Shown here: positions 1 to 64,000 of the stretch, piece by piece | Numbering within the stretch: the first letter of the stretch is position 1 | Layout of the letters: each line of letters starts with the position of its first letter | Assembly: GCF_900091415.1 (NCBI RefSeq) | Contig: NZ_FMHU01000001.1 | Location: forward strand, 2,294,001-2,358,000 | Source of the DNA: Micromonospora inyonensis | GTDB taxonomy: Bacteria > Actinomycetota > Actinomycetes > Mycobacteriales > Micromonosporaceae | Direction of reading: 5' to 3' | DNA: 64,000 nucleotides | The notes under the pieces: generated by a model | Database searches by the model: none | Told to the model about the DNA's origin: nothing | Seen by the model: only the letters and a program-made list of their open reading frames with translations | Program-made: the position numbers and the translations under genes

Positions 1-315
1 GGCGGGGCAGAACCGGGAGCCGGGGATGGGTTTCCAGCCCAGCGCGTCGAACTGGTCCAGCACGGCGGCGTCGAGTGCCGCATGCGGTAGTCCGGTCTGG
101 GCCTCGACGCGGCGTAGCAGGCTGGGCGGCAGCTTCCAGCTCAGGGCGTAGTTGCGCCAGACGCGCAGCCGGTCACCGAAACCCAGGGTCGGCGCCAGCC
201 AGAGAAACGGCAGGCCGTTGCGGTGGGCGAGCCGGAACAGCCACGAGTCGAGGGCTTCGCCGGTTCCGAGGCCGACGCGCAGGGGCAAGGTGCGGGCGAT
301 GTCCACGGCGATCAC
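1..315 (-). CDS. TniQ family target-selection protein (partial, C-terminus outside window)
   Basis: The first 105 codons of a TniQ-family protein, reading off the window start. The N-terminus has the family pattern: a short lead, then LPLRVGLGTGEALDSWLFRL followed by AHRNG, matching the start of TniQ/TnsD-type domains. TniQ proteins link target DNA to the TniB/TnsC ATPase. The GTG start at 313-315 overlaps the TGA stop of tniB (312-314), so the two are translationally coupled. The zinc-binding region expected further on probably begins near the window edge, where RFCPA is visible. Confidence 0.85.
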   Translation of the reverse strand, partial: MIAVDIARTLPLRVGLGTGEALDSWLFRLAHRNGLPFLWLAPTLGFGDRLRVWRNYALSWKLPPSLLRRVEAQTGLPHAALDAAVLDQFDALGWKPIPGSRFCPA

Positions 316-1409
316 CCGGCCTCGGCCGGCGCCGGGCGGCGGGGACGACGGCTGGCGGACAGCGTGGCCTGCAACTGGTGGCGGGCGGCTTCGGAGGCTT
401 CGTCGATGCGGATCGTGTCCAGCAACGCCTGGTCGAGGGTTTCCTCCCCGCTGCGGATCGCCTTGTAGCAGCCGCGGGTGATCAGGGTGATGAACGAGCC
501 GATGTGCCCGCTGCTGCGGGCGAACAGGTAGGTCTCCAGGTCCGAGAGCATGCCCGGACGGGCGTCGGCGAGCACCAGCTGACGTTCGGTGGCCTTGAGC
601 AGGCTGCGCCAGTGCCGCCGTCCGGCCTGACCAGCGACCTGGAACGGAGGCAGTTCCAGCCGGGTCCACCGGCGGGCGGTCTGCGCCATGACCGCGCTGT
701 CACCGGTCAGCCCTTCAGCGAGCAGCCGCCGTTCGGCCAACCCGACCCCGGCGTAGACGAACGTGACGGGCAACTCGTTGGCCAGCCACTTCAGGTGGTT
801 GGCCACGTCGACGCCGTCGCGGCGGTTCGGGTCGATGAAGTGCAGGTCGTCGATGATCCCGACGCGGGTGTGGCAGGACAGGACGCAGTCGACGGCGAAG
901 CTGGCCAACTGCGCGGCGTTGGCCCGATCGGTGCCGGGGTGGCCGTAGAACTCGCAGATCATCCGGTTCAGCGTCCGCAGCGTGGTCCGGGAGGTCAGCC
1001 CGACCCGGAACACCGGAAGACGTTCATGGCCGGCGTTGGTGCGCTCGCCGTGGCGGCGTCGCTGGGCGCGGTCGAAATCACGGGCGAACGTGTTCGCGAT
1101 CGTGGTCTTGCCCAAGCCCGGCAGCGCGTCGATCACCGCCGCGCCGCGCACCCGGTCCGGGTCCTGCCGGTTGGTCGCGACGATCTGGTCGAGCTCGTCG
1201 TGGATCCCGGCCAGCTGCGGGGTCTTGATGGTGCCGAAGTTGGCGTGCCAGTCATGCCGGGCGTCGTCGTAGTCGGCCCGGGCATCGGTGCCCAGGCGGC
1301 GTAGCTGACCGGCGGTCAACGGATCAGGACGCACCCGTGCGGCGGCGTCGACCCAGCGACGCCAACCCTCCTTGCGCGACAGCGTGTAGAGATCCCCGGC
1401 GCCGGTCAC
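312..1409 (-). CDS. tniB: TniB/TnsC-like AAA+ ATPase of Tn7-like transposon 1
   Basis: A 365-residue transposition regulator ATPase. A Walker A motif (DALPGLGKTT, about residues 94-103) and a Walker B-like stretch (VGIIDDLHFID, about residues 178-188) are visible, separated by a usual distance. Family knowledge: TniB/TnsC polymerises on DNA, passes the target signal from TniQ and activates the DDE transposase. It overlaps tniA (stop 1406-1408) and tniQ (start 315) by a few bases, so the operon looks coupled. The length matches the 345-codon reconstructed tniB of the second transposon in this window. The gene appears intact. Confidence 0.9.
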   Translation of the reverse strand: MTGAGDLYTLSRKEGWRRWVDAAARVRPDPLTAGQLRRLGTDARADYDDARHDWHANFGTIKTPQLAGIHDELDQIVATNRQDPDRVRGAAVIDALPGLGKTTIANTFARDFDRAQRRRHGERTNAGHERLPVFRVGLTSRTTLRTLNRMICEFYGHPGTDRANAAQLASFAVDCVLSCHTRVGIIDDLHFIDPNRRDGVDVANHLKWLANELPVTFVYAGVGLAERRLLAEGLTGDSAVMAQTARRWTRLELPPFQVAGQAGRRHWRSLLKATERQLVLADARPGMLSDLETYLFARSSGHIGSFITLITRGCYKAIRSGEETLDQALLDTIRIDEASEAARHQLQATLSASRRPRRPAPAEAG

Positions 1410-3382
1410 GACAGCACCTCGAACGCGTCGTCGTAGAACCCGTCGTCCAGGTCACCGTCGTCATCGTCGCTGTCGGCGAACACCGCGCAAGCCGGCGCCG
1501 CCCGCGGCGCCGGGACCGGCGGGTCAGCGGCAGGCAGCGCCGCGTACTCAGCCGACAGACGCACCGCCATGCGCCGTTCGCGCCGGTCGGTCACCAGACC
1601 GGCGTCCCAGCGGTGCAGCAGCTCCACCATCGCCTTGGCCGGCTCGAACCCGCCGTCGCCAGCGACCGCGAGGCGTCGGGCGTGCGCGGCGGCCTCCGCC
1701 GAGAACGGGGTGTCCAGCAGCGGCCCGTGCTCCCAGTCCAGGCGATGCCATCGCTGGTCCGCCGGGTCCTGGAACCAGGCATGCCGCACGTCGTCCGGGT
1801 TGACCCGCACCGGCCACTTCCCGGCCAGCACACCACCATAAGGGCTGCGGGCGTTGCGGTAGCCGTCCAGCGCAGAACCGTTGTAGCGCAACCCATGCAC
1901 CTCGACCCCGTAGTGCTGGATCGTGCGGACGACCACCGGCAGGAAATCCAGCGCCAGCCCAGGGGCCGCCGGGATCCGCAGCAGACCCGCCTTGCCGACC
2001 CCAACGGCGAACATCTCCGCCGGGGACAGTTGCAGGTGCGGCCATTCAGCCACCACCAGGCCGTCGTGCTTCGCGCGGTGATAGACCGTCGCGATCCACT
2101 CGCGGATCACGTCCTCCATCTCGTGCAGGAACAGGAACGCCTCGTCCTCGACCCGCTCCCCCCGTGCGTGGATGTCCGGGCCCTTGTAGGCGGGCAGATG
2201 CTGGGTCAACCCCTCCCGCAAGGTTCGGAAGAACCGCTCGACCGTGGGCTTGTCAGTCGGCTTGTGCGGCTGTGCCGGTTGGATGGAGATCCCCAGCCGG
2301 GTGCAGACCGCGATCACGTGCGCGGACAGGAAGACCTTGCCGTGATCGACCACCAACGTCTCTGGCGCACAGACCGGCCCATCACCAGCCGGCATGCCCT
2401 CGTCGAAGACCAGGTTCTGCGGAACACCGTGATAAGGCCACGCCCCATCACCCGGCCACGACATCGGCGCCGGCCGGCCCGCGACGCTCTCGTAGAGCAC
2501 CCCAGCCACGTCGACCGCCTTGGTCGACACCGCGGTCACCCGCAGCCCGACGACGCAGCGGGTGAACAGGTCCAGGGCGACCGTCAGCTGCGCTCGCACC
2601 CACCGGCTCGTCACCGGCTCCATCGCGAACACGTCCAGGTCCTGCGTGTCGAGCACCACGTACTCACCCGGCCGGGTCGCCCGCAGCCGACCGTAAGCGC
2701 CCTGCGGTCGGTCCGCGATCGACCGGCGGCCCTTCGCGCTGCCCGCAACCGCGTTCGTGCCCTTGGCCAACTCCGCCAGCCGCCGATAGGCAGTCGCCCG
2801 CGACGGCCGCGGAACCACACCCGCCCCGTGCCGCTCGTCCAACAGAGCCGACACAGCCGCCAGCAGCGCCGACCGGGTCGGTGTCGAAGCGTTCACCTTC
2901 GCGGCCATCACCGCGCGGACCGCGTCGTCCCAGCGGGGATCCACCCGGCTTCCCAGACCGCAGATCACCCGGGTATCCACCAGACCCGCCTCGCCGTCAC
3001 GGCGGTAGGCGGCGACCCACCGCTGCACCGTACGAACCGCAAGCCCCAACTCCGCCGCCTTGACCCGCAACCGATCCCGCAGCGGCGACCCGTCCTCGAT
3101 CAAGACGTCACGGACATGCCCGGCCCGCGCGGCGACCTGCTCCACCTGGGCCCTGGTCAGCCCCGCCAGAGTCGTCCCGACACTGCCGGCCGCCAGCGTC
3201 TCCTCCGGCGCCTCGGTCGCTGCGCAGCCGGCCACGAACCGAGCCAGCGTCAGCGTGCGGAACCGGCCCGATCGCTCCTCCCGCACCGTCACCCCGACGC
3301 CATCGAACTCGACGACCCGCACCACGTCACCGTCAAACAGCACCTGCGCGCCCACGCGCACGCTCACCAGGTTGCCGTTCAC
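1406..3382 (-). CDS. tniA: TniA/TnsB-like DDE transposase of Tn7-like transposon 1
   Basis: A 658-residue DDE transposase of the Mu/TnsB/TniA group. N-terminal helix-turn-helix regions come first; the integrase core follows, with the catalytic acids apparent in LDTQDLDVF (first D), VVDHGKVFLS (second D) and DKPTVERFF (E). A beta-barrel Mu C-terminal region and a charged tail end the protein. It joins 3' ends to target DNA, while TnsA cuts the 5' strands. The GTG start at 3380-3382 overlaps the TGA stop of tnsA. The gene is full length and uninterrupted, so this transposon's core may be active. Confidence 0.9.
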   Translation of the reverse strand: MNGNLVSVRVGAQVLFDGDVVRVVEFDGVGVTVREERSGRFRTLTLARFVAGCAATEAPEETLAAGSVGTTLAGLTRAQVEQVAARAGHVRDVLIEDGSPLRDRLRVKAAELGLAVRTVQRWVAAYRRDGEAGLVDTRVICGLGSRVDPRWDDAVRAVMAAKVNASTPTRSALLAAVSALLDERHGAGVVPRPSRATAYRRLAELAKGTNAVAGSAKGRRSIADRPQGAYGRLRATRPGEYVVLDTQDLDVFAMEPVTSRWVRAQLTVALDLFTRCVVGLRVTAVSTKAVDVAGVLYESVAGRPAPMSWPGDGAWPYHGVPQNLVFDEGMPAGDGPVCAPETLVVDHGKVFLSAHVIAVCTRLGISIQPAQPHKPTDKPTVERFFRTLREGLTQHLPAYKGPDIHARGERVEDEAFLFLHEMEDVIREWIATVYHRAKHDGLVVAEWPHLQLSPAEMFAVGVGKAGLLRIPAAPGLALDFLPVVVRTIQHYGVEVHGLRYNGSALDGYRNARSPYGGVLAGKWPVRVNPDDVRHAWFQDPADQRWHRLDWEHGPLLDTPFSAEAAAHARRLAVAGDGGFEPAKAMVELLHRWDAGLVTDRRERRMAVRLSAEYAALPAADPPVPAPRAAPACAVFADSDDDDGDLDDGFYDDAFEVLS

Positions 3383-4128
3383 GGCTGCTCCGTCCGCCAG
3401 ACGAGCGACCCGGCGCCCAACGGCACCGACAGGTCACCACCGAGCTGCCCTGACCACAACAGATGCAGTAACACCGGCCGTATCCGTTCCGGCGCCGCGA
3501 TCGACCGCGCGAGCCGTTCGACACCGCCGACGGTGACCTGACCGTCCACCATGTCGAGCACCGGCGCGCACAAGCCGCCGTCAACGGTGAACGGACGCCG
3601 ATACCCCGCCAGGAACCTGATGTTGGCCAGCCGGACCGGATCGATCTCCGACCACACCTCGAACGTCCAGCCACGTAGCCCGACAAGCTCCGCGGTCCAG
3701 GCGAACACCTCCCGCACCACGGGATCCGCCACCCGGTGGGCGGGTTTCACGTCCACCACCGTGACGCGGCCATCGCGGTGGCCGAGCAACAGATCCGGGA
3801 CATGCCGCCGGTCCCTATCACCGACCCGTCCCCGGACCTGGAACGGCTGCGCGACGATCCCGCACACATCGGGATCGAAATCAGCCAGCAGAATCCGTGC
3901 CAGCTCCAGGCGGCTCTCGTACGCGACATGCCCACCCGTCGTGGCAGACCAGTACCACCCCGAGTAAAACGTGCGACCCTTGTACCAGCGGAACTCTCGC
4001 ACCGGCCGTGCCGCCATCAACTCCGTCAGCGACACCCGACCCAAAGCAGCAGTCACCAGGTCCTCGCCCGCAGCAGGGCGATACCACACCTCAACAGAGG
4101 AAAGGCGATCTTCAACATCGATTGACAT
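3379..4128 (-). CDS. tnsA: TnsA-like heteromeric transposase endonuclease subunit
   Basis: A 249-residue restriction-endonuclease-fold protein. The residues expected from TnsA are visible: YESRLE (acid on the first helix), HVPDLLLG (central D) and VVDVKPA (lysine after the second acid). With TniA it would make the 5' cuts for cut-and-paste transposition. The start chosen is the ATG at 4126-4128, which gives the family's N-terminus. The frame is in fact open upstream through the transposon end into the M23 hydrolase gene, with no stop from 5352 down to 3379, so a hydrolase-TnsA fusion protein is also possible. Its stop overlaps tniA. Confidence 0.85.
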   Translation of the reverse strand: MSIDVEDRLSSVEVWYRPAAGEDLVTAALGRVSLTELMAARPVREFRWYKGRTFYSGWYWSATTGGHVAYESRLELARILLADFDPDVCGIVAQPFQVRGRVGDRDRRHVPDLLLGHRDGRVTVVDVKPAHRVADPVVREVFAWTAELVGLRGWTFEVWSEIDPVRLANIRFLAGYRRPFTVDGGLCAPVLDMVDGQVTVGGVERLARSIAAPERIRPVLLHLLWSGQLGGDLSVPLGAGSLVWRTEQP

Positions 4129-4257
4129 GACCGCAGGATCGACCGACGAGAACATCAACATCCCCCGCCACGCCGAACACGTCTCAGAGACATGTCGCAA
4201 AGTGACACGCCGAGTGACAGATCGATGAGACAGTGCAAGATTCATTGAGAACCTACA

Positions 4258-5352
4258 GGGCGGCTTGCCGAGCGGGGCGTTCTGGGCGGTCATGAACGGC
4301 ACCGGGTCGATCGCGCTGTTCGCGCTGGCGTCGCCGTTCTGATGCACCTCGAAGTGCAGGTGCGGGCCGGAGCTGTGGCCGGTGGAGCCGACGACGCCGA
4401 TCGGCTGGCCGACGGCGACCTGCTGCCCGACCGCCACCATGGGTGGCTTGTCCATGTGGCAGTAGCGGGTGAGCAGGCCACCGGCGTGGTCGATGTCGAC
4501 GTACCAGCCACAGCCTCTGGTGAAGGTGGGATGGCCGTCGCGGTCGCAGCCCCACGGCGCGCCCGCGCTGGCGTAGGCGGCGTCGCAGCGGACGGTGCGG
4601 ACGGTTCCGGTGGATGCGGCGCGGATGATCGTTCCCCGTGGGGCGCTCAGGTCGACGCCGTCGTGGCCAAGCCGGTCCGAGGTGCGGAACCCGGACCCGA
4701 CGGGGGCGAGCACCGGCTGTGTCCATGGCCCGATGGCCCCACAGCTGCCCAGGCCGTCCGTGTGTAGGCCTGCGGCGTCGGCGATCGCGGTGACCAGCCG
4801 GGTGGCCGGTCCTTCCCACTTCGCGTACGCGTCGGGGTAGGCGGAGATCTGCACGGCCTGCGCCACCTCGGTCAGCGGCTTCGTCTGCCAGCCGCCAATC
4901 GTGATCAGTTCGCGGTAGAACTTCTCCGACGCGTAGGCGGGGTCTTGGAGTTGGGTCGGGGTGCCCCAGCCCTGGCTGGGGCGTTGCTGGAACAGCCCGA
5001 CCGAGTCCCGGTCACCGCCGGCCAGGTTTCTCAGGGTGCTTTCCTGCATTGCTGTGGCGACCGCGATCACCCACCCGCGGCCTGGTACCCCGAGACGGGC
5101 GCCGGTGGTGACGATCGCGGCGGCGTTGCCGACCTGGTCGCTGTCCCAGTCACCGATCGCCGGCCATACGGTCGGCGGTGCGAACGGAGACGTCGGGGGC
5201 GACGCGGACGGCGGGGCAGCGGGCGGGGCGGCCATGGGTATGCAGCCGGCGTTGGCGCTGCCGCCGCCGAGGAATCCGCCGAGGCCGCCGGCGCAGAGGA
5301 TGAACACGGCGACGAGCGCCACGACGAGTGCCACCAGTGATCGAAGCTTCAT
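4258..5352 (-). CDS. VirB1-like cell-wall hydrolase: transglycosylase-like plus M23 peptidase, 3' end replaced by transposon
   Basis: Begins at ATG 5350-5352 with a membrane anchor or signal (residues about 5-30), a Pro/Ala/Ser linker, then a lysozyme-like domain (AMQEST, SVGLFQQRPSQGWG). An M23 metallopeptidase domain follows, with zinc-ligand motifs GHDGVDLSAP and HLHFEV. Such bifunctional enzymes open the peptidoglycan for the conjugation apparatus. The M23 domain is complete, but the natural stop is missing: Tn7-like transposon 1 enters at 4257/4258, after the codons for PLGKPP, and the frame continues without a stop for 43 further codons into tnsA. The protein is therefore predicted to be fused to TnsA or to carry a foreign tail. 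Confidence 0.85.
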
Positions 5353-5479
5353 CCCGACTCCCTGCGGGCGAAACCGAGGTGGCAGGCCCGGGATGGCCGC
5401 GCGGCGTTGGCGCGGCCAGGCGTGACAAGTCGCTGGACGGGGCGGAACACCATGTTTTCCTCCTAGTCGGTGATGGCGG

Positions 5480-5893
5480 CTAGGCGAGCGGGTGGGCTCC
5501 AACGGGTTCACCGTCGCCGCTGTGCACCATCACGGTGTTGTCGGCGGGGTTGATCACGTAGATCCACGAGGCGGCGAGGTCGATGGCGCGGCTGAGCGGG
5601 AAGACCGTGGCCGGCTCCGGGTCGCTGTCGTCGAGCGTCATGCCGACACCGGCGACGGGGTGTTGGTCCGGGAACGAATGAGTGCCTTCAATGACGTCGG
5701 GTCCGAGGTACTCCCAGTCGTGGGCGAGGACCGCGTCGATGAGGGCTGTGGTGTCGCGGCGGGTGGTGTTGGCCCAGATGCCCCGCAGTTGCGGGATGAG
5801 CGATGCGGGGTAGCCGTCGAAGTGGACGTAGCGGGCGCGGACGATGGTCGGCTGGTCGGGGTCGGTCGCGCCGACGTAGCAGGGGGTTCCCAC
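5480..5893 (-). CDS. Hypothetical ICE protein, 137 aa
   Basis: A small soluble protein that I do not recognise. The GTG at 5891-5893 is preferred because an AAGGGAG ribosome site lies about ten bases upstream. The sequence starts with GTPCYVGATD and has alternating hydrophobic stretches suggesting a mixed alpha/beta fold (for example DLAASWIYVINPADNTVMVH), with no signal peptide or membrane segment. It lies between the M23 hydrolase and a larger unknown ICE protein in the same orientation, and a long hairpin at 5937-5983 separates it from the latter. Coding is supported by strong third-position G/C. Confidence 0.65.
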   Translation of the reverse strand: MGTPCYVGATDPDQPTIVRARYVHFDGYPASLIPQLRGIWANTTRRDTTALIDAVLAHDWEYLGPDVIEGTHSFPDQHPVAGVGMTLDDSDPEPATVFPLSRAIDLAASWIYVINPADNTVMVHSGDGEPVGAHPLA

Positions 5894-5936
5894 GGCTGGT
5901 GTCTCCCTTGGGGTTGGTTCGCGGTCGGGATGCGGG

Positions 5937-5983
5937 CACACCGACGACCGCGCGGTTGGGGTGACCGCGCGGTCGTCGGTGTG
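5937..5983 (-). terminator. 20-bp-arm hairpin, likely terminator
   Basis: Perfect inverted repeat: left arm 5937-5956 (starts CACACCGACGACC), 7-base loop, right arm 5964-5983. It sits just after the 346-aa gene ending at 6007 on the minus strand. It may end that transcript or act as an attenuator before the next gene. Confidence 0.6.
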
Positions 5984-6006
5984 GCGGGTTGGGTTCAGAT
6001 GTCGGG

Positions 6007-7047
6007 TCAGCGAGCGAGAACGGCGACCTTCTCGCCGTGCAGCAGCGGCGCGTTGTCGGGTCCCTTGATGTGGGCGTTGATCCAGATCCGGTACGCCTGC
6101 CCCTGTTTGTCGATCAGTCGGCGCCAGTGGCCGCGTACGACGAACCGGACCCGGTAGTGCCACTTCGGGTGCCCGTCGTCGGGTTCGGTCGGGGTGGAGG
6201 TGCGCCGCAGCATCACGACCCGGGTGTCGTGAACGATGGAGGCGCGTGCGGCGCGGCGGCGGGCGGGCCGGTCCAGTGGCGCGGGTGCGGCGACGGCGAT
6301 GGGTTGGGCCTGTATGCGCCAGAACGCGTAGGCGATCGCGGCGCACGGGCGCGTGCGGGCGGTGGCGTCGGCGATGACGTACCGCCCGTCGGGTGCGGTC
6401 TCCCAGTCGCGGTCGGGCTCGTCGATGTCCGGTTGCTGCACGGCGGGTACCGGTGCGGCGATCGGCAGCACGTCCAGGTTCGTCATCACGTACGGGCCGA
6501 GCCGCGACAGCAGGGTCGGATCCTGCCGGGCGTAACGCTGGATGCGGGCGGCGTGGGGATCCTCGGGGTCGTCGCGGTCGGCCCATCCGCAGATCAGCCA
6601 TGACCGGCCTATGGGGGCGGCGATGGTGGCCCAGGTGATCGCGGCGACGCCGCTGACCTGGCCGGACAGGGTGCGGTGGTAGATCGGTTCGGGCAGGAAG
6701 AGCACGCTGCCGTCGGTGGGGGCGGCGTCGGCGGTGAGCAGGTCGCCGGCGAGGTCGAGGGCTTCCGCCGCGGCGGCGACGATGGCGGTCATGGCGGGGG
6801 CGAGCACGTACGCCTCTCCCTGTGCCCACACCGCGCCGCTGGCGCGCTGGAGCACGTCGACGAGTTTCCGGTCCGGATGGGTCTCGTCGTCGTTGTCGGC
6901 CGGTGGAAGGCCCGCGAAGCGGGTCGCGACGAAGGCTCGGATGTACTCGCCGCCTGCGGTGCTGGCGCAGTACTCGTGCATGCGGGTCTTCATCTCGACG
7001 GCCGCCCGCGCGTACCCGGCGAGGGTGCTCTCGGTACGGAAGGTCAT
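6007..7047 (-). CDS. Hypothetical ICE protein, 346 aa
   Basis: A soluble protein of unknown function. The N-terminal half is helical and alanine-rich; the C-terminal part is basic, with runs such as RPARRRAARAS and WHYRVRFVVRGHWRRL that could bind nucleic acid, and ends HGEKVAVLAR. The C-terminal part resembles short basic tails of actinomycete mobile-element proteins, but I cannot name a family. The ATG at 7045-7047 follows an AGGAGGAC ribosome site. It is followed by the hairpin at 5937-5983. Confidence 0.65.
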   Translation of the reverse strand: MTFRTESTLAGYARAAVEMKTRMHEYCASTAGGEYIRAFVATRFAGLPPADNDDETHPDRKLVDVLQRASGAVWAQGEAYVLAPAMTAIVAAAAEALDLAGDLLTADAAPTDGSVLFLPEPIYHRTLSGQVSGVAAITWATIAAPIGRSWLICGWADRDDPEDPHAARIQRYARQDPTLLSRLGPYVMTNLDVLPIAAPVPAVQQPDIDEPDRDWETAPDGRYVIADATARTRPCAAIAYAFWRIQAQPIAVAAPAPLDRPARRRAARASIVHDTRVVMLRRTSTPTEPDDGHPKWHYRVRFVVRGHWRRLIDKQGQAYRIWINAHIKGPDNAPLLHGEKVAVLAR

Positions 7048-7096
7048 GTGTCCTCCTGATCAGAGTTGGGGTTGGTCGTTTCGGCTCGGTCTGGGG

Positions 7097-7513
7097 CTAC
7101 GCGGCGTAGGCGGCGGTGAGGGTCGCGCCGGGGACGCGGCGCGGTAGTCGTTGCGGGATCCGCGATCGCAGGTGGGCGGCGGTGGCGGTGATGCCGGCGG
7201 TGAACCAGCCGACGAATCCGCCAGACTCGCGGACAGGTCGCTGCGGTGCTCGTCGCCGGTCGATAGCGGGCTGCTGCGGCAGGCGTGGTGGTTGCGGTAC
7301 CGCGGCCCGCGCGAGCCGCATGGCCCGTTGTGCCAGCCTGGCGGCCATGCAGGGGCCGGTCTGGTCAGCGCACTGCAGGTTGACGCACCGGTCGTCGGGC
7401 CCGGGCTGGTGGGCGGTGAGGACGTCAACGGCCAGCCGCCACAGCAGGGGATCGGTGACGTTGTCAGGTACGAGCGCACGGTGGGATGGGCGGGTGCGGC
7501 TTCGGTCGAGCAT
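7097..7513 (-). CDS. Hypothetical ICE protein with Cys-rich motif, 138 aa
   Basis: A small protein with a CVNLQCADQTGPC motif near residues 43-55 (three cysteines in 13 residues, possibly metal-binding), then arginine-rich helices and a C-terminal stretch AGITATAAHL that may be amphipathic. The start is the ATG at 7511-7513. The same motif type recurs in small proteins of actinomycete conjugative elements by my recollection, but no function is known to me. Same strand and operon direction as its neighbours. Confidence 0.55.
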   Translation of the reverse strand: MLDRSRTRPSHRALVPDNVTDPLLWRLAVDVLTAHQPGPDDRCVNLQCADQTGPCMAARLAQRAMRLARAAVPQPPRLPQQPAIDRRRAPQRPVRESGGFVGWFTAGITATAAHLRSRIPQRLPRRVPGATLTAAYAA

Positions 7514-7715
7514 GACGGATGACCTTCCGATGAGTTGGGTACAGCGGTCACCGCCGAGCGGGGCAGGTCGTGTTGTGCCTGATGAACGGCTCGCGCGATG
7601 ACCATGACGATCGACGCTTATCTCTCGGTGAAGGTCAAGTCGTTCGCCTGGAGCGGTGCCGAGGAGCACGGGGAGCGACGCGACCGCGAGGCCGGCTTTC
7701 GCGTCTGGGCTGCCG

Positions 7716-8312
7716 TTAGCGGCTGCCAGGGTCCTGGCTGGATGGGCCGGGCCGGTTGGTCGCCTCGACGAGGCCCGCCAGCCCCGGTCGGGTAGCTGGC
7801 TCGTAGTCGCGTTCGGGCCGATCATTGACGACAACCACCGGGTGCGGTTCGCCCCGCGATCTCGTGATCCGGTAGCCGCGACCGTCGACATCGACCGCGT
7901 CGACCCGCCGGATCTCGTGCGGCTCGTCGGACTCGACGAGCACGTCCTCGTAACAGACGGCCCAGGCCAACAGCCGCAGTCCCGGCGTGGGATCGGCGAC
8001 CAGGTCCCCGATCAGGCCGAGATCGACGCAGGCGGCCAGGGTGGGCCGCCCGACCGGCCGGTCGGCGCGAAGAGCGGCGGCGAGATCCCGCAGGAACTCC
8101 GGCAGTCCGGCGCGGTACCGGCCCACGCGTCGACCGTGCACCGGCAGCGGGGCGGCGCGCGCCTGGCGTCTCGTGCCGTGAGGTGCTGACGGTGAGGGCC
8201 GGTCCTGCACGAGCAGCAACAGTGGCGGGCGGCCCCAGCCGAGACCGTCGGCGCTGGCTTCGACGTTCAGGAGGAGTCCGGTCAGGGTGTGGACTGCGGC
8301 GAAGGACATCAC
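7716..8312 (-). CDS. Hypothetical ICE protein, 198 aa
   Basis: Unknown soluble protein. It has a hydrophobic N-terminal segment (FAAVHTLTGLLLNVEAS), a basic stretch, and a central region with LPEFLRDLAAALRADRP and LRLLAWAVCYEDVLVES, typical of a small globular alpha/beta domain. It starts at GTG 8310-8312 or the adjacent ATG 8307-8309, with AAAGGAGCC a little upstream. A strong terminator hairpin (8337-8370) precedes it, so it is probably transcribed from its own promoter in the 8313-8336 interval or by readthrough. Confidence 0.55.
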   Translation of the reverse strand: MMSFAAVHTLTGLLLNVEASADGLGWGRPPLLLLVQDRPSPSAPHGTRRQARAAPLPVHGRRVGRYRAGLPEFLRDLAAALRADRPVGRPTLAACVDLGLIGDLVADPTPGLRLLAWAVCYEDVLVESDEPHEIRRVDAVDVDGRGYRITRSRGEPHPVVVVNDRPERDYEPATRPGLAGLVEATNRPGPSSQDPGSR

Positions 8313-8336
8313 GCTGTGTGGCTCCTTTGACTGGTG

Positions 8337-8370
8337 GAAGCCCCGCAGGCTGGTCGGCCTGCGGGGCTTC
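8337..8370 (-). terminator. 14-bp-arm hairpin terminator after the GGDEF gene
   Basis: Left arm GAAGCCCCGCAGGC (8337-8350), 6-base loop, perfect right arm (8357-8370). It lies 40 bases past the stop of the GGDEF gene on the minus strand. Confidence 0.7.
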
Positions 8371-8410
8371 TGGCGTGGTGATGGTGTGGTGCTGGCGGTG
8401 TCTGGGCGTG

Positions 8411-9088
8411 CTATCGGAGGTCGCGGTAGCGGGTGACGGGGCCCGGGGGTGCGGGGTGGCTGGGGTCGTGGGCGTGGGCGCCGCCGCGTGTGTGTTTGAC
8501 CAGGTACATGGCCTGGTCGGCTGCGTGCAGAAGGTCGCGGGGCAGCATGTCCGGTTCGGCGACGGCGTATCCGACGCTGGCGGTGACGGTCACCTGTTGG
8601 CCGGAGATGTCGTACGGGAGGTTCGAGACGCGTTGGTGGGCCGCGTCAGCGGCGGCTTTGACGTCGGCGTGGTTGCCGTGGACGACGAGGGCGAACTCGT
8701 CGCCGGACAGGTGTGCGGCCAACGCGACCGGTGTCCCGAGGGCACCCAGCCGGCGGCCGACGGCGTACAGCAGGTCGTTGCCGTGCTCGTGGCCGTAGGT
8801 GTCGTTGACGTGCTTGAACCGGTCGAGGTCGATGATGACGAGCCCGAGTGGTTCCCCGAGCAAGAAGGTGGCCTCGAGGTGGGTCCGCAGGGCCCGCCGG
8901 TTCGGCAGTTCGGTCGTGTCGCTGTGCGTGGCGAGGCGCAGCCAGTGGGACCGGTCACGCTCGCGGAAGGCCAGGGCCCGACGCTGCTGGTGAAGGGTCC
9001 GGCGCTGCCAGGCGAGCAGGGGTGCCGCGGCGGCGAGGCCGGCGAGGACTCCGCCGATCGCCGTGAGATAGGAATCCAGGTGGGACAC
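8411..9088 (-). CDS. GGDEF-domain protein (putative diguanylate cyclase), membrane-anchored
   Basis: A 225-residue protein: an N-terminal hydrophobic helix (about residues 6-24), a coiled-coil linker, then a GGDEF domain. Domain signatures are visible: DTTELPNRRAL, VIIDLDRFKHVNDTYGHEHGND, and the signature loop LSGDEFALV, which is SGDEF instead of GGDEF. GGDEF enzymes join two GTP to make cyclic di-GMP; the G-to-S change may lower or abolish activity, though some such variants work. The GTG start at 9086-9088 follows AAGGAG. A second messenger enzyme on a conjugative element could tie transfer to host development. Confidence 0.85.
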   Translation of the reverse strand: MSHLDSYLTAIGGVLAGLAAAAPLLAWQRRTLHQQRRALAFRERDRSHWLRLATHSDTTELPNRRALRTHLEATFLLGEPLGLVIIDLDRFKHVNDTYGHEHGNDLLYAVGRRLGALGTPVALAAHLSGDEFALVVHGNHADVKAAADAAHQRVSNLPYDISGQQVTVTASVGYAVAEPDMLPRDLLHAADQAMYLVKHTRGGAHAHDPSHPAPPGPVTRYRDLR

Positions 9089-9179
9089 TTGACGTCGCTC
9101 CTTGTGTGTGAAGGAGCACCGGGGTGGGCGTGGTTCCGCCAAGTTCGACGCCCGCCCCGGGCTACCAGGGTGGGTTGGG

Positions 9180-10079
9180 CTAGTCGGACTTCGGGGCGAG
9201 TTGGAAGGTCGCCGGCTTCTCGACGACCTGCACGACGTGGCTGTCGGCGACGAGCTTGTGCACGGCGTTGACGACCGCGCCCGCGCTGGCCTTGGCCGAG
9301 CCGCTGCCCTCGTTCGCCTTGTCGATGGCCTTGCACAACTGGCTGGTCTTGAACTGCTGGTCGGGATGGGCTTCGAACACGTCGAGGATCGCTCCGCGCA
9401 GCGTGCCCTTCGACCGCCGTGACCTCCCACCGGTTGATGGGTTCGCCGCCTCGGCCTGCCCGGTGGTCGCGGTGGAGGCGTCGGTGGTCGCCGGCTCCGG
9501 GCTGGGCGGGTCTTCCGACGCGTCGGCTGCCTCGGCAACCGCCGGGTCCTCGGCATCGGCGGTGGCGAGGACCGCCTCGCTCTCACCTTCGGCTTCGGAC
9601 GCGGTCGGTCCGCTCGGGCTGCCGCCCGGACGCGGCGGGTCTGCTGAGGCCGGTTGGACGCTGGTTGGCTCGTCGTCCGGTTCGGCCGCGCCAGCGGCGC
9701 CGGTCTTCTGCGGCGGTGCCGGAGGCTCGTCCGGCTGTTCCGGCTCGTCCGCACCGTCCTCGGTCCGTGCTGGCCTGCTCGGCAGCTCGCCGTCGTCCCC
9801 GCCGTCGCCGTCGGCGTTGGTCGTGGTGGCCGGCGCGTCGTCGTGGTCGCTGGTTCCCGCCTTCGCGGCCTGTCGCCAGAGCGTGCGGCCGTCGTCGGCG
9901 CGGAACGTCTCGGCCTGACGAGCCTCTTCCAACAACCGAAGTCGTTTGGTGGCCGTCGAGTACCCCACACCGGCTCGTGCGGCGATCGCGGCGGCCGTTC
10001 CCTGGCCGAGTTCCGCCAGGGCGGCGGCGACCTTGTCGAGCGCGGTGGGCGCCGTGGTCTGCTCCGGGTTGTTGTCCAT
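9180..10079 (-). CDS. Winged-helix protein with long acidic linker, 299 aa
   Basis: Three parts can be seen. Residues about 8-62 look like a winged helix-turn-helix (LDKVAAALAELGQGTAAAIA, then STATKRLRLLEE). Residues about 70-215 are a low-complexity Asp/Glu/Pro/Ala/Ser linker. Residues about 220-299 form a second wHTH-like domain (LRGAILDVFEAH, KTSQLCKAID, VVQVVEKPATFQL). The start ATG 10077-10079 follows GGGGAGGAC. It is probably a DNA-binding regulator or architectural protein of the ICE; the target is unknown. It lies between the Lsr2-like and GGDEF genes. Confidence 0.7.
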   Translation of the reverse strand: MDNNPEQTTAPTALDKVAAALAELGQGTAAAIAARAGVGYSTATKRLRLLEEARQAETFRADDGRTLWRQAAKAGTSDHDDAPATTTNADGDGGDDGELPSRPARTEDGADEPEQPDEPPAPPQKTGAAGAAEPDDEPTSVQPASADPPRPGGSPSGPTASEAEGESEAVLATADAEDPAVAEAADASEDPPSPEPATTDASTATTGQAEAANPSTGGRSRRSKGTLRGAILDVFEAHPDQQFKTSQLCKAIDKANEGSGSAKASAGAVVNAVHKLVADSHVVQVVEKPATFQLAPKSD

Positions 10080-10200
10080 CTGTCCTCCCCTGTTCTGCTG
10101 TTCGATCTGCCTGGATATGGCGTGCACTGATGCACGCTTCGACGGCGCCTCGTGATCAAGTCGGATGACCGGATCTCGGGACGCCGTCGGAGCGGTCGTC

Positions 10201-10416
10201 TCAGTGGCGGGGGCTGCGCCGTCGGGCGGCGGTCCGCTTCGGGAGCCGCCGTCCGGCCGTGATGTAGGGGGCGAGCGCCTCCCGCATCCGGGCGAGGTTG
10301 TGCGGGGCCAGGTCGATCTCGTACTCGACACCTTCGAGGGCGAATCGATAGGTGCCGACGTTGTCCCGGCTGTGGTCCATGTCGTCCGTGACCAGCACGA
10401 TTCTCTTAGTTGCCAT
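10201..10416 (-). CDS. Lsr2-like protein reduced to the N-terminal oligomerisation domain
   Basis: A 71-residue protein matching the N-terminal half of Lsr2, the actinobacterial nucleoid-associated silencer: RIVLVTDDMD, then YRFALEGVEYEIDLAPHNLARM and REALAPYITAGRR. Usual Lsr2 proteins are about 110 residues and end in an RGR-containing AT-minor-groove-binding domain; here only a short basic tail (KRTAARRRSPRH) remains. The N-terminal domain oligomerises, so this protein might mix with host Lsr2 and interfere with silencing. That role is inference. The start ATG at 10414-10416 is clear, with AAAGGAAT upstream. Confidence 0.8.
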   Translation of the reverse strand: MATKRIVLVTDDMDHSRDNVGTYRFALEGVEYEIDLAPHNLARMREALAPYITAGRRLPKRTAARRRSPRH

Positions 10417-10636
10417 GGTCTTTATTCCTTTCGTAGAGATACGGCGACGCCTCCGGGCCCGGTACGACGCCGCGCGGCGCGGCCGTACCCAAGGCGCGCT
10501 GATCGCGTGTGCTCGGCCCGGCGTCGGCCGGAGTTGGTGTGATGCGGGGTGTCGTGAGCGAGAGGGGACGCTCAGGGCGCCATCGGTCAACGCTGGGGCG
10601 CGGAGCGCCTTGGCGGTTACTTCTGCTCTGGGCCGC

Positions 10637-10978
10637 CTACTCGGCGCGGAGAATCGCGTCGGCCCGTTGGAAGAGCCGCTCGGCGAGGTTCTCCAGCGGT
10701 GTCGGGCTGGTGCTGCGGTATGGGGTGCCGGCGTGCCAGGTCGATGGTGGTTCGTTGGCGAGTTGGGTCCAGGTCATCGCGGGGGTGAAGACCTCGACGA
10801 GGGCGTAGCTCTGGTGTTGGTAGGCGTCGCGGTGGATCCGGACTCGCAGGAGATTGCCGTGGGTTCGGCGGATTTCGGTGAGGTCGTAGCCTTGCCGGTG
10901 CTCGCCGAAGGTGCGGTCGACCAGCGTCGTACCACGGTGAGTCGTCTTGACCTTGTCGTCCTGGCGGCCGCTGGTCAC
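10637..10978 (-). CDS. Hypothetical ICE protein, 113 aa
   Basis: A small protein with no recognised family. It starts at GTG 10976-10978, which overlaps the TGA stop of the upstream 375-aa gene, so the two are translationally coupled. Visible features: a basic beta-rich N-terminal half (TTHRGTTLVDRTFGEHRQGY, LRVRIHRDAYQHQSYALVEVF) and a helical C-terminus (ENLAERLFQRADAILRAE). The alternating pattern suggests a small DNA- or protein-binding domain. Confidence 0.6.
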   Translation of the reverse strand: MTSGRQDDKVKTTHRGTTLVDRTFGEHRQGYDLTEIRRTHGNLLRVRIHRDAYQHQSYALVEVFTPAMTWTQLANEPPSTWHAGTPYRSTSPTPLENLAERLFQRADAILRAE

Positions 10979-12102
10979 CGCTGCTCCTCGGGTAGGTCGA
11001 GGCCGGCGGCGTGGTACGAGGCGGCGGCGAGGTGCTGTGCGGCACGGCGGAGCGCTTCGCTCGCGTGGGCGAGCGTCTGGCGCAGCGCCGCCTTGTGGGT
11101 TTCGTCGAGGCCTGCGGTGTCGCTGTCCGTGGGGCGCTCGACGACGTGCCGCAGGGCGGTGTGGAACGTGTTCGTGAGGTAGGTCAGCGAGGTGGTCAGG
11201 TCGGCGAGGTCCTGCGGCGTCGGCAGGGCGACGGTCCTGGCCGGGCCGAGGCAGTTCGACAGGTAGGTGGTGAGGGTCCCGAGGAGCCTCGTGGCCGTCC
11301 GGGTCAGGTCTGGGCTGAAGCCGGCCTCGTCGCTGAACGCCGACCCGATCAGCTCGGCCAGGTGCGCGGGAGACAGGCTTGTCGGCTCCTGTAGTGCTTC
11401 GGGAGTCGTCGGCTCGGGATCCGTGTTCGAGGCGGTGGCGGGAAGCGCAGGGGATGCGTGCTCGTCCGCTCCGGCGCGAGCGGTCAGGGCGGCGACCTTG
11501 CGGGCGTGGGACCAGGCGCCGCCGGTTGCCTGCGCCGACTGGGCGGACCAGTCGGCGGCGTCGTAGAGCAGCGTCTGGACCTCGTCGGCCCCGTCGATGG
11601 CGTCGCCCCGGGATTCGCTGTGGTCGTCGAGTCCGGTGAACGGTGACTGGCGGGCCTGTTCGTGGATGTAGGTCCCGGTCTGTACGTGGATGCGGGCGAG
11701 CAGCCGTGTGGTGCGGTGCAGGTGCCCGACGAGGTGCGCGACGTCGGAGGGCGTGGGCAGGGCCGTCAGGGCGCTGAACGGGCCGGTGGCGGTGTGGAGC
11801 CAGCGGTGGAGGTGCTCGGCGGCGATGATGGCGCTGCCCAGACGGGCCGGATCGTGGGGGCCGTCGGTCGCGAACAGGACGTTCATCGCGTCGACCCAGG
11901 CGTTGGTCTCCGTGTCGAACGGAAGCCGGTCCTCGACGAACACCGGCTGGGAGTGGCGTCCGTCCTCGGTGGGGCAGATGGGCGTGTTGTCCGGCAGGTG
12001 CCACCACGTGGCTCCGCCGCCGCGGTAGGCGGTGGCCCAGCTCTGGAAGGGCTGGTCAACTACCGGTTCGTCGCAGAAGGGGCAGATCGGGAGTCGGATC
12101 AT
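10975..12102 (-). CDS. Hypothetical ICE protein with N-terminal zinc-ribbon-like motif, 375 aa
   Basis: The N-terminus has a CPFCDEP motif and a later CPTEDGRH, which could form a small zinc site. The remainder is almost entirely helical, with repeated leucine/alanine helices (for example LVGHLHRTTRLLARIHVQTG and LADLTTSLTYLTNTFHTALR) separated by an acidic/Thr/Pro linker at about residues 225-245. The two helical blocks resemble each other, suggesting an internal duplication. Function unknown. The start ATG lies at 12100-12102, and the stop overlaps the start of the next gene. Confidence 0.65.
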   Translation of the reverse strand: MIRLPICPFCDEPVVDQPFQSWATAYRGGGATWWHLPDNTPICPTEDGRHSQPVFVEDRLPFDTETNAWVDAMNVLFATDGPHDPARLGSAIIAAEHLHRWLHTATGPFSALTALPTPSDVAHLVGHLHRTTRLLARIHVQTGTYIHEQARQSPFTGLDDHSESRGDAIDGADEVQTLLYDAADWSAQSAQATGGAWSHARKVAALTARAGADEHASPALPATASNTDPEPTTPEALQEPTSLSPAHLAELIGSAFSDEAGFSPDLTRTATRLLGTLTTYLSNCLGPARTVALPTPQDLADLTTSLTYLTNTFHTALRHVVERPTDSDTAGLDETHKAALRQTLAHASEALRRAAQHLAAASYHAAGLDLPEEQR

Positions 12103-12537
12103 GGTGCTTCGTCCTTTCAGACAGAGGGATGACGGCGACCGGGATTGATCGCCGTGGGCTTTTTTCTGGTCGGGGGTGGGACCAGGTCAGTGACCGGTGA
12201 TTGCGATGCCGTGCTGGTCTTGGAAGAGGGAAAGGGCGGCCGTGTCGCTGGCCGGTCGCGCGAACGGCGCGCCCCGGCCCTGGGGCGGCCGGCGGGTTCA
12301 GGTGAGGTGGGGTGCCTCGGGCACAAGCTCGTTGTCGACCGGTGCGCGGGGTGGCGGCGACGGGTGCTCGGCGAGGTCCGGGGCGGCGGCGGGCGTGAAC
12401 CGGAAGACCGGGTTCATGGTGGTGGGGCGCCTCCTGCTGGGGAGGCGACGGGTGGGTTGGTGGAGCCGATCGGGCAGCAGCGCGTCCTTCGGGTACAAGG
12501 AGTGGCGGCTGCTGGCCCGATCGGTTCCGGGGAGGTG
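12103..12537. other. 435-base interval, only a doubtful small ORF
   Basis: Between the 375-aa gene and the 144-aa gene. I see one small reading frame with a good ribosome site (12298-12417, listed separately) and GC-rich short inverted repeats near 12255-12300, but no other gene. Confidence 0.4.
12298..12417 (-). CDS. Possible small protein, 39 aa
   Basis: A short frame from ATG 12415-12417 encoding MNPVFRFTPAAAPDLAEHPS and 19 more residues, Pro/Ala-rich. An AGGAGG ribosome site lies about a dozen bases upstream, and the frame runs in the operon's direction. There is no family match. It is short enough that chance is a real alternative. Confidence 0.3.
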   Translation of the reverse strand: MNPVFRFTPAAAPDLAEHPSPPPRAPVDNELVPEAPHLT

Positions 12538-12972
12538 TCAGTGCGGGGCGTGGAAGCGTCCGCGGCCGACACCGGGGATGACGGTGTCGTCGACGTAGTC
12601 GACGACGAAGGTGCTCCAACCGGCGTCGACACCCCGCTGGATGAGGTGGAGCAGATTGCGCTCCGGATCCTGTAGCGGGATGTCGCCGAGACGGCCCGGG
12701 TACAGCCGTCGGTAGCGTTTGCCGGTCAGTTGTTCGGCGAGCACCGGTGTCTCCTGCCAGCCGAGAAGGCTGTAGGCGACGGGCCGTAGGCGGTGGCGCT
12801 CACTCGCGTGAGGGCTGTTGCTGCTCAGGTAGATGTGGTGGAACTCGTCGTGCAGCAGCCGCAGCGCCGGTGGTGCCGGTGGGGCTGCCTCGAGGCTGCC
12901 CATGCGCTGAGCACGGATGCATGCGTCGGCGAGGTGCTCGACCTCGTCGAGCAGGAACATGACGCGACCCAT
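12538..12972 (-). CDS. Hypothetical ICE protein, 144 aa
   Basis: Start chosen at ATG 12970-12972 (MGRVMFLLDEVEHLADACIR); a second ATG four codons on is possible. The protein contains a histidine pair (LLHDEFHHIYLSS), a region SLLGWQETPVLAEQLTGKRYRRL resembling small phage-like proteins, and an acidic DYVDDTVIPG near the end. I do not recognise it. It lies between two unknown ICE genes in the same direction. Confidence 0.55.
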   Translation of the reverse strand: MGRVMFLLDEVEHLADACIRAQRMGSLEAAPPAPPALRLLHDEFHHIYLSSNSPHASERHRLRPVAYSLLGWQETPVLAEQLTGKRYRRLYPGRLGDIPLQDPERNLLHLIQRGVDAGWSTFVVDYVDDTVIPGVGRGRFHAPH

Positions 12973-13001
12973 GAGGGGTCTCCTTCCTGTCCCGACTCGG
13001 G

Positions 13002-13718
13002 TTAGAGCGCGACCGCGAGCAGTCGCTGGTTGGGGTCGATGGCGGCGAACAGGCGGTTGGCCTGTTCGAGGTAGGTCACCCGGTCGGCCATGGCGTCGCT
13101 GGCCGGAGCCAGCTTGGCTCCCTCGACGGTGATCACCGCGTCGCCCGCGACCGCGGACAGCGCGCTGTAGTGCTGGTAGGCCATGAAACCGGCCTGGTAC
13201 ATCTCCAGCTCGTCGAGGGCGATCTGCCCGGCGCCGTACATGGCGGCGTTGTGCATCCGGATCGCGTTGACCCGGGGCTGGTTGTTGAAGGCCGCCACCG
13301 CGGCGTCGTACGGGTACTTGTCCGGGTCCGCCAGGTGGCGGGACTCGTAGACGTGCCACGGGGTGGCGTCGCGGGTGCCGTGCACGACCCGGCTGAACAC
13401 CTGGTGGCGGATGCCCGCCCCCATGGCGGCGGCCTGGAGCATGCCGTCGAGGTCGAGCAGCCGTACCGGTCCGCCGGCGCAGTAGGCCGGGCGGCCCTTA
13501 CGCAGGCTGATCATCTGCTGGTGGTGCCACAAGCGCAGGGACGTGCTGGCCCAGAAGCGGGGCGACAGGGTGCCCTGGACGCCGAAGTTGCGGTCGAGCT
13601 GGTGCGCGGTCAGTGCCTCGCGGGGCAGCTCGTCCGGGATGCAGAGGATCATGGTGCGGATCGTGGCCGTCGGCTTGACAGCCGGGGTGCGGGTGACCGT
13701 GCGGTGGTTTTTGCCCAT
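13002..13718 (-). CDS. Hypothetical ICE protein, 238 aa
   Basis: A full-length soluble protein from ATG 13716-13718, preceded by AAGGAGGAC. It has an N-terminal basic segment, a central region (RFWASTSLRLWHHQQMISLR) and a helical C-terminus rich in alanine and tyrosine (MYQAGFMAYQHYSALSAVAG). No family is recognised. It is the first gene after the replication-relaxation gene in the operon direction, so a role around DNA processing is conceivable but unproven. Confidence 0.6.
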   Translation of the reverse strand: MGKNHRTVTRTPAVKPTATIRTMILCIPDELPREALTAHQLDRNFGVQGTLSPRFWASTSLRLWHHQQMISLRKGRPAYCAGGPVRLLDLDGMLQAAAMGAGIRHQVFSRVVHGTRDATPWHVYESRHLADPDKYPYDAAVAAFNNQPRVNAIRMHNAAMYGAGQIALDELEMYQAGFMAYQHYSALSAVAGDAVITVEGAKLAPASDAMADRVTYLEQANRLFAAIDPNQRLLAVAL

Positions 13719-14148
13719 GAATGTCCTCCTTGATGTGGGCGCGTCAGGGCGCGCGGGGATAGCCGGCCCACCGGTTGCGTGGGTCGGCTGAGGGAGAGGT
13801 GTGGTGCGGGTTGGTGGGGTGCGACCTCGGGGTCGCCGCGCGGCGCGGCGCCGACCGGCCCGGGCTGGGCGGGTGGGCGTGGCGCACCGGCAAGGTGCGG
13901 CGGTGGTTCCGAGGTGGGACCGAACCGGGGTGGAGATATATAGAGGTGCTGTTGGTGCCGTGAACGGTAGTGGCCTGTTCTGTCAGGCCGTTCCGGCGAG
14001 ATGATCGCCGAAGAGTGGCATTGGCCTGCGCTGTGAGAGGTTCCGGCCCGCTGTGGGCCGGCGGCGGCGCGGTCGCTGTGAGACTCCGCGACCCTCACAG
14101 CCGACCGTGACCGGTGACAGACGCGGACGGTGGTCGACCTGGTGGTGT
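13719..14148. other. 430-base intergenic region with hairpin and CTGTGAG/CTCACAG motifs
   Basis: Non-coding by eye. It contains a hairpin CCGGCCC-GCTGT-GGGCCGG at 14043-14061, and CTGTGAG or its complement near 14030, 14075 and 14095, and GTGACAG near 14114. The same short motifs recur in other ICE intergenic regions. It holds the probable promoter of the downstream minus-strand genes. Confidence 0.5.
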
Positions 14149-14520
14149 CTACAGGTGGTCGAAGCGCTGCGGGTTGGTGGCCGTGTCGGGGCCGTGGTCG
14201 GAGGGCAGCTCGTGCAGGTGCCGCCGGTGGGTGGGGTCCGAGACCAGCGTCCAGACCCTGCCGGCCGGGTCGGGGCCGTGGACGGCGGTGGCGATCGGGC
14301 TGGCGGTGCGCAGCCCGGCGAGCACGCGGAGCAGGCTGGCCTCGCGGCGGCGGCTGGGGACCCAGAACAGGACGGGGTAGGCGGGCCCGAAGGTGGTGAG
14401 GCGTTCGTAGCCGCGCAGCTTGGCCACGACACGGGCGAGGTTCTCGGTGTCGTTGTCGTGTTCCAGGAAGAACCCCGTCGAGGTGCCGCCGGTGGTCCAG
14501 ATGCCGTGTCCGTCGGGGCG
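14149..14520 (-). pseudogene. Replication-relaxation family protein, C-terminal fragment
   Basis: The C-terminal third of the replication-relaxation gene whose N-terminal part lies at 17067-17575. It begins in frame with codons for RPDGHGIWTTGG and ends at the TGA at 14149-14151. Joining both parts at one copy of the GGGCG duplication gives 876 bases, exactly 292 codons, so the gene was intact before the IS21 insertion. A short frame from the insertion sequence (start near 14562) could still express this fragment. Confidence 0.85.
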
Positions 14521-14602
14521 TGTCGACGACGCGTGAAAAATGACCCTGTGTCGACGGGTCAAAACTGACCCCCTTCAGTGATCTTGAGTTAAGACATGGA
14601 GG

Positions 14603-15847
14603 GTGATCAAAGTGGAGGATTGGGCGGAAATCCGCCGGCTCTACCTGGCCGAGCAGATGCCGATCAAGGCGATCGCACGCAGGCTCGGGCTGTCGCGTAA
14701 CACGGTCCGTAGCGCGGTTCGGTCGGTGCAGCCGCCGAAGTACGTGCGGGCGGCGAAGGGCTCGATCGTGGACGCGGCCGAGCCGCGGATCCGGGCGTTG
14801 TTGAAGGAGTTTCCGGACATGCCGGCGACGGTGATCGCGGAGCGTATCGGTTGGACGCGGTCGTTGACGGTGCTCAAGGAACGGGTCCGTGAGTTGCGGC
14901 CGGTGTATGCGCCGGTTGATCCGGCTTCGCGCACTGTCTACGGGCCTGGCGAGCGGGCGCAGTGTGATCTGTGGTTCCCGCCGGCGCCGGTTCCGTTGGG
15001 GTTCGGGCAGGTGGCCACCCCGCCGGTGCTGGTGATGGTGTCGGGCTATTCCCGCTGGTTGTGCGCGACGACGATCCCGACGCGGTCCGCGGAGGATCTG
15101 GTCCTGGGGCAGTGGGCGGTGTTGGGTCAGCTGGGTGGGGTGCCGCGGGAGTTGGTGTGGGACAACGAGTCCGGGGTGGGCCGCTACGGTGGCGCGCAGC
15201 CCAAACTCACCGCGCAGTTCAGCGTGCTACGCGGGATGGTGGGCACCAGGGTGCGGATCCTGCGCCCGCGGGATCCGGAGTCCAAGGGCCTGGTCGAGCG
15301 TGCCAACGGCTATCTGGAGACCTCCTTCCTGCCCGGACGCCGGTTCGCCAGCGTGGCCGATTTCAACATCCAGTTGGCTGATTGGATCGCCCTGGCCAAC
15401 ACCCGGCCGAAGCGGGCACTCGATGCGGCGGCGCCGGCCGATCGGATCGGCGCGGACCGGGCCGCGATGGGCGCGTTGCCGCCGATCGAGGCCACGGCGA
15501 TCGGCTGGCGGCACACGGTACGACTCGGACGTGACCACTACGTCCGGCTCGACAGCTGCGACTACTCGGTGCACCCGAACGCCGTGGGGCACCGGGTCGA
15601 GGTCACCGCCGATCTGCACACCGTGCGCGTCCTGCGCTCCGGTGTTCTGGTCGGCGAGCACGAGCGGTGCTGGGCCCGGCAGCAGACCATCACCGACCCC
15701 GAGCACACGAAGGCGGCCGCGGTGATGCGGCAGGCGTATCAAGACCGGCCCCGAGGCCGCGCCGCGGCCCAGGTCGCGTGTCGGGACCTGGCCGACTACG
15801 ACCGGATCCTCGGCACCAGCGGCGACGACCTGGCGGAGGTGGCCTGA
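14603..15847 (+). CDS. istA: IS21-family transposase IstA
   Basis: A 414-residue DDE transposase. An N-terminal helix-turn-helix (IKAIARRLGLSRNTVRSAVR) is followed by the integrase core, with acids apparent in AQCDLWFPP, LVWDNESGVG and DPESKGLVERANGYLE, and a C-terminal beta region typical of IstA. It performs strand transfer of the IS21 circle together with IstB. The GTG start at 14603 follows GGAGG; the length is normal for the actinomycete branch. The stop TGA overlaps the ATG of the next gene by one base. Confidence 0.93.
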   Translation: MIKVEDWAEIRRLYLAEQMPIKAIARRLGLSRNTVRSAVRSVQPPKYVRAAKGSIVDAAEPRIRALLKEFPDMPATVIAERIGWTRSLTVLKERVRELRPVYAPVDPASRTVYGPGERAQCDLWFPPAPVPLGFGQVATPPVLVMVSGYSRWLCATTIPTRSAEDLVLGQWAVLGQLGGVPRELVWDNESGVGRYGGAQPKLTAQFSVLRGMVGTRVRILRPRDPESKGLVERANGYLETSFLPGRRFASVADFNIQLADWIALANTRPKRALDAAAPADRIGADRAAMGALPPIEATAIGWRHTVRLGRDHYVRLDSCDYSVHPNAVGHRVEVTADLHTVRVLRSGVLVGEHERCWARQQTITDPEHTKAAAVMRQAYQDRPRGRAAAQVACRDLADYDRILGTSGDDLAEVA

Positions 15848-16182
15848 TGACCCCCACCACCACGGCGGCGCAGGCGAGTGCGCTGACCGCCGCCGCGTCC
15901 TTGCTGGCCACCGCCGCGTTGATGGACGCCGTCGGCGCGCAACGCGTGTCGGTGACCGTGGCCGACATCGACATCGACATCCAGGTCCCGGCCCGCACCG
16001 GCACCGAAGCGGCCCGGGCGGCGGTCGTGGCCGCCTACGCCCACGCGTTGTCGACGCCGGTGCAGCGCCGCGCCGGCGGCCCGCACACGTGGATCGAGGC
16101 CCACGGCACCATCGCCGGCCACCCGGTCCACGTCTGGACCATCGCCGACGTCGAACCGGCCACGCGACAGGCGATGGCCTGA
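15847..16182 (+). CDS. Small unknown protein between istA and istB, 111 aa
   Basis: A frame that starts on the last base of istA (ATGA overlap) and ends on the first base of istB (TGATG overlap), so it is embedded in the IS21 operon and translationally coupled to both neighbours. The protein has an alanine-rich N-terminal helix, an acidic beta-strand stretch (VSVTVADIDIDIQVPA), an alanine-rich helix and a C-terminal VHVWTIADVEP strand. I do not recognise the family. Standard IS21 elements have only istA and istB, so this is an accessory gene of this IS lineage. Confidence 0.75.
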   Translation: MTPTTTAAQASALTAAASLLATAALMDAVGAQRVSVTVADIDIDIQVPARTGTEAARAAVVAAYAHALSTPVQRRAGGPHTWIEAHGTIAGHPVHVWTIADVEPATRQAMA

Positions 16183-17006
16183 TGCCCACCAAGACCACCA
16201 CCCACCCCGGCCGCACCGGCACGCCGACCAGCCGGGACACCACCGCCGAGATCGCCTACCTGACCCGCGCGCTCAAGGCGCCGACCCTGCGTGACGCCGT
16301 CACCCGACTGGCCGACCGCGCCCGCACCGAGAACTGGACACACGAGGAATTCCTGGCCGCCTGCCTCCACCGTGAGGTCGCCGCCCGGGAGTCCCACGGC
16401 GGTGAGGGCCGCATCCGCGCCGCCCGCTTCCCCGCCCGGAAGGCCCTGGAAGAGTTCGACTTCGACCACCAGCGCTCGTTGAAACGCGACCTCCTCGCCC
16501 ACTTGGGCACCCTCGACTTCGTCGCCGCCCGAGACAACGTGGTGTTCCTCGGCCCTCCCGGCACCGGCAAGACCCACCTCGCCACCGGCCTGGGCATCCG
16601 TGCCTGCCAAGCCGGCCACCGCGTCGCGTTCGCCACCGCCGCCGAATGGGTCGCCCGACTGGCTACCGCGCACAACGCCGGCCGACTACAGGACGAGATC
16701 ACCAAACTCGGCCGCATCCCACTGATAATTATCGATGAGGTCGGCTACATCCCGTTCGAACCCGAAGCCGCGAACCTGTTCTTCCAACTCGTCTCCGCCC
16801 GCTACGAACGCGCCAGCCTCATCGTCACCTCGAACAAACCCTTCGGCCGCTGGGGCGAGGTCTTCGGCGACGACACCGTCGCCGCCGCCATGATCGACCG
16901 CCTCGTCCACCACGCCGAAGTCATCAGCCTGAAAGGAGACAGCTACCGCCTCAAAGACCGCGACCTCGGCCGCGTCCCCGCAGCCACCAACGACGACGAC
17001 CGATGA
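16182..17006 (+). CDS. istB: IS21-family helper ATPase IstB
   Basis: A 274-residue DnaA/IstB-type AAA+ ATPase: Walker A GPPGTGKTH, Walker B IIIDEVGYIPF, a sensor region LIVTSNKPFGRWGEVFGD, and the C-terminal DRLVHHAEVISLKGDSYRL found in IstB. It shapes target DNA and stimulates IstA. The ATG overlaps the stop of the preceding small gene. The gene is intact, and the right IS end begins about 10 bases after the stop. Confidence 0.95.
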   Translation: MPTKTTTHPGRTGTPTSRDTTAEIAYLTRALKAPTLRDAVTRLADRARTENWTHEEFLAACLHREVAARESHGGEGRIRAARFPARKALEEFDFDHQRSLKRDLLAHLGTLDFVAARDNVVFLGPPGTGKTHLATGLGIRACQAGHRVAFATAAEWVARLATAHNAGRLQDEITKLGRIPLIIIDEVGYIPFEPEAANLFFQLVSARYERASLIVTSNKPFGRWGEVFGDDTVAAAMIDRLVHHAEVISLKGDSYRLKDRDLGRVPAATNDDDR

Positions 17007-17066
17007 ACAACCAGGGGGTCAAATTTCGGCCGCCGCTAAAGGGTCAAATTTCGAATGTCGTTGACA

Positions 17067-17575
17067 GGGCGGATGCCGGCCTGGGCGTAGACGGTGGTGG
17101 CGTGCTGTTCGGACCACCAGCGGGACAGGCGGGCGTCAGCGGTGCGGCGGGCGGTGGCGATCAGGTCGGTGAAGAACTGGTTGACCCCGAGCAGGTGGTT
17201 GACCTGGCCGCTGGCGGCGATGCGTTTGGCGCGCTCAAGGGAGCTGCGCGGCGGCTTGCCGCCGAGGCCTGCCGGATCGTGGTAGGCGGTGGGGTGCAGT
17301 TGCAGTCCGACGGGGCCGAGGGTGTAGAGCAGGGAACCGTACCGGCCGGCGTGGCTGCTGCGGCCGAAGCGGTGCAGCACGTCGAGGCGGTGCAGGATCG
17401 TGAGCCGGCGCTGCGCGGTGCGGCGGCTGTCGAAGAAGGCGCTGGTGATCTGGTCGGTGGACAGCAGGTAGTGCTCGGCGAGCAGCGCCAGGAGGGCGCG
17501 GTCGCGGGGGACGACGCGACCGAAGACCGCGAGCGGATCCGGTTTGCTGGAGGCGGACGGAACACGGGAGTACAC
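17067..17575 (-). pseudogene. Replication-relaxation family protein, N-terminal fragment
   Basis: Starts at ATG 17573-17575 and shows the winged-helix N-terminal domain of replication-relaxation proteins: RDRALLALLAEHYLLSTDQI, then AQRRLTILHRLDVLHRFGR. It ends at the IS21 right end after codons for YAQAGIRP; reading on into the IS adds only VNDIRNLTL before a stop. Family proteins accompany conjugation genes in actinomycete elements and are thought to act in DNA processing. The interruption should weaken or abolish plasmid-like processing unless the gene is dispensable. Confidence 0.88.
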
Positions 17576-17602
17576 GGGTTGCTCCTAGGGAGGATGAGGG
17601 TT

Positions 17603-17620
17603 CCCTCCCGATCGGGAGGG
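17603..17620. promoter_or_regulatory. 18-bp perfect palindrome upstream of the replication-relaxation gene
   Basis: CCCTCCCGATCGGGAGGG lies 28 bases upstream of the start codon, beside two CTGTCAG/CTGACAG motifs near 17652 and 17677. It could be a dimeric repressor operator or a short terminator for the coupling ATPase transcript. Confidence 0.4.
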
Positions 17621-17782
17621 TGTCTGGCGGGCGGGAGAGTGGTGCGGAGGGTCTGTCAGGGGGTGTGTGCGGCACTGACAGCCCAGGTCAGCACGGTGCG
17701 GCGGGTGTCCGGCGGTCTCCGGTGGCGATCCCGGTGACGATCCGGCAGACGATCCGGGCGACGCCATCGGCTGACGGACTGG

Positions 17783-20299
17783 TCAGGTGCGGTCGCGTTG
17801 CGGGCGGGTCGGCCGCTGGTCGGGCTTGCGGCTGAGTCGCTCGACGAGTTCGTCGACGGCGCTGGTGTCCTGGCTCGGTACCGCCGCCGCTGCCGCCTGC
17901 CGGATCGCGGTCGCCTCACCAACGGTCGGCTTCGGCGGCCGGGTCTTCATCGTGAACGCGGGCGTTTGGCGGCCGTTGACGACCAGACGCGCGGCGGCGG
18001 TGTATGCGTCGAGGTGGGCGAGGTCGTGCTCACCGAGTTCGGGCAGGGTGTGCCGGGAAAGCACCCTCGCGTCCTCGGGCGCGCAGGTGAAGTAGACCTT
18101 GTTGCGGGCGTTGGCGGAGGTGGCGGCGAGCAGGTCGCGGGGGAACTGGGCCAGGTCCTGGTGGGCGAGGACGAGCGAGAGCCGGTACTTGCGGGCCTCG
18201 GCGAGCATCGTGTCCAGCGAGTTGGCCAGGGTCAGGAAGTTCTGGGCCTCGTCGATGATGAGGGTGGCGTCACGGCGCCGGTCGGGTTCGATGCCGGCGC
18301 GGGCGGTGGCGGCCTGCCACACCTGGGCGAGGACGAGGGATCCGAGTAGCCGGCTGGTGTCCTCGCCGAGCACGCCCTTGGGGATCCGCACGAGCAGCAC
18401 CCCGCCGTCCAGCACGCGGCCTATGTCGAAGCTCGACTTCGGATACCGCATCGTCCGCTTGACGAAGTCGCGTAGCAGGAAGGCCCTCAGCCGGGCGAGG
18501 ACCGGTCCGATGACCTGCGACCGCAGGCTGTCGTTGAGGCCGTCGTACCACTGCCAGAAGCCGCTCAACCCCGCCGGGTCGTCCAGGTCCACCGTCATCG
18601 CGGACCGGAACTGGGAGCTGTTGAGCAGCGGCGGGATGTGCTGCAGGGTCACGTTGTGGTGGCGCAGCAGGGTCAGGCAGGCGACCCGCATGACGTCGTC
18701 CATGCGCGGACCCCACGCCTTGGCGAAGATGGTCCCGAAGATCGACACGAGGTTGTCGACCACCAGGTCGGGATCGTCGCCCTCGAGCGGATTCAACGTC
18801 GGCGGGTTGGGCTGGTCGGGGTCGAAGATCACGACACGGTCGGCGACGGTGGCGGGGAGCCGGTCGAGGATGTCCAGGACGAGATCGCCGTGCGGGTCGA
18901 TGACGACGGTGCCCCGACCGGCCTTGATGTCGTCGACGGCCATGTTGACCAGCAACGTTGTCTTCCCGCTGCCGGTCGAGCCGATCACGTGCAGGTGATA
19001 CCTCGCGTCGGTCACCGACAGCCCGACGCTGTGGCCACCGATCTCGGCGTCGCCGAGCATCTTCACCCCACGCCCACCGCCGGGGATGGCGACCGGAGCC
19101 GGCATGGACGCGGCCCGCGCCCGGTCCAGGCCCGGCACGGCGAGATCCTGGGGGAGGGCGGCCAGTGCCGCGAGTTCCGGGGTGGAGGTGAGGAAGCCGG
19201 GGCCGAGCCGGCGGGCGGCGAGGACGGCTACCGGCGCGGGCATCCGGGCCCGGTGGGTGAGCCGGTTGCGGCCGGTGTGGACGGCGAAGGCCGCGGCGAT
19301 GGTGTCGGCGACGCCCCGAAGCCGGCCACGCGGATCGGCCCCAGGTCGCCTGCTCGTGGTGGCGACCCCGTAGCGGATGCCGGTCTGCCACAGCGGGTGC
19401 GTCGTCTTGTCCAGGATCGCCCGCACGTCCCGCTCGACGGTGGGATCCCGCCGGGAGGCAGGGACTGCGGAGCGACCGGTGCCGCCGCCGGGCAGGAACG
19501 CCTCCACCAGCCACAACAGCGGCGCGGCCGGGTTGACCGCCGGTACGGCGGTCTTGCCGGCCCGCAGCCGTCCGGCGGCGCGGCGGGCGCGTGCCGCCCG
19601 CCGTGGGCTGGCTGGGCGGGCGAGGACCTGCACGCAGGCGTACTCGCCCGGTTTGAGCTGGGAGCCCGCGGACATGAGCGGGCGCAGCGGATCCGTGTCG
19701 TGGTCGGTGCCCAGCGGCAGCCACTCGGCGTGGACGGGCAGGAGATGCCCACCGGCGGCCGGGCGCGCGTCCAGGGGGATCGGCGGGCCGGGGTTGTCTT
19801 CGGTGATGGTGGCCGAGCCGGGCCACGCGGCACGCACCGCCGCCTCGACCGCCCCGGGTGGCACGGTGCCGGGCACCCAGATCGAGATGAGCAGCTGCCG
19901 GCCGGACCACGTGTACTGCCACACGACGTGCGGGGCGCCGTAGAGCAGCCGACGGCGCCGCGACGGGGTCAGCACGCCGGCCAGGTTCGCCCACAACGCC
20001 GCCGCGCTGTGCGGGTCGACCTCGGGCGGCGGCGCGATCGTCACGAGCCGTGCGCCGTGGGCATGGTGGCGGTGCCGCCACACCTCCACCAGGTTGTGGG
20101 CGGCGATCCACACCGCCAGGACGCTGGCGGCGACAGCGGCCAGCCACGGCCGCTGCGCGGCCCACACGGCAGCCTCGATCAGCATGCCGCCGGGGCCGGT
20201 AGGGGGTGGAATGGCATCGGCGCCCGGCCCGGAGGTGGGGCTGGGCGCCGACGTCGGCGATGCGAGCGCTGGTATCAGCGCTCCGAGCGGTGGTGTCAC
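17783..20299 (-). CDS. Type IV coupling protein / conjugative DNA-transfer ATPase (TraG/TraD-like)
   Basis: An 838-residue membrane ATPase. A hydrophobic segment lies at about residues 36-60. The ATPase core has Walker A GSTGSGKTTLL, VVIDPHGDLVLDIL, Walker B TLIIDEAQNFL and a later ANARNKVYFTCAPEDARVLS arginine-finger-type region. Family knowledge: these hexameric ATPases link the DNA-relaxase complex to the type IV channel and pump the DNA. The start ATG overlaps the virB4 stop (20296-20298), and the gene is followed by the replication-relaxation gene. It appears intact. Confidence 0.9.
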   Translation of the reverse strand: MTPPLGALIPALASPTSAPSPTSGPGADAIPPPTGPGGMLIEAAVWAAQRPWLAAVAASVLAVWIAAHNLVEVWRHRHHAHGARLVTIAPPPEVDPHSAAALWANLAGVLTPSRRRRLLYGAPHVVWQYTWSGRQLLISIWVPGTVPPGAVEAAVRAAWPGSATITEDNPGPPIPLDARPAAGGHLLPVHAEWLPLGTDHDTDPLRPLMSAGSQLKPGEYACVQVLARPASPRRAARARRAAGRLRAGKTAVPAVNPAAPLLWLVEAFLPGGGTGRSAVPASRRDPTVERDVRAILDKTTHPLWQTGIRYGVATTSRRPGADPRGRLRGVADTIAAAFAVHTGRNRLTHRARMPAPVAVLAARRLGPGFLTSTPELAALAALPQDLAVPGLDRARAASMPAPVAIPGGGRGVKMLGDAEIGGHSVGLSVTDARYHLHVIGSTGSGKTTLLVNMAVDDIKAGRGTVVIDPHGDLVLDILDRLPATVADRVVIFDPDQPNPPTLNPLEGDDPDLVVDNLVSIFGTIFAKAWGPRMDDVMRVACLTLLRHHNVTLQHIPPLLNSSQFRSAMTVDLDDPAGLSGFWQWYDGLNDSLRSQVIGPVLARLRAFLLRDFVKRTMRYPKSSFDIGRVLDGGVLLVRIPKGVLGEDTSRLLGSLVLAQVWQAATARAGIEPDRRRDATLIIDEAQNFLTLANSLDTMLAEARKYRLSLVLAHQDLAQFPRDLLAATSANARNKVYFTCAPEDARVLSRHTLPELGEHDLAHLDAYTAAARLVVNGRQTPAFTMKTRPPKPTVGEATAIRQAAAAAVPSQDTSAVDELVERLSRKPDQRPTRPQRDRT

Positions 20300-22083
20300 A
20301 GGTCGTCCTCCTCGTCGAGGTCGGCCAGCTCAGCCGGGGATGTGGTGCACAGCGCGTGCTCCGCCTGCGAGGAAATCGCCTCGAAGCTGGTGCGGCTCAC
20401 CCCGGAGATCAACAGGCCCTGGCCTCGGCGGGCCGACAGCAGCAAGCGCCGCTCGCCGCCGGTGAGCCCGAACGCCTCCCCGACGGCGTCGATGGCCTGC
20501 GGCGCCTGCCGCAGCAGGATCTGTGTGGAGGCGTTGGACACGACGGCCTGCCCGAGGTCGGTGCCCAGCACATCAGCGGCGTCCTGGGTGACCACGGTCA
20601 GCCCGGCATTGCGCTTACGAGCAGCCTTGCTCATCCGGAACAGGAAGCGGGCGCCCTCGCCATCGCGCATCAGCAGCCAGGCCTCGTCGACCACGACGAG
20701 CCGCCGCTGTGACGGCCGGGTGGGGGCATCGACGGTGCGCCAGATCGAGTCCAGCGCGAGCAGGGTGCCGACGGTGCGCAGCTCGTCGGGCAGGTGACGC
20801 AGCGACCACACCACGAGGTGCCCGACCGGCGCCTGGGTGGTCGGCCCGTCGAACAGGTCGGCGAAACTGCCATCCACCCAGGGGGCGAGCCGGGCGGCCA
20901 GGGTCACCGCCGCCGGGTCGTCGTCGCCGCGCAGCGCGGCGGCCAGGTCGCGCAGCAGCGGGGCCGGCCGGTGATGGGTGGCCGGATCCGTCGTGATGCC
21001 GGCCTGCCGGTAGACGGCGAGGATGGCCCGGTCGAGCGCGGCCCGTTCCGCCGGTGGCGGCTGCTGCCCGAGCAGCACGCTGATGAGCGTGTGGAGGAAC
21101 AGGCCGCGGCGGGTCAGCGTGTCAGGCCGGCGGTCACCTGTGGGCAGGTCCAGGGGATTGATCTTCACACCGGGTACGCCGAGGCGGACGATGCTGCCGC
21201 CGACCGCGTCGGCGAGCCGCGTGTACTCGTCCTCGGGGTCCACCACCGCGACCTGCACATCCTGGTAGAGGCTGCGCAGGATCTCCAGCTTCACGAAGTA
21301 CGACTTCCCCGCCCCGGAGCGGGCGAGGACGATCGAGTTGTGGTTCTCCTGCGCCCACCGGTCCCACCACACGATCCCCGAACTGGCGGGGTTGACGCCG
21401 TAGAGGACGCCACCGGTGGCCGGCGGATCCCCGGGCAGCGGGGCGGGCAGGTCGGGACTGGCCAGGGGAAAGGCGGCGGCGAGGGCCTGGGTGTCCATCG
21501 TGCGTAGCATCCGCAGTCCGTCCCAGGCGAGAGGCAGGGTGGTGGTCCAGCCGGGAAGCTGCCGCCACGTCGCCGGCTGCACCTCGAGCAGGGTCGAGGC
21601 GGCGGCGGCCCTCACCTGAGCGCACGCCTCGGTCAGTTCGGTTTCGCTGCGGGCGTGCACGGTCAGGTACAGGCCGACCCGGAACAGCTTCGCGGCACCG
21701 CGGGCGAGTCGTTCGGCCAGATCACCGGCGTCGTGCGCGGCGGCGTCGACGTAGGGGTCGGGCAGTTTGCCGCGTTCGGCGTCGGCGCGCCGGGACGACT
21801 CCAGGCGGGCGCGTTGCGTGCGGAGCCGGGACGCGGCGATCGGCGCGGGCAGCGGCTCGATGTGCATCGCGAGGTCGAGGCGACCCGGCCAGCTGAGCAG
21901 GGGCTCGAGCCAGGCGGGTCCGACCTCGGCCGGGTAGCCGGTCACCACCAGGGTGGCGGCGTACCCGTCGCCGACGCGCAGCCAGCGGGACGTGACCTCG
22001 ACCGTGGCCGGCGCGACCGCCGCCGCCAGCGAATCCAGCTGTAGCTGCCGGCCGCCGCCAACGGACCGTCGTTTCCTGATCAT
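20296..22083 (-). CDS. VirB4-like conjugal transfer ATPase
   Basis: A 595-residue cytoplasmic motor ATPase of the type IV secretion channel. Visible: Walker A LARSGAGKSYFVK, VAVVDPEDEYTRLADAVGG, Walker B RLVVVDEAWLLM, and the motif VTQDAADVLGTDLGQAVVSNA that closes VirB4/TraC domains. ATG at 22081-22083 is the start; the upstream frame to 22533 is a shadow of the PrgI-like gene. It overlaps both neighbours in ATGA fashion, so prgI-virB4-coupling ATPase form a coupled trio. Confidence 0.92.
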   Translation of the reverse strand: MIRKRRSVGGGRQLQLDSLAAAVAPATVEVTSRWLRVGDGYAATLVVTGYPAEVGPAWLEPLLSWPGRLDLAMHIEPLPAPIAASRLRTQRARLESSRRADAERGKLPDPYVDAAAHDAGDLAERLARGAAKLFRVGLYLTVHARSETELTEACAQVRAAAASTLLEVQPATWRQLPGWTTTLPLAWDGLRMLRTMDTQALAAAFPLASPDLPAPLPGDPPATGGVLYGVNPASSGIVWWDRWAQENHNSIVLARSGAGKSYFVKLEILRSLYQDVQVAVVDPEDEYTRLADAVGGSIVRLGVPGVKINPLDLPTGDRRPDTLTRRGLFLHTLISVLLGQQPPPAERAALDRAILAVYRQAGITTDPATHHRPAPLLRDLAAALRGDDDPAAVTLAARLAPWVDGSFADLFDGPTTQAPVGHLVVWSLRHLPDELRTVGTLLALDSIWRTVDAPTRPSQRRLVVVDEAWLLMRDGEGARFLFRMSKAARKRNAGLTVVTQDAADVLGTDLGQAVVSNASTQILLRQAPQAIDAVGEAFGLTGGERRLLLSARRGQGLLISGVSRTSFEAISSQAEHALCTTSPAELADLDEEDDL

Positions 22084-23054
22084 GACGTCTTCCTCTTCTT
22101 CTGGGTGTGGGGTGGTGCGGCTGCGGTGATGACGGCGTCGGGCGCGGCCAGGCCGCCGGGGCGCGGCGGCCGGTAGGGGTCGGCCGCGCAGGTGAGGGCG
22201 GCGGTGACCGCCGGCCCGTCGAGCACGCGCGGGGTGACGCCGATGCCGGACAGCGCGCGGACGGTGTCGTCGGCGCGGCGCCGCGCGGCGTGATGGCCGC
22301 GCTCGCCGGCGGCGGTGCGGGTGACGACGAGAACCTGCCGACGCAGCGGGTCCCGGCGGACGGCGAGGTCGGCGAGGAAGTCGGCGTGGTCGGCGCACGC
22401 CGCGGCCAGCCGCGGATGCGGCTGGCCGCCTGCGGCGGCGGCGAGGGAGCGGCTGTGGGAGGCCAGGTCGACCGGCTGCGCGGAGACGACGATCTGGGTG
22501 GGGGTCGACAGGCTGTTGAGCCACCGCCCCCACCCGTCGATCAGCGCCGCCTGCTCGTCAGGGGTACGCAGCGCCAGGTTCACCGTGGTGGTGCCGACAA
22601 TCGCCGCCCGTCCCCCGTCGAGACGGATTTCCCCGTCGTCGTCGATGGCGTCAGCGGGCAGCCGCAACGGCGCCGGCATCGGCATCCGACCGCTGGCGGG
22701 TGCCTCGATCCAGTCCGGCAGTCCGGCGCCGCCGGCCGGGGCGGCGGCCGACAGGGACCGGGGTGCGCGGGTGTGGCGGATCGCGTGGAGCAGCCACACG
22801 TCCATGGACAGCCCGTCGCGGCGACCGAGCGCCAGGCCGATGACCAGCCCACCGAGCACCACACCGACACCGATGAGAACCGGCGCCGGTACGACGCCGT
22901 GCAGGGTCCGCCAGATGCCGTAGAAGATCAGGGCTCCGGCGGCGACGATCGCCAGCTGGTGGAACGTCAGGCCGTAGGCGACTTTGTCGGGGGCGTCGAC
23001 GTCGGCGGGCATCCGTGCCCTGGTCGACGCCCTGTCGGTTTCGGATGGGGTCAT
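22080..23054 (-). CDS. PrgI / SCO6880-like conjugal transfer membrane protein
   Basis: A 324-residue protein with two N-terminal membrane helices (FHQLAIVAAGALIFYGIW and VLIGVGVVLGGLVIGLALG) and a large cytoplasmic part. This matches the SCO6880/PrgI type that partners VirB4 in actinomycete type IV systems, as a VirB3-like subunit with an extra domain. The gene lies directly before virB4 with an overlapping stop/start. The interval upstream (23055 onward) is IS debris and foreign cargo rather than the trbL gene expected there, so its original promoter or upstream partner has been displaced. Confidence 0.85.
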   Translation of the reverse strand: MTPSETDRASTRARMPADVDAPDKVAYGLTFHQLAIVAAGALIFYGIWRTLHGVVPAPVLIGVGVVLGGLVIGLALGRRDGLSMDVWLLHAIRHTRAPRSLSAAAPAGGAGLPDWIEAPASGRMPMPAPLRLPADAIDDDGEIRLDGGRAAIVGTTTVNLALRTPDEQAALIDGWGRWLNSLSTPTQIVVSAQPVDLASHSRSLAAAAGGQPHPRLAAACADHADFLADLAVRRDPLRRQVLVVTRTAAGERGHHAARRRADDTVRALSGIGVTPRVLDGPAVTAALTCAADPYRPPRPGGLAAPDAVITAAAPPHTQKKRKTS

Positions 23055-23073
23055 CTATTGCCTTCCGTGGAAA

Positions 23074-23332
23074 CTCCCGCCTTGAGGCGGGGGAGGAAAC
23101 GGTTCGCCTGCGGAGCAGGACGGGAAAGGCCGATTCGCCGCCGAGGCAAACCGGCGTCGAATGTCTGCGGTGCGTGACTGAACATGGGGCTGATCTCCGT
23201 GGCCTGGCCGGTGATAACCAAGCTGTTCGGGCCTACCGCCGGGCGGGAAGTGACGTCTGTGGAGACTGTGTAAGACCGATGGGCGGTACACCTTTCCCTC
23301 GCCGGTACTCCGGGGTCGGCTGTGGTCGGTGA
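23074..23332 (+). mobile_element. IS200/IS605-type remnant (end hairpin and TnpB-like tail)
   Basis: A hairpin CTCCCGCC-TTGA-GGCGGGGGAG (23074-23095) looks like the foldback end of IS200/IS605-group elements. A broken plus-strand frame ending at 23332 encodes SDVCGDCVRPMGGTP, resembling the CGDxVRP tail found at the C-terminus of actinomycete TnpB proteins. No intact tnpA or tnpB is present. The assignment rests on these two short signals. Confidence 0.4.
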
Positions 23333-23397
23333 CGCAGAAAGCTCAACCCGCGAGCGTTGAATTCCCCTGCTTCAGTGGGCGTGTCTGCCGCACGATC

Positions 23398-23766
23398 TGG
23401 CCCCCGAAGTCCGTCGCCTACTGCTACTTCGCCTTGTGGCGTGACGACCGCACCGACCAGACGATCCATGATCTGCTGCGCTGCCAGGCGAAGGAGAGTG
23501 CCGAGCCGACTGCGGACCCGAGCGCGGTCGTGTTGGGCGCCCAGTCGATCCGCGCGGCGAACCACGTCCTGGGCGCTACGAGCGGCAAGGACGCTGGCAA
23601 GAAGGTACCGGGCCGCAAACAGGGCCTGGCCATTGACACCCTCGGTCTGATCATCGCCGTCGTGGTGACCGCAACGTCGGTCACCGACAACACGATCGGT
23701 ACACAACTGCTCGGTTGTGGGGTGGACGCATCCACCGCGCGGCGGGGCGGCAAGGCCGCCCCCTGA
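23398..23766 (+). pseudogene. IS5-family transposase fragment
   Basis: The middle of an IS5-group DDE transposase: WPPKSVAYCYFALWRDDRTD, QTIHDLLRCQ, then SAVVLGAQSIRAANH and GKKVPGRKQGLAIDTLGLII, ending near TSVTDNTIG. The N-terminal domain and the last catalytic region with the E are missing, and the first catalytic site reads LGAQS where DSQS is usual. It is a dead remnant marking an old insertion beside the nuclease cargo. Confidence 0.75.
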
Positions 23767-24045
23767 GTGGCGGAGCGTAGATCATTGGTGGCAACGACGC
23801 TGGAGACGAAGCGCGGCTGCCGACATGGTGTGCGACCACAGCCTCAACAGTCAATTGCGCTCCGTTATGGTTCAGCTACCACCCGGTGAAAATGATCACT
23901 GCTGGCACGGGTTTCAATACGGGTCTAGGTCAACTTGAATGTTCCAAGTGAGGAGCGATCGGGCTTCGAAGCTGGTCGGGGAGACGTGACCCGACACGCG
24001 GCGCAGGGTTGGGCCGCCCCGTTGTGATTGTCGAGAGGATGATTC

Positions 24046-25356
24046 TTGCGTAGACCAAAGGTTATCGCTGGGCTGGTCGGACTGGTTGCCGTGCTGGCCG
24101 TCCTGCCTGTCCACCCCGCTTCGGCTGATGTCGGTTCCCCTGCCTTCGGCAAATTCCTGGGCACCTTCACCCCAGAGGAGCTCAGCCAACAGAGCAGAGC
24201 AACCCTCTCCGAAGCCGACATCGCCGCAACGACAACTTGCGTTGACACCGCTGCCGGATCCAAAGAGCGGCGTCAGGGAGCAGTACGGGCCTGTACGCAG
24301 ATGTCGTCCCAGATCAGCACCGGCATTGTGTCCGGTGCACCCGGCGGCACGGCGCAAGCGATCGCCGCCGACGTATGCAGTATCACCAACCCCGCGTCTT
24401 GGTGGTATCAGCGATTCGGATCATGTTTCAAGGACCTGGTCGCCACGTACACTCTCGTCAATAGCAATGGCGCCACGACCGGTACCGCCACCATGACCGT
24501 AACTGGCAGCATGACGCTGAATCCCACCAGTTCCACCTGGAGCGAGCTGCTCACCGTCAAGGTGACGAACACGACGGGCTCGATCACGTCCCTCGACATC
24601 TCGATGGACGCAGGATGCGACGCCCCGTGTGCCATGTCCACGCCCTCGCCGTGGGCCGGTCCGCGAACTCTCGCAATGAATCAGTCAGCATCCGGCACGG
24701 TCACGTACACCGATTCGCCGGCGTCCGGCGCCCAGGACCGCTTCTCGACCAAATACCACATGTACGTAGTCGCGACCGGAGCCATCCCAACCCAGCCGAA
24801 CTACAACTGGACGAACCCTCGGCAGATTCGCTGCGACCGAGCCGTCGGCTCCTCCGCAGGCTGCGTCTACCCCGACATCAAAGCCCAACTCGTTCTGCCG
24901 CTGAGCCAGTATGGCGCGGCTGCTGCGACATATGGTTGGGCCCAGAATAATCTCATCGATCACTGGGGTGCGGCAGACAGTCCCCTGCACAGGATCGCGA
25001 GCGAGGCGACCGCGGATGCCAACCGGAACGCGACCTGCTACACCCCGCTCGATCCGTTCATTCCGTTCGGCGACAGCGTCGTGGTGGACGACTCCTGCGA
25101 CGAATTCCCGTTCGCCAGAACATTGGAGGGTGGCACGACCGGCTCTATGTGCGCCGACGTCGTGCCGCTGCTGCAGAACGGTGTGTGGACCTTCTACCAG
25201 GCGAACAACGCCAAGCCGGTCACGTTCAACGAACCCTGCATCCGCGGCCACGTTCCCGAGCTGGAGAATAAGGCGGCGGGTGGAAAGCTCGGCAGCTTCG
25301 CGCAGACCGACCGGGTGATGGACCTGGAAGGATACACGGTCCTGATCACGCAGTAG
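24046..25356 (+). CDS. Secreted protein with C-terminal NucA/NucB-type nuclease domain
   Basis: A 436-residue exported protein: a signal peptide (VIAGLVGLVAVLAVLPVHPASA), a long Thr/Ser-rich beta region with paired cysteines, and a C-terminal domain containing DSCDEFPFARTLEGG, the signature of NucA/NucB DNA-entry nucleases (usually CDEYPFAST-EGG), preceded by an ATCYTPLDPF segment. Family members are metal-dependent secreted DNases or toxin tips. The TTG start at 24046 follows GAGAGGATGA. Base composition is visibly less GC-rich than the ICE genes around it. The gene runs opposite to the transfer operon that it interrupts. Confidence 0.82.
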   Translation: MRRPKVIAGLVGLVAVLAVLPVHPASADVGSPAFGKFLGTFTPEELSQQSRATLSEADIAATTTCVDTAAGSKERRQGAVRACTQMSSQISTGIVSGAPGGTAQAIAADVCSITNPASWWYQRFGSCFKDLVATYTLVNSNGATTGTATMTVTGSMTLNPTSSTWSELLTVKVTNTTGSITSLDISMDAGCDAPCAMSTPSPWAGPRTLAMNQSASGTVTYTDSPASGAQDRFSTKYHMYVVATGAIPTQPNYNWTNPRQIRCDRAVGSSAGCVYPDIKAQLVLPLSQYGAAAATYGWAQNNLIDHWGAADSPLHRIASEATADANRNATCYTPLDPFIPFGDSVVVDDSCDEFPFARTLEGGTTGSMCADVVPLLQNGVWTFYQANNAKPVTFNEPCIRGHVPELENKAAGGKLGSFAQTDRVMDLEGYTVLITQ

Positions 25357-25434
25357 CGACAGATTGACGGCACCATCGTGGGCCGCGCGCCGGGTACCAT
25401 CCGGAGCGCGGCCCCGCTTCCGAAGGAGGACATA

Positions 25435-26094
25435 ATGAACGCTGATCTTGGGCCTTGGAAGTGGGTTGATCTCGGCTTCACTGTCACCTTCAGCCTCGAC
25501 CTGGTTCCCGAGGACGTCCTCGCCGGCTATGGGGCGGATCCTGCCAGGGCGGAGCTGCTCACCCGGCAGGAGGCGTGGGACAAGTACCCGCCTAATCACG
25601 GCGGCACCCAGCTGCGTACCGGCACACTGAACGGCTGGGGGTTTTGTTTTGAGGAGATTGGCTATCAGGGCATCCGACCCGAGGTTCTCACTATGCTGTC
25701 GGCCCGCACCGAGGTCTTCTCGTTCTTCAAGATGTCGGGAAAGAGCACACTACAGTATTTCCGGAATGGGCTGCGCATCGAGTCTTTCGAACCTGGCTTC
25801 GCCTACTCGGTCCGAGGCCAGCAACCCCACGCGCTCTGGACCAGAACCGAACAATTGGCCCGCAACAAGTCCCTGCCCCCGAACCGGGCCGCGCTTGAGG
25901 CCATTGAGGAGCGAATCGGTGCACGGTTAGGCCAGGATCTGCTGGAAGGGGTGCTACTTACCGCCTACCTCACCGATCCCAGACCCTCAGCTCCGATCCC
26001 CACGCCGCAGCGAAATCCACCAGGGCGCTTCCTTGGATCATTCGACCCCACGACTCTCGACCCGCCCCGCCCTCCCGGCGCCGGCGAACCCTGA
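25435..26094 (+). CDS. DUF6461-family protein, candidate immunity partner
   Basis: A 219-residue soluble protein starting at ATG 25435-25437 behind a near-perfect GAAGGAGGA site. It has the DUF6461 features as I know them: an N-terminal W-DLGFTVTFSLDL-P segment, LNGWGFCFEEIGYQGIRPEV, and a mid-region SFEPGFAYSVRGQQPHAL. The function of DUF6461 is not established; family members often sit next to secreted or polymorphic-toxin-like genes. It begins 78 bases after the nuclease gene on the same strand, so an immunity role is plausible but unproven. Confidence 0.72.
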   Translation: MNADLGPWKWVDLGFTVTFSLDLVPEDVLAGYGADPARAELLTRQEAWDKYPPNHGGTQLRTGTLNGWGFCFEEIGYQGIRPEVLTMLSARTEVFSFFKMSGKSTLQYFRNGLRIESFEPGFAYSVRGQQPHALWTRTEQLARNKSLPPNRAALEAIEERIGARLGQDLLEGVLLTAYLTDPRPSAPIPTPQRNPPGRFLGSFDPTTLDPPRPPGAGEP

Positions 26095-26315
26095 GGTCGT
26101 GGGGCAGTACCGCCTGTGGCTGCCTGAGTCGTGTCTTGCCGCCCCGGTGATCCTGATGCGACCAGGAGCCTGCGCCGTGCCATTTGACGGAACGGTATCG
26201 CCACCAACGGAACGACGGATAGCCGGCTTGAGAAGCGAGCCGCCAGGCTGCTCGACGCGTGGTGCGATCCCGACGGTTGGTATCCGCAGGTCGGTGACCG
26301 AAGCAGGTGGAGACG

Positions 26316-27227
26316 TCAAGCGATGGTCCTCCTCAGGGTGTTGAGTCCGGGGATGGTGCGGGCGAGGTTCTGCACCACGACGACGCGGACGACCGCGCCG
26401 AGCATGTTCGCGCCGGGTCCGGGATGGCCCGCCCAGCGGGCCATCAGCGCGGGGATCCTGGTGGTGGTCCACAGCAGGACCACCACGATCAGGAGATTCA
26501 GCGTGCCGCCCGGATCGACGGGCAGGCCGAGCACGGGCAGCATCGCCGCCGGCTCGAGCAGCGCCTGCCGCCCGGCGGTGAGCAGGAACGCCTGCGCGAC
26601 GGGTATCGCCAGGCATCCGGTGTAGGCGCGCCACCACAGGCGGGCGACGCCGTCGGTCTGCGGTAGCGCGTGGCAGGCCAGCGCCAGCGGCGCGATGCTC
26701 GTCAGCACCAGCAGCGCCACGAACCGGCCGATCATCTGGAACGCGGTCGTCACGACCAGCACCGTGATGATCAGGATCAGGACCAGGAACAACAGCGGAA
26801 CAGTCCGGTCCTGGTTCGCGCGCAGATGGGTCTGGATCGCGGCGAACGCCCCGTCGCCGTCGTCGCCGCTGTCTCTGATCGCCCCGGTCAGGGCGTTGGC
26901 GACGTCGATGAGCTGGGCGCAGGCCAGCTGGGAGAAGTGCGCGGCGGTGAAACCGACCACCAGCCTCGGCAGCAGATCCTTGACCGTGTACCGGGATTGC
27001 TCGCCGCCGCCGGCGACCATGACCAGGACGCCGGCGGCGACGAAAACGAGGACGAAGACGGTGTCCACGATCCAGACAGACCGGACCGTGAGTGCCTGCA
27101 CCTGCGGAAGCGCGGTGACCTTCGGCGAGGTGAGCATGATGCCGGTAACGACGTCGAAGACCGCGTCGAGGCAGGCCAGGATCGCCGTGATGAGCCAATC
27201 GAGGGCCTGGTCGAGGATCCATCCCAT
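26316..27227 (-). CDS. TrbL/VirB6-like conjugal transfer membrane protein
   Basis: A 303-residue protein with at least six membrane segments (for example VDTVFVLVFVAAGVLVMVAG, TVPLLFLVLILIITVLVVTT, FVALLVLTSIAPLALACHAL, LNLLIVVVLLWTTTRIPALM). VirB6/TrbL proteins form the inner-membrane part of the conjugation channel. The ATG start at 27225-27227 lies 6 bases after the pilin stop. It should be followed by the PrgI-like gene; instead 3.2 kb of foreign DNA lies between them. Confidence 0.85.
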   Translation of the reverse strand: MGWILDQALDWLITAILACLDAVFDVVTGIMLTSPKVTALPQVQALTVRSVWIVDTVFVLVFVAAGVLVMVAGGGEQSRYTVKDLLPRLVVGFTAAHFSQLACAQLIDVANALTGAIRDSGDDGDGAFAAIQTHLRANQDRTVPLLFLVLILIITVLVVTTAFQMIGRFVALLVLTSIAPLALACHALPQTDGVARLWWRAYTGCLAIPVAQAFLLTAGRQALLEPAAMLPVLGLPVDPGGTLNLLIVVVLLWTTTRIPALMARWAGHPGPGANMLGAVVRVVVVQNLARTIPGLNTLRRTIA

Positions 27228-27233
27228 GACGGG

Positions 27234-27611
27234 TCAGCCCCCGACGATGCCCTGGATGACCTGCAGCAGGATCGGCGCGAGCACGGCCAGGCCGTAGCCG
27301 ACCAGGGCGTTGCGCAGGGCGAGCTTGGCCTTCTCGACCTGCGACGGGTCACCGCCAGCGGTGGTCCAGTACACGCCGGCCAGAACCAGGAAAAGGGTCG
27401 CGATCGCGGCGAGGATCCCCATGACCCAGGCCCGCAGGTTGGCGATCACCACCGGCAGCTCGTTCGCCACCAGGTAGACAGCCTCGCCAGGGCCGGCGTA
27501 GGCGACGGCCGGAAGACCGAGTGCGAGGCCGACGCCGGCCAGCGGCACGGCCAGACGGAGCCCGAGACGAACGGCTCGCATGGTGCGAAGACGACGTGGG
27601 ATGCGAGACAT
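27234..27611 (-). CDS. VirB2/TrbC-like pilin subunit
   Basis: A 125-residue protein with a long basic N-terminus and signal peptide (LRLAVPLAGVGLALGLPAVAYAG, cut probably after AYA), then two hydrophobic helices (AWVMGILAAIATLFLVLAGV and YGLAVLAPILLQVIQGIVGG) around a short polar loop. This is the VirB2 pilin plan. It directly precedes the TrbL-like gene, as in other type IV clusters. Start ATG 27609-27611. Confidence 0.82.
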   Translation of the reverse strand: MSRIPRRLRTMRAVRLGLRLAVPLAGVGLALGLPAVAYAGPGEAVYLVANELPVVIANLRAWVMGILAAIATLFLVLAGVYWTTAGGDPSQVEKAKLALRNALVGYGLAVLAPILLQVIQGIVGG

Positions 27612-28203
27612 GACGGTTCACCTCCCGCCGCGCCCCGGCGACGCGGAACGGCGTCGCCGGGGCGCGGCGATTCTCGAAGTCCGAAAGATTGGCCGCCGCC
27701 GGGCGCAGACGAAAGAAGGCGGAACGATCCGCGTGGCCCCGGGAGGAGCTCGTCCTCCCTCATGGGTGGGGTGCGGTCATCAATGTGGTGTCAGCGCATC
27801 AACTGGCGCGGCACCCGAGGCACACGGATCGCGTAGCTTTCTCGTGTCGCCCGGCGGCGGGCGGGACCAGCGAGCGGTACGGCTCGCGAAGGATCCCGCA
27901 CCCCCAAACCGGGCCTTGTGAGCCCTGGCGAACACTCGCCGCGCTCACAGGCCGCTCGCACCACCTGGGTGAAGGCCCACAGCGCAGGTCAGGGGACTTG
28001 TCTCCATCAGGCAGCGTGTTCACGGACGAGGGCTCGCCGATGGAACGAACCCGGTCGGCCGTGAGGTCGCGTGGGCGCTGCCAGGGCTCACAGCCCTTGA
28101 CAACGCCGCGCAGCGCGCATCGGCCTGGACGCAGAAACGGCTGTGGCCCGACGTTGCGCACGTCGGGCCACAGCCGCTGCTGGCCGGATCAGACGGGAAG
28201 TCG
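27612..28203. other. 592-base intergenic region before the pilin gene
   Basis: No convincing gene. It contains CTCACAG motifs near 27947 and 28086 and a strong terminator (28139-28175) at its right side, so the pilin operon must have its own promoter between about 27640 and 28130. I cannot place -10/-35 boxes with confidence. Confidence 0.45.
28139..28175 (-). terminator. 16-bp-arm hairpin terminator after the HTH gene
   Basis: Perfect arms 28139-28154 (GGCTGTGGCCCGACGT) and 28160-28175 with a 5-base loop, 29 bases past the stop of the minus-strand HTH gene. It separates that gene from the pilin operon. Confidence 0.75.
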
Positions 28204-29082
28204 TCAGGCAGCCGCCGCGGCCTGTGTCTGGGCGGCCTTGCGGCGGGCGGCTGCGGCACGGCCCGCCCGTCGCTGACCGCGCTGTCCAGCCCGCAGCCGC
28301 AGCTGCGCCACGGTCTCCGGTGACGCGACCCCGGTCAGCAGCCCGTCCGCCAGGGCCCCGGCGATACGACTGTCGATCCGCGACAGCCGCATCCGCAGCG
28401 CGTCCACGCTGACGCCGAGCGCGGCGGCGATGGGCTCGATCGCCCGGCGTCCGAGCCGCACGTCGATGTAGGCCTGCTCGTCCTCCGGGTCGAGGATCCC
28501 GAGGGTCACCGCGCGGCGGACCAGCAGGTCCGGATGCCCGTACGGCACTTTCGGAGTGCGGGGACCGGACGTGACGTGCTCGATGTCCTCCACCGGCAGA
28601 TACTCCTGCTGCTGCAGCCGCAGGTCCCGCCCGGCCCGCCACGCTGCCTTGCACAGGCTCGCGTACGGCGCGGGCCTGGTCAGGTCCGCCCGGTCGCGCA
28701 GCGCGGTCAGGAAGCCGGTCAGGATCTCGGCGTCGACGTCCGCCGGGTCACCGTCATACCCCTTCGACAACTGGGCCGCGTACTGCTGCAGCGCCGGCAT
28801 CGCCATGCCGACCGCGGCGACGACCCAGTGCGGCCCGTCGAGCCGGGCGCGACGGATCAGCTCCCGCCACACCTCGTCACGCGCCGTATAGGCGCGGGGG
28901 TGGCGCAACAGCCAGTCCCGTAGCGCGGCCAGCGGCATCACCTGCTGCGGGAGACCCGTGTCGGGGCCGAGCGCCGCACAGTCGAGAACCAGCGGGGCGG
29001 GCTCGCAGGTCAGCGCGGCGAACGCGGTCGCGGCCGCGTCGAGAGCGGAGGAAGGCCAGTTCGTAGCGTCGCACACGCTCAT
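28204..29082 (-). CDS. HTH protein resembling sigma-factor region 4, 292 aa
   Basis: Unknown family, but residues about 190-245 look like a sigma-70 region 4 or LuxR-like HTH: DEQAYIDVRLGRRAIEPIAA followed by ALGVSVDALRMRLSRIDSRI. The N-terminal half is helical with PAPYASLCKAAWRAGRDLRL, which could be region-2-like. The C-terminus is a basic Ala/Arg tail (AGQRGQRRAGRAAAARRKAA). As the first minus-strand gene of the transfer region beside the divergent promoter region, it is a good candidate for the ICE's transcription regulator. Confidence 0.6.
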   Translation of the reverse strand: MSVCDATNWPSSALDAAATAFAALTCEPAPLVLDCAALGPDTGLPQQVMPLAALRDWLLRHPRAYTARDEVWRELIRRARLDGPHWVVAAVGMAMPALQQYAAQLSKGYDGDPADVDAEILTGFLTALRDRADLTRPAPYASLCKAAWRAGRDLRLQQQEYLPVEDIEHVTSGPRTPKVPYGHPDLLVRRAVTLGILDPEDEQAYIDVRLGRRAIEPIAAALGVSVDALRMRLSRIDSRIAGALADGLLTGVASPETVAQLRLRAGQRGQRRAGRAAAARRKAAQTQAAAAA

Positions 29083-29785
29083 GTCAAGACTCCTATGACA
29101 GCGAAGAAATTCGATGACGTCGCCGGTGTTGTCGCGGCGAGCGATAGCACCGATTCCGCCACAGACGCCTCACACGGCTCTGACAGGGCTGCTCAGGCTC
29201 CCGCTGGCCGCCTCCCGCCCGACCACTGTCAGCGGCTCACCCCGAGACATGTCATCGACTGTGATCGCTGATGTAGCTTCCGGGCAAAGCCCGGATGACC
29301 TGCCCTGTGACACGCTGACAGAGCCTCCGACAGCCCGTTTCGGTGGCGCTGCCGTGACACCGTGCTGGCCCGCTTACAGCGGTCGCATACGGAACCCGTG
29401 ACAGCCCGGCCCGCTCGCAGCACCGGTGGCACCGGCGGCCGCCTGACGAGCCGCGCCAGCTCACCACGCGCCTGCGGCAGTCACGGATCTTCTGCCACCC
29501 GGCGGCACTTGAACCTGTGACAGCCGCAGCCCCACCGGTGGGATCGGGTCGAGCCGGTGACGCTCGCGCATGTCTCACAGCGCTGCTCAACGCAGTGATC
29601 CACATCGACGGCTGGGTGTCCCTACGGGTTGATGCCGCCATCCGCTCGGGACCCTGTCAGTAACGCACCGTGACTGACGGAAGCGGCGAGGGCTCAGGGG
29701 ATCGCTTCGCAGAGCTCCCCCGTGTCAGCGCTGGAGTAACTGCTCGCCGCCAGGTCGCGCCGACCGGCGAACCCGCACGGGACGG
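29083..29785. promoter_or_regulatory. ICE divergent control region with many TGACAG motifs
   Basis: 703 bases without a gene. TGACAG or its complement occurs at least eight times (near 29093, 29178, 29224, 29306, 29398, 29516, 29656, 29722), often as CTGACAG or GTGACAGCC, in both orientations; a 6-mer should appear less than once here by chance. Before Tn7-like transposon 2 landed, this interval continued directly into 40397-40517 and separated the two divergent ICE arms. It may hold operators or the transfer origin. Confidence 0.5.
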
Positions 29786-29930
29786 TGTCCGTTCTCAGTG
29801 AAGTTGATCCGGGAGGAGTGCGCTGAGCTGGGCGGATCAGTTCGATTGAGAAAGCGGGTGGTCGGGTTTTCTCAGTTGACTTGATCCGTGTGGGCGTTTC
29901 GGGCTGGTTTTCTCAGTTGGTCTGCTCCGG
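29786..29930. repeat. Left-end transposase-binding repeats of Tn7-like transposon 2
   Basis: Copies of a roughly 21-bp repeat TTTTCTCAGTTGACNTGATCC: 29792-29810, 29867-29888 and 29907-29930 in one orientation, and an opposite copy at 29833-29854. The inner copies overlap the 3' end of tniQ, whose last codons (QLRKPDHPLSQSN) are encoded by the repeats. Confidence 0.85.
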
Positions 29931-30640
29931 GGAACGGTTTGGTCGCGGACCTTGCCGACGATGTAGTCGCGGACGGAGCCGTAGGACAGTTCGGCGCCGT
30001 GTTCGTCGACCAGGTGTTCCCAGATCGCCCACCGGGAGATGGGCGGGTCTTGGGCGAGGAGGTCGTCGATGATGTGGGCGTAGGGATCGAAGATGCGGTT
30101 GCGTCGGGGTGGTGTGCGCCTGAACGACGGCGGGTTCGGGTCGGTGGTGAGGGCGAGTAGGACGGTGTCGGCTTGGACTCTGAATTTGCGGGTGATGGAG
30201 CGTAGGGATGGGTTGGTCTTCGCTTCGTGGCGGATGGCGTCGAGGAGTTCGCGGGCGCCTTTCTGGCCGCGTTTCTTGACCAGGTTGGCGATGCTGCGCG
30301 GCCGACGCGGAGGTTCGTCGGGCTGGGGCTCGGGCGGTGTGGGCGCGTTAGGTTTGGGGTGTAGGCGGTGGGGTCGGGCCTCGGTTTGCAGGGTGGTGAA
30401 GTGGCGGGTCAGGGCGTCGACGGTGCGGTTGGTGACCACGGCCAGACGCGCGGCGCGCACTGATCCTTGGTAGCCGGGTGGGGCGCAGAGGTATTGGCGC
30501 AGGTAGCTGGGTCGTAGGTGGTTGGCGTGGGCGAGGCGGCGGACGTAGGAGCCGACGGTCTCGTCGCGTTGTGGGCGGGGTATGACGGGCAGTGGCTGGG
30601 GCCGGTCGGCGAGGATGTCGGCGTTGTCGGGGCTGGTCAT
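29837..30640 (-). CDS. tniQ: TniQ-family protein with C-terminal HTH
   Basis: A 267-residue protein. The first 50 residues match the TniQ domain start (LPVIPRPQRDETVGSYVRRL then AHANHLRPSYLR). After a Pro-rich linker come two helix-turn-helix-like stretches: PSLRSITRKFRVQADTVLLA and, at about residues 200-226, SRWAIWEHLVDEHGAELSYG followed by SVRDYIVG, the latter like the HTH of IS21-type transposases. No zinc-finger cysteine cluster is seen. It is a short TniQ in which target DNA recognition may rest on the C-terminal HTH. The start overlaps the tniB stop; the stop lies inside the transposon end repeats. Confidence 0.8.
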   Translation of the reverse strand: MTSPDNADILADRPQPLPVIPRPQRDETVGSYVRRLAHANHLRPSYLRQYLCAPPGYQGSVRAARLAVVTNRTVDALTRHFTTLQTEARPHRLHPKPNAPTPPEPQPDEPPRRPRSIANLVKKRGQKGARELLDAIRHEAKTNPSLRSITRKFRVQADTVLLALTTDPNPPSFRRTPPRRNRIFDPYAHIIDDLLAQDPPISRWAIWEHLVDEHGAELSYGSVRDYIVGKVRDQTVPRSRPTEKTSPKRPHGSSQLRKPDHPLSQSN

Positions 30641-31092
30641 CGACGGGTCCTGCGGTTGGTCTCCGCGGCGATGTCGACCTCGATGCTGTCGAGGCTGTCG
30701 CGGGTGATGGCTTCGGTGGTGTCGATGACGGCCTGGATGGCGGCGCTGCGGATCAGCCGTAGGAGGCTGCCGATCATGCCGGCGGTGCGTTGATGCAGGT
30801 AGCGGTCGAGGTCGGCCAGGGCGCCGGGACTGTGGTGGTGTAGGCGCAGGCTGGCCTCGACGGCGCTGACCAGGGCTGTCCAGTCGGGTCCGTTAGGGAA
30901 CGGGCCGGTGGGGACCATGCCGAAGCGGCCGGCGATCTGCTCGCCTCGGGTGCCGGAGAGCAGGCCGTTGCGTTCGACGTTGATGCCGGCGTAGACGAAC
31001 GTGGCGGGGATGCGTTCGGCGAAGTACTTGAGGGTGTCGGACACCTCGGCGCCGTTGCGGGTGGCCAGGCTGATGTTGTGGATCTCGTCGAC
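30637..31092 (-). pseudogene. tniB: tniB of Tn7-like transposon 2, C-terminal part
   Basis: Codes for the TniB region from Walker B onward: VDEIHNISLATRNGAEVSDT, then LKYFAERIPATFVYAGINVE, to the stop at 30637-30639. Its first six bases, GTCGAC (31087-31092), duplicate the last six of the N-terminal part at 36830-36835. Joining both parts with one GTCGAC copy gives 1038 bases, a 345-residue ATPase with LIVVDEIHN restored. It could be expressed alone from an internal ATG at 31042-31044 but would lack the ATP site. Confidence 0.88.
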
Positions 31093-31104
31093 TTTACCGA
31101 CCGC
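31093..31104 (+). repeat. Left terminal inverted repeat of the Tn554-like element
   Basis: TTTACCGACCGC, the perfect complement of 36818-36829. The adjacent GTCGAC at 31087-31092 is the likely strand-exchange core. Confidence 0.88.
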
Positions 31105-31235
31105 AGGAGCTCGGATACCGGCTCTGAACTGCGACGACTCTTAGAATACATGTCCGTGACGTTGGTTCAACACTCGCTGTCGGCGAACTTGGGTCGGGGC
31201 ATCGCGGCGGCTGCGGCGATGAGACTCTGGGCGCC

Positions 31236-31814
31236 ATGACTGACCTGAACGCCAAGGCGAACCTTCATCGGTACCTGCGGGAGGCGCGTGAGGCGCTGCT
31301 CGGGAAGCTCGACGGGCTGTCGGAGTACGACGTGCGGCGGCCGCTCGTGCCGACCGGGACGAACCTGCTCGGGCTGGTCAAGCACGTGGCCTCGGTGACC
31401 GCCGGGTATTTCGGCGAGGTGTTCGACCGGCCCTTCCCCGAGCCCGTCCCGGGTATGGACGAGGACGCCGAGCCAAACGCGGACATGTGGGCCTCCGCCG
31501 ACGAGTCCCGCGACGACGTCATCGGCCTGTGGCGCCGGGCGTGGGCGCACGCGGACGCGACAATCGAGGCGCTCCCGATCGACGCGCCCGGCTCGGTCCG
31601 GTGGTGGCGCGACACGCCGGTGACGCTGCACCTCATCCTCGTGCACGTGCTCGCCGAGCTGAACCGGCACGCCGGACACGCAGACATCGTGCGCGAGTTT
31701 GTCGACGGCCAGGTCGGCTGGCGGCGGCCCGGCGACAACGTGGTCGAGGGCGACGAGGCGTGGTGGGCCGCCTACCGCGAGCGGCTGGAGTCCACTGCGC
31801 GTGAGTTCGCCTGA
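31236..31814 (+). CDS. DinB-family (DUF664) protein, cargo of the Tn554-like element
   Basis: A 192-residue four-helix-bundle protein of the DinB/DUF664 group. Recognisable features: LVKHVASVTAGYFGEVFDRP (first His), NADMWASADESRDDVIGLWR, and VTLHLILVHVLAELNRHAGH with ADIVREFVDG, giving the three-histidine metal site of the fold. Some family members are metal-dependent transferases using bacillithiol or mycothiol and include resistance enzymes; this one's substrate is unknown. It has its own ATG at 31236 and is the only non-transposition gene of the element. Confidence 0.85.
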   Translation: MTDLNAKANLHRYLREAREALLGKLDGLSEYDVRRPLVPTGTNLLGLVKHVASVTAGYFGEVFDRPFPEPVPGMDEDAEPNADMWASADESRDDVIGLWRRAWAHADATIEALPIDAPGSVRWWRDTPVTLHLILVHVLAELNRHAGHADIVREFVDGQVGWRRPGDNVVEGDEAWWAAYRERLESTAREFA

Positions 31815-32279
31815 GCTCGGTATCGATGACGGTAAGAGCGTCGATCGTGAGGGCTCCTGCCACGACCATGGCGGCCACGGTGATCGCGGCCGAGGTCGTG
31901 CTGGTGACGGCCGGCATGTCCAGGCGTCCGTCCATCACGGCGGCGGACAACGCCGATCCGACGGCTCCACGGCTCTGTCGCTGACGTTTTGCGGCTCCGA
32001 GGCACCGCGAGCACGGTCGCGCTTCCGGCTACCGCTTCTGCGTCAATACAGCCAGCACAAGGGCGTGACCTTCGCGCAATCGCATTCCGCCAGCGGCCGC
32101 CGCAGCCTGAAGCCAGGTTCACATGCGCGGATTTGTCACAATCCTCGCGTTGGCCGGCTGCTCGGTGTTACAGCACGTAGTCAACGGCAGGTTGCGGCTC
32201 TCGCGCCAGCTTTGGTGATCTTTGTGCGTGGAGCCCGGCCGCCGGTGGGCGGCCGGGCTCCAGGACCGAGTCGTGCCGA
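31815..32279. other. 465-base intergenic region with a terminator
   Basis: Between the convergent DinB-like gene and the recombinase operon. Apart from the strong hairpin at 32231-32260 I see no gene. The recombinase tnpB frame, shifted by its frameshift, stays open to 32280. Confidence 0.45.
32231..32260. terminator. 13-bp-arm hairpin terminator
   Basis: GAGCCCGGCCGCC (32231-32243), loop GGTG, perfect right arm (32248-32260). It is placed to end the recombinase-trio transcript from the right, and possibly the DinB transcript from the left. Confidence 0.75.
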
Positions 32280-32308
32280 TCAGACCGGCTTGGTTGGCGC
32301 CGACGGTG

Positions 32309-32902
32309 TCACTGCTGAACTCTCGTTGACGGGTCGGCAAGTTGGGCTTCGAGGTCGGCGACGCGGCGGTCTTGGAAGCGCAGGTTGGAGCGGGCGGCCT
32401 TGAGGCGTTCGTCGAGGGCGCGGTTGTCGGTGGTGAGTTGGCGGACGCGCTGTTTGAGGGTGGTGTTCTCGGTGGTGATCCGCTGGACGGCTTCTTGAGT
32501 CCATTCGGCTTCCAGGTCGCGGATTTGGCCGAGCAGTTCGCTGATGTGGGTGCGTTGGGTGAGGATCTCGGTGTGGGCGGCCTTGAGGGCTTCCTCGGCG
32601 TTGAGGGCCCGCTCGCGCCAGGTCGCCTCGCGGGCGTCGTCCTGGTCGGTGAGTAGCTGGATCCGGCGTTCGCCGGCCGCAGCGATCGCTGCGGTAATGA
32701 TGGCTCTGGCCTCGGCGTTGTCGTAGAGGAAGGTGCGCGAGACGTCGGCTCGGCGGGCGACGGTGGCGACGCTGATCTGGGCTTTCTCGCGCTGGAGCCG
32801 GGCGATGGACTGGCGGATGCGATCGAGAGCGGTCTCGGTCTTGCGGCGTCGGGCGGCGTGTGCCGCCGCAGTGCGGGACGGGGCGATGGTGCGAGTTGTC
32901 AT
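32309..32902 (-). CDS. tnpC: TnpC-like DUF6262 protein of the Tn554-like element
   Basis: A 197-residue protein: an N-terminal basic helix, a helix-turn-helix (QISVATVARRADVSRTFLYD) and a long heptad-rich coiled coil (residues about 80-190; VRQLTTDNRALDERLKAARS). This is the plan of the third protein of Tn554 and related actinomycete elements, which modulates the two recombinases. The ATG (32900-32902) overlaps the expected TGA of tnpB (32899-32901) in ATGA form, showing the original operon coupling. Confidence 0.85.
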   Translation of the reverse strand: MTTRTIAPSRTAAAHAARRRKTETALDRIRQSIARLQREKAQISVATVARRADVSRTFLYDNAEARAIITAAIAAAGERRIQLLTDQDDAREATWRERALNAEEALKAAHTEILTQRTHISELLGQIRDLEAEWTQEAVQRITTENTTLKQRVRQLTTDNRALDERLKAARSNLRFQDRRVADLEAQLADPSTRVQQ

Positions 32903-35534
32903 GCGATTTCCTGTTCGGGGTCGCCGCTGTCGGCTGTGGACGTATCCCGGTGCTCTGCCTGCTGGTCGTCGGCCGCGTCGGCGAGGTCGTTGCGCGGAAG
33001 GCGGTGGACCAGACGCGGTGGAAGTAGTCCTGGGGTTTGCGGAGGTCCAGGGCGAGGGCGTCGTCGAGGAGGCCGAGGCCGGCGAGGGCTTTCTCCAGGC
33101 CGTCGATGGCGCGGGCGGTGGGTTCGAAGTAGCGGTGGAGGTAGTCGGCGGTGGCGTCGTCAGGGGCGCCTTCGGCCAGCTGCCGCCATTGCTCGCGTTT
33201 GCGGCGCCAGTAGAGCAGGTCGGCGCCGGAGAGCACGAACTTGTCGCAGTTGTGGCAGTCCAGGTTCCAGGGGCAGGCGCCGCCGTCGACGACGGGTTGG
33301 AAGGTGCAGAAGCCGCCTTCGGCCGGGGTGCTGCGGCGTGACAGGTCGATCGAGAGAGCCTGGGCCTGTTGGCGGGTGAGCGGGACGGCGTCGCCGGCCA
33401 GGAGCTCGCCGGGTTGGGCTGTGCCGGGGCCGGTGACCCAGACGTGCTGGAGCACGTTCTCCAGATCGGAGCTGGTCAGGTGGACGTAGTGCTCGGCCAT
33501 CCGCTCGCTGACCTGTCCGAGGTAGCGGCGAATGTGGGTCAGGGTGGCGCCGTGGCGTAACAGGTTGGTGGCCAACGTGTGGCGGGCTTGGTGGGGGACG
33601 TAGTGGCCGAGGTCCATCGCGTCGACCCAGGGCCGGAACCGGGTGTAGAACCACTGGTGAGTCAGCGACACCGTCCCGTCGTGGCTGCGGTAGGTCGTCG
33701 GGAACAGGGCCAGCCCGGCGCGTTGGGCACCGGTCGGCCGGTAGCCGTAGCGGGCGGTGAAACGGTCCAGGGTCTTGCGCTGGCGCTCCGCGAGGATGCC
33801 GTAGAGGCGTTCGGGTATGCGGATCGCGGCGTCGTAGTTGCCGACCTTGGTCTGGTCGTGCCAGAACATCGCCAGGCCGCCGTAACGGCCGATGCAGTCC
33901 CATCGCACCTTAAGCACCTCGCCGATGCGGCGGCCGGTGGTGACGGTCGTCTCCCAGATGTCGCGGACACCGTTGTCGTTGACGTCGTAGGTGGCGGCCA
34001 GTTCGGCCAGATTCGCCTCGTCGGCCAGTGCCCGGGCGACTTCGTCGGGAAAGGGCCGACGCGCGGTCCGGCCGGTAGTGGCGCCGGCAGTCGGGAACAC
34101 GATGATGAACTCCCGTGCCAGGCCCAGCCGTTCGGCGGCGCCGGTGTCCAGGGCCTCTCGCATCAACTTGCGGACGGCGTTGAACACCACCGACCGGGTG
34201 ACGGTGGTGACGATGCTCGCCGTCCCGTCCGGCCGCTTGACGGCCAGCGAGGGGAGCCCTTCGCGCTCGCGATGGCGCTGGTCGGCGACGAACCGCTGGG
34301 CGTGCTCCTCCCGCAGCATCGCCGGGTCGTGGCCACCACTGGGAGCCTCCAGCTCCAGGAAGGCTCCCAACTCGACGGCGGCTCGGCGCAGGTCGTCGAT
34401 CGGGCTGGCCGAGCGCGGGCAGCGCGGTGACCGCAGCAGGTCCGCCAGATGGTCCCAGGTCAGATCCCGCAGCCAGCGCTGTGGGATGCCGGTCAGGTCG
34501 ATGTGGCTCATCCGGTGCGCGAACAGCACCCCGAAGTGCTCGGTCTCCAGGAAACCGGCGTCCTTGGCCTGCTCGGGGGTGAAGTAGACCAGCCGCAGCT
34601 CGTGCAGGATCTCCTTGGCGATCGCCCCGGTAAACGCGGCGGACCCACCGGCTCCGAACTCGAAATCGACCAGCGAGTTCACCTCCAGCGCGCGGCAGGT
34701 GGTCACCAGCGACCGGATCCAACCCAGATCCCACCGGCTGGGCCGGGCCCGGCGGGTGTGGACGAAAAGCCCCCACCGGATCTCGGCTCGCACCAGAGGC
34801 CGCAGCCCGCGTAGGTTGATCTGCCCCGGCCACGGTTGCGCCGCAACGGTCGCGCACCAGTGTCGGAACGCCACCTGGTCGCGGTACTCGATCGGGACGG
34901 TCTTGCCGAGTTTCTCGTATCGCTGCCACCAGCTGGGCGGCATCGCGGCGTCGCCGGGTCTGCCGTCACGGTGATAGCGGGTGCCGTGCCACGAACACAA
35001 TCCCAGCGGGGAGTCGGCGAGATTCGGGCAGACGACCGCGCCGCAGGGCCCGTAGCCGGGGCACGCCTGTTCGCCGCTCACCCACGTGGCGAAGGAGTCG
35101 CTGTCGTCTGCCTCGCTCCTGCGCGCGGACCACCGGCCCAGATGCCGCTGACACAAACTCAGATCGTTGTGTGCCGCGGGCCGTTCAGGGCAGATCCGGC
35201 AGATGATCTCTTCTGCCCCGACGTGTCGGTCCAGCCCTTGGGCGGCGGCCACGAAGGCTGCCCGGCCCACGCCGTGCTCGCTGTCGTGGGCCCACTGCCG
35301 CTGATGCTCGGAACACAATTCCGACCCGCCCGTGCGGCTGCGTTCGCACCGCTCGACGACACAGTCCCACCGGTAGATCGCGTGGCCGCGCGGGATCACG
35401 ATGACATCGGGTCGGAAGATCGGGTCAAAGGACGGCCCGCTGATCAGCGCGGTCAGGATCTCCAGCCGGTCGCGGCCGATCCGGTCCGGGCGCTCGGCGA
35501 ACAGCGGCCGCAGGTACTCCTGCCGCCGCATCAC
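32899..35534 (-). CDS. tnpB: TnpB-like large tyrosine recombinase (3' frameshift)
   Basis: A large tyrosine recombinase: an N-terminal Cys/His-rich zinc-binding region (repeated C-x-H patterns such as CSEHQRQW and CSWHGTRYH), a helical core-binding part, and a catalytic domain with TGRRIGEVLKVRW (R), HQARHTLATNLLRHG (H-x-x-R), YLGQVSERMAEHYVHL (Tyr nucleophile), followed by a Cys-rich tail. The expected C-terminus (LADAADDQQAEH...EQEIA, stop 32899-32901) is reached only after a one-base shift near 32990-32995. As sequenced, the frame instead stays open to 32280, overlapping tnpC. The extent given here is the ancestral one. Confidence 0.85.
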
Positions 35535-36706
35535 GCCTCACCCCAGACCGCGCGCAGCGCGGCGTCGAAGGCCGGGTCGTGGACGTCGATGTGCCCGTAG
35601 ACCTCATCGACCATCGCAGCCGATGCCCAGCCGCCCGCGTCCCGGGCGATCAGCAGGTTTCCGTCCGCGGCCTCCAGAACCGCGGAGGTGAACGAGTGCC
35701 GGAAGGCGTGCGGCTTCACGATCCCCAGACCGGCGCGTTTCCCGGCCCGGTTGAGCATCCGCCGGGCCCCGACCGGCGCCCACGGCTGGCCGGCATCGGC
35801 GCCGTGCAGTTGGACCAGGAGCATGCCGTGGTCGGCGTCGCGCGGGTATTCGGTGGTGACGTACTCGAAGTAGGTGTGCACCATCGCCGGACTGACCCGC
35901 TTGATCAGCCCGCCGGTCACGATGCCGTGTTCGACCCGCCACGGGTGCTTGGTTTTCGCCTCGGCCCGATTGGGGTTTCCCGGGCGGTGACAGACGTGCA
36001 GGTGCGGGGCGCGGCACTCGCCGCAGGCCGCGTTCTCGCGCAGGTGCAGGTCGACCAGGTGCAGCCCGCAGAGTTCACCGATCCGCAGGCCGCCGTCCGC
36101 GAGCCAGGTCACCACCAGCCGGTCCCGGGCAGCCGACACGGTGGCCAGCAGCTTCTGTCTCGCGCCGTCGGGCAGCATCTTCGGATGCCGACGGTGCGGC
36201 CCCGAGGGCGCGAGCGGGTTGGTCGGCAACGGTGACTTCACATGCCCGAGAAAGGAACGGGCCCGGTCCGCTCGCGACGGCAGCCGGGACGTGTCGAGCT
36301 TCTTGCCGAGCTCGCCGTTGATCCCGAGACAGGATTGGTGCAGGTAGAAGCCCTTCAGGCAGGCCGCCGCCGTCGACAGAGCTGAGCGTCCGTAGGGGTG
36401 CTTGCCGACTCGCCACGGCTCTCCCAGGGGCATACGAACCTCGGCGCCGACGATGCCCATGTAGCGCTCGAGGTCCCGCAGCTGAACCTTGTCGAAGGCC
36501 AGGCACTCGCGCTCCAGCCATCGCAGGTGATCCACCAGGTAGTACGCGTAAGTCCTCTGCGTCCCCGAACCGTCATGCTGCCGCAGGAACCGGTCCGCCT
36601 CCTGATGGACCGTCCCCTCGGGCCACGCGATTGTCCACGACCGCCGTCCGTCCCTCCGCTCGATCTGTTGGACCCTCAAGTCCCCAATCACCACGTGCCG
36701 CGCCAC
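35531..36706 (-). CDS. tnpA: TnpA-like tyrosine recombinase of the Tn554-like element
   Basis: A 391-residue tyrosine recombinase. Catalytic residues: R in GGLRIGELCGLHLVDL, H-x-x-R in HAFRHSFTSAVLEA, and the nucleophile in GGWASAAMVDEVYGHI. An N-terminal core-binding SAM-like region (YAYYLVDHLRWLERECLAF) precedes them. GTG 36704-36706 is preferred because GGAGG lies just upstream and it keeps both recombinase-site repeats (36751-36761, 36818-36829) outside the gene; the frame itself is open to 36784. It overlaps tnpB by four bases. Confidence 0.87.
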   Translation of the reverse strand: MARHVVIGDLRVQQIERRDGRRSWTIAWPEGTVHQEADRFLRQHDGSGTQRTYAYYLVDHLRWLERECLAFDKVQLRDLERYMGIVGAEVRMPLGEPWRVGKHPYGRSALSTAAACLKGFYLHQSCLGINGELGKKLDTSRLPSRADRARSFLGHVKSPLPTNPLAPSGPHRRHPKMLPDGARQKLLATVSAARDRLVVTWLADGGLRIGELCGLHLVDLHLRENAACGECRAPHLHVCHRPGNPNRAEAKTKHPWRVEHGIVTGGLIKRVSPAMVHTYFEYVTTEYPRDADHGMLLVQLHGADAGQPWAPVGARRMLNRAGKRAGLGIVKPHAFRHSFTSAVLEAADGNLLIARDAGGWASAAMVDEVYGHIDVHDPAFDAALRAVWGEA

Positions 36707-36750
36707 TGGTCCTCCGTACCGACTCCAGAACATGACACACGCCCCGGACA

Positions 36751-36829
36751 CGGTCGGTAAAAGAGCCCGGGACGAGCTGGTCACAGTCCCAGACGGACAC
36801 CACGGGCAGGGCTACTCGCGGTCGGTAAA
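36751..36829. repeat. Right terminal repeat and direct subterminal copy of the Tn554-like element
   Basis: GCGGTCGGTAAA at 36818-36829 is the element's end. CGGTCGGTAAA recurs at 36751-36761 in the same orientation, 68 bases inside. Two copies at one end resemble core plus arm sites for a tyrosine recombinase. I saw no second copy inside the left end. Confidence 0.75.
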
Positions 36830-37417
36830 GTCGACGACGATGAGGCTGGTGCGGGCGTCGAGGCAGACGCCGCAGACGGCTTCCATGACCTCGGTGATGT
36901 TGGGTTTGCGTAGCAGCGGGATGCCGAGGAACCGGGCGAACTCGACGGCGATCATCCGTCCGGTGGCGGCGGGTGGGGCGGTGATGTAGACGACCGGGAT
37001 GTCACCGCCGTTGTGCGGGTGGCGCTGCCGGTGGATGACCTCAAGGGTCTTGGCCATCTGGATGATCGCGGTGGTCTTGCCGGTGCGGGCGGGGCCGGAG
37101 ACGATCAGCCCGCAGCGTCCGGTTTCCGCGCGCCGGTTGAGGTAGGTCAGCCGGCGGCCTTCGAGGGTCACGCGGCGGATGGTGGCGGTGGCGATCACCA
37201 CCAGCTGGGCGTGGTGGGTGAGTCGGGCCTCGTCGTAGGCCAGGCGCTGGCCGGCGGTGAGTGTGGTCAGTCGGCCGTGGTCGAGCAGGTCCGGGACGTG
37301 CGGGGTGGTATGCACGAACCGTCGCCATCCCCGCAGCGTGGTGAGCTGCAGATGTTCGGCGTCGGTGCTGTCGGGTTGGGGCGGCGGGGCGGCGGGGGCG
37401 TGGGCCGCGGTCACCAT
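36830..37417 (-). pseudogene. tniB: tniB of Tn7-like transposon 2, N-terminal part
   Basis: 196 codons from ATG 37415-37417 through Walker A GPARTGKTTAII to the first half of Walker B (TSLIVVD). Reading on into the inserted element adds only FTDRE and a stop at 36812-36814. The ATG overlaps the tniA stop by seven bases. The truncated protein keeps the ATP-binding loop but lacks Walker B acid E, sensors and the C-terminal domain, so it should be inactive. Confidence 0.88.
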
Positions 37418-39489
37418 CGTTTCGTTGCCTCCAGGTATGGGTCGAACACGCCGAGAGGGATGACCTCGGCCAGTGCTTGCCCGGTGTCGTCGCCGTCGGG
37501 TGCGCCGGTGGGGGTGGTGCCGGTGTCGGGCTCCGGCGTGGCCGCCGGTTCGGGACGTGGCCAGGCCGGTGGGGTGGTGGAGCGGGTGCGGGCGCGGACC
37601 CGCCGGTCCCGCTTGGACGTCGAAGGCGTCGGGTCGGGGCCGCGGTTGGCGCGTCGCAGCAGTGCCTGCACCGCCTCGGCGATCTCGGCTTGCGTGGCGT
37701 CGGGCAGCTTCGCGCGGACGTGGTCCCAGGCCAGTTCCCCGAACGGCAGCCCGTCGCGGTGCAGGTGCGTCCAGAACACGGTGATCCAGCCGCCGGTATC
37801 CGGGTCACGTATCCAGATCCGGGACACGTCGTAGGGGTCGTGGTGGACCTGCCACAGGTTCTTGTGGGCGGTGTTTCCCGACGGCTGCCGGCGCAGCGGG
37901 TTGAGCTGTTCGGCGTCGTAGGTGCGGTGCCGGTGCTTGATGCCGTAGGCGTTGATCGCCTTCCAGCAGGTCGGCAGCAGCGCGATGTAGTCGTCGCCGG
38001 ACAACGCGACCGGCAGGTAGCCGGTCGACTCGACCAGCGTCGCGTACTTCTCGTTCGGGGTGAACGTGCGTCCCGGCGTGGCCGGGTCGCGCAGGCCGTC
38101 GTGGGGGCGGTTCTGCCAGGCCGCGACGATCCACTCGTCGAGCAGGTTCTGCAGTTCCAGCATCGACCACAACGCCTTGGCCTCCAGGCCGCGGCCCCGC
38201 CGTTCCGTGTTGGAACCGGCGTAGCCGGACACGAACTGGGCGAACAGCGTCCCGACCGCCGACATCAGCTTCTCGACGTGCGGCTTCTCCGCCGGCGAGC
38301 CGGGGTGGGTGGGCTGAAAGTTGATCCCCAGGAACGCGCAGGACGAGCGGAAGTTGCGCGACAGGAACACGCTGCCCTGGTCGACCACGATCGTCTCCGG
38401 AACGATGACCGGACGGGCCGCGGCGTGTTCGAGCCGCTCGTCGATGTCGGCCAGCCGCCGGTGCGGCAACACCGACCTCGACATCGCCAAAGCCTGCGTC
38501 CAGCCGGGCCGCATCGGCTCCGGTGTCAGGGCCCGGGCCAGCAGGATGCTGGCGTCGACCGATTTCGTGGTGGGGCGCAGCACCGCCGCGGTCACCGTTC
38601 TGGTGGCCACGTCGATCACCCCGGTCAGCTCCACGCGCCCCGGTGTGCCGTCGTCAAGCAGAACCAGCACGTCCAGCGGTGTGGAGTCCATCTCCATCAG
38701 CTCACCCGGGGCGAACACCCGGGGCCGGGAGAACGGCGCCGACGGTGCCGACGCCACCGAGCGGCGACTGCGGGCCGAACCCGTCGTGTGCAGCCCGACG
38801 GCCAGCTTGTCCAACAACCGATACAAGGTCGCCTGCGACGGCATCACCACCAGGCCGTGGTGGCACTCATCAAGGATCTGCCGCGCCCGCCACAACAGAT
38901 AACCACCCGTGCGGGTCGAGTCGTCGGTGGCCTCGGCGACCGCCGCCCGCACCGCCTCCACCACCCGCGCGTCGACCCGGCCGAACCGCGACGGCTGCCG
39001 CAACAGCCGCTGATCGACCAGCGCCGCGACCCCGCCGGCCTCGTAACGCTGCCGCTGACGCTTCAGCGTCGGCACCGTTACCGCGTGTCCGGCCGCCCGC
39101 AGTTCGGCGGCCTTGACCTGCTCCCGACTGGTCACCGTCGTCACCGCCGGATCGAAGCCAGGCCGGGCCACCGCCCCGGCCGGCGCGTCCGGCGCCAGGC
39201 CGTGGATGACCTCCAACACCTGGCGCTCCCACCACAACGCCCGCTCAGTCACCTCGCCGGGAAGACGGTCCAGCACGGCCGCCGACCCCACCCCAGCGGC
39301 GACGCTGCGCTGTCCGAGCACCGCGAAGTCCGCCTCCGACAGCAGATGAGCCAACCGGACTCCCTCGGTCTGGCCGGCCTCGTCGGTCAACAGCACCAGC
39401 GTCCCGGACCAACCCACCACGGTCCGGACGACCCCGGCGGCCCGCACCCGATCCCCCGGACAAAGCCGCGGCAACCGCCGACCGCTCAC
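37411..39489 (-). CDS. tniA: TniA/TnsB-like DDE transposase of Tn7-like transposon 2
   Basis: A 692-residue transposase. N-terminal HTH modules (VKAAELRAAGHAVTVPTLKR) lead to the integrase core with acids in LMEMDSTPLDVLVL, IVVDQGSVFLSRNF and EKPHVEKLMSAVG, then the Mu-type beta-barrel and a Pro/Thr-rich basic tail. The start is GTG 39487-39489, overlapping the tnsA stop. The frame is open further upstream, but that part is a shadow of tnsA. This protein and the TniA of transposon 1 share the plan but are clearly different in sequence, so the two transposons arrived independently. Confidence 0.88.
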   Translation of the reverse strand: MSGRRLPRLCPGDRVRAAGVVRTVVGWSGTLVLLTDEAGQTEGVRLAHLLSEADFAVLGQRSVAAGVGSAAVLDRLPGEVTERALWWERQVLEVIHGLAPDAPAGAVARPGFDPAVTTVTSREQVKAAELRAAGHAVTVPTLKRQRQRYEAGGVAALVDQRLLRQPSRFGRVDARVVEAVRAAVAEATDDSTRTGGYLLWRARQILDECHHGLVVMPSQATLYRLLDKLAVGLHTTGSARSRRSVASAPSAPFSRPRVFAPGELMEMDSTPLDVLVLLDDGTPGRVELTGVIDVATRTVTAAVLRPTTKSVDASILLARALTPEPMRPGWTQALAMSRSVLPHRRLADIDERLEHAAARPVIVPETIVVDQGSVFLSRNFRSSCAFLGINFQPTHPGSPAEKPHVEKLMSAVGTLFAQFVSGYAGSNTERRGRGLEAKALWSMLELQNLLDEWIVAAWQNRPHDGLRDPATPGRTFTPNEKYATLVESTGYLPVALSGDDYIALLPTCWKAINAYGIKHRHRTYDAEQLNPLRRQPSGNTAHKNLWQVHHDPYDVSRIWIRDPDTGGWITVFWTHLHRDGLPFGELAWDHVRAKLPDATQAEIAEAVQALLRRANRGPDPTPSTSKRDRRVRARTRSTTPPAWPRPEPAATPEPDTGTTPTGAPDGDDTGQALAEVIPLGVFDPYLEATKRW

Positions 39490-40249
39490 CACGACGACCC
39501 CGACGCCCGCACCACCGTCGCCGGGCCCAGCAGCGCACCGACCAGATCCCCCGTCAGCACGTGCCGCCAGAGCAGGTGGAACAGCACCGGCAGAACCAAC
39601 AGCCGATCCCCGGCCCGCCCAGCGCCCTCGAACAACGGCGCCGGCTGGGCGAACACCTCCAACAACCGGGCTGTGACGTCCTCGCGCCGGCCGCAACGCG
39701 GATGCCGATACCGCGACAGCCAGCGCACGTTCGCCGCGAACACCGACTCCATGACACCGATCCGACGAAACCGCCAGCCGACCGTCCGACACGCTGCGGC
39801 CGTCACCGCGAACGCCTCCGCATCGCGAACCTTGACCCGCTCATCAGGGCGCACGTCGATCACCAACCCACTGCCGTCCTCGAGGCGGACGAAGTAGTCC
39901 GGCAAATGCCGGCGCACCCCACCCGCCTCCGGCCAGGACAGCCAAACGGCTGCGACGCGATCCCGACCACCGCCGGATCGAAGTCCAGCAGCATCACATG
40001 ATCACGTTCCAGCCACGACTCGTAGCCCACATGCCGGCCCACTGTGGATGACCACCACCGGCCCGGGAAGTTCCGCTGACCCTTGAACATCGGAAACGCC
40101 CGCGCCGGCGCGACGTCCTCGAACCGCACCCCGCCGCACCGCGCCAACGGCTCACAGCGCACCTCACCGTCCACGCCCACGAACTCGATCATGAACTCGT
40201 CCGCGTCGACGACACCGACAGGGGCGACGGAATCCGAAGCAGTGCTCAC
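39486..40249 (-). pseudogene. tnsA: TnsA-like endonuclease subunit of Tn7-like transposon 2, frameshifted
   Basis: The N-terminal half from GTG 40247-40249 runs to YESWLERDHVMLLDFDPAVV then GIASQPF; the expected continuation (WLSWPEAGGVRRHLPDYFVR, IDVRPDERVK) lies in another frame of the same strand. One missing base in the T-run (AAA on the plus strand at 39944-39946) explains it; total length 764 needs one base to be divisible by three. The catalytic acids E and D are conserved, but the lysine position reads R (IDVRPD against VDVKPA in transposon 1). Inactive if the indel is real. Confidence 0.82.
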
Positions 40250-40313
40250 GAAGCTGACAAACGAGCGACGGCGCTGACAGAAACCGCCTCACGGCAACCC
40301 GGTCACAAGCAGC

Positions 40314-40391
40314 CGGATCACCTCAACTGAGAAAACCCTCCAGTCGGATCACCTCGAGTGAGAAAAGAGCAGGTCAACTGAGAAAGGACAG
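40314..40391. repeat. Right-end transposase-binding repeats of Tn7-like transposon 2
   Basis: Three copies of CGGATCACCTCAACTGAGAAAA type: 40314-40336, 40346-40367 and a shorter copy 40372-40386 running into the GGACA terminus at 40391. They are inverted relative to the main left-end copies, as required for transposon ends. Confidence 0.88.
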
Positions 40392-40416
40392 ACGGGATGT
40401 GCTGCCGCCCATCGGC

Positions 40417-40436
40417 GGCTGTGAGCGGCTGTGAGT
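40417..40436. promoter_or_regulatory. Tandem CGGCTGTGAG repeat in the DNA-modification promoter
   Basis: Two adjacent 10-bp copies 80-100 bases upstream of the first plus-strand gene. The complement AACTCACAG follows near 40456. Likely operator for a dimeric regulator, since CTGTGAG recurs in other ICE intergenic regions. Confidence 0.45.
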
Positions 40437-40517
40437 TCGACAAGCGTTCGCCAGAACTCACAGAACCCGGTTTGGGGGTGTCAGCGCTTCACGGCGCGGC
40501 GCGGAGCCGACATCCAC

Positions 40518-41453
40518 ATGAGCGAGCACACGCCGCACACGCACCACCAGGCCGCCCACATCGAGCCGGCCGACCCCGCACTCATCGACCTGATCGCCGG
40601 CAACCCGCCGGTACCGATCACGGTCTGGCGCACGGCCCGTACCGGTGCCGAGATCCACGCCAGCCTGCCCGCCCGTCTCGCCTACCGTCTCGTCGCCGCC
40701 TACAGCCGGCCCGGCGAGGCGGTCGTCGACCTCACCACCGACCACGCCCTGACCGCGATCTGCGCCCGAGGTGGGCGTCGGCACCACCGCGCCTGGTTCA
40801 CCGACAGGTCGAGCCTGATCATCGGCCCCAACACCACGGACCAGGCCACGGCCACGCCCGACCCCAACCCCCTCACCGAGCAGTCCGACCCGATCGACGG
40901 CGAAGGCGAGGACCCGCCCGAGCTGACCGAGTGGTTCGGCGACGACCTCACCGATCCCGACCTGTCCGGCACGGACACCTCGGTCGTCCATCCGTCGGAT
41001 GACGGTCCGCTGGAGGCGGCTACCAGCCTGGTGGTCGCATGCTGGCCGCTGCACGAAGCGGACAAGCCCGCCCGGATCCGCCTCGCCTGGCTCCTCGCGA
41101 CCTGCGCGCGGCTCCTGCGACCCGGTGGCTGCCTCGTCCTCGTCGTCGGCGTGCCCGCCGGTACACAGCCCACGCCGGAGGACTTCGGTCCGCTGGTATC
41201 CGCCGCCTCCCGCGCAGGGCTCAGCTACCTGCAGCACATCGTCGCGGTCGAGGCCGACACCGACGGCGACCAGTTCATCTACTACCACAGCGCCGACGAG
41301 GAACTGCTCACCCTGGCCCACGCCAACCCCGAGCAGTGGTCGGTCGCCCACCTGCGGGTTCACGCCGACCTGCTGGTCTTCACCCCACACCCGACCCCGG
41401 CAGCCCAGTCAGGACGGCGCCGCGACCGCGATGGCGGTGATCGCCGTGCCTGA
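40518..41453 (+). CDS. Degenerate methyltransferase-like protein, 311 aa
   Basis: It aligns by eye to the next gene's DNA methyltransferase: ARLAYRLVAAYSRPGEAVVD matches AHAVRAYTQPGDLVLD, SLVVACWPL stands where ALVVTSPPY is, CARLLRPGGCLVLVV matches CATLLRPGGAVVVTA, and ADLLVFTP matches EDVLIFIK. But the SAM-binding loop (DLTTDHALT for DPMCGIGTT) and the catalytic SPPY (ACWP) are lost, so it is probably catalytically inactive. It likely acts as a partner subunit of the neighbouring enzyme, an inference from the fold and pairing. Start ATG 40518-40520; first gene of the plus-strand ICE operon. Confidence 0.65.
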   Translation: MSEHTPHTHHQAAHIEPADPALIDLIAGNPPVPITVWRTARTGAEIHASLPARLAYRLVAAYSRPGEAVVDLTTDHALTAICARGGRRHHRAWFTDRSSLIIGPNTTDQATATPDPNPLTEQSDPIDGEGEDPPELTEWFGDDLTDPDLSGTDTSVVHPSDDGPLEAATSLVVACWPLHEADKPARIRLAWLLATCARLLRPGGCLVLVVGVPAGTQPTPEDFGPLVSAASRAGLSYLQHIVAVEADTDGDQFIYYHSADEELLTLAHANPEQWSVAHLRVHADLLVFTPHPTPAAQSGRRRDRDGGDRRA

Positions 41454-42399
41454 GCACACCGCCACCGGCCACCCCGACCCGAACGAGCCGCACGTCCCCC
41501 GCCCCGCCGCCAGCGAGGACTACCCGGGCCGGCATCGGGCCGACCCCGGCGGCCTGTCCGTCTGGGCCACCGCCCAGTCCACCGGACCCGTCCAGCGACG
41601 CGGCCGGTACGTGCCGGAGTCGGTCAAGCACCCCGCCCGGATGCTGCCCGCGATCGCCGCCCACGCCGTGCGCGCCTACACCCAGCCCGGTGATCTGGTC
41701 CTGGACCCGATGTGCGGCATCGGCACCACCTTGGTCGAAGCGGTCCACGCCGGCCGCGACGCCTTCGGTATCGAGTACGAACCGCGGTGGAGCAACATCG
41801 CCGACGCCAACATCCGCCACGCTCACGACCAGGGCGCGATTGGCCGGGCATCGGTGATCCGCGGCGACGCGACCCGACTGATGTCCCTCGTCCCAGCAGC
41901 GCTCAACGGGCAGGTGGCCCTCGTCGTCACCTCACCGCCCTACGGGCCGACGGTGCACGGCCTGGTCCGTCCCGGCGCGGACGGGGTCGTCAAGTACGAC
42001 GACCGGTACGGCGAGGACAAGGGCAACCTCGCCTACCGCGACCTGACCGGCCTCGCCGACGGATTCGCCCAGATCCTGGCCGGCTGCGCCACCCTGCTCC
42101 GCCCCGGAGGGGCGGTCGTGGTCACCGCCCGCCCGTGGCGCAAACGAGGCGAACTGGTCGACCTGCCCAGCGCCGTCATCGCCGCCGGCCTACGCGCTGG
42201 CCTGACCCCGACCGAGCGGTGCGTCGCGCTGCTCGCCGCCGTCCGCGACGGGCACCTCGTCGCCCGCCCGTCCTTCTTTCAACTCCAGCAGGTGCGCAAG
42301 GCCAGGGCCGGTGGGGTGCCGATGCACCTCATCGCCCACGAGGACGTCCTGATCTTCATTAAGGGGCCGTCGGGAAGCGGAACCGAGGTGGTGGCGTGA
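41431..42399 (+). CDS. Site-specific DNA methyltransferase (SPPY type, N4-cytosine/N6-adenine)
   Basis: A 322-residue amino-methyltransferase. Motif I is LVLDPMCGIGTTLVEA, followed by FGIEYEPRWSNIA, motif IV VTSPPYGPT, and RPGGAVVVTARPWRKRG. The SPPY form is common in N4-cytosine enzymes but also seen in N6-adenine ones, so the base is not settled. The ATG at 41431 overlaps the upstream gene's end by 23 bases. A similar but degenerate protein precedes it and a PP-loop protein follows with a GTGA overlap. No restriction endonuclease gene is near. Confidence 0.85.
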   Translation: MAVIAVPEHTATGHPDPNEPHVPRPAASEDYPGRHRADPGGLSVWATAQSTGPVQRRGRYVPESVKHPARMLPAIAAHAVRAYTQPGDLVLDPMCGIGTTLVEAVHAGRDAFGIEYEPRWSNIADANIRHAHDQGAIGRASVIRGDATRLMSLVPAALNGQVALVVTSPPYGPTVHGLVRPGADGVVKYDDRYGEDKGNLAYRDLTGLADGFAQILAGCATLLRPGGAVVVTARPWRKRGELVDLPSAVIAAGLRAGLTPTERCVALLAAVRDGHLVARPSFFQLQQVRKARAGGVPMHLIAHEDVLIFIKGPSGSGTEVVA

Positions 42400-43262
42400 C
42401 CGCACCCACCCACCGCTTCCTCTCCCTCGGTGCCGGGGTGCAGAGTTCCACGCTCCTGCTGCTCGCCGCGCAGGACAGGATCCCCTCGTTTGACGCGGCG
42501 ATCTTCGCCGACACCTCATGGGAGCCGGCTGCGGTCTACCGGCACCTGGACCGCCTGACCGGCATCGCCGAGCGGGCGGGGATCGAGGTCGTGCGGGTCA
42601 GCGCCGGGGACATTCGGGCTGACGCGCTCGATCCGGCGCACCGCTTCGCGAGCATGCCGCTGTTCACGCTCGGGCCGAACGGCGAGCGGGGTATGGCGCG
42701 TCGGCAGTGCACCTCCGAGTACAAGATCAAACCGATCAAGGCGGAGGTGCGACGCCGGCTCGGCTACCCGCACCCGATGCGAGTGCCGGCCGGTGTCCGG
42801 GCGGACATGGCGATCGGGATCAGCGTCGACGAGATCGGCCGGGCCCGGGACTCCGACGTCGGCTACATGCGCAACGTCTTCCCGCTGCTCGACCTGGGCT
42901 GGCGGCGCGACGACTGCCTCCGCTACCTGAGCCAGCAGGGCCTCGGGGACACCCCGAAGTCGTCGTGCGTGGGCTGCCCGTTCCACGACGACCGCTTCTG
43001 GGCCGGCCTGAAGGCCAACAGCCCAGCCGAATGGGCGGACGCGGTCGCCTTCGACCACGCCATCCGCGACGGCTCCGCCCGGGCCAACGCCGAAGGGCAC
43101 CCGCTGCGCGGCCGGTTCTTCCTGCACCGGCAGCGGGCGCCCCTCGACGAGGTGGTCCTGCGTCCACGCCCACAGGCGGGGGACACGCTCGGCTGCGGGC
43201 CGTGGACCTGCCCGCACGAAGCGCCGGCCGCGGTCGACGCCGCGCACAAGGAGGTGGCGTGA
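42396..43262 (+). CDS. PAPS-reductase-like PP-loop ATP pyrophosphatase family protein
   Basis: A 288-residue protein related to phosphoadenosine-phosphosulfate reductase and DndC-type enzymes. The PP-loop is LSLGAGVQSSTLLLLAA; other landmarks are AIFADTSWEP, RRQCTSEYKIKPIK and SSCVGCPFHDDRFW, with cysteines placed to hold a metal or carry sulfur. Members adenylate a substrate or transfer sulfur; many phages and mobile elements carry this subgroup without assigned function. The GTG start overlaps the stop of the DNA methyltransferase, and its stop overlaps the next methyltransferase start, so it belongs to a DNA-modification operon. Confidence 0.8.
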   Translation: MTAPTHRFLSLGAGVQSSTLLLLAAQDRIPSFDAAIFADTSWEPAAVYRHLDRLTGIAERAGIEVVRVSAGDIRADALDPAHRFASMPLFTLGPNGERGMARRQCTSEYKIKPIKAEVRRRLGYPHPMRVPAGVRADMAIGISVDEIGRARDSDVGYMRNVFPLLDLGWRRDDCLRYLSQQGLGDTPKSSCVGCPFHDDRFWAGLKANSPAEWADAVAFDHAIRDGSARANAEGHPLRGRFFLHRQRAPLDEVVLRPRPQAGDTLGCGPWTCPHEAPAAVDAAHKEVA

Positions 43263-44660
43263 GCGTTGCGCACACCACCGGCCCACGGATCGGATCCCTC
43301 TGCAGTGGCTACGGGGGACTTGACCTGGCCGTCGAGCTGGTGCTCGGCGGCCACCTCGCCTGGTACGCCGAGACCGACCGGCACGCCACCACCGTCCTCT
43401 CTCACCACTGGCCCGAGATTCCCAACCTCGGTGACATCCGCGCCGTCGACTGGACCCAGGTCGAACCGGTCGACATCCTCACCGCCGGGTTTCCGTGCCA
43501 GGACATCAGCAACGCCGGAAAACGCGTCGGCATCACCGGCGAGCACTCCAGCCTCTGGACACACGTGGCCAGAGCCGTTCGCGACCTTCGACCCCCGCTC
43601 GTGTTCGTGGAGAACGTCGCCGCGCTCCTGCGCCGGGGCTTCGACGTCGTCCACGCCGACCTGGCCGCGCTCGGGTACGACACGAGCTGGCTATGCCTAC
43701 GCGCATCCGACATCGGCGCCGCTCACCGACGGGACCGGCTGTTCCTGCTGGCCACCCCCACCGACCGACGGGAAGGGGGTGCGGACGTTGCCGACGCCGT
43801 GCGCCCGTGACGGCAAGGGGCCGGGCCACCAGTACGGGCTGCCCGACCTGATCGAACCGACCGGCTCGACCCACGATCTCCTCTCAACATCCACCGCAGT
43901 GGCCTACGGGTCGAACATGTCGCCCTCGGCCGGAGCGGCCCGACGGCCGAGCCTGGCCGGCATCGCCACCAACCTCCCACCGGCCGCGCCGGTGGCCGAC
44001 AGCCGGTCTCCGGTCGCCGCCAACGCCGGAGGTGTCACGCCTACCGGACACCAGCACAGGACGCTGCCCGACGCCGCACGGCTACTGCCGACACCGAGGG
44101 CCAGTGACACCGGCACCGCAGGCCGGCGGGCCGGCGCCGGATTCCGGCCGCCGCTGTCGCAGGTGCTGCTGCCCACACCACGGGCCACCGACGGAACGAA
44201 GGGCTGCCCCGGGCAGCGCGGCTCGCACGGCGACCTCACCCTGCCGTCGGCGGCGGTGCGGGTACCGGCCCGGACCCTGCCCACCCCGCGCGCCTCCGAC
44301 GCACGTGGACCCGGCCGGCACGGCGACGGTGGAGCGGACCTGCGCACCACCATCGCCGGCCTCGGCCAGCCCGACACCAACCGGTGGGGCGTCTACGCCC
44401 CCGCTGTGGCCCGCTGGGAACTACTGCTCGGCCGCCCCGCGCCCGAGCCGACCCAACCCGGCCGGCACGGCAAGCCGGTCCTGGCACCGCCGTTCGTGGA
44501 ATGGCTCATGGGCCTCGACGAACACCGGGTAACCAGTCCCGTGCTGGGGCTGCCACGGACCGCCGCGCTACGGGTCCTCGGCAACGGCGTCGTCCCGCAA
44601 CAGGCAGCCGCCGCCCTGCGGCTGCTGCTGTGCCCGAACCAGTGGAAGACGCCGGCATAG
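43259..44660 (+). pseudogene. C5-cytosine DNA methyltransferase, frameshifted
   Basis: The first part, from GTG 43259, has C5 motifs: IGSLCSGYGGLDLAVEL (I), GFPCQDISNAGK (IV, catalytic Cys), VFVENVAALL (VI) and AAHRRDRLFLLA (VIII); it stops at 43810. The continuation in another frame (TLPTPCARDGKGPGH and beyond) ends with FVEWLMGLDEH and GLPRTAALRVLGNGVVPQQA (motifs IX-X). The switch lies at the five-G run 43775-43779; removing one G joins them into 466 codons. The C-terminal part has LPTPRASD repeats typical of phage-type enzymes. Either decay or a sequencing error. Confidence 0.82.
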
Positions 44661-44887
44661 AGGCCGTCCACCCGGAATCTGCTGGCCGGGTACGACTACC
44701 GCCGGCCTGACCGGTCACGCCGCGCCTCGGGCACCGCCGGCCGACGTGCCCCTCCCCACCCGTCGCCGCATTTCCCGACCCGCCAGTGAGGGCCGGCGTC
44801 CGTGTCCGGGCGCCAGCCCTCGCCCCGATTCGCTCAGCGCGCCGCACCGACCTGCTGTCCGCGCGCTCACGCCCACCGTTTGAGGAG

Positions 44888-45205
44888 ATGACCATGCGAT
44901 CGTCCGGACGCACCCGTCCGGCACCACAGCCGGCTGAAAAGCCCGCCGCCACCGAGCCGCAGCAGGTATGGACAGCCGAACGGATCCGCGCCCTGGGAGC
45001 CAGCACCGACCTCGCCACCGCGGCCTCGGTGCTGGGCATGTCCCGCTCCACGGCCTACAAGCTGATCCGCCGCGACGCGTTCCCCGTGCCGTACTTCCGG
45101 ATCGGCGCCCACTACCGGATACCCACCACGCCGTTGCTGGCCGCCCTGCACCTGCTCGACACGCCCAATGACGAAGGGTCCACCGGGACCGACGTTCCCA
45201 CGTAG
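44888..45205 (+). CDS. xis: Excisionase-like HTH protein
   Basis: A 105-residue small DNA-binding protein with an excisionase/MerR-type HTH: TAASVLGMSRSTAYKLIRRD followed by a wing FRIGAHYRIPTTPLL. Such proteins bend DNA at the att site to favour excision by the integrase. Start ATG 44888-44890 behind TGAGGAG. It lies 200 bases before the integrase, with a terminator hairpin between. Confidence 0.82.
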   Translation: MTMRSSGRTRPAPQPAEKPAATEPQQVWTAERIRALGASTDLATAASVLGMSRSTAYKLIRRDAFPVPYFRIGAHYRIPTTPLLAALHLLDTPNDEGSTGTDVPT

Positions 45206-45289
45206 TTGTCCCGGCGCAGGCGGAACACCTACTAACGGCGGCCACCCAGCCGACGCCTTCGCCCCACCGGGACCCCGTAGCCGATAGGG

Positions 45290-45318
45290 CCGGGACCCGT
45301 CTACGAGGACGGGTCCGG
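45290..45318 (+). terminator. Hairpin between xis and int
   Basis: CCGGGACCCGTC (45290-45301) pairs with GACGGGTCCGG (45308-45318) around a 6-base loop. It probably limits read-through from the modification operon and xis into int. Confidence 0.65.
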
Positions 45319-45407
45319 CGACTTGATCACGCCCGCGCGTCACGCGTGGATGTCGATCGGCGAAACCGATGCACCCCTCACCACCTGATCGAGGAGCACC
45401 ACCTGCC

Positions 45408-46871
45408 ATGCCTGACGGAAGCATCTTCAAACGCTGCGGCTGCCGCCACCCCGACACCGGCAAGCCCTACGGAAACGACTGCCCGAAACTGCGCCGCGCG
45501 AACCGCGCCTGGAGTTCCGACCACGGCCACTGGACCTACCAACTCGAACTGCCACCCACCGCCGGTGGCCAGCGTCGGCAACTACGCCGCTCCGGCCTGC
45601 CCACCCGGCAGGCCGCCGCCGACGAACTCGACCACGCCCGCGCACTGCTCGCCCTCGCACCCCGAGAAGATCGCCGACGACGCACCGAGATCGGCGACCT
45701 GCTCCAGACCGCCGTACGCGCCAAACGGCCCCTGCCCGACGTCGACCGCATCCGTCAGCGGCTGCGCGGCGGCGGTGCCCTCACGGACATGCCCACCGTC
45801 GGCGACTACCTCACCGGCTGGCTGACCCACCTGAGCGTGGACGACAACACCGTGCGCGGCTACGAATCGATCGTCCGCGTGCACCTCATTCCACACCTGG
45901 GTGACGTCCCGCTGGACAAGCTCCGCACCACCCACATCCGGGGCATGTTCGCCGCGATCGAACGCCGCAACGACGACATCCGCACGGCGAAGGCCAGCCC
46001 CGACCCGGCCGTCCGGAGCTCCGTCACAGGAGTACGGCCCACCGGCCCCACCACACGCCAGCGCATCCGCGCCTGCCTGCGCAAGGCCATCAACGATGCC
46101 CTCGCCGACGAACTGATCGTCGGCACCAACCCCGCCACCCTGGTCAAGGTTCCCGGCGACCGGCCCCTACCGATCATCTGGGAAGACGAACGCGTCCAAC
46201 ACTGGAAGGCAACCGGCAAAGTCCCCGGACCGGTGATGGTGTGGACCGATGCCCAGGTCGTGGAGTTCCTCGACTACGCCGCCCAGCACGCCCCCGACCT
46301 GTACCCCATGTGGCACTACATGGCCTACCGCGGACCCCGACGCGGCGAGGCCTGCGGACTACGCGACAGCGAGGTACGCCTGCAACGCCGGGAAACCACC
46401 ATCAACAACCAGATCGCCACCCACGGCTACACCCCCGTGCAGAAACCCCCGAAGAGCAGAGCCGGCAACCGAGACGTCGTCCTCGACGCCGACACCGCCA
46501 AGGTCCTCGCCGCCTACAGGGCCCGCCGCGCCGAATGGCGCCTCGCCGCCGGCGCGGCCTGGCCCGACACCGGACTGTTCTTCGTCCGCCCCGACGGACG
46601 CCCCTGGCACCCCAACGCCGTCACCCAACGATTCCGCAAACTCATCCGCAAAGCCGGACTACCACCCATCCGTCTACACGACCTGCGCCACAGCGCCGCC
46701 ACCTTGGCCCTCGACGCCGGCGTCGACATCAAAGTCGTCTCCGTACAACTCGGCCACTCCACCACCACCCTCACCCGCGACACCTACCAGAGCGTCAGCA
46801 AGGAACTCCACCACGAGGCCGCCGACGCCGTCGCCAACAAGATCAAAAACAAGCGCCGCAAGACCGCATAA
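45408..46871 (+). CDS. int: Tyrosine site-specific integrase
   Basis: A 487-residue phage-type integrase: an N-terminal arm-binding domain with a Cys/His cluster (FKRCGCRHPDTGKPYGNDCP), a SAM-like core-binding domain (YLTGWLTHLSVDDNTVRGYE), and the catalytic domain with YRGPRRGEACGLR (R), KPPKSRAGNRDVVLD (K), HDLRHSAATLALDAG (H-x-x-R), LGHSTTTLTRDTYQSV (H and Tyr). It integrates and excises the ICE. Start ATG 45408-45410 with GAGGAG upstream. Being the outermost ICE gene, it should have the att site just beyond it, at about 46.9-47.1 kb. Confidence 0.92.
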   Translation: MPDGSIFKRCGCRHPDTGKPYGNDCPKLRRANRAWSSDHGHWTYQLELPPTAGGQRRQLRRSGLPTRQAAADELDHARALLALAPREDRRRRTEIGDLLQTAVRAKRPLPDVDRIRQRLRGGGALTDMPTVGDYLTGWLTHLSVDDNTVRGYESIVRVHLIPHLGDVPLDKLRTTHIRGMFAAIERRNDDIRTAKASPDPAVRSSVTGVRPTGPTTRQRIRACLRKAINDALADELIVGTNPATLVKVPGDRPLPIIWEDERVQHWKATGKVPGPVMVWTDAQVVEFLDYAAQHAPDLYPMWHYMAYRGPRRGEACGLRDSEVRLQRRETTINNQIATHGYTPVQKPPKSRAGNRDVVLDADTAKVLAAYRARRAEWRLAAGAAWPDTGLFFVRPDGRPWHPNAVTQRFRKLIRKAGLPPIRLHDLRHSAATLALDAGVDIKVVSVQLGHSTTTLTRDTYQSVSKELHHEAADAVANKIKNKRRKTA

Positions 46872-47131
46872 GCGCCGACAAGGGCGCGTGCCAGATGTCC
46901 CTCGGCACCAATCGCACCTTCCCATATCGCTCCACCCGGCCCGGTCCCACCACAGGGAATGCGCCGCACCCATCGGTGCCCGTCACCCACCCGCCCCTCG
47001 GCCGGTCGGTGCCCGCATCGCGCGGCGTATCCCTGCTGGTCACGCCGGCCAGTCCACCCAGCCGTCGCCCATGTGTCCGGTGGGCCGGCTTCCCCTTCAC
47101 GGCACCCGTTGCCAGAGAGGCAGGTAACAGC

Positions 47132-47565
47132 ATGCTCCACAACACGGTCGTCAACCTGACGCCGCACCCCGTCCACGTCTACCCGGTCGCCACTCCGGAC
47201 CGCATCGAGCCGGGCAGCGTCACCCCGCTGTGCGTCATCGCCCCGTCGGACCGGCACCAGCCGGCCAGACTGGGGTACCGGGTCATCGAGGACGAGAACA
47301 TCGATCTCGAGGTCCCGTGCACAGGGTCGCCTTCGGCACCGGCATAACCCCGTTGCCGCCCCCGGTACCGGGAACCTTCTACCTGGTGCCCCTCGTGGTG
47401 GGGCTCGCCGCCCAGCACCGAGACGACCTGCTGGTCCCGCATGACACCGCGCGAGACATGACCGGTTCGATCATCGGCGTGCGGCGCTTGGCGCGCCCCA
47501 TCACGGCTGAGGCCGACAAACGCTGGTTGCACCACTCGGACACATCCGGGTGGTGCAACCGGTGA
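47132..47565 (+). pseudogene. Small unknown protein, frameshifted
   Basis: The first part, from ATG 47132, begins MLHNTVVNLTPHPVHVY (an LTPHPV start found in small phage-like hypothetical proteins) and runs to ENIDLEVP, then reads out to a stop at 47347. The other frame continues VHRVAFGTGITPLPPPVPGT and YLVPLVVGLAAQHRDDLLVP to 47565. One missing base in the CCCGTG near 47318 joins them into 144 codons. Function unknown. It lies just beyond the integrase, so it may be at or past the ICE boundary. Confidence 0.6.
47525..47560. terminator. Bidirectional hairpin between convergent genes
   Basis: GGTTGCACCAC (47525-47535) and GTGGTGCAACC (47550-47560) form perfect 11-bp arms. They lie between the 3' end of the small plus-strand gene and the convergent methyltransferase gene. 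Confidence 0.7.
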
Positions 47566-47636
47566 AGTGATCTTCCAAGTAGGGCAGATCCGTGGTGGTG
47601 GTGCCTCCGGCGCCCCAGCTCGGGAGCCGGTCGCTG

Positions 47637-48842
47637 TCAGGGCCAGGAAACCGCGACGACGCCGTGGCGCTTCGGCGCGTACCAGCCAGTCGGTGTGCCC
47701 CCGCTCGCAGCGGCGGGGATGTAATCGATACGCGCGGTCCCGCGACGGCGGTACTCCGTTGCCCAGCGTCGCAGCAGCTCCACGTACCGCTCGGCGACGG
47801 CTTCGGCGTGTGGCCCGTACGCGAAGACACCGCTTTCCCACCCGCCGGTGTTCTCGTTCTCGCGCTTGGTGCGGTAGGCGAAGCTGGCACCCTCGAGCAG
47901 GATGGCAGCGCCGAAGGTCACCGCCGGCGTGAACACGCCTTGGTCCACCAGGCGTTGGCTGGCGTAGAGGAACGGCACCTGCGGCGCGCTTGTCACCACA
48001 AACAACTCGAGCTCGTCGGGCAGGTCGAACGCCGCCCCGGACCATCGCTCGATCCTTGGCCCGTGGATCGCCTTGCGCAGCGCCGGCACGTCGAAGCCCG
48101 GGTTGGGCCCGTCGAGGCGCAGGGTCGCGTCGCCGTCGATCGGCACACGCGTTGCGGTGAACGTGCCCTCGCCCTGCATCGGCACGAAACCGCCGAGGCA
48201 GTAGCTGCGGCTGACCAGTCCGGTCTCAGCCCGGTCGAACGCGACGCAGCGGGTCAGCCCGGCGAACCGCAGCGGCACGACGATTCTGCCCTGAGTGGAG
48301 AGCTGGTCGATCCAGGCCGGTGGGATGTCCCACGCTCCCACCGTGACGATGATCCGGTCATACGGCGCGTGCGACGGCACGCCGTACTCGGCGTCAGCCT
48401 GCATTACCCGCACCCGCGCGTAGCCGGCTGCCCGCAGGAAGGCACGGGCCCGAGCGACGATCTCGGGGTCGATGTCCACCGACGTGATCGAGCCGTCAGG
48501 ACCGACCAGCTCCGCGATCAGGGCCGCGTTGTACCCACCCGAGCCGATCTCCAGTACCCGCATACCCGGCTCGATCTCGGCCTGCTCCAGCATCACGGCC
48601 TGGATGTGCGCGGCCGAGACGGAGCTGAGCGCCGTGCCGTCGGAACTGGTCTTCGTCACCAGCGCGGTATCCGAGTCGTACACCATCTCCAATGGCTCGC
48701 CGGGAGCGAACAGATGGCGTGGGACGACAGAGAACGCCCCGGCCAGGGCCTCCGATGCGATGGTGTCCTCCCGCAGCTCGGACACCATCGCCGCCCGCAA
48801 CACCGCAGGATCCTGAGCACGTGGCTCGCTTGTGGCTGTCAT
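47637..48842 (-). CDS. FxLD-system methyltransferase, second copy
   Basis: A 401-residue protein of the isoaspartyl-methyltransferase-like group specific to FxLD lanthipeptide clusters. Features: VPRHLFAPGEPLEMVYDSDT, SSVSAAHIQAVMLEQAEI, the SAM motif MRVLEIGSGGYNAALIAELV, YDRIIVTVGAWDIPPAWIDQ, LPDELELFVVTS and the ending APKRHGVVAVSWP. In related systems such enzymes convert Asp in the modified peptide to isoaspartate or methylate it. It is clearly homologous throughout to the copy at 55630-56838. It is the last gene of the lanthipeptide operon. Confidence 0.88.
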   Translation of the reverse strand: MTATSEPRAQDPAVLRAAMVSELREDTIASEALAGAFSVVPRHLFAPGEPLEMVYDSDTALVTKTSSDGTALSSVSAAHIQAVMLEQAEIEPGMRVLEIGSGGYNAALIAELVGPDGSITSVDIDPEIVARARAFLRAAGYARVRVMQADAEYGVPSHAPYDRIIVTVGAWDIPPAWIDQLSTQGRIVVPLRFAGLTRCVAFDRAETGLVSRSYCLGGFVPMQGEGTFTATRVPIDGDATLRLDGPNPGFDVPALRKAIHGPRIERWSGAAFDLPDELELFVVTSAPQVPFLYASQRLVDQGVFTPAVTFGAAILLEGASFAYRTKRENENTGGWESGVFAYGPHAEAVAERYVELLRRWATEYRRRGTARIDYIPAAASGGTPTGWYAPKRHGVVAVSWP

Positions 48843-49017
48843 GTGATTCCACCTCAGCTATCTGGCTGGCTGTTGCCGATCGAACAACGGCGTCTTGCTC
48901 TCCCGCGACGCTGACAGAAGGACGGGTGAGCGGCCGGCTGTCGCGCGGAGCCTCACCGAGCCGAGCGCGGCCGAGGGTTCACGATGGCGCTCGGCTCCGG
49001 CCCTTCACCGACGCGGC

Positions 49018-49059
49018 TCACCTCGGGTACCACCAGCAGGCGTTGACGGTCAGCGTCAT
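49018..49059 (-). CDS. Possible 13-residue peptide coupled to the upstream gene
   Basis: ATG 49057-49059 overlaps the TGA stop of the 363-aa gene (ATGA) and encodes MTLTVNACWWYPR before a TGA. All twelve codons after the start end in G or C, as in real genes here. It lies between two genes of the lanthipeptide operon. It may be a leader peptide, a mini-ORF or chance. Confidence 0.3.
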   Translation of the reverse strand: MTLTVNACWWYPR

Positions 49060-50147
49060 CCGGGTTGAACCGCGTCCAGGGGGCTTCGGCTCCGGCGTGT
49101 GATGGCCGATTCGGCTGTATCGAGGGCGCGGTTGAGGCTGACGAGGTGTGGTGCGGGTATGGTTCCGTGACCGAGTCCGCATTCGGAGACGAGATTGGTG
49201 AGTTGGCCAGTCTGGCGGCTGGTGGCGACGCTGAGACAGCCAGGGTGGGCGAGGACGTCCCGAGCGGCGTAGCCGTTGTTGGCGGCGTGGCGGACCAGCT
49301 TCATGGCAATCTGCTCGGCCTCACGGTCGCCGACGTCGAGGGCGTCAACGAGAGTGAGGCCAAGCCGGGTACGGAAGACGCCTAGCCCGGATTCGGCAGG
49401 GCCGAGTGCATGGTAAGCGGTCAGCGCGGCAGTCAGCGCGTCGGCCGGATCGCTGGCCGGCACATGCAGATACAGGCAGGCGGTGACGGCGTTCTCCCAT
49501 GGCTCGCCGGGGCGAGTAGCGCCAAGCATCGCGCGGGCCTGTTGGTAGCGGCCCGATGTGGCGTGGGCGATGACGGCGATCTGCCTGCCGTCGAGCATGC
49601 GCGTGCCGATTCCCTTGTATCGGGCGAGGCGGTGGCTGGCTTCGTCCCATCGGCCGGCGGTGGCGAGGGCCTGGGCGCCGGTGCCGAGCAGGACGCTCCA
49701 CAGCCACGTTCGGGCTTTGGTGTGGGCGCTGGGCGTGTTGGTGAGGCGGGCGGCGGGGATGGTGAGGCCGTCGATCGTGGTGTCGGTGCGGGTGTCGATC
49801 GCCTGGAAGAGGGTCTCCAGCAGGGTCCAGGCGGCGGGGCCGTCGCCTGCGCGAATGTGGAGGCGGGCGAGGTTCACGATGGGTTCGAGTGCGTGTTGGG
49901 GCTCGCTGTCGTGGGCGAGCGCGACGGCGGCGATCCGGTGGCACCAGGTGTGGGCCAGGTCGGGGATGCCGCAGTCGGATGCCAGGAGCGCGGCGAGGTT
50001 GAAGACTGCGGTCGCGGCGGCCATGTCACCGCTGCGCTGGGCTATGTCCGCGCGTTCCTGGAGGTCGAACACGCGCTGGGCCAGGGGCGTGCAGACGGGT
50101 CGAGGTCGGGCGATCAGCGGGAATCTGCGGGCAACGGCCGGGTTCAT
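49056..50147 (-). CDS. Helical-repeat (TPR-like) protein of the lanthipeptide operon, 363 aa
   Basis: A mostly helical protein of about eight helix pairs (for example RADIAQRSGDMAAATAVFNL, LAHTWCHRIAAVALAHD, VNLARLHIRAGDGPAAWTLL, VIAHATSGRYQQARAMLGAT), the pattern of tetratricopeptide-like repeats. It ends with a region HLVSLNRALDTAESAI. Such proteins are frequent companions of FxLD clusters, with unknown role; a scaffold or regulatory role is a guess. Its start overlaps the stop of the thiopeptide-type gene, so it is co-translated with the maturation enzymes. Confidence 0.7.
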   Translation of the reverse strand: MNPAVARRFPLIARPRPVCTPLAQRVFDLQERADIAQRSGDMAAATAVFNLAALLASDCGIPDLAHTWCHRIAAVALAHDSEPQHALEPIVNLARLHIRAGDGPAAWTLLETLFQAIDTRTDTTIDGLTIPAARLTNTPSAHTKARTWLWSVLLGTGAQALATAGRWDEASHRLARYKGIGTRMLDGRQIAVIAHATSGRYQQARAMLGATRPGEPWENAVTACLYLHVPASDPADALTAALTAYHALGPAESGLGVFRTRLGLTLVDALDVGDREAEQIAMKLVRHAANNGYAARDVLAHPGCLSVATSRQTGQLTNLVSECGLGHGTIPAPHLVSLNRALDTAESAITRRSRSPLDAVQPG

Positions 50148-50965
50148 GAGTCACCGCCTGGGGTGAGAGCGCCAAGCGTGCGGGCGGGGCCGAAGATGAT
50201 GGTCTTGGCGGCAGCGGCGAGGACCGCCTGGTGCATGCCAGGGACACCGCGCCGGTTCCATGTGAAGATCACGTGGTGTGCGAGGGTGGCTCGCAGGCCA
50301 CGGCGCAACCGCCCGGTCTGGTTGAGCTGCCGGAGGGCGTCTCCGGCGGACGTGTAAGCCTCGAACAAGCTGCGGCAACCGGCCAACGGCGCTTCGCGGC
50401 GGGTGAGGCCGGCCGGATCCACCGTGAGGAGCCTTCTCGCGGCGTTACGCAAGGCATCGACAAGATCGAGCTGGGGTGGGTCTCGGTGGTCGGCGACGCG
50501 CGCCCATACGTCGCCTTGCTCATACCAGTCGAGGCCCGCCGCCCGCATCATCGCCGCCGACAGCATGATCGACAGCTCGCGTTGGCGCGTGGATATGTCG
50601 TCGATGCTGCGGGTGAGTAGGTAGCGGCTGTCGTGGTGCCAGAGCCAGTGGGCGGCGTCCATGGCCTCGGGGCCGCCGAATGCGTGGGTTTCGGGCTCGT
50701 AGATGCCGGGGACGGCGACGCGGATGTGGCGGCCGTGCATTAGCCGTTCCAGCTCGCTCGTCAGGTAGCGGTCGGCGTCGGTCGTGGTGGCGGCGGGGAG
50801 GTAGCGCAGCCGCCAGTTGTCCTTGCGTACGTAGAACCAGGTGGTGATGAGGTGGCGGGCTTCGCCTTCGTTCAGGATCGGCGCGAGGTGTGTGATGGCT
50901 GCCTGCTCTGCGGCATGGGGGTCAGGAAAGGCGATGGTGGTCTGCCGCCATTCGGGTGCCGTCAT
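50144..50965 (-). CDS. Thiopeptide-type bacteriocin biosynthesis protein (LanB C-domain-like)
   Basis: A 273-residue protein of the family found as a stand-alone version of the LanB elimination domain. Marks: the N-terminal W-QTTIAFPD, HLITTWFYVRKDNWRLRYLP (binding-type segment FxRKxxxxRxR), YEPETHAFGGPEAMDAAHWL, and a C-terminal NQTGRLRRGLRATLAHHVIF followed by TWNRRG. The LanB in this operon already has such a domain, so this extra copy may serve a second elimination or an accessory step. Start 16 bases after lanC. Confidence 0.85.
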   Translation of the reverse strand: MTAPEWRQTTIAFPDPHAAEQAAITHLAPILNEGEARHLITTWFYVRKDNWRLRYLPAATTTDADRYLTSELERLMHGRHIRVAVPGIYEPETHAFGGPEAMDAAHWLWHHDSRYLLTRSIDDISTRQRELSIMLSAAMMRAAGLDWYEQGDVWARVADHRDPPQLDLVDALRNAARRLLTVDPAGLTRREAPLAGCRSLFEAYTSAGDALRQLNQTGRLRRGLRATLAHHVIFTWNRRGVPGMHQAVLAAAAKTIIFGPARTLGALTPGGDS

Positions 50966-50981
50966 CAGCGTTTTCCCTCGT

Positions 50982-52202
50982 TCAGGCGAGGGCGAGGAAG
51001 GCGTCCCAGCCGGTGGCCGGGGCGCCGATGACGGCGGTGTGGAGGGCGAGCGCGGCTCCGGCGGTGCCGTTCATCAACTCGGGGTCGCCGTGGATGTCGG
51101 CGGCGAGCTGGCTGGAGAGCTCTGCGGCAAGGCCAGGTAGCTGAGCGGTGAGCTGGGCCGAGCGGTGTGGGCCGGTGCTGATGGCGGCCATGCGGCAGGC
51201 GGATTGGAGGAGTCCGGCTTTGCCGTGGCAGAGGCCGATCTCGGGGAGTCGGTCGCGCTGGGTGGTGTCGCGTAGTGCGGCGAGCATCGCGTTCTCCGCC
51301 TGTTGCTGGCGGGTGGTGTCGCGTTGGGCGATGCCGGCGAGTTGCTGGGCGCGGGCGATGCCTGGGGTGCCGTAGCACCAGGAGGGTCGGTGTCGCCGTG
51401 GGGTGGTGTCGGGGGCGACGTAGCCGGGCCACCAGATTGCAGCCGGGTCCTCTTGGCGGTGGTGGTCGGTCCAGTCGCACAGGTCGGCGAGAGCGTCGCG
51501 GGCTGCGGGAGTGTCGTGGCCGTGGAGGATGGCGTAGGCGAGCAGGGCGATGACCGCGCTGATGCCGTGGGCGGTGCCGATGTTGCCGTGGCCGTGGGGG
51601 AAGTCGGGGTGGGGTGTTCCGCCGAGCCCGGAGGGCAGCCACCACGGCGGTTGGGCGGTGGTGCCGCTGAGGGGTTCGGTGATGCGGGCGAGGTAGCCGA
51701 CCAGGTCCTGGCTGAGCGGGTGGTCGGGGTGGGCGTGTAGGTGGTAGAGGCCGAGCCCGGTCAGACCGTGGACCAGGTCGAACTCGTACATGGTCAGTGG
51801 TTCACGGCGGTCGATGCGGGCATGGGCGGCGGCCAGCCGTTGGCGCGTGAGGGTGATCGTGGCGTCGTTGAGGCTGGCGAAGGCGCGGCGGTAGCCGCCG
51901 AGGGGGCGGGCGGTGTGCAGCATGAACGCCAGCGCGGGGGCGCCATGGAAGGGGTCGGAGTTGCGGCCGATGCTGACCGGCTCGCTACCTGCGGCGCGTA
52001 TCCAGCGGTGGGCGGTGGCTTCGTCGCCGTGTCCGGAGACGGCTCGCTCGATGTGCAGGAGGGCGATGCCCACCGCGCCTCCGGCCAGCGATTGTGGTCG
52101 GGTCCGCCCGTCGAGTGACGGGCCGACGATGGAGGGGCTGGCGAGTCTGGCGCAGACCGCCGCGAGCAGGTCCAAGGAGCTAGTGATGGCCGGGGGTGTC
52201 AT
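50982..52202 (-). CDS. LanC-type lanthionine synthetase (cyclase)
   Basis: A 406-residue LanC-like zinc enzyme. Glycine-rich (alpha/alpha)-barrel turns appear (YEFDLVHGLTGLGLYHLH, GHGNIGTAHGISAVIALLAY), with the zinc ligands in SWCYGTPGIARA (Cys) and LCHGKAGLLQSACR (Cys-His). It adds cysteine thiols to dehydrated Ser/Thr in the precursor to make (methyl)lanthionine rings. Start ATG 52200-52202 overlaps the lanB stop. All expected active-site residues are visible. Confidence 0.92.
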   Translation of the reverse strand: MTPPAITSSLDLLAAVCARLASPSIVGPSLDGRTRPQSLAGGAVGIALLHIERAVSGHGDEATAHRWIRAAGSEPVSIGRNSDPFHGAPALAFMLHTARPLGGYRRAFASLNDATITLTRQRLAAAHARIDRREPLTMYEFDLVHGLTGLGLYHLHAHPDHPLSQDLVGYLARITEPLSGTTAQPPWWLPSGLGGTPHPDFPHGHGNIGTAHGISAVIALLAYAILHGHDTPAARDALADLCDWTDHHRQEDPAAIWWPGYVAPDTTPRRHRPSWCYGTPGIARAQQLAGIAQRDTTRQQQAENAMLAALRDTTQRDRLPEIGLCHGKAGLLQSACRMAAISTGPHRSAQLTAQLPGLAAELSSQLAADIHGDPELMNGTAGAALALHTAVIGAPATGWDAFLALA

Positions 52203-55200
52203 GGGGTGCTCCTTGTCGTCCAGCTCAGCGCGGCGGCGCGGGCGAGGTGGAGGCAGGCTCGTTCGCTGTCGAGGTCGAGTCCGGCGACGCGGACGTGGTG
52301 CAGGTGCAGCAGGTCGGGCAGCAGCTCGGCCGGCGGGACGGTGCTGACGGCGGGCAGGCTGTCGCGCCAAGCGGCCACGGTGCGGCGTCGTTCGGCCCAC
52401 CGGTTCATCAGGTTCTCGCCGTCGGGCAGGGACGCCACGGCCGTGGGGTCGTACGGGTTGGCCAGGCGGATAGCCTGGTCGTAGACGGCTCGTGGAGGTG
52501 CCGGCCGGTGCGTGCGGGTACGGGCTACCAGCCATCGCAGGGCATCGTGCGGGTCGCCGATGACCGCCGTGACGAGGTCGACCATGCTCGCGGCGGTCAA
52601 TGCCTGCCAGCCGAGGGCGGGACGTCGCTGGGTGACGGCCAGTTGGGCGAGCGCGGCTGCGGAGTCTGCGGCGAACACGGCGGTCGTCGCCCGGTACGCG
52701 GCCAGGCTGCCGAAGCGGCCGGGCTCCGCGAAGTCGGTGTCCCACTGGACTCGCCGGGTCAGGTCGGCGTCGGTCAGCTCCCGCGTCCAGCCGCTGATGG
52801 CGTCGATGCGCAGGCCGCTGATCCGAAGCCGCACGTGCGGCTCGGGGTCGGCGTGACGAAGGAACCACCACCTGCCCACTTCCGGGCGCTGGGACAGAAG
52901 CCTGGGCAGATGGGCGCTCAGGATGGTCGTCTGTTCCTCCGGCCGGGCGTAGATCTTCAGGTAGTGGTGGTCGCTGCCAGGCAGGCTGCCGTGAGTACGG
53001 ACATCGACCGGAGGGCTGCCGAGGCGGGGTGCTGGTGGTCTCGGGGTGGTGGCGGTCAACGGGATGACGATCTCGTGCGGATGCCCGCCGATCCAGCCGT
53101 CGCCTTCGGCAATGACGCGCAGCAGGGCGGTGGGGTTGCGGGTCAAATGGTCGCGTAGCAGCGCCCGGTGGGCGGGTTTGTCCAGGTCGACGCCGATGGT
53201 CTGGTCGCCGGTACCGAGCGAGACGGCGGTGGGGCAGCCGGTGGCCTCCAGCCAGGCGGCAAGCGCTTGGTTCCAGTGCTGCCAGGAGGCTTTCCGGTCG
53301 GGCAGTTCGGCGGCGGTCAGGTGCCACCGCGCGGGGCTCAGGAGGGTCCGTCCGTACCGCAGCGCGGGCAGGAAGGGCAAACCTTTGGCCGCTGGCCCCC
53401 ACTCGACTGGTGAGCACGGAGTAGCGAGCGCCACGGGCGCTTCGGCCAGGAAACGGGCAAGCGGGTGGGCGTGCCGTACCGGCTCGACCGCGTTGACCGC
53501 GACCGGCTGCAGCGCCCGCTGACGGGAGATCGACACCAGGTACAGGCGGTGCGCGTCTGCCGTGATCGCGATGTCGTCCAAGCCGATCGCGGCCTGTGAC
53601 GGCGCGTGGTACTCGCCGACAGGGATCAGGTGCGGCAGCACCTGGGAGGCACGGTTGACATCCAAGCTGATGGTGTAGCGAGTGACCGCAGACAGCTGGG
53701 CCAGCAACGCCCCACCGCTGGCTGGTGAGCTGTCGGTGGCACACGACGCGAACCGGCGCCGCTCAGTCTCGCCGAGCAGGTCCAGGAACCGGCCCGCGGT
53801 CGAGAATGCCTGCGCCGACGCCCGTACGACCGACAGCTGAAAGTCCCCGTCCGCAATGGCTTGGAGGGAGTCGGCGTGTACGCGCACGGTGAGCTCGGCG
53901 GTCGGCGGGATCTCGGTCGGCGCGGCACCGGCCAGTCTCTCCAGCAGGGTGTCGTCGAGGACGACCTCGTGTTCACGGCGTAGAGCGGCGCGTTGCGCCA
54001 AGGCGAGCAACCCCCGATCCCTGTCGGTCAAGACGGCCAAATCATTGGCTGGCTCGCCGGTAAAGCCATCCGGGTAGCCCAGGCCCACCTGAGCATCGAT
54101 CGCATCGAGGAGCGGAACGAGGGCATGCAGGCCGTACCTGTTCAAGAAACGCACGTGCCAGTCCCGCCACCCCGCCGATGTCGGCCGGGCGAGGCGGGTC
54201 AGCGCAGCAGCGGCGCGGCATGCCTCGACCGTTACCGTCGTCGGCACCACGAGGTCGCAGTCCAGCCGCAGATCGACCCCGACCGCGTGCCCGGGGTGGG
54301 CCAAGGCGGTGGCCGCGCCGAGGTCCCGGCGTCGGGCGTCAGCTGTGGCCTCGTCCGGCGCGCCGTCGTGTCGGGCCTTGAGGTCACGAACGCGACGTAG
54401 CGGAGCAAGTAGCTCGCCCACGTCGCCGCCTTCGGCTGCGGCGGTCTCCAACTGATCCACGAGATGCGTCAGGGGGTCGGTCTCGGTTGACGGCGGTCGC
54501 AGGTTCGTCAGCAGCAACCGCTGCGACACCATCTGGCCCGTCAGCCGCTCAGCGCCCTCCGCAGGTGCCCCACATTTGGCCGTCAGCTTGCCGGTGAGGT
54601 CGGCCCACCGGATCGGTTCAGCCGCCAGCGCCAGAGCCACGCGGATCATGTCGCTGGCCTTGATACGCAGATGCGTGGGCGCACCTCGGGGATCGCTCGT
54701 GGCGGCGCGATACTCCAGCACCACCTTCCCAGCCCGCTCCACCAGCAGGTTGTTCGCGCGAACCATCAAATGAGGGCGGAGCCGCGCGTCGGATTCCAGG
54801 CCATCCAGAACGGTGGCCAGCCAGGGCGCCTGGAGGCGGGCGAAAGGCCGGTGAGCGCTTCCCCAGCGGATGCTGCCGGTGCGGCTCGTGGTGACGGGGG
54901 CAATGCCCGCGAACAACCCGTACGGTGTGGCACGGGTGGAGGCCCGCAGCAGGTAACGCATGATCGCGAGCACCACCCGGCGGGCGTCGACTTGCGACAC
55001 GCTCCCGCTGACGGCGGTGGTGGCTCGTTCGGCGAGTTCCGGTGACGCGTGGGCCAAGGCCGCTCCGAATCCCGCAATGGTCAACGTCTCGGCAAGCCAC
55101 GGCCGCCAACTGGCCGCCGCGTCGCTGCTGGTCAGGTCAGGCCATGCGCCGAGCTGGCCGGGGCGAAGTACGGCCGCCCGGAGCATCAAGGCGTCGTTCA

Positions 55201-55294
55201 CGCTGCGATACACACCCAGCCTCCCCACGGCGTGATCATCTGTCTGCGGGTGAGGAGTGCCCGACCTCGAGAGCATGTCTCCCAGGCCGGACAC
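52199..55294 (-). CDS. LanB-type lantibiotic dehydratase
   Basis: A 1031-residue full-length class I dehydratase. The N-terminal glutamylation domain (VNDALMLRAAVLRPGQLGAW, RYLLRASTRATPYGLFAGIA, motif with R/TPYG) spans roughly residues 1-700. The C-terminal elimination domain begins near VDVRTHGSLPGSDHHYLKIY and includes WWFLRHADPEPHVRLRISGL and DFAEPGRFGS. Class I dehydratases glutamylate Ser/Thr with Glu-tRNA and then eliminate. Start GTG 55292-55294 is one choice; ATG 55274-55276 is equally good. It follows the precursor by about 90 bases. Confidence 0.92.
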   Translation of the reverse strand: MSGLGDMLSRSGTPHPQTDDHAVGRLGVYRSVNDALMLRAAVLRPGQLGAWPDLTSSDAAASWRPWLAETLTIAGFGAALAHASPELAERATTAVSGSVSQVDARRVVLAIMRYLLRASTRATPYGLFAGIAPVTTSRTGSIRWGSAHRPFARLQAPWLATVLDGLESDARLRPHLMVRANNLLVERAGKVVLEYRAATSDPRGAPTHLRIKASDMIRVALALAAEPIRWADLTGKLTAKCGAPAEGAERLTGQMVSQRLLLTNLRPPSTETDPLTHLVDQLETAAAEGGDVGELLAPLRRVRDLKARHDGAPDEATADARRRDLGAATALAHPGHAVGVDLRLDCDLVVPTTVTVEACRAAAALTRLARPTSAGWRDWHVRFLNRYGLHALVPLLDAIDAQVGLGYPDGFTGEPANDLAVLTDRDRGLLALAQRAALRREHEVVLDDTLLERLAGAAPTEIPPTAELTVRVHADSLQAIADGDFQLSVVRASAQAFSTAGRFLDLLGETERRRFASCATDSSPASGGALLAQLSAVTRYTISLDVNRASQVLPHLIPVGEYHAPSQAAIGLDDIAITADAHRLYLVSISRQRALQPVAVNAVEPVRHAHPLARFLAEAPVALATPCSPVEWGPAAKGLPFLPALRYGRTLLSPARWHLTAAELPDRKASWQHWNQALAAWLEATGCPTAVSLGTGDQTIGVDLDKPAHRALLRDHLTRNPTALLRVIAEGDGWIGGHPHEIVIPLTATTPRPPAPRLGSPPVDVRTHGSLPGSDHHYLKIYARPEEQTTILSAHLPRLLSQRPEVGRWWFLRHADPEPHVRLRISGLRIDAISGWTRELTDADLTRRVQWDTDFAEPGRFGSLAAYRATTAVFAADSAAALAQLAVTQRRPALGWQALTAASMVDLVTAVIGDPHDALRWLVARTRTHRPAPPRAVYDQAIRLANPYDPTAVASLPDGENLMNRWAERRRTVAAWRDSLPAVSTVPPAELLPDLLHLHHVRVAGLDLDSERACLHLARAAALSWTTRSTP

Positions 55295-55383
55295 TCCTGA
55301 CCCGATTTCGATGGCTCGTTCTCAGTGCCTGCCCACCTGGACCGGCCTGGTCATGAGCACGAGCCACCAGCGGATGCGACTGC

Positions 55384-55551
55384 TCAGCAGCTGGTGCAGG
55401 CTGACTCACAGGTGGTGCCGCAGTTGTCCTGGGTCATCTTGATGATGTGCTCGACGGTGCCGCCGGCCTCGATGAACTCGATGTCGAGATCGAAGTCGTC
55501 CAGGGTGCCGCCTTCGACGATGTCGGGCTGGACCGTGGCGAGCTGGGTCAT
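55384..55551 (-). CDS. FxLD-family lanthipeptide precursor, 55 aa
   Basis: A small gene from ATG 55549-55551 with AGGGAGGTT a few bases upstream. Leader: MTQLATVQPDIVEGGTLDD, then the family motif FDLD (residues 20-23) and IEFIEAGG. The C-terminal core TQDNCGTTCESACTSC has four Cys and five Ser/Thr as ring partners. FxLD is the recognised leader motif of this lanthipeptide group, and lanB and lanC follow directly. Up to four thioether rings are possible. Asp42 or Glu49 in the core could be the substrate for the FxLD methyltransferases. Confidence 0.9.
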   Translation of the reverse strand: MTQLATVQPDIVEGGTLDDFDLDIEFIEAGGTVEHIIKMTQDNCGTTCESACTSC

Positions 55552-55629
55552 GACAACCTCCCTGTTTCGGGTGATAGGGCTTCCCCGGCACTTCCCCGGC
55601 GTGGGCCGCCGAGGTCAGCGCCGAAGCTT

Positions 55630-56838
55630 CTAGAGCCAGGCGACAGCGAGAACGCCGTGTCGCTTGGTGGTGTGCCACCCGGTCAAGCCGCTGGTGTCGG
55701 CCGTGTTCGGGCGGTAGGCGATGTGGGCAGCGCCGCGCCGGTAATAGCCGCCCGCCCAAGCACGGATCATGTCGAGCAGCTCGCTACCGACCTGCTCAGC
55801 CTCCGGTCCGTGGGCGATGACACCGGTCTCGAAGCCGCTGACCATCTGCGGGTTCTCCCGCTTGATCCGATAGGCGAACGTGCCGCCACGCACCAACGCC
55901 GGGGTGCCGATACGCACCGTGCGGTTCACCACGCTCTGATCGACGGCAGCCTGCGCGGCGTGCAGCATGGGCAGTTCCGGCCCGTTGGTCAGCAGGAACA
56001 GCTCCAGCTCGTCGGGCATGTCGAACGGCGTGCCCGACCAGCTCTCCGCCGGCGTGGTGTTGAGCGCCCTGCGGAGCGCCGGCACATCGAAGGTGAGAGG
56101 GCTGTTCTGATCGAGGCGCAGTCCGACGTCGGGGGTGATGGGGATCAGTTGCTCGTCGGCGGCGCCGTCGCCCTGCATCGGCACGAACGAGCCGAGCCGG
56201 TAGTTGCTGGCCGTCAGCACCGGATCGTCAGGGGCGCGATCGAAGGCGATGAGCCGGGTTATCCCGGCGAAACGCAGCGGCACGACGATCCGGCCGTCTG
56301 GGGTGAGCTGGTCGAGCCAGGCGGGCGGGATATCCCACGCCCCGACCGTGACGATGATCCGGTCGTACGGCGCGTGCTGCGCCACGCCGTGCTCGGCGTC
56401 GGCGAGCACGACGTTGACCTGCTCGTAGCCGGCCCGGCGCAGGCCCGCGCGGGCACGGTCAACGATGTCGGCATCGATGTCCACGGTCGTCACCGAGCCG
56501 GTCGGCCCGACAATCTCCGCGATCAGGGCGGCGTTGTATCCGCCTGAGCCGATCTCCAGCACGTTCATGCCCGGCCGCACCTCGGCCTGTTCGAGCTGAA
56601 TGGCCTGAATGTGCGAGGCCGAGACCACGCTGGTCTGCCGTCCCCGAGCGTCGAGCTTCGGAACCAGGGTGGTGCTGGTCTGATAGACCTTCTCCAGCGG
56701 TTCACCGGGTGCGAAGTCGTGGCGGGGCACCGCGTTCATAGCCGCAGCGACGCTGTCGGTGGTGATCAGACCCTCGTCGCGCAGCGTGGCCACCATGGCC
56801 CGGCGCAAGGTGATGGCGTCGTCGACCTGCAGTGTCAT
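55630..56838 (-). CDS. FxLD-system methyltransferase, first copy
   Basis: A 402-residue homologue of the gene at 47637-48842: AVPRHDFAPGEPLEKVYQTS, SVVSASHIQAIQLEQAEVRP, SAM motif MNVLEIGSGGYNAALIAEIV, YDRIIVTVGAWDIPPAWLDQ, MPDELELFLLTNG and the ending TTKRHGVLAVAWL. ATG 56836-56838 is chosen since GAAGGA lies at the right distance; the frame is open six codons further to a TTG. It is the first gene of the lanthipeptide operon, 78 bases before the precursor. A genome normally needs only one such enzyme per FxLD cluster. Confidence 0.88.
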   Translation of the reverse strand: MTLQVDDAITLRRAMVATLRDEGLITTDSVAAAMNAVPRHDFAPGEPLEKVYQTSTTLVPKLDARGRQTSVVSASHIQAIQLEQAEVRPGMNVLEIGSGGYNAALIAEIVGPTGSVTTVDIDADIVDRARAGLRRAGYEQVNVVLADAEHGVAQHAPYDRIIVTVGAWDIPPAWLDQLTPDGRIVVPLRFAGITRLIAFDRAPDDPVLTASNYRLGSFVPMQGDGAADEQLIPITPDVGLRLDQNSPLTFDVPALRRALNTTPAESWSGTPFDMPDELELFLLTNGPELPMLHAAQAAVDQSVVNRTVRIGTPALVRGGTFAYRIKRENPQMVSGFETGVIAHGPEAEQVGSELLDMIRAWAGGYYRRGAAHIAYRPNTADTSGLTGWHTTKRHGVLAVAWL

Positions 56839-57114
56839 CGGAATCCTTCGGGTCAAGGGCTGCCGGACTCACATCCCGCTTCGCCCTATTGGTCTGGCCT
56901 ATTAGGTTGTTGCAACCTGTCCCAGCGGGGCTGCGGCTGAGGCCAGCGTCAGCTGCTCCTGGGCCAGGAGATCGCGACCACACCGTGCGCCTGCGCATGA
57001 CAGCGGCGTCAGCAGGAATCTGGCTCCAGCGCCCAAGCGTGGCCGGCAATCGCTGAGGCGCTTTGCAGTGAATTAAGTTCATGCGACGAGGCTGACCCCG
57101 TCCTGAGTTTTCCG

Positions 57115-57630
57115 TTAGGTGCGTCCGAACTCTGCGTACCGAGGGCTTCCGTCATTCAGGGCGGCCAAGGCTGAAGCAATCCTCCGGACCATTGATGGGC
57201 GCAGGAAGGGGGTCGATTCTTCAAGTGTGAGAAAGCGAAATCCAGTGAGTTCGGGGTCTTCGATCTTGAGTGTGGCCGACTGGCTTTCGTTGAGCTGCCC
57301 GCCGTCAAAAATAAACATCACGCCGTCGGTCCAGACTCCGTGCGCTGGCATCCAGTCGACTACCAGAAGCTTGCTGATTGCGAGATCTAGCCCTATCTCC
57401 TCCCGAACCTCTCTGCGGCAGGCGGCAAGAGGCGACTCGTTCGACTCGGCTACTCCACCTGGAATCTCAAGAAATGGCTTGTATCCAGGGGTCACGAACA
57501 GGATTCGCTCAGCGTGGTCGCGGATCAATGCCCCTCCAGCGACCCGCTTCTTGGGAATCCGTTCGGCAATGCCTGGGTTGAACTCGGGCTCTGGCGCGCC
57601 CTCGGCGCAGAGATCATCATCGAACGTCAC
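57115..57630 (-). CDS. Nudix hydrolase
   Basis: A 171-residue Nudix-fold protein. The Nudix box G-x5-E-x7-REVxEExGL is complete: GGVAESNESPLAACRREVRE followed by EIGL. It hydrolyses a nucleoside diphosphate linked to another group; the substrate cannot be told. It starts 10 bases after the XRE/TPR regulator stop, so the two form an operon. The pair's DNA is visibly less GC-rich than the lanthipeptide operon, suggesting a separate origin. Confidence 0.9.
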   Translation of the reverse strand: MTFDDDLCAEGAPEPEFNPGIAERIPKKRVAGGALIRDHAERILFVTPGYKPFLEIPGGVAESNESPLAACRREVREEIGLDLAISKLLVVDWMPAHGVWTDGVMFIFDGGQLNESQSATLKIEDPELTGFRFLTLEESTPFLRPSMVRRIASALAALNDGSPRYAEFGRT

Positions 57631-57640
57631 AGTGCGTAGC

Positions 57641-59023
57641 TTACTGCAGTAAGCTACTTCGCCTTCCTTCTAGGGCCTGGGTCTTCTGCTCGAATTCCCG
57701 CACATAAGCGACCTGCGCATGCGGAAGCAGTTGCTTTCGCAGTGCAGTGAGATGACTTTTCGATCGATGAGACGTGAGCCCTCGAGCCGACTGGACTGCT
57801 GTTGTGGCGAGGCTGGCAGCTTCTTCGATCTCGCCCTGAAGCAGCGCTACATGAGCCAGTTGGGAGGCGGCATAGACGTAGCGGCGCCCCTGCTTCTCCT
57901 CCCTGTCCCAGGCGGTTCCCATGAAAGTGCGCGCTGCGTTCAGTTCGCCCAGTTCAAGCCAGCAGGTGCCGACATGGCTAGCGAAGAGCTTGTCATCCCA
58001 GTGGCTGGCCCACTCCGGTGCGATCTCCGGTCTTCCTCGATGGAAGCTCCTCTCAGCCCTCTCGAGGGCTGCCCTGCATGCCTGCGCATCGCCTTGGACG
58101 GCATGGGCACGCGCTTCGAGCATGAGAGCTTCGGTGGTCACGACCGGCACGCCCACCCGATTGCTGATGTTTCCGGCGACTTGAGCAAGTCGGAGTGCTT
58201 GACCAGGGCGTGCAAGGTATAGGGCTTGGTCTGCCATGCTTGCGATGACGTAGGCGGCATAGGCGCGATTGCCTGCCGCCTCAGCAAGGCGCAGCGCTTG
58301 AGTGAAGTAGCGCTGCGCAAGTGAATGCCGAGACGTGTCGTATGCCATCCACCCGATGAGTTCACAGAGGATGGCTGCGACGTCGAACATTTCCCGTTCG
58401 ATCCTGGCAGGTTTCGGTGCCCTAAGCATGGGGATTGCGCGGTCCTGAAGGTATCGGACCGCAAGCATTCGGCAATGCTCTCCGCCGAAACTCCGGTCAA
58501 GCCCATCGAACGCACGTGTCATTGCTCGTATCTCGTCCACATCATGCGACGTTACTGACTTGATCTCAAGTTGAGGGAGATCGTTGACGGCGTCTCCGAA
58601 CAGCCAGTCAAGACAAGCGGAATTGAGCGCCTCGGGCATGTATTTCCCGTGGGTGACCGCGGTGTGTTTTATTTCGTCAAGGTGTGCCAGACCGCGGAGT
58701 GTCAGGACAGTTTCGTGTAAGGAGGGGCTGTAGGTCAAGCCGATGTCCGACCGGTAACGGTTGACCTCGCCCCCTAGCCCCAGCTCCTCGGCGCTACGAC
58801 GGTACGCTGCGCACAGGAGTGACCGATATGGTTCGGATGGGTCACGTTCGCCGCTTTCCCAAGCGGAAATCATTCGCACCAAACTCACCCGTTTGGCGAG
58901 CGTATGGAGACCTTCAGCCCGCCGTTCGAGTTCATGCGCAAGACGCGCCCTTGACCACCCCCGTTCTTGGCGGACCTGCCGCAGTGGTCGCATAGGAATC
59001 CTCACTTGGTGCTCGGTCGACAT
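57641..59023 (-). CDS. XRE-family HTH regulator with TPR domain
   Basis: A 460-residue regulator: an N-terminal Cro/C1-type HTH (MRPLRQVRQERGWSRARLAH then SAWESGERDPSEPYRSLLCA), then a long C-terminal region of helical repeats resembling TPRs (RYFTQALRLAEAAGNRAYAA, EALMLEARAHAVQGDAQACR, LELGELNAARTFMGTAWDRE). This architecture is common for actinomycete pathway regulators that respond to peptide or small-molecule signals. It is divergent from the permease/decarboxylase genes (200-base gap), so it probably regulates them and itself. Confidence 0.85.
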   Translation of the reverse strand: MSTEHQVRIPMRPLRQVRQERGWSRARLAHELERRAEGLHTLAKRVSLVRMISAWESGERDPSEPYRSLLCAAYRRSAEELGLGGEVNRYRSDIGLTYSPSLHETVLTLRGLAHLDEIKHTAVTHGKYMPEALNSACLDWLFGDAVNDLPQLEIKSVTSHDVDEIRAMTRAFDGLDRSFGGEHCRMLAVRYLQDRAIPMLRAPKPARIEREMFDVAAILCELIGWMAYDTSRHSLAQRYFTQALRLAEAAGNRAYAAYVIASMADQALYLARPGQALRLAQVAGNISNRVGVPVVTTEALMLEARAHAVQGDAQACRAALERAERSFHRGRPEIAPEWASHWDDKLFASHVGTCWLELGELNAARTFMGTAWDREEKQGRRYVYAASQLAHVALLQGEIEEAASLATTAVQSARGLTSHRSKSHLTALRKQLLPHAQVAYVREFEQKTQALEGRRSSLLQ

Positions 59024-59224
59024 GTACTGCCGACATCAACATGTCTTACGGCGGGCGCTGACGCAAGCAGTGCGTCACCCCCCGTCACTCCTTGTCCCCC
59101 AGAGTCTCGCCCGTCCTGTGCGGTCACCCTGCCGCGCGTTTGCGGTGTCGGCTTTGCTGGGTGTCTGCGGCGTATAGGAGCCCGTACTCGCTCCGACACC
59201 CTGCTATCAAGGAGGTAACCCTTC

Positions 59225-59611
59225 ATGCTGACTCTGACTACGCGTTTTCTCACCGCGTCTCCACCGCGATGTCTCAATGCCGGACGGTGGTCGCCGGCGG
59301 AGTTGACCGTCGCGCGTGCTGGTGCCGCCGTCATGGACGCGGGAGGCGTGACGTCGGACGCCTACGCGTGGGGGTACGCGGTTCGGCGGGAGTGGTCGAG
59401 CGGTGCTCATGACCTGTTCGGGTTCACGCCCGACGCCGCGATCGCGCAGCGTCGGCTCGACCGTGACCAGGGCTACTGGCGCACCGGTCCGATGCGGCCG
59501 GCGGCCGTGTATCTGGTGGCCGCCAATGCCGTCGACGTGAACCGGCATCCGGTGGACGGCTGTCGGATGGTGTCGTGCCCGGACTCTCCGAGGGTGGGGG
59601 AGTGGCGGTGA
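59225..59611 (+). CDS. Hypothetical protein, 128 aa, first gene of the permease operon
   Basis: ATG 59225-59227 lies behind an excellent AAGGAGGTAAC ribosome site. The protein contains VTSDAYAWGYAVRREWSSGA, then HDLFGFTPDAAIAQRRLDRD, and a tyrosine-alanine run PAAVYLVAANAVDV, with no membrane segment. No family recognised. Its TGA overlaps the GTG start of the permease gene, so it is coupled to it. Confidence 0.65.
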   Translation: MLTLTTRFLTASPPRCLNAGRWSPAELTVARAGAAVMDAGGVTSDAYAWGYAVRREWSSGAHDLFGFTPDAAIAQRRLDRDQGYWRTGPMRPAAVYLVAANAVDVNRHPVDGCRMVSCPDSPRVGEWR

Positions 59612-61071
59612 GGTCGACGCGTGTGCAGCAGGTGGGTTTGGCGCGGCGGACGTTGACGCCGTTCGGGTTGTGGGTGTTCGGGGCGGCGGCGTCGGCGCCG
59701 ATGGTGGTGCTGGCCGGTGGCATCGTCGGGGTCTACGCGACCACGGAGGTGGTGGCGCTGCCGTTGATGTTCCTGCTGGTGGCGGGGGTGGTGGCGCTGT
59801 TGGCGACCGGGTACGCGGCGATGGCGCGTCAGGTCGGGCATCCGGCGGCCTACTACGGCATTCTGGCGAGGGGTCTGGGTCGTGGTTGGGGTGTCGCCGC
59901 CGGCCTGGTCGCCCTGGTGGCCTACAACGCGATTCAGATCAGCTTGTACGGGCTGTTCGGGGCGACGGTCGCCGCGCATCTCGGCGGCAGTTGGTGGGTG
60001 TGGGCGGGCCTCGCTCTGGCGGTGGTCGGGGTGTTGGGTGTGCGGGCGATCGCGTTGGCCACCCGGGTTCTGGTCGTGGTGCTGGTGGTGTCGCTGCTGA
60101 TCGTGGCGGCGTTCGTGGTGGCCGGTGTCGGGCAGCCGGCGGACGGTGGGTTGTCCTGGGAGGGTTTCGACGCCTCGGGGCTGGCGGTCGGTGGCCTTGG
60201 CGGCGCGGTTGCCTTCTGTGTGGCGGCGTTCATGGGCGTCGACGGGGTGGGTTCGTTCGTCGAGGAGGCCATCGACCGCAGGTCGGTCAGCGGGGCCACG
60301 GTCGGCGGCCTGCTCATGCTGGGCGGGGTGTATGCGGTCGCGGCGTGGGCGATGGGGGTGGCGGTCGGTCCGCGGTCCGTTGCCGGGGTGGCTGCGGATC
60401 CAGTGGGAGGGTTGCCGTTCTCGCTTCTGGACCGTCTCGGCGCCGGGTGGAGCGTTCTCGGTGAGCTGATGCTGGCCGCCGCCGCGGTCACCTGCATGCT
60501 GGCGTTCCACGCGGTGATCGCGCGGTATGTATTCGCGATGGCCCGCGAAGGTGTCCTGCCCGCCCGGCTGGCGCGGGCCAGCGGCGGCATCCGGGTGCGC
60601 GCGCCGCGCGGCGGGTCGCTGACGCAGACCGGTGTCGCCACGGTGGTGGTGGGCGGGTTCGCGCTCGTCGGCGCTGACCCGATGTCGGTGGTGTTCACGT
60701 GGCTGTCGACGTTGGGTGCGATGGGGCTGTTGTCTCTGCTGCTGGCCGCGTCGGTGGCCGCGCTGCGGGCGCCGGCCAGCGTGCGCGGGCTCCGGCCGGG
60801 GGTGTGGGAGTGGCGGCTCGCGCCCGTGCTGGGGGTCCTCGGCGGGCTGGTGGTGCTGGCCCTGATGGTCGGCAACGTCGGTTCGCTGCTCGGTGCGGCG
60901 CCGGGTACGCGGTATCCGTTCCTGCTGCCCGTGATCCTCGCGGCGACGGCTGTCATCGGTGGGGTGTGGGCGGCGAGTCTGCGGCGGTCGCGGCCTGAGG
61001 TCTACGCGGGTATCGGCCGTGGCACCCCGGCAACCCATGCCGTGCCCGACGCGATGAGCATTTCGATCTGA
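59608..61071 (+). CDS. APC-family amino acid permease
   Basis: A 487-residue membrane transporter with about 12 hydrophobic segments (for example VVALPLMFLLVAGVVALLAT, WGVAAGLVALVAYNAIQISL, VLVVVLVVSLLIVAAFVVAG, MSVVFTWLSTLGAMGLLSLL) and an APC-like first helix FGLWVFGAAASAPMVVLAGG. APC transporters carry amino acids or amines by exchange or cation symport. The GTG at 59608 overlaps the upstream stop. Its place in an operon with a histidine-decarboxylase-like enzyme suggests histidine/histamine exchange or export of the product, an inference. Confidence 0.85.
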   Translation: MRSTRVQQVGLARRTLTPFGLWVFGAAASAPMVVLAGGIVGVYATTEVVALPLMFLLVAGVVALLATGYAAMARQVGHPAAYYGILARGLGRGWGVAAGLVALVAYNAIQISLYGLFGATVAAHLGGSWWVWAGLALAVVGVLGVRAIALATRVLVVVLVVSLLIVAAFVVAGVGQPADGGLSWEGFDASGLAVGGLGGAVAFCVAAFMGVDGVGSFVEEAIDRRSVSGATVGGLLMLGGVYAVAAWAMGVAVGPRSVAGVAADPVGGLPFSLLDRLGAGWSVLGELMLAAAAVTCMLAFHAVIARYVFAMAREGVLPARLARASGGIRVRAPRGGSLTQTGVATVVVGGFALVGADPMSVVFTWLSTLGAMGLLSLLLAASVAALRAPASVRGLRPGVWEWRLAPVLGVLGGLVVLALMVGNVGSLLGAAPGTRYPFLLPVILAATAVIGGVWAASLRRSRPEVYAGIGRGTPATHAVPDAMSISI

Positions 61072-61081
61072 GGCGGGAGCG

Positions 61082-62074
61082 ATGACCAGAGCGCGTGCTG
61101 CCATGCCCTCACCTGGCGGGCACTACGGTGTCGATCCCCTGGACCCCGCCTGGCGGCCGACCAACCCGTCGGCGGTGTCACCCGCTGTCCGGCAGACGCC
61201 TTCGGCTTACGTACCACCGCCGGCGTACGGAGCTGCCCGGGTTCCTGTCGAGCACCAGCGGCCCCCAGCCGCGGCTGTTCCCCCGCCTCTGCCCCCGAGT
61301 GCGAGTCCGCCCCTGGCCCCGGGTGGGGCCAGGCATGTCGATGACGGGCCGTCGGCGAGGGTGCGCCGTCAGGCTGATCTGCGGATGCAGATCGCGTATC
61401 GGTGCAAGCGGGCCAACATCAGCCACCTGATCGCGGCCGACCAGGCGTTCGGCCGGCGCGACGCGGTCAGCCCACACGCCGTGATGCTGTTCTTCACCTG
61501 CGACGCTCCGGCCGAGCCGCACGGCTACAAGCTGTACACCGCCACTCGTACTTGGCCGCAGTCACCGGACTCCGACGACCTACCCAGGCTGCTCGGCGAC
61601 CTGACGGACGTCGCGGCGGACAACATCGCCGCTCTCGGGCGTGCCTGGAGCCCTCTCGGACCCCGGGGCTCGATGGTCAACGGCGGGGATATGACCCTGC
61701 CAGCCGGCGCCACCTACGTCGGTGTCGGTGTCAGCATCCTCGACTCCGATCGCGGCCGCTGGTACGAGGTCGCCGCGACGCTACGCGAAGCGGCTGTCGA
61801 CGGCCGCTACATGTCGGCCTTCCACCTGAAGGGCCAGTGCTACGCGGTGATGGTCGACGGCACCGCCCTGCACATCGACCGCGACCCCGACGCCCGCCTG
61901 GGCGACACCGGGATCCGCTGCAACAAGCCCCTCGACCCGGAACGCATCACCTACCACAACCCCTACGCCAACCTGACCGAGCAGGGCGACGACGAAACCC
62001 GGGCGGTGTGGCGGCGGCTCATCGCACTGAACACCATCCTCGCCACCCACCTGCTCGCCGGACGACCAGCGTGA
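61082..62074 (+). CDS. Unknown protein with Pro-rich N-terminus, 330 aa
   Basis: Residues 1-90 are a low-complexity Pro/Ala/Ser region; the rest is globular: MQIAYRCKRANISHLIAADQ, a beta-rich centre (VMLFFTCDAPAEPHGYKLYT, TYVGVGVSILDSDRGRWYEV), and ALHIDRDPDARLGDTG. No family recognised. It lies between the permease and the decarboxylase, and its stop overlaps the decarboxylase GTG start, so it belongs to the same pathway. No signal peptide. Confidence 0.65.
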   Translation: MTRARAAMPSPGGHYGVDPLDPAWRPTNPSAVSPAVRQTPSAYVPPPAYGAARVPVEHQRPPAAAVPPPLPPSASPPLAPGGARHVDDGPSARVRRQADLRMQIAYRCKRANISHLIAADQAFGRRDAVSPHAVMLFFTCDAPAEPHGYKLYTATRTWPQSPDSDDLPRLLGDLTDVAADNIAALGRAWSPLGPRGSMVNGGDMTLPAGATYVGVGVSILDSDRGRWYEVAATLREAAVDGRYMSAFHLKGQCYAVMVDGTALHIDRDPDARLGDTGIRCNKPLDPERITYHNPYANLTEQGDDETRAVWRRLIALNTILATHLLAGRPA

Positions 62075-63306
62075 CCCCGACCCCGACCCCGACCCCGACC
62101 CAGACTCCGGCCCTCAGCCTCGCCGATGCCGCGGATCTCAACCAGGCGCCGATCGACGTCACCGCCGTCCTCGACCACCTGACGCGCGAGGCCGACGCCG
62201 CGGCGGCGACGAGCATCGGCTTCCCCGGGGCCGTGGACGTCGACCAGACCGAGGTCATGGCCCGCCTCGGCGGACGGTTGTGGAACAACATCGGCGACCC
62301 GCAGGATCCGGGCGCGGGTACTCACACGCGGGCCCTGGAGCGTGCCGTCATCGCCTGGGTCGCCGACATCCTGGCCATGCCCGCCGACGACAGGTGGGGC
62401 TACGTCACCACCGGCGGCACCGAGGGCAACCTGTCCGCCCTGCACGCCGCCCACCGCCGCCATCCGACCGCACGGATCTACTACTCGACCGCCGCGCACT
62501 ACTCGATCCCCAAGGCGGTGAAGATCCTCGGGGCGCGCGGTGTGCTCATCGGCGCCCGTCCGGACGGGGAGATGGACTACGCGCATCTGGCCGGGCAGGT
62601 CCGCAAGCGTCGGCGGTGGCCCGCCATCGTGGTGGCCACCGCCGGCACCACCCTCACCGAGGCGGTGGACGACAGCACCCGCATCCAAGGTGTCCTCAAC
62701 GAACACGGCGTTGCCGGGCACCTGCACATCGACGCCGCCCTGTCCGGTATCCCGCTCGCCCTCGACGGCCGGCTGCGCTTCGACGACGCCGGCGGCATCG
62801 GCAGCATCGCGATATCGGGTCACAAGTTCCTCGGCGCGCCGACCCCGTGCGGGGTCGCACTCATCCGCGACAGCGTCCGCACCCATGGCAGCCACGTCGC
62901 CTACACCGACACCGTCGACACCACGATCACCGGCTCCCGCTGCGGCCTGGCCGCCGCACTGCTCTGGCACGCCATCGCCACCCACGGACGCGAAGGACAC
63001 CGCTGGCGTGCCAGCGAAGCCCGAACCCTCGCCGCCTACACCGTCTACCAACTCACCGCCGCCGGATGGCCCGCCTGGCGGCACCCCCACGCCTTCACCG
63101 TCGTCCTGCCCACCCCACCCGAACCCGTACGCAAGAAGTGGCTGCTCGCCACCGACGGCGACACCAGCCACATCATCTGCATGCCCGGCATCACCCGCGG
63201 CCAGATCGACGCCTTCGTCGCCGACATCGCCGCCACCGCACCGCCGAGACCGATCCCACGGCCCCGGCTCTCGCCCGAATCGCCCACCAGCGCCCCTGGG
63301 CACTGA
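62071..63306 (+). CDS. PLP-dependent decarboxylase, histidine decarboxylase-like
   Basis: A 411-residue group II PLP enzyme. TTGGTEGNLSALHAA binds the cofactor phosphate; ARIYYSTAAHYSIPKAVKIL carries the ring-stacking His; HLHIDAALSGIPL has the conserved Asp; SGHKFLGAPTPCGV holds the Schiff-base Lys. These match histidine decarboxylases more than glutamate or aromatic types. The GTG start is followed by tandem ACCCCG hexamers coding for Thr-Pro repeats. It overlaps the upstream gene; a methyltransferase gene follows after 138 bases. Confidence 0.85.
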   Translation: MTPTPTPTPTQTPALSLADAADLNQAPIDVTAVLDHLTREADAAAATSIGFPGAVDVDQTEVMARLGGRLWNNIGDPQDPGAGTHTRALERAVIAWVADILAMPADDRWGYVTTGGTEGNLSALHAAHRRHPTARIYYSTAAHYSIPKAVKILGARGVLIGARPDGEMDYAHLAGQVRKRRRWPAIVVATAGTTLTEAVDDSTRIQGVLNEHGVAGHLHIDAALSGIPLALDGRLRFDDAGGIGSIAISGHKFLGAPTPCGVALIRDSVRTHGSHVAYTDTVDTTITGSRCGLAAALLWHAIATHGREGHRWRASEARTLAAYTVYQLTAAGWPAWRHPHAFTVVLPTPPEPVRKKWLLATDGDTSHIICMPGITRGQIDAFVADIAATAPPRPIPRPRLSPESPTSAPGH

Positions 63307-63444
63307 CGGGTTCGTCTTCCGGCGCCTTCCCGATGCCGATCGAGGGCTGCCCCGATAACCCACCGTCACCTTCTACCGCTCTCGCCTGGCCGCATTGCCC
63401 TGCCCTGCGACATCCGGCCGCCTACGACCGAAGGAGTATTCCCG

Positions 63445-64000
63445 ATGACCACCGGTAGCAGCCGTTACCAGTTCCGCAACCACATCGACCACCTGCACCC
63501 ATTGCAGGAGATCCTCGATCCGATCACCGTCGACGAGCTGGCCTGCCTGGAGATCGCCGCCGGGCAGGCCGCCCTGGAGGTCGGTGCCGGAGCCGGATCC
63601 ATCGCCCGCCGCCTGTGTGACCTGGTGGGTCCGACCGGGAAGGTCATGGCCGTCGACATCGACACCCGCCTGCTCGACCCCACCGGCGTCCTGGACGTCT
63701 ACCAACGCGACCTGCGCGCCGAGCCTCTCCCGGTCACGCCCGGCAGCATCGACGTGGCCACCGCCCGCTGCGTGCTGGAACACCTGCCCAACAGACACGC
63801 CCTGCTCAACCAGATGATCACCGCGCTGCGGCCCGGCGGATGGCTCGTCCTCGGGGAGATCGTCTACGCCCCCGTCGCCGCCCACGCACCCCGCAGCGCC
63901 GACACCGACCTGATCATCCACGTCGCGCACGCCATCCTCGACGTGCTCTCCGCCCACGGCGTCGACCTGCACTGGGGCGACAAAACCCCCGGCATCCTCC
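63445..64000 (+). CDS. Class I SAM-dependent methyltransferase (partial, cut by window end)
   Basis: ATG 63445-63447 follows GAAGGAG. At least 185 codons: motif I AALEVGAGAGSIARRLCDLV, GKVMAVDIDTRLLD, IDVATARCVLEHLPNRHALL, and LRPGGWLVLGEIVY. This is a small-molecule-type methyltransferase core. Placed after the decarboxylase, it may methylate the amine product or a downstream intermediate. The C-terminus is outside the window. Confidence 0.85.
   Translation, partial: MTTGSSRYQFRNHIDHLHPLQEILDPITVDELACLEIAAGQAALEVGAGAGSIARRLCDLVGPTGKVMAVDIDTRLLDPTGVLDVYQRDLRAEPLPVTPGSIDVATARCVLEHLPNRHALLNQMITALRPGGWLVLGEIVYAPVAAHAPRSADTDLIIHVAHAILDVLSAHGVDLHWGDKTPGIL

Follow-up and report, generated by a model that had tools for sequence, protein, structure and literature searches.

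Insertion of a Tn554-type element in the Walker B codons of a Tn7-like tniB gene, in a family whose target classes follow TnpB divergence

We found that a 64,000-nt stretch of Micromonospora inyonensis (NZ_FMHU01000001.1, positions 2,294,001-2,358,000, + strand; hereafter the window, on which all coordinates are based) carries a Tn554/Tsy-type element that, with a probability of roughly two in three, belongs to those in which TnpA, TnpB and TnpC insert the DNA by exchange of a 6-bp core and TnpB selects the target, here the Walker B codons of TniB. Its host is a soil actinomycete. The related loci are best read as a family whose target selector can be exchanged and in which some lineages would enter Tn7-like transposase genes; the variable zinc-finger recombinase TnpB is the likely chooser of the insertion site. 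What is new here, as judged from sequence comparison, is that target classes track TnpB divergence.

The element (31093..36829, minus strand, 5737 bp, tnpA-proximal end at 36829) is delimited by its terminal inverted repeats and by the frame of the split gene. The initial annotation described perfect 12-bp inverted repeats bounding these 5737 bases, and they are real (31093..31104 at the tnpA-distal end; 36818..36829 at the tnpA-proximal end, retrieved by inverted-repeat search) and in fact longer, being part of a 20-nt pair of core and flanking bases that is 100% complementary (31085-31104 / 36818-36837). The 6-bp core GTCGAC, also reported on both flanks, is read directly at 31087..31092 on the tnpA-distal side and at 36830..36835 on the tnpA-proximal side. 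The end repeat recurs inside the element at 36752..36761 (GGTCGGTAAA, + strand), 68 bp from the tnpA-proximal end. Window tniB is split in its Walker B codons, after VVD, and rejoining the flanks with one GTCGAC yields the 1038 bp previously proposed, in an open frame with LIVVDEIHN restored. A genome of the same genus (L092) agrees with this reconstruction, as it holds an intact tniB that is 92.6% identical over aligned columns (with small gaps) and identical to the rejoined gene along 42 bp across the insertion site. The proteins of L092 and L093 are 91% and 90% identical to window TniB, respectively, with no stop across the site. Since an uninterrupted tniB exists in the same genus, the arrangement of inverted repeats and GTCGAC is not due to chance. 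The element is present as a single copy in its own genome (E <= 0.001).

The element contains tnpA, tnpB, tnpC and one cargo gene. The tnpA gene (35531..36784, minus strand) encodes a tyrosine recombinase of 417 aa (PF00589); for many relatives the alignment with it starts only at about residue 22-31. The tnpB gene (33009..35534, minus strand; 842 aa in the conserved frame) encodes a long tyrosine recombinase, identified by PF00589, invariant columns and a model and fold match. TnpB is laid out as three CCCH fingers followed by CB and catalytic domains, the latter two predicted by the model at about 350-690. The CCCH sets (58-77, 112-131 and 164-183) are all invariant in 38 aligned TnpB, that is, the window copy and 37 of the 55 open copies; open frames run to 843-878 residues in 54 of these 55, and to 750 in L002. 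In the window the tail of tnpB is frameshifted, the relatives' tail being encoded here in another frame, so the window copy may be inactive. The tnpC gene (32309..32902, minus strand) matches DUF6262 (PF19776, 37.3 bits, cut-off 29). The three genes run in the same direction and in the order of the Tn554 family, and this set, its order and its homology support the earlier assignment to the Tn554 type. The cargo gene (31236..31814, plus strand; PF04978, E 7e-46) is mycothiol-S-transferase-like, of the DinB superfamily.

The interrupted gene belongs to a transposon in which TnsA-, TniA/TnsB-, TniB/TnsC- and TniQ-like genes are found together, with TniB and TniQ above cut-off. The 5' part of tniB, to LIVVD (36830..37417, minus strand), matches PF13401 and PF05621, and the N-terminal fragment follows the Pfam AAA_22 profile to position 91 and the TniB profile to position 126, both above cut-offs; the 3' part, from VDEIHN (30637..31092, minus strand), aligns with uninterrupted relatives and has no Pfam match alone. 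A tniQ-like gene lies at 29837..30640 (minus strand; PF06527, 31.6 bits, cut-off 27). The tniA-like DDE transposase gene (37411..39792, minus strand) is named from its position and from rve, HTH_32 and IS481 hits that are all below cut-offs, and a tnsA-like gene (39486..40249, minus strand), split over two frames near 39900, scores 107.9 bits with NF033179, just below the cut-off of 110. With the Walker B codons as target, the ATPase would be cut after VVD, so that we infer that this transposon copy should be unable to move unless TniB is supplied in trans. In this sense, the two consequences suggested at first, that the element spreads with its carriers and that it silences them, pull two ways, as a broken tniB should immobilise the carrier. 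That the element simply occupies the best-conserved part of tniB is ruled out, as the 24-nt segment around the site ranks 72 of 1012 (33 intact genes).

We also surveyed 78 related loci, plus 10 that further searches had yielded; the query was itself an element inserted in tniB, which may tilt the sample. A target class was assigned for 56 of the 78, namely tniA (9), tniB (8), a nuclease gene (12), the Walker B codons of comM (8), a HAD gene (6), the Walker B codons of other AAA genes (3) and assorted genes (10), with L026 (AAA) and five of the six HAD loci labelled by motif, L047 and L048 labelled 'kinase-like' by eye, and the matches of L014 (HAD_SAK_2), L019 (NucS_C), L041 (MvdD) and L033 (DUF222) below their own cut-offs. 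L086 had no match in the Pfam search. Relatives thus appear often to interrupt other genes within conserved-motif codons, at what we take to be DxD, ExK, HD, ATP-grasp E, JAMM and Walker B positions. Target DNA placed in catalytic-motif codons would stay conserved across species. The insertion point falls at AAA_22 position 91 in the window, L018, L029, L035 and L132 (scores below cut-off in L018, L035 and L132), at position 90 in L036, where the element is in reverse orientation, and at Mg_chelatase position 113 in L057, L083 and L134.

The initial annotation took the TniB Walker B codons as the natural attachment site of the element. The site does recur, in 8 of the 78 loci and also in L132, one of the 10 extra loci; however, it is one of several, and a target restricted to TniB is ruled out by the 39 of 56 assigned loci that lie in other genes. 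Homologues that lie in other genes and have different core bases, which were to count against the proposal, do exist, yet the TniB site recurs, so GTCGAC in TniB is best described as one site of a multi-site family. A dedicated hyperparasite of Tn7-like transposons, with tniB and tniA as its proper home and other genes as stray sites, seems improbable to us. In its favour, tni genes hold 17 of the 56 assigned loci, one transposon (L015) holds two elements, one in tniA and one in tniB, and TniB of this kind occurs in only 39 of 354 family genomes (E <= 1e-30), by which tni insertions would seem far above random. However, the tilt that the query may have introduced bears on these counts, and the nuclease, comM and HAD sites recur as regular rather than stray sites, the nuclease- and HAD-site TnpB each forming a group (100) on the tree, the nuclease group including L003.

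Of 37 elements, 18 (the window element among them) have the same 6-bp core at both junctions and 19 have two different ones, some right ends having been picked partly by core similarity. There is no ordinary pattern of target duplication, and a core that can differ between the two junctions is a feature of the Tn554 family; the pattern is as expected from Tn554-type carry-over. GTCGAC as a fixed attachment core is ruled out, as other cores are common and the junctions differ in those 19 elements. Of 63 left ends, 51 have the internal copy of the end repeat, at +67 to +69, and none of the 41 right ends has one. Left cores outside tniA match NT[CG]GAN in 38 of 46 cases, and this is what one would expect if TnpA and TnpB merely recognised a loose word, about NTSGAN before TTTACC, which codons for a hydrophobic residue followed by Asp or Glu spell in GC-rich genomes, and there were no dedicated selector. 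We regard this as unlikely, because such a word is common, yet insertions fall in few genes and follow TnpB divergence, and the word does not describe the tniA, dnaE, trpA, HD, 3HCDH, kinase-like and creatininase-type sites.

Whether TnpB or TnpA follows the target was compared on trees and in pairs. The TnpB tree needs 14 changes of target label over 49 labelled rows (13 at the least; 34.9 on average and never below 29 after shuffling) and the TnpA tree 15 over 54 (13 at the least; 38.0 on average and never below 33 after shuffling), second copies being left out of these counts, and L037 (truncated tnpA, no left end) and L025 out of both the counts and the pair test; the first trees gave 19 and 16 changes with L037 entered as tniA and a second-copy class, and with L025 also as its own class in the 19-change tree. 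TnpA therefore sorts targets almost as well, and TnpA, or a linked TnpA and TnpB pair, could set the target while TnpB simply evolves faster. Since the label counts are so close, the case for TnpB rests on the pair contrast and on conflict cases. Among pairs with TnpA identity of 80-98%, TnpB is 82.1% identical (75.2% over residues 1-230) for the same target (n=80) and 58.4% (46.6%) for different targets (n=381), whereas TnpA identity is similar (87-90%) in both. L020, which lies outside the 56 assigned loci, formed its own class in this test; upon its removal with L003 and two near-copies, the values are 81.4% (70 pairs) vs 57.2% (279 pairs).

In two loci the kinships of TnpA and TnpB disagree, and the target agrees with TnpB. 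L006, in tniB, has a TnpA 93-94% identical to those of HAD/HD-site elements and a TnpB only 62-65% identical, while against the window both proteins are close (TnpA 89%, TnpB 90%). L019, in the nuclease gene, has a TnpA 87% identical to those of the window and of L002, and a TnpB 58% identical to the former and 82% to the latter. These cases weaken the reading in which TnpA sets the target, which we consider rather unlikely although the label counts keep it alive. Target classes are not always single lineages: tniB-site elements fall into more than one clade on both trees (5 changes in each), comM elements spread over several branches with TnpB identity down to 54% between same-target pairs, and L003, in a 3HCDH gene, has a nuclease-type TnpB (up to 93% identity). 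On both trees the tniA copy of L015 falls among tniA-site elements, and its tniB copy does not.

In the mechanism that we favour, with TnpB as selector, TnpA and TnpB would act with TnpC (DUF6262) to form a circular copy of the element, and we infer that mobility proceeds through this intermediate, which would insert by exchange of the 6-bp core. The left (tnpA-side) core would be the target's own and the right one would have been brought from the previous site, while the zinc-finger N-terminus of TnpB would read the target DNA adjoining the core. A broader proposal, to which we give slightly less than even odds, is that a fast-evolving TnpB, exchanged among similar backbones of TnpA and ends, re-aims elements at new catalytic-motif codons, some lineages becoming specialists of Tn7-like transposase genes and the second core recording the previous site. 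If true, TnpB would account for the ability of site-specific recombinase elements to switch targets without giving up their machinery, and the family would constitute a natural panel of re-aimed integrases from which a finger-to-DNA rule may be derived. Furthermore, the comM Walker B case would become one instance of a wider tendency to target catalytic codons, and Tn7-like transposons would be seen to have their ATPase and transposase genes interrupted repeatedly by another class of mobile DNA.

The window family shares with Tn554, Tn558 and their kin of Staphylococcus and Enterococcus the order tnpA-tnpB-tnpC, the DUF6262 third gene and a target within a gene. An Enterococcus plasmid copy (L131) carries a radC fragment, tnpA, tnpB and the DUF6262 gene in order (60.4 bits for its TnpC, cut-off 29), and RadC likeness ends after HNHPSGD, presumably a catalytic-type motif. 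Its TnpB is of 637 aa, unlike the longer open copies of the window family, and matches the TnpB profile (hhalign probability 93.8%, E 1.7e-7) over the catalytic and C-terminal parts only, the finger region being unaligned. With TnpA as query, Staphylococcus and Enterococcus plasmid copies are matched along 88% of the protein (22% identity, E 4e-13); a single-sequence plasmid search with TnpB gave 73 records, all from actinobacterial genera, with no Staphylococcus or Enterococcus. Judged by titles and the beginnings of abstracts, none of the papers retrieved by the literature searches dealt with Tn554-type elements in tniB or tniA or with target diversification by TnpB/TnsF.

Carry-over of a 6-bp core is known for Tn554-related elements, and SEs have a 6-bp fingerprint/footprint, SE-6945 having entered insJ of IS3 (PMC10214605); a RIT element was also found in a transposase gene (PMC3414803). 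SE, GInt and RIT share several tyrosine recombinases with the window family, but their gene sets differ (three recombinases in RITs; IntA, Tfp, IntB and Srap in SEs). Van Houdt et al. 2012 described Tn554-related elements of Actinobacteria that combine a long and an ordinary tyrosine recombinase with a TnpC relative; the part of that report used here gives no insertion motifs, target classes or selector role (PMC3414803). Tsy (ZooTsy) combines a YRec, a small HTH protein and a long zinc-finger recombinase, and has a long end 1 (135 bp) and a short end 2 (20 bp), with no inverted repeats detected according to the sections consulted (Faure et al. 2023; PMC10293859). In this it differs from the window element with its terminal inverted repeats, while its unequal ends recall the extra internal repeat at one end only. 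TnsF of Tsy/Tn6022, with N-terminal zinc fingers and tyrosine-recombinase domains, was shown to select the Walker B of comM, the target in both systems tested by Faure et al. 2023 (PMC10293859). Compared by description, both families thus have a long recombinase whose zinc fingers lie within its first 200 aa or so, and both enter Walker B codons, those of comM for Tsy and those of tniB, and among the related loci also of comM, for the family described here.

Re-reading the window confirmed the repeats, cores and lengths that the initial annotation had given for the element (31093..36829, minus strand), and the inverted match at its ends reaches 20 nt, since GTCGAC is its own reverse complement and the match takes in two further bases. 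Pfam identified two Phage_integrase proteins (tnpA and tnpB) and a DUF6262 protein (tnpC) on its minus strand; the plus strand carries a single cargo gene, which matches mycothiol-S-transferase strongly. On the grounds of gene order, DUF6262 and homology, this element, a single copy in its genome, belongs to the Tn554 family. RpoB of the host is 96% identical to the Plantactinospora protein and 75-82% to those of nine others, which places the host in the Micromonosporaceae. It is flanked by tniA-, tniB-, tniQ- and tnsA-like genes, tniA being named from sub-threshold hits and position. The C-terminal ~30 residues of TnpB, which relatives conserve, are encoded in a different frame in the window (about 32900-33009, minus strand), and the tnsA-like gene (39486-40249, minus strand) occupies two reading frames with a junction near 39900. 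The latter would reflect decay, recoding or assembly error; together, these frameshift-like changes may be due to decay or assembly error.

The joined flanks give a 1038-bp tniB, and an uninterrupted tniB from the same genus (L092) is 92.6% identical to the joined gene, with 42 bp across the site identical. A TniB search of 354 genomes found 47 places besides the window's own, and none of the 39 inspected (L092-L130) carries an element at the tniB site. In 37 of these 39 one open match spans the site; at L102 two overlapping matches span it, and at L126 the match stops early. Among 33 alignable tniB genes the core at the site is GTCGAC in 22, GTCGAT in 5, GTTGAC in 3, GTGGAC in 2 and GTTGAT in 1; by this alignment the insertion site is well conserved, yet it is not the most conserved part of tniB. 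Additionally, contig C3 of genome G619 holds four TniB matches of equal score and identity (62%), which suggests an active Tn7-like transposon.

The TnpA scan returned 92 stretches encoding a relative, the best 80 of which gave 78 loci. A class was assigned to 56 of these, several labels resting on motif or weak Pfam scores, by the gene adjoining the left end; loci lacking a left end were classed by the gene at the right end. The other 22 are unassigned. The tniB Walker B accounts for 8 loci (L006, L007, L015, L018, L028, L035, L045 and L073, the first two being near-copies within one genome) and tniA for 9 (L021-L024, L027, L030, L032, L034, L077), so both Tn7-like motor genes are recurrent sites. 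The remainder are a NucS/DUF5655-type nuclease (VVVE|YKRG, 12), comM Walker B (8), HAD (LDVD|G, 6), other AAA Walker B (3), TrpA (2), kinase-like genes (2), and one each of HD (KIAD|NAHN), ATP-grasp (WFLE|CNPN), ResIII helicase (AIMD|), DNA polymerase III alpha (LLFER|FL), 3HCDH and DUF222. The insertion into tniB Walker B codons reported initially is real and recurrent, but these codons, proposed as the natural attachment site, are one site among several: 39 of the 56 loci lie in genes other than tniB and tniA. We know of no catalytic motif at the tniA, 3HCDH and DUF222 sites, which are therefore exceptions to a catalytic-codon rule. Both element orientations occur in tniA and in AAA genes. 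At L015 a single Tn7-like transposon carries two Tn554-type elements, in tniA (1078-6674) and tniB (7956-13177), whose TnpA and TnpB come from different clades. Another locus with an element in tniA, L022, has an additional element end in a tniB fragment (L022:4354), and its contig order looks scrambled.

Ten loci came from outside the TnpA-scan set (L080-L086, L132-L134), none of them copies of scan loci. The left end was readable in seven, and no element end was found in the other three. The genes entered are tniB at the Walker B (L132), comM (L083, L134), an ATP-grasp-like gene (L081), a gene cut at VLFID| with no Pfam hit (L086), a P-loop gene with weak hits only (L133) and a creatininase gene, directly after NGHGGN (L080). 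The closest to scan loci are L080, 92% identical to L031 and inserted at a similar site, and L134, 83% identical to L054; these two are therefore not independent kinds. The insertion point falls at AAA_22 position 91 in the window, L018, L029, L035 and L132, and at Mg_chelatase position 113 in L057, L083 and L134.

Judged from the trees, target classes are strongly clustered for both recombinases, with 14 changes over 49 labelled rows for TnpB (least 13, shuffled mean 34.9) and 15 over 54 for TnpA (least 13, shuffled mean 38.0); such counts by themselves hardly tell the two apart. Among pairs whose TnpA are 80-98% identical, TnpB averages 82.1% (TnpA 89.8%) when the target is the same (n=80) versus 58.4% (TnpA 87.0%) when it differs (n=381). 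TnpB residues 1-230 give 75.2% versus 46.6%, and without L003, L020, L005 and L007 the TnpB means are 81.4% (70 pairs) versus 57.2% (279 pairs). In the tniB-site locus L006, TnpA is 93-94% identical to the HAD/HD-site group and TnpB 90% to the window's tniB group; L019 has a nuclease-type TnpB and a TnpA equally near the window and the nuclease group. By these protein identities, target classes change with TnpB, a stronger finding than the TniB site. Against TnpB as the selector, tniB-site elements are not one clade on either tree, TnpB identity falls to 54% in some comM pairs, and the element at L003, although inserted in a different gene, carries a TnpB of the nuclease type.

Left and right cores are equal in 18 of the 37 elements having both ends and differ in 19. 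The mean mismatch is 1.16 of 6 bases versus 2.81 in shuffled pairs (10,000 shuffles, lowest mean 2.11), the right ends of some elements having been chosen partly by core likeness. In five of eight tniA elements the cores are 4 or 5 bases apart. At L024:7950-13421 the left core, GCGGTC, is the reverse complement of the right, GACCGC, as if the element had last sat in an oppositely oriented tniA. Which of two cores belongs to the target itself is inferred. PMC10214605 describes a 6-bp carry-over for SEs and Tn554-related elements, and the pattern of core likeness and difference fits it.

In an Enterococcus hirae plasmid (L131:3061-3393), a Tn554-type element truncates RadC directly after HNHPSGD, so the habit of entering motif codons may be older than the family of the window element. 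In layout and insertion site the window element also resembles Tsy, a system that enters the comM Walker B.
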